A stretch of DNA of 15,359 bases, taken from Candidatus Dadabacteria bacterium. GTDB lineage: Bacteria; Desulfobacterota_D; UBA1144; Nemesobacterales; JADFKM01. A program made the position numbers and the translations under genes. The DNA is taken from positions 1 through 15,359 of the forward strand of contig JADFKM010000047.1 of NCBI GenBank assembly GCA_022564935.1, in the 5' to 3' direction. Shown piece after piece: positions 1 to 15,359 of this stretch. The notes beneath the pieces are model-generated. The model searched no databases and was not told where the DNA came from. It saw nothing but the letters and a program-made list of their open reading frames with translations. Numbering within the stretch: the first letter of the stretch is position 1; each line of letters opens with the position of its first letter.

Positions 1-902
1 GCCATTACCGCGACGAGGTCGAACATATCGGCAAGCTCTGTGTTTTGAGACTGCCATGATAAGGTGTTTCGGGGCTTCAGGTACATTTCGTAGAAGGTGT
101 TAAGGCACGTTTTAATCGCCGGGTTATTGTGTTTGATCGTGCGAATGAGCACTTCGGCTACCTCTATGAGCCTCCTGTTCTTCCATTTTGCCCACGCCCA
201 GAACTCATCCGTGTAGACAATTCTCCTCACCCGACCGCCGGGCTTCAGCTCAAGTTCGGTATACATCCGTCCGGGCTCAAACATCCTCATAAACTCAGAG
301 GCGAACCGGGCTTTGGCGTGAGGCCCCGCCCCCTCCATGTGTTTAATTATGAAATCGTCCTGGAGCAGCACTCCGTCGATGGGGTAGGCGGCAAGGTCTG
401 CGTACAGGGCCACGAGATGACTCAGGCTTTCGGGGTTGAAAAGGTCGAGCTTGTTGATGCGAACTACGCTTCGGGTTTTGAGGTCGTACCTGCTGTCAAA
501 AAGGCTCCCATCCACTCCGTAAACGGCCTTCCTTGTGGTCATCCAAGCAAAGAGCTTCATGCCGTGGGAGTGGGCTAGGGTAGCTACCGTGCCGAGCAGG
601 TCGTCGATAACGGGGGCGTGCGCTGTTTTGAAGTACACCCCTGAGGTCGTCTGTGGATTAGCCAGGGCGAAAATCCTGTCACCGGGGTTGCCGAAGACCC
701 TGGATATTATAGTGTTTATCCCGCGCGCCTTCATTTCGGTCAGCTCCGCGTCGAACTCAGCGAAAGTCTTTGAGTAGGTGTGAAACACCTGGGCCGCCTT
801 GATCCTTTCCTCCGAGCGGGCCGGGTGCGAAGCTCCAAGAAGAGATAGGAGCAGGGCTGCGGCGGTGATGATATTTCCCAGGGAAACGAAGGTGCTAAAC
901 AT
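1..902 (-). CDS. Secreted PgaB-like glycoside hydrolase, C-terminus beyond the window edge
   Basis: This minus-strand frame is open from the ATG at 902 to the window edge, giving 300 residues without a stop. Residues 1-30 look like a signal peptide: a hydrophobic run around 11-23 (ITAAALLLSLLGA) followed by small and polar residues. The mature part reads as a TIM-barrel hydrolase. A typical strand appears at residues 62-69 (INTIISRV), and residues 175-186 (IDGVLLQDDFII) resemble the catalytic strand of the PgaB C-terminal domain (GH153, cleaving deacetylated poly-beta-1,6-GlcNAc), with an acidic pair at D182/D183. No polysaccharide deacetylase domain precedes it, so this would be a stand-alone hydrolase. 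The substrate is inferred from that motif only; a related uncharacterised glycosidase family is possible. No clear Shine-Dalgarno is visible. It diverges from smpB across 69 bases. Confidence 0.7.
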   Translation of the reverse strand, partial: MFSTFVSLGNIITAAALLLSLLGASHPARSEERIKAAQVFHTYSKTFAEFDAELTEMKARGINTIISRVFGNPGDRIFALANPQTTSGVYFKTAHAPVIDDLLGTVATLAHSHGMKLFAWMTTRKAVYGVDGSLFDSRYDLKTRSVVRINKLDLFNPESLSHLVALYADLAAYPIDGVLLQDDFIIKHMEGAGPHAKARFASEFMRMFEPGRMYTELELKPGGRVRRIVYTDEFWAWAKWKNRRLIEVAEVLIRTIKHNNPAIKTCLNTFYEMYLKPRNTLSWQSQNTELADMFDLVAVM

Positions 903-937
903 ATTAATATTTCACATGATTCGGTTGCTGCGTCAAG

Positions 938-965
938 TTGATTTTCATCACATCGTGATTATATT
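938..965 (+). promoter_or_regulatory. smpB promoter directly abutting the start codon
   Basis: TTGATT (938-943) and TATATT (960-965) are separated by 16 bases. The -10 box ends only six bases before the smpB ATG at 972, so transcription would start at or next to the A of the start codon. The intervening TTAGCC contains no Shine-Dalgarno. This suggests a leaderless mRNA, inferred from sequence only. Confidence 0.55.
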
Positions 966-971
966 TAGCCT

Positions 972-1424
972 ATGGTAAGAGTTGTATGTAAGAATCCCAG
1001 GGCTTCCAGGGACTTTGCTCTCGAGGATAGGTACGAGGCCGGAATAGAGCTCTGGGGCTCCGAGGTAAAGTCCCTTCGCGACTCGCAGGCGAGCATTAAG
1101 GAGAGCTTTGCCATGGTGAGGGAGGGCGAGGTTTATCTTGTGAACAGCTACATTGCGCCGTATGAGGGCTCAAACCAGTTTAACCATGAGCCCAGGAGGT
1201 CTAGGAAGCTTCTTCTCAATAAACGGGAGATAAATAAGCTGATTGGAAAGACCCTGATAAGGGGTTATACTATTGTTCCCCTCAGGATCTATTTTAAGAA
1301 CGGCTGGGCGAAAGTGGAGATCGCCATCGGGAAGGGAAAACGCACCTTCGATAAGCGCGAAGACATAAAGCGAAGAGAAGCAGACAGGGAAATGAGCAAG
1401 GCGATGAAAAGAAGGATGAAGTAG
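972..1424 (+). CDS. smpB: SsrA-binding protein SmpB
   Basis: SmpB binds the tRNA-like domain of tmRNA, delivers it to ribosomes stalled without a stop codon, and its C-terminal tail occupies the empty mRNA channel. The 150-residue length is usual for the family. Hallmarks are the N-terminal KNPRASRDFALEDRYEAGI block (7-25), the central GSEVKSLRDSQASIKESFA segment (about 29-47), the PRRSRKLLLNKREI region (about 73-86), and a basic, helix-forming tail ending EMSKAMKRRMK. The start is fixed by alignment to the family; a promoter -10 box lies six bases upstream and no ribosome-binding site is present. Its RNA partner ssrA begins 92 bases downstream, a common arrangement that supports both calls. 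Confidence 0.96.
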   Translation: MVRVVCKNPRASRDFALEDRYEAGIELWGSEVKSLRDSQASIKESFAMVREGEVYLVNSYIAPYEGSNQFNHEPRRSRKLLLNKREINKLIGKTLIRGYTIVPLRIYFKNGWAKVEIAIGKGKRTFDKREDIKRREADREMSKAMKRRMK

Positions 1425-1457
1425 CGGGGGGCAGCAGCGTGGGGGGGGGCAGTATTT

Positions 1458-1486
1458 TTGAAATTAAAATAAAGCGTTTTGTTAAT
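1458..1486 (+). promoter_or_regulatory. ssrA promoter
   Basis: TTGAAA (1458-1463), a 17-base spacer and GTTAAT (1481-1486) form a reasonable sigma70-type promoter. Transcription would start near 1493, leaving a 5' leader of about 23 bases before the mature tmRNA end at 1516. This fits the usual removal of the leader by RNase P. Confidence 0.5.
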
Positions 1487-1515
1487 TTAAGTTTTTTTCA
1501 GTTCTTTGAAAATTT

Positions 1516-1869
<354 letters not shown>

Positions 1870-1921
1870 AATTTTCAAACTAAATTTGCATTGTTACACT
1901 TTCAGTATTTATTGAAGTCCG

Positions 1922-1954
1922 CTCCCGCGTGTTCGCGCGGGAGTTTTATTTTTT
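1922..1954 (+). terminator. Rho-independent terminator after ssrA
   Basis: CTCCCGCG (1922-1929) pairs perfectly with CGCGGGAG (1936-1943) around a six-base loop and is followed by TTTTATTTTTT. This is a textbook intrinsic terminator 52 bases beyond the tmRNA 3' end. Confidence 0.9.
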
Positions 1955-2148
1955 CGTGACGTATCAAATAAAATCCTTTTCCTATGCGTCTCTGACTCTG
2001 CGAGAAGCCGGATAGTAAAGAAATAGGACGTGCCTTCCTCTTGGATAGGGCTTCTGTTCTGAGTGAAGGCTCGAGACCCGATGCGCTGTGCCATCTTGCG
2101 GTAGAGTTTTCTTTCAGTTCCATTGCCTAATCTAAAATAATTCTTAAA
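1955..2148. other. Intergenic stretch without a supported gene
   Basis: Between the ssrA terminator and the rph promoter I find no start, ribosome-binding site and family resemblance that belong together. Two overlapping minus-strand open frames cover it, but both run through the terminator hairpin and one also enters the start of rph. They resemble no family I know. Confidence 0.5.
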
Positions 2149-2154
2149 TATAAT
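2149..2154 (+). promoter_or_regulatory. Candidate -10 box for rph
   Basis: A perfect TATAAT lies about 60 bases before the rph ATG. No good -35 is seen at the usual distance (TTGCCT at 2123-2128 is too far). Transcription would start near 2161, leaving a leader of about 54 bases that carries the rph Shine-Dalgarno. Confidence 0.45.
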
Positions 2155-2214
2155 TTGGATTTGTTGCCGGGCACAGGTGCTTTTCCTCCCCGGTATTCTT
2201 GGAGGACCCATACC

Positions 2215-2934
2215 ATGAGCAGACACGACGGCAGAGAGCCCGACGAGCTAAGACCCGTCCACATAACCCGCGGAGTGATGCGAAACGCCGAGGGCTCCGC
2301 GCTGATAAGGGTGGGTAATACCGAGGTGAACTGCACGGCTACGATCGAAGAATCCGTTCCCGCTTTTATGATGGACACGGGCAAGGGCTGGCTCACCGCC
2401 GAGTACGCCATGCTCCCACGGGCCACACAGGAGCGCACGAGAAGGGATTCGGTAGCAGGACGTGTGAGCGGGCGCTCCCAGGAGATACAGAGGATAATCA
2501 GCCGGGTGCTGCGTGCGAGCCTGAATATGGATAAACTCGGCGAGAGGATGATCATTGTAGACTGCGACGTTCTGCAGGCAGACGGCGGCACAAGAACAGC
2601 GTCCATCACAGGGGGTTTCGTGGCCGTTTACGATGCTGTGCAATATATGCTTAGGGAAGGTATGATAAACGAAGACCCGATTTCCGAGTTCGTTGCCGCA
2701 GTGAGTGTGGGAATACATGACGGCGTGGCCCTTCTAGACCTTGACTATAAGGAGGACTCTAAAGCCGGAGTCGATTTGAACATCGCCATGAACTCCGCCG
2801 GTGAATATATCGAGATTCAGGGCACCGCCGAAAACGAGCCGTTCAGCAAAGACAGGCTCTGCAATTTGCTTAAACTTGCTGAAGATGGGATACTTAAGCT
2901 CATAGCCAAGCAAAAAGAGATTCTGTGGGAGTAG
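2215..2934 (+). CDS. rph: Ribonuclease PH
   Basis: RNase PH removes nucleotides 3' of the CCA end of tRNA precursors by phosphorolysis, releasing nucleoside diphosphates; it works as a ring of six subunits. The start is the ATG at 2215 because GGAGG at 2201-2205 sits nine bases upstream. This gives 239 residues, matching the usual length, whereas the in-frame ATG at 2155 would add 20 unrelated residues and overlaps the -10 box. Seen in the protein: the N-terminal RPVHITRGVMRNAEGSAL (13-30), GRSQEIQRIISRVLR (86-100), the phosphate-binding GGTRTASITGG (124-134) and the acidic LDLDYKEDSKAGVDLNIAM segment (174-192). All key blocks are present. It precedes rdgB by 54 bases, a frequent pairing in bacteria. 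Confidence 0.96.
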   Translation: MSRHDGREPDELRPVHITRGVMRNAEGSALIRVGNTEVNCTATIEESVPAFMMDTGKGWLTAEYAMLPRATQERTRRDSVAGRVSGRSQEIQRIISRVLRASLNMDKLGERMIIVDCDVLQADGGTRTASITGGFVAVYDAVQYMLREGMINEDPISEFVAAVSVGIHDGVALLDLDYKEDSKAGVDLNIAMNSAGEYIEIQGTAENEPFSKDRLCNLLKLAEDGILKLIAKQKEILWE

Positions 2935-2970
2935 TCCCCGACCCGGTTTCCTTAATGGGACAAATCTTCA

Positions 2971-2976
2971 TATAAA
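2971..2976 (+). promoter_or_regulatory. Possible internal -10 box for rdgB
   Basis: TATAAA lies 12 bases before the rdgB ATG, in a gap with no Shine-Dalgarno. The -35 side (TTCCTT at 2948-2953) is poor. It may allow short-leader transcription of rdgB besides read-through from rph. Confidence 0.3.
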
Positions 2977-2988
2977 TTATCAGTTGGC

Positions 2989-3588
2989 ATGCTCAAAGAG
3001 ATAATCATTGCATCTGCAAACAGCGCTAAAGTGAGGGAGTTTTCCGCCCTGCTGTCCCCCGTTGTGGGAAGGATAGTCCCAATGGGCGAGATGGACCCCG
3101 TTCCGGAGCTGGAGGAAAAAGGGGCCAGTTTCAGAGAAAACGCCCTTGGCAAAGCCCGGACGGTGCTTGGTGCCTCAGGCCTCCCCACCCTGGCCGACGA
3201 TTCGGGTCTCGAGGTACAAGCCCTTCATGGGCGACCCGGGGTGTACTCCGCCAGGTATGCGGGCAGTGAAGCGACCGATGATGATAATATAAGAAAATTG
3301 CTCGATGAGCTCGAAGGCGTTGAAAACAGGGCGGCCAGGTTCGTCTGCTGCCTTGCCCTTGTGTATCCCGACGGCAGGGAAATTGTGGTCGAAGGCGTAT
3401 GTGAAGGCGTTATCGCCGAAGAGCCGAAGGGAGAGGGAGGGTTTGGCTACGACCCTGTTTTCATGATCCCCGAGCTGGGTAAGACCATGGCGCAGATCTC
3501 GCCGGGCGATAAGAACTCCATTAGCCATAGGGGAAGGGCCTCAAGAGCCATGATAATGTATCTTAACGGGCATAAGACCAGAGCGTAG
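2989..3588 (+). CDS. rdgB: RdgB/HAM1 family XTP/dITP pyrophosphatase
   Basis: This enzyme hydrolyses dITP, XTP and ITP to monophosphates and pyrophosphate, keeping deaminated purines out of DNA and RNA. At 199 residues it has the family's usual size. Hallmarks are the nucleotide-binding SANSAKVREF near the N-terminus (9-18), LADDSGLEVQALHGRPGVYSARYAG (68-92, with the catalytic D70/D71 pair), GGFGYDPVF (150-158) and SHRGRA (179-184). The ATG at 2989 is the first in frame after a stop and places the first motif correctly. It follows rph by 54 bases and probably shares its transcript. Only the weak ribosome-binding site is odd. Confidence 0.95.
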   Translation: MLKEIIIASANSAKVREFSALLSPVVGRIVPMGEMDPVPELEEKGASFRENALGKARTVLGASGLPTLADDSGLEVQALHGRPGVYSARYAGSEATDDDNIRKLLDELEGVENRAARFVCCLALVYPDGREIVVEGVCEGVIAEEPKGEGGFGYDPVFMIPELGKTMAQISPGDKNSISHRGRASRAMIMYLNGHKTRA

Positions 3589-3765
3589 GTAAATGCTGTA
3601 AATATAGCGTGTTTATTTTTGGGTAATTGTGGATTCCGCTTGAGTTTGCATTATCTAGTTTGTGTGATACCCTAGCTTGGGGATAAGGGGTATTATTTGT
3701 GGTTGCTCACTGTCAGTCCAGTAAAATTTAACTTCAAAAAGCCCATTTCATGGTAGCCGTTACGG

Positions 3766-5388
3766 ATGTCTAAAACCAAATTCATTTTTGTGACAGGCGG
3801 CGTGATGTCCTCCTTAGGCAAGGGGCTTGCGTCGGCATCCATCGGAGCGCTCCTCGAAGGACGAGGGCTAAGCGTGTCCCTGCAGAAGCTTGACCCCTAC
3901 ATAAACATTGACCCCGGCACAATGAACCCGTTCCAGCACGGCGAGGTTTACGTCACCGACGACGGCGCGGAAACAGACCTCGACCTCGGTCACTATCAGA
4001 GGTTTACAAACTCCAAGCTCACGAAGAAAAATAATTTAACCACAGGACAGATTTACAATTCGGTAATCACAAAGGAGCGCCAGGGTGAGTATCTGGGCAA
4101 GACCGTGCAGGTCATCCCCCATATCACCGATGAGATCAAATCGGGAATCCTCGCCATAGCAAACGGCAACGGGGGAGTGGATGTGGCGATTATTGAGATC
4201 GGGGGTACGGTCGGGGACATAGAGAGCCTTCCGTTCCTCGAAGCCGTCAGGCAGCTGCGGTTTGATCTCGGTAAGGAGAACACCCTGTTTATTCACCTAA
4301 CCTATGTGCCCTACGTCGCCCCTGCGGGAGAGCTTAAGACAAAACCCACTCAGCACAGCGTAAAGGACCTGCTTTCCATCGGTATCCAGCCCGATGTGCT
4401 GCTTTGCAGGGCCGACAGGTACCTGCCTGAGGACATAAAAGGCAAGATTTCACACTTCTGCAACATAAGATCTGAAGCGGTAATATCGGCAAAGGATGTG
4501 GAGATCATATATGAAGTGCCCATTGTGTTCCACCGTGAGATGCTCGATGATATCATAGTCGAAAATCTCAATATGTGGACGAAGAAGCTCGACATTTCAC
4601 ATTGGGAGCGGTTGGTGGATAGGTGGAAGAACCTCTCAGAAGATGTTTCCATAGGCGTTGTGGGGAAGTATGTGAGCCAGAAGGACGCGTACAAGAGCCT
4701 TCATGAAGCCCTGTGGCACGGCGGCATTCACAACGACTTTAAGGTTAATATCGTCTATGTTGACTCGGAGGAAATAGAATCGGGCGGCGGGGATGTGGTG
4801 TTGTCCAGAGTAGACGGCATTCTTGTGCCCGGGGGGTTTGGGAAGCGTGGCTTTGAGGGTAAGATCAGCGCTGCTAAATACGCACGGGAGCACAATGTCC
4901 CGTTTTTCGGCATATGTCTTGGGATGCAGATGGCCGTGGTGGAGTTTGCAAAGAACGTCTGCGAAATCCCGGACGCTCACTCAAGCGAGTTCAATGAGAA
5001 TATGCCTAACGCGGTTGTTCACCTGATGGAAGATCAAAAAACCGTTTCAGACAAAGGGGGCACTATGAGACTGGGCGCCTATCCCTGCTCTGTTAAGCCC
5101 GGGACTTTGACCTATAAAGCTTACGGCTGCTCTGAGATTTCCGAGAGACACAGGCACCGGTTCGAGATAAACAACACCTACCGCGATAGGTTCCAGCAAG
5201 GCGGACTTAGGCTTAGCGGCCTTTCCCCCGACGGAGGCCTTATAGAAATGGTTGAGATTAAAGACCACCCATGGTTCGTGGGTTGCCAGTTCCATCCGGA
5301 GTTTAAATCCACTCCGCTCAACCCTCATCCCTTGTTCAGGGATTTCATTAAAGCCGCCATTGGGTATAAGTCGTCCAGGGCGGATTAA
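3766..5388 (+). CDS. pyrG: CTP synthase (glutamine-hydrolysing)
   Basis: CTP synthase aminates UTP to CTP with ATP and glutamine, the last step of pyrimidine nucleotide synthesis. The 540-residue protein has the standard two-domain layout. The N-terminal synthetase has the P-loop-like [10 protein letters not shown] (11-20), [15 protein letters not shown] (41-55) and [11 protein letters not shown] (144-154). The C-terminal class I amidotransferase has PGGFGKRG (355-362), the nucleophile C384 in GICLGMQ and the H510/E512 pair in HPEF. All catalytic residues are present. The start fits the family ([13 protein letters not shown]), although no good Shine-Dalgarno precedes it. The 177-base gap from rdgB holds a TAAAAT box at 3722-3727 that may be a weak -10, and an imperfect inverted repeat (ATACCC near 3666, GGGTAT near 3688) of unknown role. 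A terminator follows. Confidence 0.97.
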
Positions 5389-5412
5389 CCCCATTACTCG
5401 ATAAGTTTCCAC

Positions 5413-5450
5413 CTCCGCAGTGTCTAGGAGCGCTACGGAGACTTTTTTTT
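5413..5450 (+). terminator. Intrinsic terminator after pyrG
   Basis: CTCCG (5413-5417) pairs with CGGAG (5436-5440). After one mismatch, AGTG pairs with CGCT, leaving an eight-base loop. Eight T residues follow at 5443-5450. It separates pyrG from the exonuclease gene. Confidence 0.7.
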
Positions 5451-5460
5451 CAATTTATTC

Positions 5461-5469
5461 TGGTATTAT
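5461..5469 (+). promoter_or_regulatory. Extended -10 promoter of the RNB exonuclease
   Basis: TGGTATTAT matches the extended -10 pattern TGnTATAAT with one difference in the core. It lies right after the pyrG terminator, 16 bases before the ATG at 5486. The leader would be about nine bases and holds no Shine-Dalgarno. Confidence 0.5.
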
Positions 5470-5485
5470 AGAAATTTGTACTGCC

Positions 5486-7525
5486 ATGAATAAGATTCCC
5501 GCAAAGACCGAAGTCGTTGTGTATAGGAAGAGGAGCCAGCCTTGTCTGGGGGTTATGTTAGAGACCGGGCCTGAAAAAGCTTCTATATTCTCCGAGGAAG
5601 GAAAGGAGCTCTCCATTGACCTTACCCGTATTGTGCGCGGAGCCGGGATAAAGTATGGGGAAGATATGGATGAGTCTGAAATCGAGCTTGCCCTGAGGGG
5701 GCTGAGACGCGAGCTCGAAGAGGGGACGAGCTCTATTGACCTCGTGACCCTTTGGGAATGCGTTTTGGATTCCGAGCGCGAGCTGTCCTTCAATGACATA
5801 AAGGAGCTTTATTTTGAGTCCGGTCCCACTGACGCCGTGGAGGAGCTGATTTTATTCTGGGCGGTTGACAAGAGCGACCTTTATTTCAAGCGCCAGCGCA
5901 GTGGGGGGTACCTGCCGAGAAGCAGAGATGAAGCAGCCGGGATTCGGAGGCGCAAAGAAGCGGAAAGAAAGAAGCTCCTTGAGGCCGAAGCCGCCATTAA
6001 ATGGGTTCGCGCCGTAATGGAAGACACTCCTGCTGAAGACACCGAATACGATTTCGAGGGGTACGTGGAGCTTATTAAGGATTTTGTGATACACCTTGAT
6101 AACTTCGATAAAGCCCCGCAAGCAAGGTCGTTCATAGCCCGCGCGGGCCTGAAGAACACCGATGAGGCGATACAGTTCCTGATCAAAACGGGGAACTGGA
6201 CTGAGAACGACGACCCCGTATTCTTAAGGCTCGGGATCACAAAGACGTTTCCAAAAATCGTCGAGGAAGAGACCGACTCGGTACTGTCGTCCCCGGTATC
6301 TTACGACGGTCTTGCGGACTTAACCGGGGTGTCCACGTACTCGATTGACGACGTAAACACCGAAGACATAGACGACGCCGTCTCCATTTCTCTTACGGCG
6401 CAGGGGCCTGTGCTTGGTGTGCACATTGCCGATGTGGATGTTTTCGTCGGAAAAGGGACTCAACTAGACGAGGAGGCGCTCAAAAGGGGCGAAACCATTT
6501 ATTTGCCCGAAGGTCATGTCCACATGTTCCCTCCCCGTCTTATTCGCGACAGACTCAGCCTGATTGAGGGGGAGGCCAAGAAGGCGCTGTCATTGCTCGT
6601 GTATTTCGACAAGCATCTTAACATCAATAACTACACATTTGCAGGCTCCAAGATCGCGGTGGACAAGAACCTCCTGTACTCCGAAGCCGAAGATAAGCTG
6701 CGCCGGAGCGAGGAGGGCTCCCTGCTCTTTGAGATAGCCCACAGGCTCAGGCGGGACAGGATATGCTCCGGGGGCTGTGTGCTGGACCTCCCCGACCTTA
6801 AGATAAAGGTGAGCGACGATGGGGAGATTTCGCTCAGAACGGTGACGATGACCACACCGGCTCACATCCTCATAGCGGAGTGTATGATACTTATGAACGT
6901 CCTTGCAGGGGCTTTCTTACGCTCGGCTCATCTTCCCGCGATTTACCGGTACCTCACCGAAGAGGTACCTGAAGAGGTTCGCACCATAGATATGGACGAT
7001 CCCCTCTACCCTATAAGAGCTTTGAAGTTCCTTCGTCCCTCTAGGTTCTCTCTCACCCCCCTGCCGCACCGCTTCGTGGGAGTGGACACGTACGTTCAGG
7101 TCACCTCCCCTATAAGGCGCTATCTCGACCTTGTAATGCAGCGGCAGATACTCCGCAAGGTTAAGGGGCTTTCTCCGGCATACGGGCCCGAGGAGCTTGA
7201 GCGGATATACCAGCGGGTCGAATTGGGCATCCGGGATAAAAGAACCGTCGAGAGAGCCAGGACGAAGTTCTGGCTCTTTAAGTATTTGGAGAAGATGAAG
7301 GGGGAGGTAATCAAGGGGTATGTGAGCCAGACCGGAGGGGCGCAAACAACCGTGTATTTCCCCCAATACCTGCTCGAAGCGCCCGTTTCGCTATCAGCGC
7401 ACGAAGTAAGGGAAGTCGGAACGCCGCTGGAGTGTGTGATAGAAAACGTTGAGCCGATTAGGAGAAAGATTTCCCTCACCCCGTTACAGGAGCCTTCGAG
7501 CCGAATACCGGGCGCCTCGACGTAG
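5486..7525 (+). CDS. RNB-domain 3'-5' exoribonuclease (RNase II/R family)
   Basis: This is a processive hydrolytic exoribonuclease degrading RNA from the 3' end. The catalytic block STYSIDDVNTEDIDDAVSI (283-301) has aspartates at 288, 294, 296 and 297, the same spacing as D201, D207, D209 and D210 of E. coli RNase II. GVHIADVDVFV (311-321), FPPRLIRDRLSL (348-359) and VTSPIRRYLDLVMQRQ (539-554) complete the RNB domain. The last 75 residues (from about 605) read as an S1-like RNA-binding domain. The first 260 residues are unlike the paired cold-shock domains of classical RNase R and recall the short cyanobacterial/plastid-type proteins. The ATG at 5486 gives 679 residues; a GTG at 5420 is in frame but would run through the pyrG terminator and the promoter. 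I give no symbol because rnb and rnr cannot be separated here. Confidence 0.9.
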   Translation: MNKIPAKTEVVVYRKRSQPCLGVMLETGPEKASIFSEEGKELSIDLTRIVRGAGIKYGEDMDESEIELALRGLRRELEEGTSSIDLVTLWECVLDSERELSFNDIKELYFESGPTDAVEELILFWAVDKSDLYFKRQRSGGYLPRSRDEAAGIRRRKEAERKKLLEAEAAIKWVRAVMEDTPAEDTEYDFEGYVELIKDFVIHLDNFDKAPQARSFIARAGLKNTDEAIQFLIKTGNWTENDDPVFLRLGITKTFPKIVEEETDSVLSSPVSYDGLADLTGVSTYSIDDVNTEDIDDAVSISLTAQGPVLGVHIADVDVFVGKGTQLDEEALKRGETIYLPEGHVHMFPPRLIRDRLSLIEGEAKKALSLLVYFDKHLNINNYTFAGSKIAVDKNLLYSEAEDKLRRSEEGSLLFEIAHRLRRDRICSGGCVLDLPDLKIKVSDDGEISLRTVTMTTPAHILIAECMILMNVLAGAFLRSAHLPAIYRYLTEEVPEEVRTIDMDDPLYPIRALKFLRPSRFSLTPLPHRFVGVDTYVQVTSPIRRYLDLVMQRQILRKVKGLSPAYGPEELERIYQRVELGIRDKRTVERARTKFWLFKYLEKMKGEVIKGYVSQTGGAQTTVYFPQYLLEAPVSLSAHEVREVGTPLECVIENVEPIRRKISLTPLQEPSSRIPGAST

Positions 7526-7600
7526 CGTGCGCCGCAGTTCATTGAGATGAGTTCGCTTCCTTACTGAGCTTTTAGGGAGCTTGAGGATGGTTGGGCGGCG

Positions 7601-7624
7601 CTAAATTTTCATGTTGAGATTTAG
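7601..7624 (+). other. Stem-loop in the gap before the protease gene
   Basis: CTAAATTT and AGATTTAG can pair over eight positions (one G-T) around an eight-base loop. No T-run follows, so it is not a standard terminator. The rest of the 197-base gap shows only the promoter at 7690-7698. The role is unknown and chance is possible. Confidence 0.3.
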
Positions 7625-7689
7625 TGTTGGGTTCGCACGACCAGGGTTCGGAGTGTGTTTGAGTTGGCGGAGCCCGGAATAAATACACA

Positions 7690-7698
7690 TGTTATAAT
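7690..7698 (+). promoter_or_regulatory. Consensus extended -10 promoter of the site-2 protease
   Basis: TGTTATAAT is a perfect extended -10 element. It lies 24 bases upstream of the ATG at 7723, giving a leader of about 17 bases. No -35 consensus is present at 16-18 bases, as is usual for extended -10 promoters. Confidence 0.65.
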
Positions 7699-7722
7699 GT
7701 TTCTCCTGCATCGGCTTCGGAA

Positions 7723-8634
7723 ATGAAAAGCAAGTTAATTCACATCGCCCTTTTTCTCACCACTGCGCTTACCACCTTTTATGCGGGCTACCTCCTTTTC
7801 GGTGAAGTTTTGGACGGGTTGTTGTTTTCCTCCTCGCTGCTCCTCATTCTTGGGACACACGAGCTCGGGCACTACCACTTCGGGAAAAAGAACGGAGTAG
7901 ACATCACACCTCCGTACTTCATACCCGTCCCGGCGTTGCCGGACTTCCCCACAATAGGCACCTTCGGCGCATTTATCAGAATACGCTCCCCCATCTACAC
8001 CAAAAGGGCCCTTTTCGATATAGGAATAGCGGGCCCTCTTATGGGCATACTGATGGCCGTGCCCGTTATCGCAATAGGTCTGCGTCTCAGCTCTGTAGTG
8101 GCAAATCCGCCTGATGCCGAGGGGGGGCTGCTGTTCGGAGCACCAATTTTCTATACGCTGCTGGAGACGGTTTTCTTAAGCGACGTTCCCAAAGGCTCCG
8201 AGGTGATATGGCACCCGATGGCCTTTGCGGGCTGGATAGGGTTTCTGGTAACGGCGCTCAATCTAATACCGGCGGGGCAGCTTGACGGCGGGCATATAAT
8301 GTACGCGCTGTTTACGAAGCAGTGGCACCGGAGGATATCTGCGGCGATAGTTGTTGTGTTGATCGTCCTCGGGGTCGGCACCAAGCCCTTTGTGGAGCTG
8401 GCGGGGCTTGTGTGGCCGGAGAGCCCGCTGGCTCAATATGCCGGGCCGCTTTTGTTCGGGGGGTGGCCTGGGTGGGTGCTCTGGGCCTTTTTGCTCTCTG
8501 TGTTCGGCAGGAAACATCCCCCCACGATTTATGATACCATACCGCTGGACAGAAAAAGAAAGATGCTCGGCATAGTAGGGCTCGTTGTCTTCCTGGGCTG
8601 CTTTACGCCCGTGCCCGTAAGCCTGATACCCTAG
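7723..8634 (+). CDS. Site-2 protease family (M50) membrane metalloprotease
   Basis: This is an intramembrane zinc metalloprotease. The zinc-binding HELGH is at residues 46-50 inside the second hydrophobic segment, and the third metal ligand D188 lies in NLIPAGQLDGGH (180-191). GTFGAFIRIRSP (79-90) matches the conserved GxFGAF stretch of the group containing plant EGY proteins and their bacterial relatives. Hydrophobic segments occur at about 6-26, 30-46, 100-122, 168-186, 205-218, 240-262 and 281-300, so the 303-residue protein is polytopic and has no PDZ domain. It lacks the cystathionine-beta-synthase domains of sporulation-type S2Ps. Substrates may be membrane-bound regulators or signal-peptide remnants, but nothing here identifies one. 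It stands alone with its own promoter. Confidence 0.9.
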   Translation: MKSKLIHIALFLTTALTTFYAGYLLFGEVLDGLLFSSSLLLILGTHELGHYHFGKKNGVDITPPYFIPVPALPDFPTIGTFGAFIRIRSPIYTKRALFDIGIAGPLMGILMAVPVIAIGLRLSSVVANPPDAEGGLLFGAPIFYTLLETVFLSDVPKGSEVIWHPMAFAGWIGFLVTALNLIPAGQLDGGHIMYALFTKQWHRRISAAIVVVLIVLGVGTKPFVELAGLVWPESPLAQYAGPLLFGGWPGWVLWAFLLSVFGRKHPPTIYDTIPLDRKRKMLGIVGLVVFLGCFTPVPVSLIP

Positions 8635-8890
8635 CGCTGCATTAGGAATTGCAGGTGAAACCTATTGGCGTCAGGGACTTGTGATGCTGTAGTATTAATG
8701 GGCGTTTCCTGAAATTAAAACAAAGCTCGATCGTTGCATCGTAGACCGCCCCTTTTGGTGAGAGATTCATGTTCTTAAGGGTGGTTTAAAAGCTCAAATG
8801 TAATTAAGGCTCCGGTCTTGGCTTTAGGCGCATGTGTGTGTTATGAGCCCTGTGTGGGGTGGAGCACGGCGCATTACAGCATCCATCCAG
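8635..8890. other. Intergenic stretch between the protease and gltA
   Basis: The whole gap runs from 8635 to 9047. Its left part holds a small inverted repeat right after the protease stop (CTGCA at 8637-8641, TGCAG at 8650-8654) without a T-run, and no coding frame with a ribosome-binding site. I see no RNA gene. The right part carries the gltA promoter and leader, listed separately. Confidence 0.4.
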
Positions 8891-8919
8891 TTGAAAACCG
8901 TCGGATTTGTAGGTATAAA
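8891..8919 (+). promoter_or_regulatory. Sigma70-type promoter of gltA
   Basis: TTGAAA (8891-8896), a 17-base spacer and TATAAA (8914-8919) make the best classical promoter in the window. Transcription would start near 8926, leaving a leader of about 120 bases before the gltA GTG. Confidence 0.75.
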
Positions 8920-9014
8920 TTATACGCTGAGATAAAGTGGCTTTTCCCATGTTTCTCGTTTACATTCTCAGCCTCGTATTGTAAGCAATAGTCACACAGC
9001 ATAATGTATTACAC

Positions 9015-9033
9015 AATGTGTGCACATCACATT
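9015..9033 (+). promoter_or_regulatory. Inverted repeat in the gltA leader just before the Shine-Dalgarno
   Basis: AATGTG (9015-9020) and CACATT (9028-9033) form an inverted repeat with a seven-base centre that itself contains the start of GTGCAC. It ends one base before the GAGGAGA ribosome-binding site (9034-9040). It could be an operator or a hairpin limiting ribosome access; both are inference. Confidence 0.4.
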
Positions 9034-9047
9034 GAGGAGAGTGTACA

Positions 9048-10334
9048 GTGGCCAAGGATACCTTGACAATCACTGATAACAGAACAGGAAGAGCGTATGA
9101 GATCCCCGTCGAAAATGACACCATCAGGGCGACTGACCTACGGCAGATCAAAGTGAATGAAGGTGATTTCGGCATGATGAGCTACGACCCTTCATTCAGT
9201 AATACGGCCGCGTGCAAGAGCAGCATAACTTTCATCGACGGCGAGAAGGGAGTTCTCAAGCACCGGGGATACCCGATAGAGCAGCTCGCTGAGCGTAGCA
9301 CCTTTCTCGAGGTTGCTTATTTGCTGCTCTACGGTGAGCTGCCGAAAAAAAGAGAGTATGAGAAGTGGGTGCACGAAATTACTCATCACACCATAATCCA
9401 TGAAAAAATTAAAAAGTTCATGGACGGCTTCCGTTACGACGCCCATCCAATGGGTATGCTTATCAGTACGGTGGCAGCGCTTTCGACCTTCTATCCCGAG
9501 GCCAAGGACATATTTGACGAGAAGTCGAGAGAGATGCAGATTTATCGCCTCATAGCGAAGATGCCCACACTTGCGGCTTTCTCCTACAGGCACACGTTGG
9601 GCCTTCCCTACGTTTATCCCGACAACGACCTGAGCTACGTCGGGAATTTCTTAAAAATGTTGTTCAGGATGACGGAGGCTAAATACGAACCCAACCCGGT
9701 CATCGAGAAGGCTATTGATGTGCTTTTTATACTGCATGCCGACCACGAGCAGAACTGTAGCGCAAACGCTATGAGAAGCGTTGGCAGTTCGCAGCCCGAC
9801 CCCTATTCCGCCACGGCGGCAGCCATTGCCGCGCTCTACGGGCCTCTTCATGGAGGCGCCAACGAAGCGGTGATCCACATGCTCAACGAGATAGGGTCGA
9901 AGGAGAACGTGCCCGCCTTTATCAAGAGGATCAAAGAAGGAGAGTTCAGACTTATGGGCTTCGGACACAGGGTGTATAAGGCCTACGACCCCAGGGCCAA
10001 GATTATCAAGCAAATCGCCCACGATGTGTTCGAGACGACGGGCAAGAACCCGCTCCTGGACATAGCGCTTGAGCTTGAGAAGATTGCGCTTGACGACGAT
10101 TATTTCGTTAAGCGCAAGTTGTATCCCAATGTGGATTTTTATTCCGGGCTTATATACCAGAGCATGGGGATTCCCATGAGCATGTTCACGACTCTCTTTG
10201 CGATTCCCCGTACGGCGGGGTGGCTTGCGCAGTGGCTCGAGATGCTTGATGACCAGGAGCTCAAAATAGCTAGGCCTCGGCAGATCTACATCGGGCCCAA
10301 GATGAGGGAATACATACCTCTGCAAGAGAGATAA
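9048..10334 (+). CDS. gltA: Citrate synthase
   Basis: Citrate synthase condenses oxaloacetate and acetyl-CoA, the entry step of the TCA cycle. The start is GTG at 9048, with GAGGAGA at 9034-9040 seven bases upstream. The 428-residue protein has the length and N-terminal beta-rich domain (about 1-55) of the large hexameric Gram-negative type, the class usually inhibited by NADH. Catalytic residues are in place: H268 in GPLHGGANEAV, H307 in FGHRVYKAYDPRA and D363 in PNVDFYSG. The segment HADHEQNCSANAMRSVGSS (230-248) is also diagnostic. A methylcitrate synthase is less likely given the N-terminal domain. The gene has its own promoter and a long leader and is not in an operon with other TCA genes. 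Confidence 0.96.
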   Translation: MAKDTLTITDNRTGRAYEIPVENDTIRATDLRQIKVNEGDFGMMSYDPSFSNTAACKSSITFIDGEKGVLKHRGYPIEQLAERSTFLEVAYLLLYGELPKKREYEKWVHEITHHTIIHEKIKKFMDGFRYDAHPMGMLISTVAALSTFYPEAKDIFDEKSREMQIYRLIAKMPTLAAFSYRHTLGLPYVYPDNDLSYVGNFLKMLFRMTEAKYEPNPVIEKAIDVLFILHADHEQNCSANAMRSVGSSQPDPYSATAAAIAALYGPLHGGANEAVIHMLNEIGSKENVPAFIKRIKEGEFRLMGFGHRVYKAYDPRAKIIKQIAHDVFETTGKNPLLDIALELEKIALDDDYFVKRKLYPNVDFYSGLIYQSMGIPMSMFTTLFAIPRTAGWLAQWLEMLDDQELKIARPRQIYIGPKMREYIPLQER

Positions 10335-10416
10335 ACCTCCGGCTCTATAGGGAACTCAATTGAAGATTGGCACCTAAGTTACCAACACTTTCCTCCTATC
10401 AATTCATTAGCGTAGA

Positions 10417-10452
10417 TCGAGTTGTGTCGCAGAATCCAGACTCGGGTTTTTT
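10417..10452 (+). terminator. Possible intrinsic terminator after gltA
   Basis: TCGAGT (10417-10422) can pair with ACTCGG (10440-10445), one pair being T-G. The loop is a long 17 bases, and GTTTTTT ends the element. The T-run is good but the stem is weak. It lies about 80 bases past the gltA stop. Confidence 0.45.
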
Positions 10453-10501
10453 ATGGTGAGTGGGTTGGCGCAGGCATTGTAGACTAAAGGGCAGCCTATT
10501 T

Positions 10502-10858
10502 TTAAGATGTAGAGAAGTGCATTGCAATAACTGCGTTGTAGTAGAAATCGATCGCTTTCTCTAAGCCCGTCAAAAAAATCCCCACTGCAAGCGCCGTTCC
10601 CTCATCGGTGCCTAGAAACTCTTCCAGGCCGTCTCCCAGATCGTTTTTTTGCAAATAATCGAGCATTGCGTCTCTAAAGTAGGACTCAATTGGTCTCGTC
10701 TCGTCTTCCAGCGCCTTCTCGATGAAGGCTTCGTCCTGCAGGTCGTAGTTCTTCTTCTGAGCCTCGGACAGGAGTACTTCCTTTGCTTTTCCCGGCGGAA
10801 GCGCAGGGAACTCATTCAAGATCTCTTTAAATGCACGGAGCAAAATTTCCCGGTTCAT
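10502..10858 (-). CDS. Small acidic helical protein of unknown function
   Basis: I do not recognise this 118-residue protein. It begins MNREILLRAFKEILNEFPAL, is rich in Glu, Asp, Leu and Ala with few prolines, and should be mostly alpha-helical. Residues 85-110 (GTALAVGIFLTGLEKAIDFYYNAVI) are the most hydrophobic, either an amphipathic helix or a poor membrane segment. There is no signal peptide. It lies 61 bases downstream of gloA on the same strand but has its own promoter-like sequence ending 11 bases before the ATG. The only purine-rich element, AGGG, is two bases from the ATG, too close to act as a Shine-Dalgarno. AGA/AGG and ATA codons match the neighbours, so it looks native. Being real rests on length, composition and the promoter. 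Confidence 0.6.
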   Translation of the reverse strand: MNREILLRAFKEILNEFPALPPGKAKEVLLSEAQKKNYDLQDEAFIEKALEDETRPIESYFRDAMLDYLQKNDLGDGLEEFLGTDEGTALAVGIFLTGLEKAIDFYYNAVIAMHFSTS

Positions 10859-10869
10859 GACCCTAATAT

Positions 10870-10898
10870 AATATACACTGACCGGAAGAGTTGTTTAA
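10870..10898 (-). promoter_or_regulatory. Promoter of the 118-residue gene
   Basis: Read on the minus strand, TTAAAC (10893-10898), a 17-base spacer and TATATT (10870-10875) form a promoter. The -10 box ends 11 bases before the ATG at 10858, so the leader would be only a few bases long. Confidence 0.45.
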
Positions 10899-10919
10899 GC
10901 GCCGTGACCGCAGCGAGTA

Positions 10920-11300
10920 CTACTTGCGCTCTATGAACTCTATCTTGTACCCGTCGGGGTCTTCGACGAATGCTATCACCGTCTTGCCGTGCTTCATCGG
11001 GCCGGGCGGTCTTGTTATCTTCCCACCGGCCTGCGCTATCTTGTCGCATGTGGCGTAGATGTCGGCTACCCCGAACGCCATGTGCCCGTAAGCGTCGCCG
11101 TTGTTGTAGTCGCTTGTGTTCCAGTTGTAGGTCAGCTCGAGAAATGGCTCGGTGTCTCCGCCGAGGCCCAGAAATGCCAGGGTGAACCTCCCGCCTTCGT
11201 AATCAGTCTGCCTGTGGAGTTTTAGGCCCATCACATTCGTGTAGAACTCCTTGGACTTCTCGAGGTCTCTCACTCTAATCATCGTATGAAGGAATTTCAT
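10920..11300 (-). CDS. gloA: Lactoylglutathione lyase (glyoxalase I)
   Basis: Glyoxalase I converts the hemithioacetal of methylglyoxal and glutathione to S-lactoylglutathione, detoxifying a glycolytic by-product in the cytoplasm. The 126-residue protein has two beta-alpha-beta-beta-beta modules. The four metal ligands fall where expected from E. coli GloA (H5, E56, H74, E122): H5, E55 in EPFLELTYNW, H73 in GHMAFGV and E121 in GYKIEF. TMIRVRDLEKSKEFYTNVMGLKL (6-28) and EDPDGYKIEFIER (113-125) are diagnostic. AAAGGAG lies eight bases before the ATG. It has its own minus-strand promoter and may be co-transcribed with the small gene downstream. Confidence 0.95.
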   Translation of the reverse strand: MKFLHTMIRVRDLEKSKEFYTNVMGLKLHRQTDYEGGRFTLAFLGLGGDTEPFLELTYNWNTSDYNNGDAYGHMAFGVADIYATCDKIAQAGGKITRPPGPMKHGKTVIAFVEDPDGYKIEFIERK

Positions 11301-11332
11301 CTCCGGCGCTCCTTTCGAGGTATCTTAATGCG

Positions 11333-11361
11333 AAACTATCACGGTCAGAATAGTATGTCAA
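11333..11361 (-). promoter_or_regulatory. Promoter of gloA
   Basis: On the minus strand a perfect -35 TTGACA (11356-11361) is followed after 17 bases by TAGTTT (11333-11338), a weak -10. Transcription would start near 11326, about 26 bases before the ATG at 11300, a leader that includes the AAAGGAG ribosome-binding site. Confidence 0.5.
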
Positions 11362-11998
11362 ATAAACGGCGTTTCTTTTTCTAATTACTTGCGGGGTATT
11401 CGATAATGTCGAGGCTGCATCGAGTGGGTGGTCAAACTTTCGGGCAAAAGGTAAAGTCGTTGCTATCTACAAGTTTTCATGAAATTAGTGATTTTCATCG
11501 CAGCCCTTTGCAAAATAGATTTTATGTGTTAACAATTAGGATTGCTTATTATTAGTTAACTTAAATAATTTGCAATAGCGGTTTTGATTTATTTTCAAAA
11601 TTAGTGGGAAACATTGCTGATGTTATTTTGGGAGGTGCTCAGGGGGGTAACTTCAGACTTTTTACAGGCGTGATTTCCACCTGTTTTGTGTAGACTGAGC
11701 AATAGGGGCGGTGAGTCTGCTGATAAGCGGGTCATAAACGGGCTGAAATACCGTTTCAGTTGGCTGTGTGCAGTTGCCTGTTTGAATTTTTTTTATGGTT
11801 CATACAGCCACTGAGCCGCATTGATTACCCAACCAGTAAATCCATCACAAATTTAGAGCTGCCGGGCGATGAAAATGGAGCTTGCGCTTTTGGTTCCGAT
11901 TCTCGCTCATGGATAAGCCGCCGACCTTTTCCGGTCAGAGGACGTCTGAATGAACGGGAGATGTGGAGCTAATAGCAAAGTACCAAGGGAGATATTGA
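11362..11998. other. Long AT-rich intergenic region between gloA and the thioesterase
   Basis: No gene is supported here. The left half is AT-rich, with two GTTAAC palindromes about 25 bases apart near 11530-11560. The middle has small hairpin-like elements: ACAGG/CCTGT near 11663-11683, and two overlapping alternatives near 11736-11759 (AAACGG with CCGTTT, or CTGAAA with TTTCAG). Next comes the larger inverted repeat at 11756-11815. A 70-codon open frame at 11760-11972 starts inside that repeat, has no ribosome-binding site and resembles nothing. The region ends with AAGGGAG (11985-11991), the Shine-Dalgarno of the thioesterase. A divergent regulatory region or a decayed gene would both fit. 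Confidence 0.45.
11756..11815. repeat. Imperfect long inverted repeat with a T-rich loop
   Basis: TCAGTTGGCTGTGTG (11756-11770) pairs with CATACAGCCACTGA (11801-11814) over 14 positions with one G-T pair and one bulged T. The 30-base loop contains eight consecutive T residues. It could be a structured RNA, a protein site or the remnant of a small mobile element; nothing decides between them. Confidence 0.5.
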
Positions 11999-12475
11999 AT
12001 GGCTTCTATCTATTTTCAGGATCACATGAAGCACAACAGCTGTTGGGGGTGTGGGAGCTCTAACGAACACGGTCTGAAGATAAAGAGCTACTGGGATGGT
12101 GACGAAACCGTGTGCATATGGCAGCCCAAGCCATACCACCACGCGGTGCCCGAAACCGTTCTGATTGGCGGGTTGATTTGCACGATAATGGACTGCCACT
12201 CCATATGCACGGCCATTGCGCATGCTTACAGGGAAGAAGGGAGGGATTTAAAAAACGAGCCGATAATCTGGTACGTCACCGGGGGAATAAACGTGTCGTT
12301 TCTTAAACCGACCCCGATGGGAGGCCCTGTCAAGCTGCGCGCGACCATTAAGGAAGTAAAGGGCAAAAAGACTATTGTGTCGTGCAATCTAACCTCCTTT
12401 AATGAACTTTGCGCGACCTCCGAGGTTACAGCTGTGCGCGTTGAAACCGATGAGTGGTTCAAGGTGCACGGCTAG
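11999..12475 (+). CDS. PaaI-like hotdog-fold thioesterase
   Basis: The 158-residue protein matches the PaaI/4HBT hotdog thioesterases, which hydrolyse acyl-CoA or aryl-CoA esters. The N-terminal CWGCGSSNEHGLKIK (15-29) is the Cys-rich leader common to one PaaI-like subgroup. GGLICTIMDCHSICTAI (57-73) corresponds to the conserved HGG...D helix, with D65 as candidate catalytic acid; the His usually before GG is replaced by Ile (LIGGL). NVSFLKPTPMGGPVKLRATI corresponds to the later core strands. AAGGGAG lies seven bases before the ATG. The substrate is unknown and no catabolic genes are nearby. Confidence 0.8.
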   Translation: MASIYFQDHMKHNSCWGCGSSNEHGLKIKSYWDGDETVCIWQPKPYHHAVPETVLIGGLICTIMDCHSICTAIAHAYREEGRDLKNEPIIWYVTGGINVSFLKPTPMGGPVKLRATIKEVKGKKTIVSCNLTSFNELCATSEVTAVRVETDEWFKVHG

Positions 12476-12612
12476 CTCCCGCGGAGGCATGTGGCATTGT
12501 TTGGCAAAACAAGGCGTTGCTTGCCTGACGTTTAGCATTTAGATGGAATACATTGCTCGTCTCGGGGGCTTCGAACGCTTCAGCCTAGCTACTCCCCCCA
12601 TTTAAAACCCGG

Positions 12613-12618
12613 TATAAT
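12613..12618 (+). promoter_or_regulatory. -10 box of the small unknown gene
   Basis: A perfect TATAAT overlaps the in-frame ATG at 12617 by two bases. That makes this ATG an unlikely translation start and favours the GTG at 12656. No clear -35 is seen. Confidence 0.5.
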
Positions 12619-12655
12619 GTTCTTTCTCACTATCTCGTTTGTCGGGGAACTATTA

Positions 12656-12973
12656 GTGGATAAGGAAAGGCTTACCGAGAGGCTGCACTGCATTGCGAGA
12701 GAAAGGGCTATCTCTGCCGGGTTTTTGTTCGGTGAAGACACGGCCAGGTCATTGCATGAAGTGATAGACGAGGCGGTTGCTCGAATCGAGAAGGAAGGGA
12801 AGCTTGAGGATGCGGTCGCCAATATGGAAGCAAAGAGCAACCTGATGAGGCTCATCGACGCTATGGCGCAGGAGGCCAGGAAGACGCCGGAGGACTCCGA
12901 CACTAACGAGCTTCACCCCCACAACTACAATGCCGCCATGGAGAAGCTCCGCCCCCTCTGGCCTTTTTGTTGA
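12656..12973 (+). CDS. Small Glu/Ala-rich helical protein of unknown function
   Basis: I do not recognise this protein. The GTG at 12656 is preferred over the ATG at 12617 because GGGGA (12644-12648) is seven bases upstream and the ATG lies inside a TATAAT box. The product has 105 residues. The first 75 or so (from VDKERLTERLHCIARERAI to DAMAQEARK) are charged and helix-forming, possibly coiled coil. The tail (SDTNELHPHNYNAAMEKLRPLWPFC) is less regular and ends in an aromatic, Cys-terminal stretch. There is no signal peptide or membrane segment. Seven of its nine arginines use AGG or AGA, like the genes to its left and unlike everything to its right. It is the last gene of host character in the window. 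Confidence 0.55.
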   Translation: MDKERLTERLHCIARERAISAGFLFGEDTARSLHEVIDEAVARIEKEGKLEDAVANMEAKSNLMRLIDAMAQEARKTPEDSDTNELHPHNYNAAMEKLRPLWPFC

Positions 12974-13059
12974 AGTGTGGATAAAAGAGTTTATCAGCAT
13001 TCGTTGACCCAATAGGTTTCTATGAGTAAGCGCAATAGGGAAAAACAACCCGCACCTAT

Positions 13060-13299
13060 ATGAACCCATCCCAAGGCTCAAGCTCTGAAGGCGGCATCGT
13101 TGTGGAGGGGGCCTACGGTGTGTCGGATGCGCTGATGGTTTCGGCTTCTGTCCCGGTGTTGCTTTACAGTTTGAAGAATGATTTTACACGAGAGGAAGGT
13201 CTCAGCCTCGGAGACATTCGTAGTTCGGTGCGATATCGTCTGTTCAAGCGCACGCTTGTCTCGTCGGTTGAAGTCGGATTGAAAGTCCCCACGGCAACC
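13060..13299 (+). pseudogene. Fragment of an outer-membrane beta-barrel protein (MetA/transporter-like)
   Basis: VVEGAYGVSDALMVSASVPVL and SLGDIRSSVRYRLFK, followed by VSSVEVGLKVPT, show the alternating pattern and GD...RYRLF signature of the phenol-degradation MetA-like barrel group. In that group a signal peptide and an N-terminal strand precede this part and more strands follow the GLKVPTG-like strand. Here no signal peptide is encoded upstream (stops in all three frames shortly before the ATG) and the right side becomes transposase. All five arginines use CGN codons. It is therefore a piece of a gene, lost at both ends. Family placement is from motif memory. Confidence 0.5.
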
Positions 13300-14268
13300 G
13301 AAGCCGAAATGCAAGCCCGCCGCGGCCCACGAAAGGGCTCGAACAAATGCGGCTGTGGTTTGAAGAAATGCCAACGTCATCGGGGCCGCAAGAAGCGAAA
13401 AAAGAAAGGCAAAAAGAAACCCAAGAAGCGTGGGCACAACGGCAAAAACGGCAAAAGTGCCACGTTGATCGCGATGGTTACGTTACGGCGTGGGGAAGAC
13501 GGAAAACTGCACGGGCCGATCCAGAAAAAGTTTTGGGGGCGGTTCGGCAGCCGCCACGACGCGATCCGCTGGGCCCGCAGCCAAGCGGAACGCCGCGGCT
13601 TTGGCCCTGGTACGAACAAGGTGGTTCAAATTGTGATCGACGGCGAAAAGTGTTTGCGGAAACGGTTCGAGGAGCAGTTTCCGAAAACGGATTATCCGCA
13701 AGTGGTAATCACCCTGGATGTGCGGCACGCGCAGGAGCGGCTGTGGAAGATCGGGCGGCTGTTTCACGAAGAAGGCAGCGACGAGTTGGCCGGCTGGGTC
13801 GAGCCGTTGCAGGTGTTGCTGTTGGGGGGGCGAATCAAGACCTTGCTAAATCGGCTGCGGGCGGTGTATCAATCGATCCCCAAACGTGGTCCGAACACGA
13901 AGTCGAAGCGGGAAGAACTGGAGAGGCAGATCGCGTATGATGAAGAGCGCGAACCGATAATGCATTACGACGAGTACCAGCGTGCGGATCTGGTGTTGGC
14001 GACGGGTGTGATTGAAGGGGCGTGCCGTTATGTGATTGGAGAGCGTCTGGATTGTTCCGGGATGCGTTGGGACCTGCCGGGCGCCGAGCCGCTACTTCAA
14101 CTGCGCTGCGTGGAATTGAATGGAGATTGGGAATCCTTCATCGATTGGGCTCACAGCGCCTACCAAGCGGAACAGTTGGAACAAAAGCTGATCCAAGTCG
14201 GACCCAAGCAACCGAAATCGAAGAAAAGAGCAAAGAACTCCGCGACCACTGAAAGCACCCCCGCATGA
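13060..14268 (+). CDS. Chimeric open frame: beta-barrel fragment fused to an N-truncated ISKra4-family transposase
   Basis: One 402-residue frame joins two unrelated parts. Residues 1-80 read as part of an outer-membrane barrel. From about residue 82 the frame is transposase: a basic Cys/His segment (CGCGLKKCQRHRGRKKRKK, 97-115, possibly DNA or zinc binding), D194 in VIDGEKCL, D220 in LDVRHAQERLW, E319 in GVIEGACRY, and the family's C-terminal GERLDCSGMRW and LNGDWESF. In ISKra4-type enzymes the first catalytic Asp lies before the basic segment; here that part is replaced by barrel sequence, so the protein is probably inactive. The true N-terminus is uncertain; no Shine-Dalgarno precedes the ATG. 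Its TGA overlaps the ATG of the next frame (ATGA). Whether the fusion exists in a cell is doubtful. Confidence 0.7.
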   Translation: MNPSQGSSSEGGIVVEGAYGVSDALMVSASVPVLLYSLKNDFTREEGLSLGDIRSSVRYRLFKRTLVSSVEVGLKVPTATEAEMQARRGPRKGSNKCGCGLKKCQRHRGRKKRKKKGKKKPKKRGHNGKNGKSATLIAMVTLRRGEDGKLHGPIQKKFWGRFGSRHDAIRWARSQAERRGFGPGTNKVVQIVIDGEKCLRKRFEEQFPKTDYPQVVITLDVRHAQERLWKIGRLFHEEGSDELAGWVEPLQVLLLGGRIKTLLNRLRAVYQSIPKRGPNTKSKREELERQIAYDEEREPIMHYDEYQRADLVLATGVIEGACRYVIGERLDCSGMRWDLPGAEPLLQLRCVELNGDWESFIDWAHSAYQAEQLEQKLIQVGPKQPKSKKRAKNSATTESTPA

Positions 14269-14292
14269 CCACGACGCAAGCGAAATGCACCC
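13285..14292 (+). mobile_element. ISKra4-family insertion sequence, left end missing
   Basis: The element contains the truncated transposase and no left terminal repeat. The right end is proposed at about 14292, where ...AAATGCACCC ends; read inward this gives GGGTGCATTT, the GGG-type start expected of ISKra4 termini. Immediately after it the aspartic protease similarity begins, which fits an insertion into that gene. The right end is inference, since the left end is not available for comparison. The left limit is set by the protein junction. Confidence 0.5.
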
Positions 14293-14477
14293 ATTGCGGA
14301 ATCTATGAAGCCGTGCGGTTGACCGTACAGGGGCGCGAGATGACCGCCGACGTCGCCGAAGTGCCCGACGAGTGCCCCGTCCTGATCGGTCAAATTCCGC
14401 TGGAAGGACTCGACTTTGTCGTCGATCCGGTCGGCCAGCGGCTAATCGGCAATCCCGACCATCACAATGACGAATGA
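14265..14477 (+). CDS. C-terminal fragment of a retropepsin-like aspartic protease
   Basis: Residues from about 13 onward (YEAVRLTVQGREMTADVAEV, then VLIGQIPLEGLDFVVDP and RLIGNP) read as the C-terminal half of the small clan AA aspartic proteases common in planctomycetes. The N-terminal half with the catalytic Asp-Thr/Ser-Gly is absent. The first dozen residues (MTTTQAKCTHC) probably come from the IS right end. The ATG overlaps the transposase TGA as ATGA, an arrangement that looks coupled but is probably an accident of the insertion. The stop codon lies inside the second unit of an AATGACG repeat, so the true C-terminus may also have been altered. I regard it as a non-functional remnant. 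Confidence 0.5.
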   Translation: MTTTQAKCTHCGIYEAVRLTVQGREMTADVAEVPDECPVLIGQIPLEGLDFVVDPVGQRLIGNPDHHNDE

Positions 14478-14623
14478 CGAATGACGAATGACGAAAGAAA
14501 TCCGAATGACTAAATGACGAAGGCCCCAGAGGTTACGTCAACAGGCAATGCCACGGCGCAAACTCTGTTCGGATTTCGGACTTCGTCATTCCTTCGTCAT
14601 TCGAGCTTCGTCATTCGTCATTG
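14465..14623. repeat. AATGACG repeat cluster forming a large inverted repeat
   Basis: The left arm has four exact tandem AATGACG units (14466-14493) and two further copies or variants. The right arm has four CGTCATT units (14584-14590, 14595-14601, 14609-14615, 14616-14622). GAAATCCGAA on the left also mirrors TTCGGATTTC (14568-14577) on the right. The centre (about 14522-14567) is unique. Such AATGACGA repeats are, from memory, abundant between planctomycete genes. The arrangement would make a long imperfect hairpin; its function is unknown. Confidence 0.8.
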
Positions 14624-14733
14624 CCGCCCGCGGACCGTGGGGGCGAAGACGGGGTAACGGCGGTAACGCGAACCCTCCGAACGGGTAGCCCCTTCGCACT
14701 GCATGCAACATTTCTCTGTAGAAAGGAATAACC

Positions 14734-15359
14734 ATGTCCTCAGGAGTGGACAGGCGGGCCCCGCGACGGGTCGGTCGGCGTGAGATGCTGCGCGGTGCGG
14801 CGGCGGCCGGTGCGGCGGTGAGCGTGGCTTCTCGAACGGACGTAAGCCGGGCGGCGGATCGCGCCCCACGGTTCATCGACGTACACAACCACCCGTACTG
14901 GCTCGGCCACAACGCCGAGAAGATGGTGGCCAACATGGACCGGTACGGAATCGCCAAAACGTGGCTGCTGAGCTGGGAGTGCCCGGACCACGAACGCAGC
15001 CCGTCGTATCACCGGTCGTTGAACCCCGAAGGACGCGGCATTCTCTTCTCCGACGTCGTGCGAATCGTCGAGCGGTATCCGGATCGGTTCATTCCCGCCT
15101 GGGCACCCGACCCCCGGCATCCGTCGACGCGCGATCGACTCACCGCCGCCGTCAAGATCCACGGCGTGCGGGTGTACGGCGAGATGAAGCTGCGCATGAC
15201 GTACGACAGCCCGGACGCGCTGTCGATCTTTCGGCTCTGCGGCGAGCTGGGCCTGCCGGTGCTCTTTCATCTCGACGTCACGTTGCCGCGCGGACGGCCG
15301 GTGAGGAACTGGCAGTACTGGTATGGCGGGCACATCGACGCGGTCGAGCGGGCGCTCAA
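14734..15359 (+). CDS. Tat-exported amidohydrolase-family protein, C-terminus beyond the window edge
   Basis: The frame is open from the ATG at 14734 to the right edge (208 codons). AAAGGA at 14722-14727 lies six bases upstream. The N-terminus carries a twin-arginine signal: GRREMLRG at 14-21 followed by AAAAGAAVSVA, so export in folded form is expected. The mature part begins with FIDVHNHPYW, whose H51-N-H53 is the HxH metal-binding pair of the amidohydrolase-2 TIM barrel. IHGVRVYGEMKLRM (around 149-162) and LGLPVLFHLDV continue the barrel, the latter His being a likely third ligand. The reaction is unknown; relatives include hydrolases and decarboxylases. Arginine is nearly all CGN, matching the transposase rather than the left part of the window. 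Confidence 0.8.
   Translation, partial: MSSGVDRRAPRRVGRREMLRGAAAAGAAVSVASRTDVSRAADRAPRFIDVHNHPYWLGHNAEKMVANMDRYGIAKTWLLSWECPDHERSPSYHRSLNPEGRGILFSDVVRIVERYPDRFIPAWAPDPRHPSTRDRLTAAVKIHGVRVYGEMKLRMTYDSPDALSIFRLCGELGLPVLFHLDVTLPRGRPVRNWQYWYGGHIDAVERAL

Follow-up and report, generated by a model that had tools for sequence, protein, structure and literature searches.

Public assemblies are known to contain chimeric contigs (PMC10978663). Insertion sequences (ISs) have also been reported that are common to different phyla, with Planctomycetes among the IS reservoirs (PMC9208149), and from PVC bacteria palindromic repeats have been described that fall well short of the length of the one at the present locus (PMC3733652). 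The window analyzed here is the entire contig C58 (15,359 bases) from a genome bin that comprises 104 contigs with a total of 1,993,734 bases and is, as judged by marker genes, 88.6% complete and 0.9% contaminated. As in the chimeric contamination described for metagenome-assembled genomes, the window looks like a two-organism contig whose foreign part continues up to its end, the evidence here being sequence signatures (PMC10978663). Comparison loci were taken from relatives within the order of the bin and from PVC genomes (Planctomycetota, Verrucomicrobia). The bin background was sampled from approximately 535 kb (27% of the bin), and tests of absence across the phylum of the bin covered 56 other genomes. 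The features are collected in Table 1.

Table 1. Features of the 15,359-base window, with positions counted from its first base.
Feature	Position	Strand	Description
Native part	1..12973		GHL13-type hydrolase, smpB, tmRNA, rph, rdgB, pyrG, rnb, M50 peptidase, gltA, glyoxalase, thioesterase, small ORF
Junction interval	12974..13062		Non-coding, strongly bin-like: -0.19 to -0.20 bits/base
Outer-membrane beta-barrel fragment (transporter type)	13060..13305	+	Internal piece without signal peptide/N-terminus and C-terminal part; weak homology
ISKra4-family transposase, 5'-truncated	13306..14268	+	NF033572 positions 197-422 of 422, 138.4 bits against a family cut-off of 205 bits
Clan AA aspartic protease, C-terminal tail	14265..14477	+	TIGR03698 positions 51-106 of 107, 15.9 bits, sub-threshold
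Long imperfect inverted repeat of AATGACG modules	14465..14623		51-nt arms, 78% complementary, 57-nt spacer
Tat-exported amidohydrolase, N-terminal part	14734..15359	+	Pfam Amidohydro_2, 28.6 bits (cut-off 26.4); cut by contig end

The first 12,973 bases are native to the organism of the bin by composition, codon usage, synteny and orthologues. The gene order smpB-rph-rdgB-pyrG-rnb-M50-gltA is kept in several genomes of the same order, within which the CTP synthase encoded by pyrG reaches up to 77% identity. Close to the break, many genomes of the order carry orthologues of the thioesterase gene (11999-12475), with identities of 44-59%. The last ORF before the break (12656-12973, 105 aa) had no detectable homologue in the comparison loci, and its native origin is assigned from composition and codon usage alone. 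Two further features of this part were recorded in passing. The tmRNA gene (1516-1869, tag AEPINQLAA) lies beside smpB and rph and is ordinary, and the minus-strand gene at 10502-10858, adjoining gltA, encodes a conserved 118-aa protein, family unknown, with 30-34% identity in several genomes of the same order.

Near position 12974 the character of the DNA changes abruptly, as the first-pass annotation had proposed from arginine codon usage, and codon log-odds, tetranucleotides and a Markov scan all bear this out. AGG or AGA encodes 7 of 9 arginines in the 12656-12973 ORF, against 0 of 6 in the barrel fragment, 2 of 33 in the transposase and 2 of 28 in the amidohydrolase; the reference shares are 60% for the sampled bin and 6% for the Planctomycetota loci. 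Codon log-odds (planctomycete versus bin) are negative in 12 of the 12 genes left of the break (3-12973), at -0.12 to -0.41 per codon. To its right they are positive throughout (+0.09 to +0.29), in the barrel piece and the protease tail as well as in the amidohydrolase and each of the two transposase halves. Tetranucleotide distances in sliding windows, which the annotation had suggested as a check, are typical of the bin in 2-kb windows up to 13000, while the last two windows (13001-15000 and 13360-15359) are more distant than any of the 122 windows that served as bin background. The order-3 Markov log-odds of 13061-15359 is +0.054 bits/base, which falls within the range of planctomycete windows; the maximum of 210 bin windows of 2.3 kb is -0.025. 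Alternatively, the right part could be native after all and merely unusual in composition, as an old genomic island would be. Sampled bin windows do span 41 to 59% GC, and a weak homologue of the barrel exists elsewhere in the bin, but none of the 210 windows of 2.3 kb is comparable, the repeat is PVC-specific, and the closest amidohydrolases are in Planctomycetota with none in the phylum of the bin, leaving a native origin highly improbable.

The join itself is placed at 12974-13063. The Markov change point falls further right, at 13215-13248, owing to the neutral composition of the barrel piece, yet codon usage has already switched in the ORF that starts at 13060. The interval 12974-13062 is still bin-like, and the break is therefore probably near 13060, with the caveat that the composition of 12974-13060 may mislead as A+T-rich spacers can. 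The break showed neither an integrase nor a tRNA or phage gene. Between 12971-15359 and the sampled 27% of the bin there is no shared k-mer of 16 or more, and hence no positive sign of a repeat-mediated misjoin.

From a point between 12974 and approximately 13063 to the contig end the DNA is foreign, with codon usage, composition, repeats and homologues of Planctomycetota/Verrucomicrobiota type; codon usage, repeat and gene homologues are those of Planctomycetota or PVC chromosomal DNA, and the contig carries two lineage signatures. Placement of the proteins left and right of the break, likewise suggested beforehand, puts their homologues in different lineages. For the amidohydrolase the best matches are 58-59% in two genomes of a single Planctomycetota class, one of which aligns from residue 13 and thus includes the Tat leader, whereas Verrucomicrobiota reach at best 57%, in an alignment that covers less of the protein (residues 44-207). 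The earlier identification of a Tat amidohydrolase was sound: the family match passes its cut-off, and inspection of the sequence shows RREMLRGAAAAGAAVSVAS as a twin-arginine leader, with export predicted. The gene is absent from the 56 other genomes of the phylum and has no second copy in the bin. In the plasmid protein search it matched haloarchaeal amidohydrolases only (34%), and a fused query of thioesterase, transposase and amidohydrolase found no match among named species genomes. The proposal of planctomycete-like DNA attached to a different host accordingly stands as far as a PVC-type origin goes, while Planctomycetota specifically are the favoured though not a certain donor, in view of the 57% match in Verrucomicrobiota.

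The first ORF of the foreign part (13060-14268) is a fusion, in which approximately 82 barrel residues run in frame with an ISKra4 transposase. The barrel fragment matches weakly a 281-aa barrel of bin contig C9 (37% over 68 aligned positions, in the middle only) and, also weakly, a planctomycete ORF (28%); neither it nor the protease tail had a match in the plasmid protein search. We considered whether the fragment could be DNA of the left genome, given the weak homologue in the bin and the neutral nucleotides. Codon usage speaks against this, its log-odds lying beyond 99.6% of 82-codon pieces from the genes of the bin, though 82 codons only are available. On contig C9 a beta-barrel stands in a row with a MerR-like regulator, a small membrane protein and two heavy-metal-associated (HMA-like) proteins (L172 15361-18315), which, judged by eye, may be a metal-resistance cluster.

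The transposase shares with the ISKra4 family (NF033572) the C-terminal catalytic part and its conserved motifs, retaining GVIEGACR and RLDxxGxRWxLxGAE. It differs in being a remnant below the family cut-off, the first approximately 196 model positions being missing, and in having no paired ends in view: a repeat scan found no convincing inverted-repeat pair flanking it, and the 5' part of the element is gone. It is absent from the 56 other genomes of the phylum and has no second copy in the bin. About 10% of the sampled Planctomycetota genomes carry a distant relative. As a donor marker the transposase was dropped, since over long stretches its identity to these relatives is no higher than 41% and the other matches are distant. 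A single-sequence search of viral contigs came back empty, and a profile search of them yielded one distant relative; the transposase DNA had no match among plasmids, and the plasmid protein search returned distant ISKra4 proteins only, at about 30%. Where barrel and transposase meet, there may be a second breakpoint, or else the scar of an old deletion. Downstream, the start of a 70-aa ORF overlaps the stop codon of the transposase ORF. The annotation had read this ORF as an aspartic protease tail, and a match to that family was indeed obtained, albeit at a sub-threshold score. The protease gene is apparently cut at the transposase end, and the right part as a whole looks like an ordinary PVC locus in partial decay.

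The earlier alternatives of a transferred island or a chimeric contig hold as a pair, and they are not equally likely. We consider the contig to be most likely an assembly chimera of two organisms; the lineage difference is shown, while the origin of the join in assembly is inferred. About 13 kb of chromosome of the bin's own organism would have been joined, at 12974 to approximately 13063, to at least 2.3 kb of another chromosome, presumably that of a co-occurring planctomycete-like (PVC) bacterium in which a truncated ISKra4 transposase would have cut an aspartic-protease gene in a decayed locus. The join would then have been made during metagenome assembly rather than in a cell. Composition and codon usage switch sharply, the foreign part reaches the end of a complete contig, the repeat, transposase and amidohydrolase are single-copy in the bin, and the gene fragment found at the join has lost both its ends. 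A real and recent transfer, by which a PVC segment with an IS remnant entered the organism of the bin and has not yet adapted its codon usage, is unlikely. Such an event would suit the transposase within the segment, the coherent and gene-dense nature of the segment, and the sharing of ISs between phyla with Planctomycetes as a named reservoir (PMC9208149); if very recent, it would give identical composition and identical absence from relatives. However, the transposase is truncated with no second end visible, neither an integrase nor an attachment site or a target duplication came to light, the segment is single copy and absent from all relatives, and it runs to the contig end, so that a second boundary is out of view. 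Assembly is preferred over transfer because the foreign part extends as far as the contig does, has no second copy in the bin, begins within a gene and lacks an insertion signature.

With the DNA of two organisms most likely joined in assembly, we advise against attributing the tail to this genome. Should the join be artificial, any claim that assigns the repeats, the amidohydrolase, the protease tail or the barrel/transposase ORF to the organism of the bin would be wrong, as would one that takes the transposase for a mobile element beside the core genes of that organism.

The hairpin repeat of Planctomycetota and Verrucomicrobia is perhaps a more interesting lead than the join. We tentatively regard the hairpin, at somewhat less than an even chance, as a copy of an undescribed family of long-palindrome repeats lying between genes of Planctomycetota and Verrucomicrobia, in which two arms of approximately 50 nt, built of modules of AATGACG/AAATCCG type, enclose a spacer of 19-146 nt unrelated to them. 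Such a family may be mobile, and as a PVC marker it could help to detect misassembly; a short PVC-specific repeat is able to flag a misjoined contig. The GTAG- and CGTC-tagged REPs are likewise interspersed extragenic palindromes, and the GTAG ones have been reported from PVC bacteria too, but they measure 20-40 bp, as opposed to about 100-210 nt overall for the present type with its long arms and variable spacer (PMC3733652). Neither exact 14-mer strings of the repeat nor any description of the element were found in the literature searched, and the window copy matched no Rfam family at gathering score. The planctomycete flavour ascribed to the AATGACG repeats was upheld in the wider sense of a PVC flavour. 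With one mismatch allowed, AATGACGAATGACGAA occurs in the 2-Mb bin at 14466-14622 only, and a 24-mer of the repeat, searched against 84,980 named species genomes, matched 16 contigs, whose titles name 10 Planctomycetota lineages (Pirellulales, Planctomycetales, Planctomycetota, Planctomyces), 5 Verrucomicrobia and 1 'uncultured bacterium'. Among named matches the repeat is thus PVC-specific. These 16 PVC loci, a biased sample in that they were picked by pattern from one arm, hold 18 two-armed elements with the arms always in the order AATGACGA...TCGTCATT; the spacers are 19-146 nt and the modules are mostly spaced by 7, 11, 14 and 18 nt. With the window copy included, 0 of 19 copies lie inside a long ORF, and the arms of one element are no more alike than the arms of different elements. 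Folded as DNA, the hairpin of the window is far better than its shuffles (z = -7.5).
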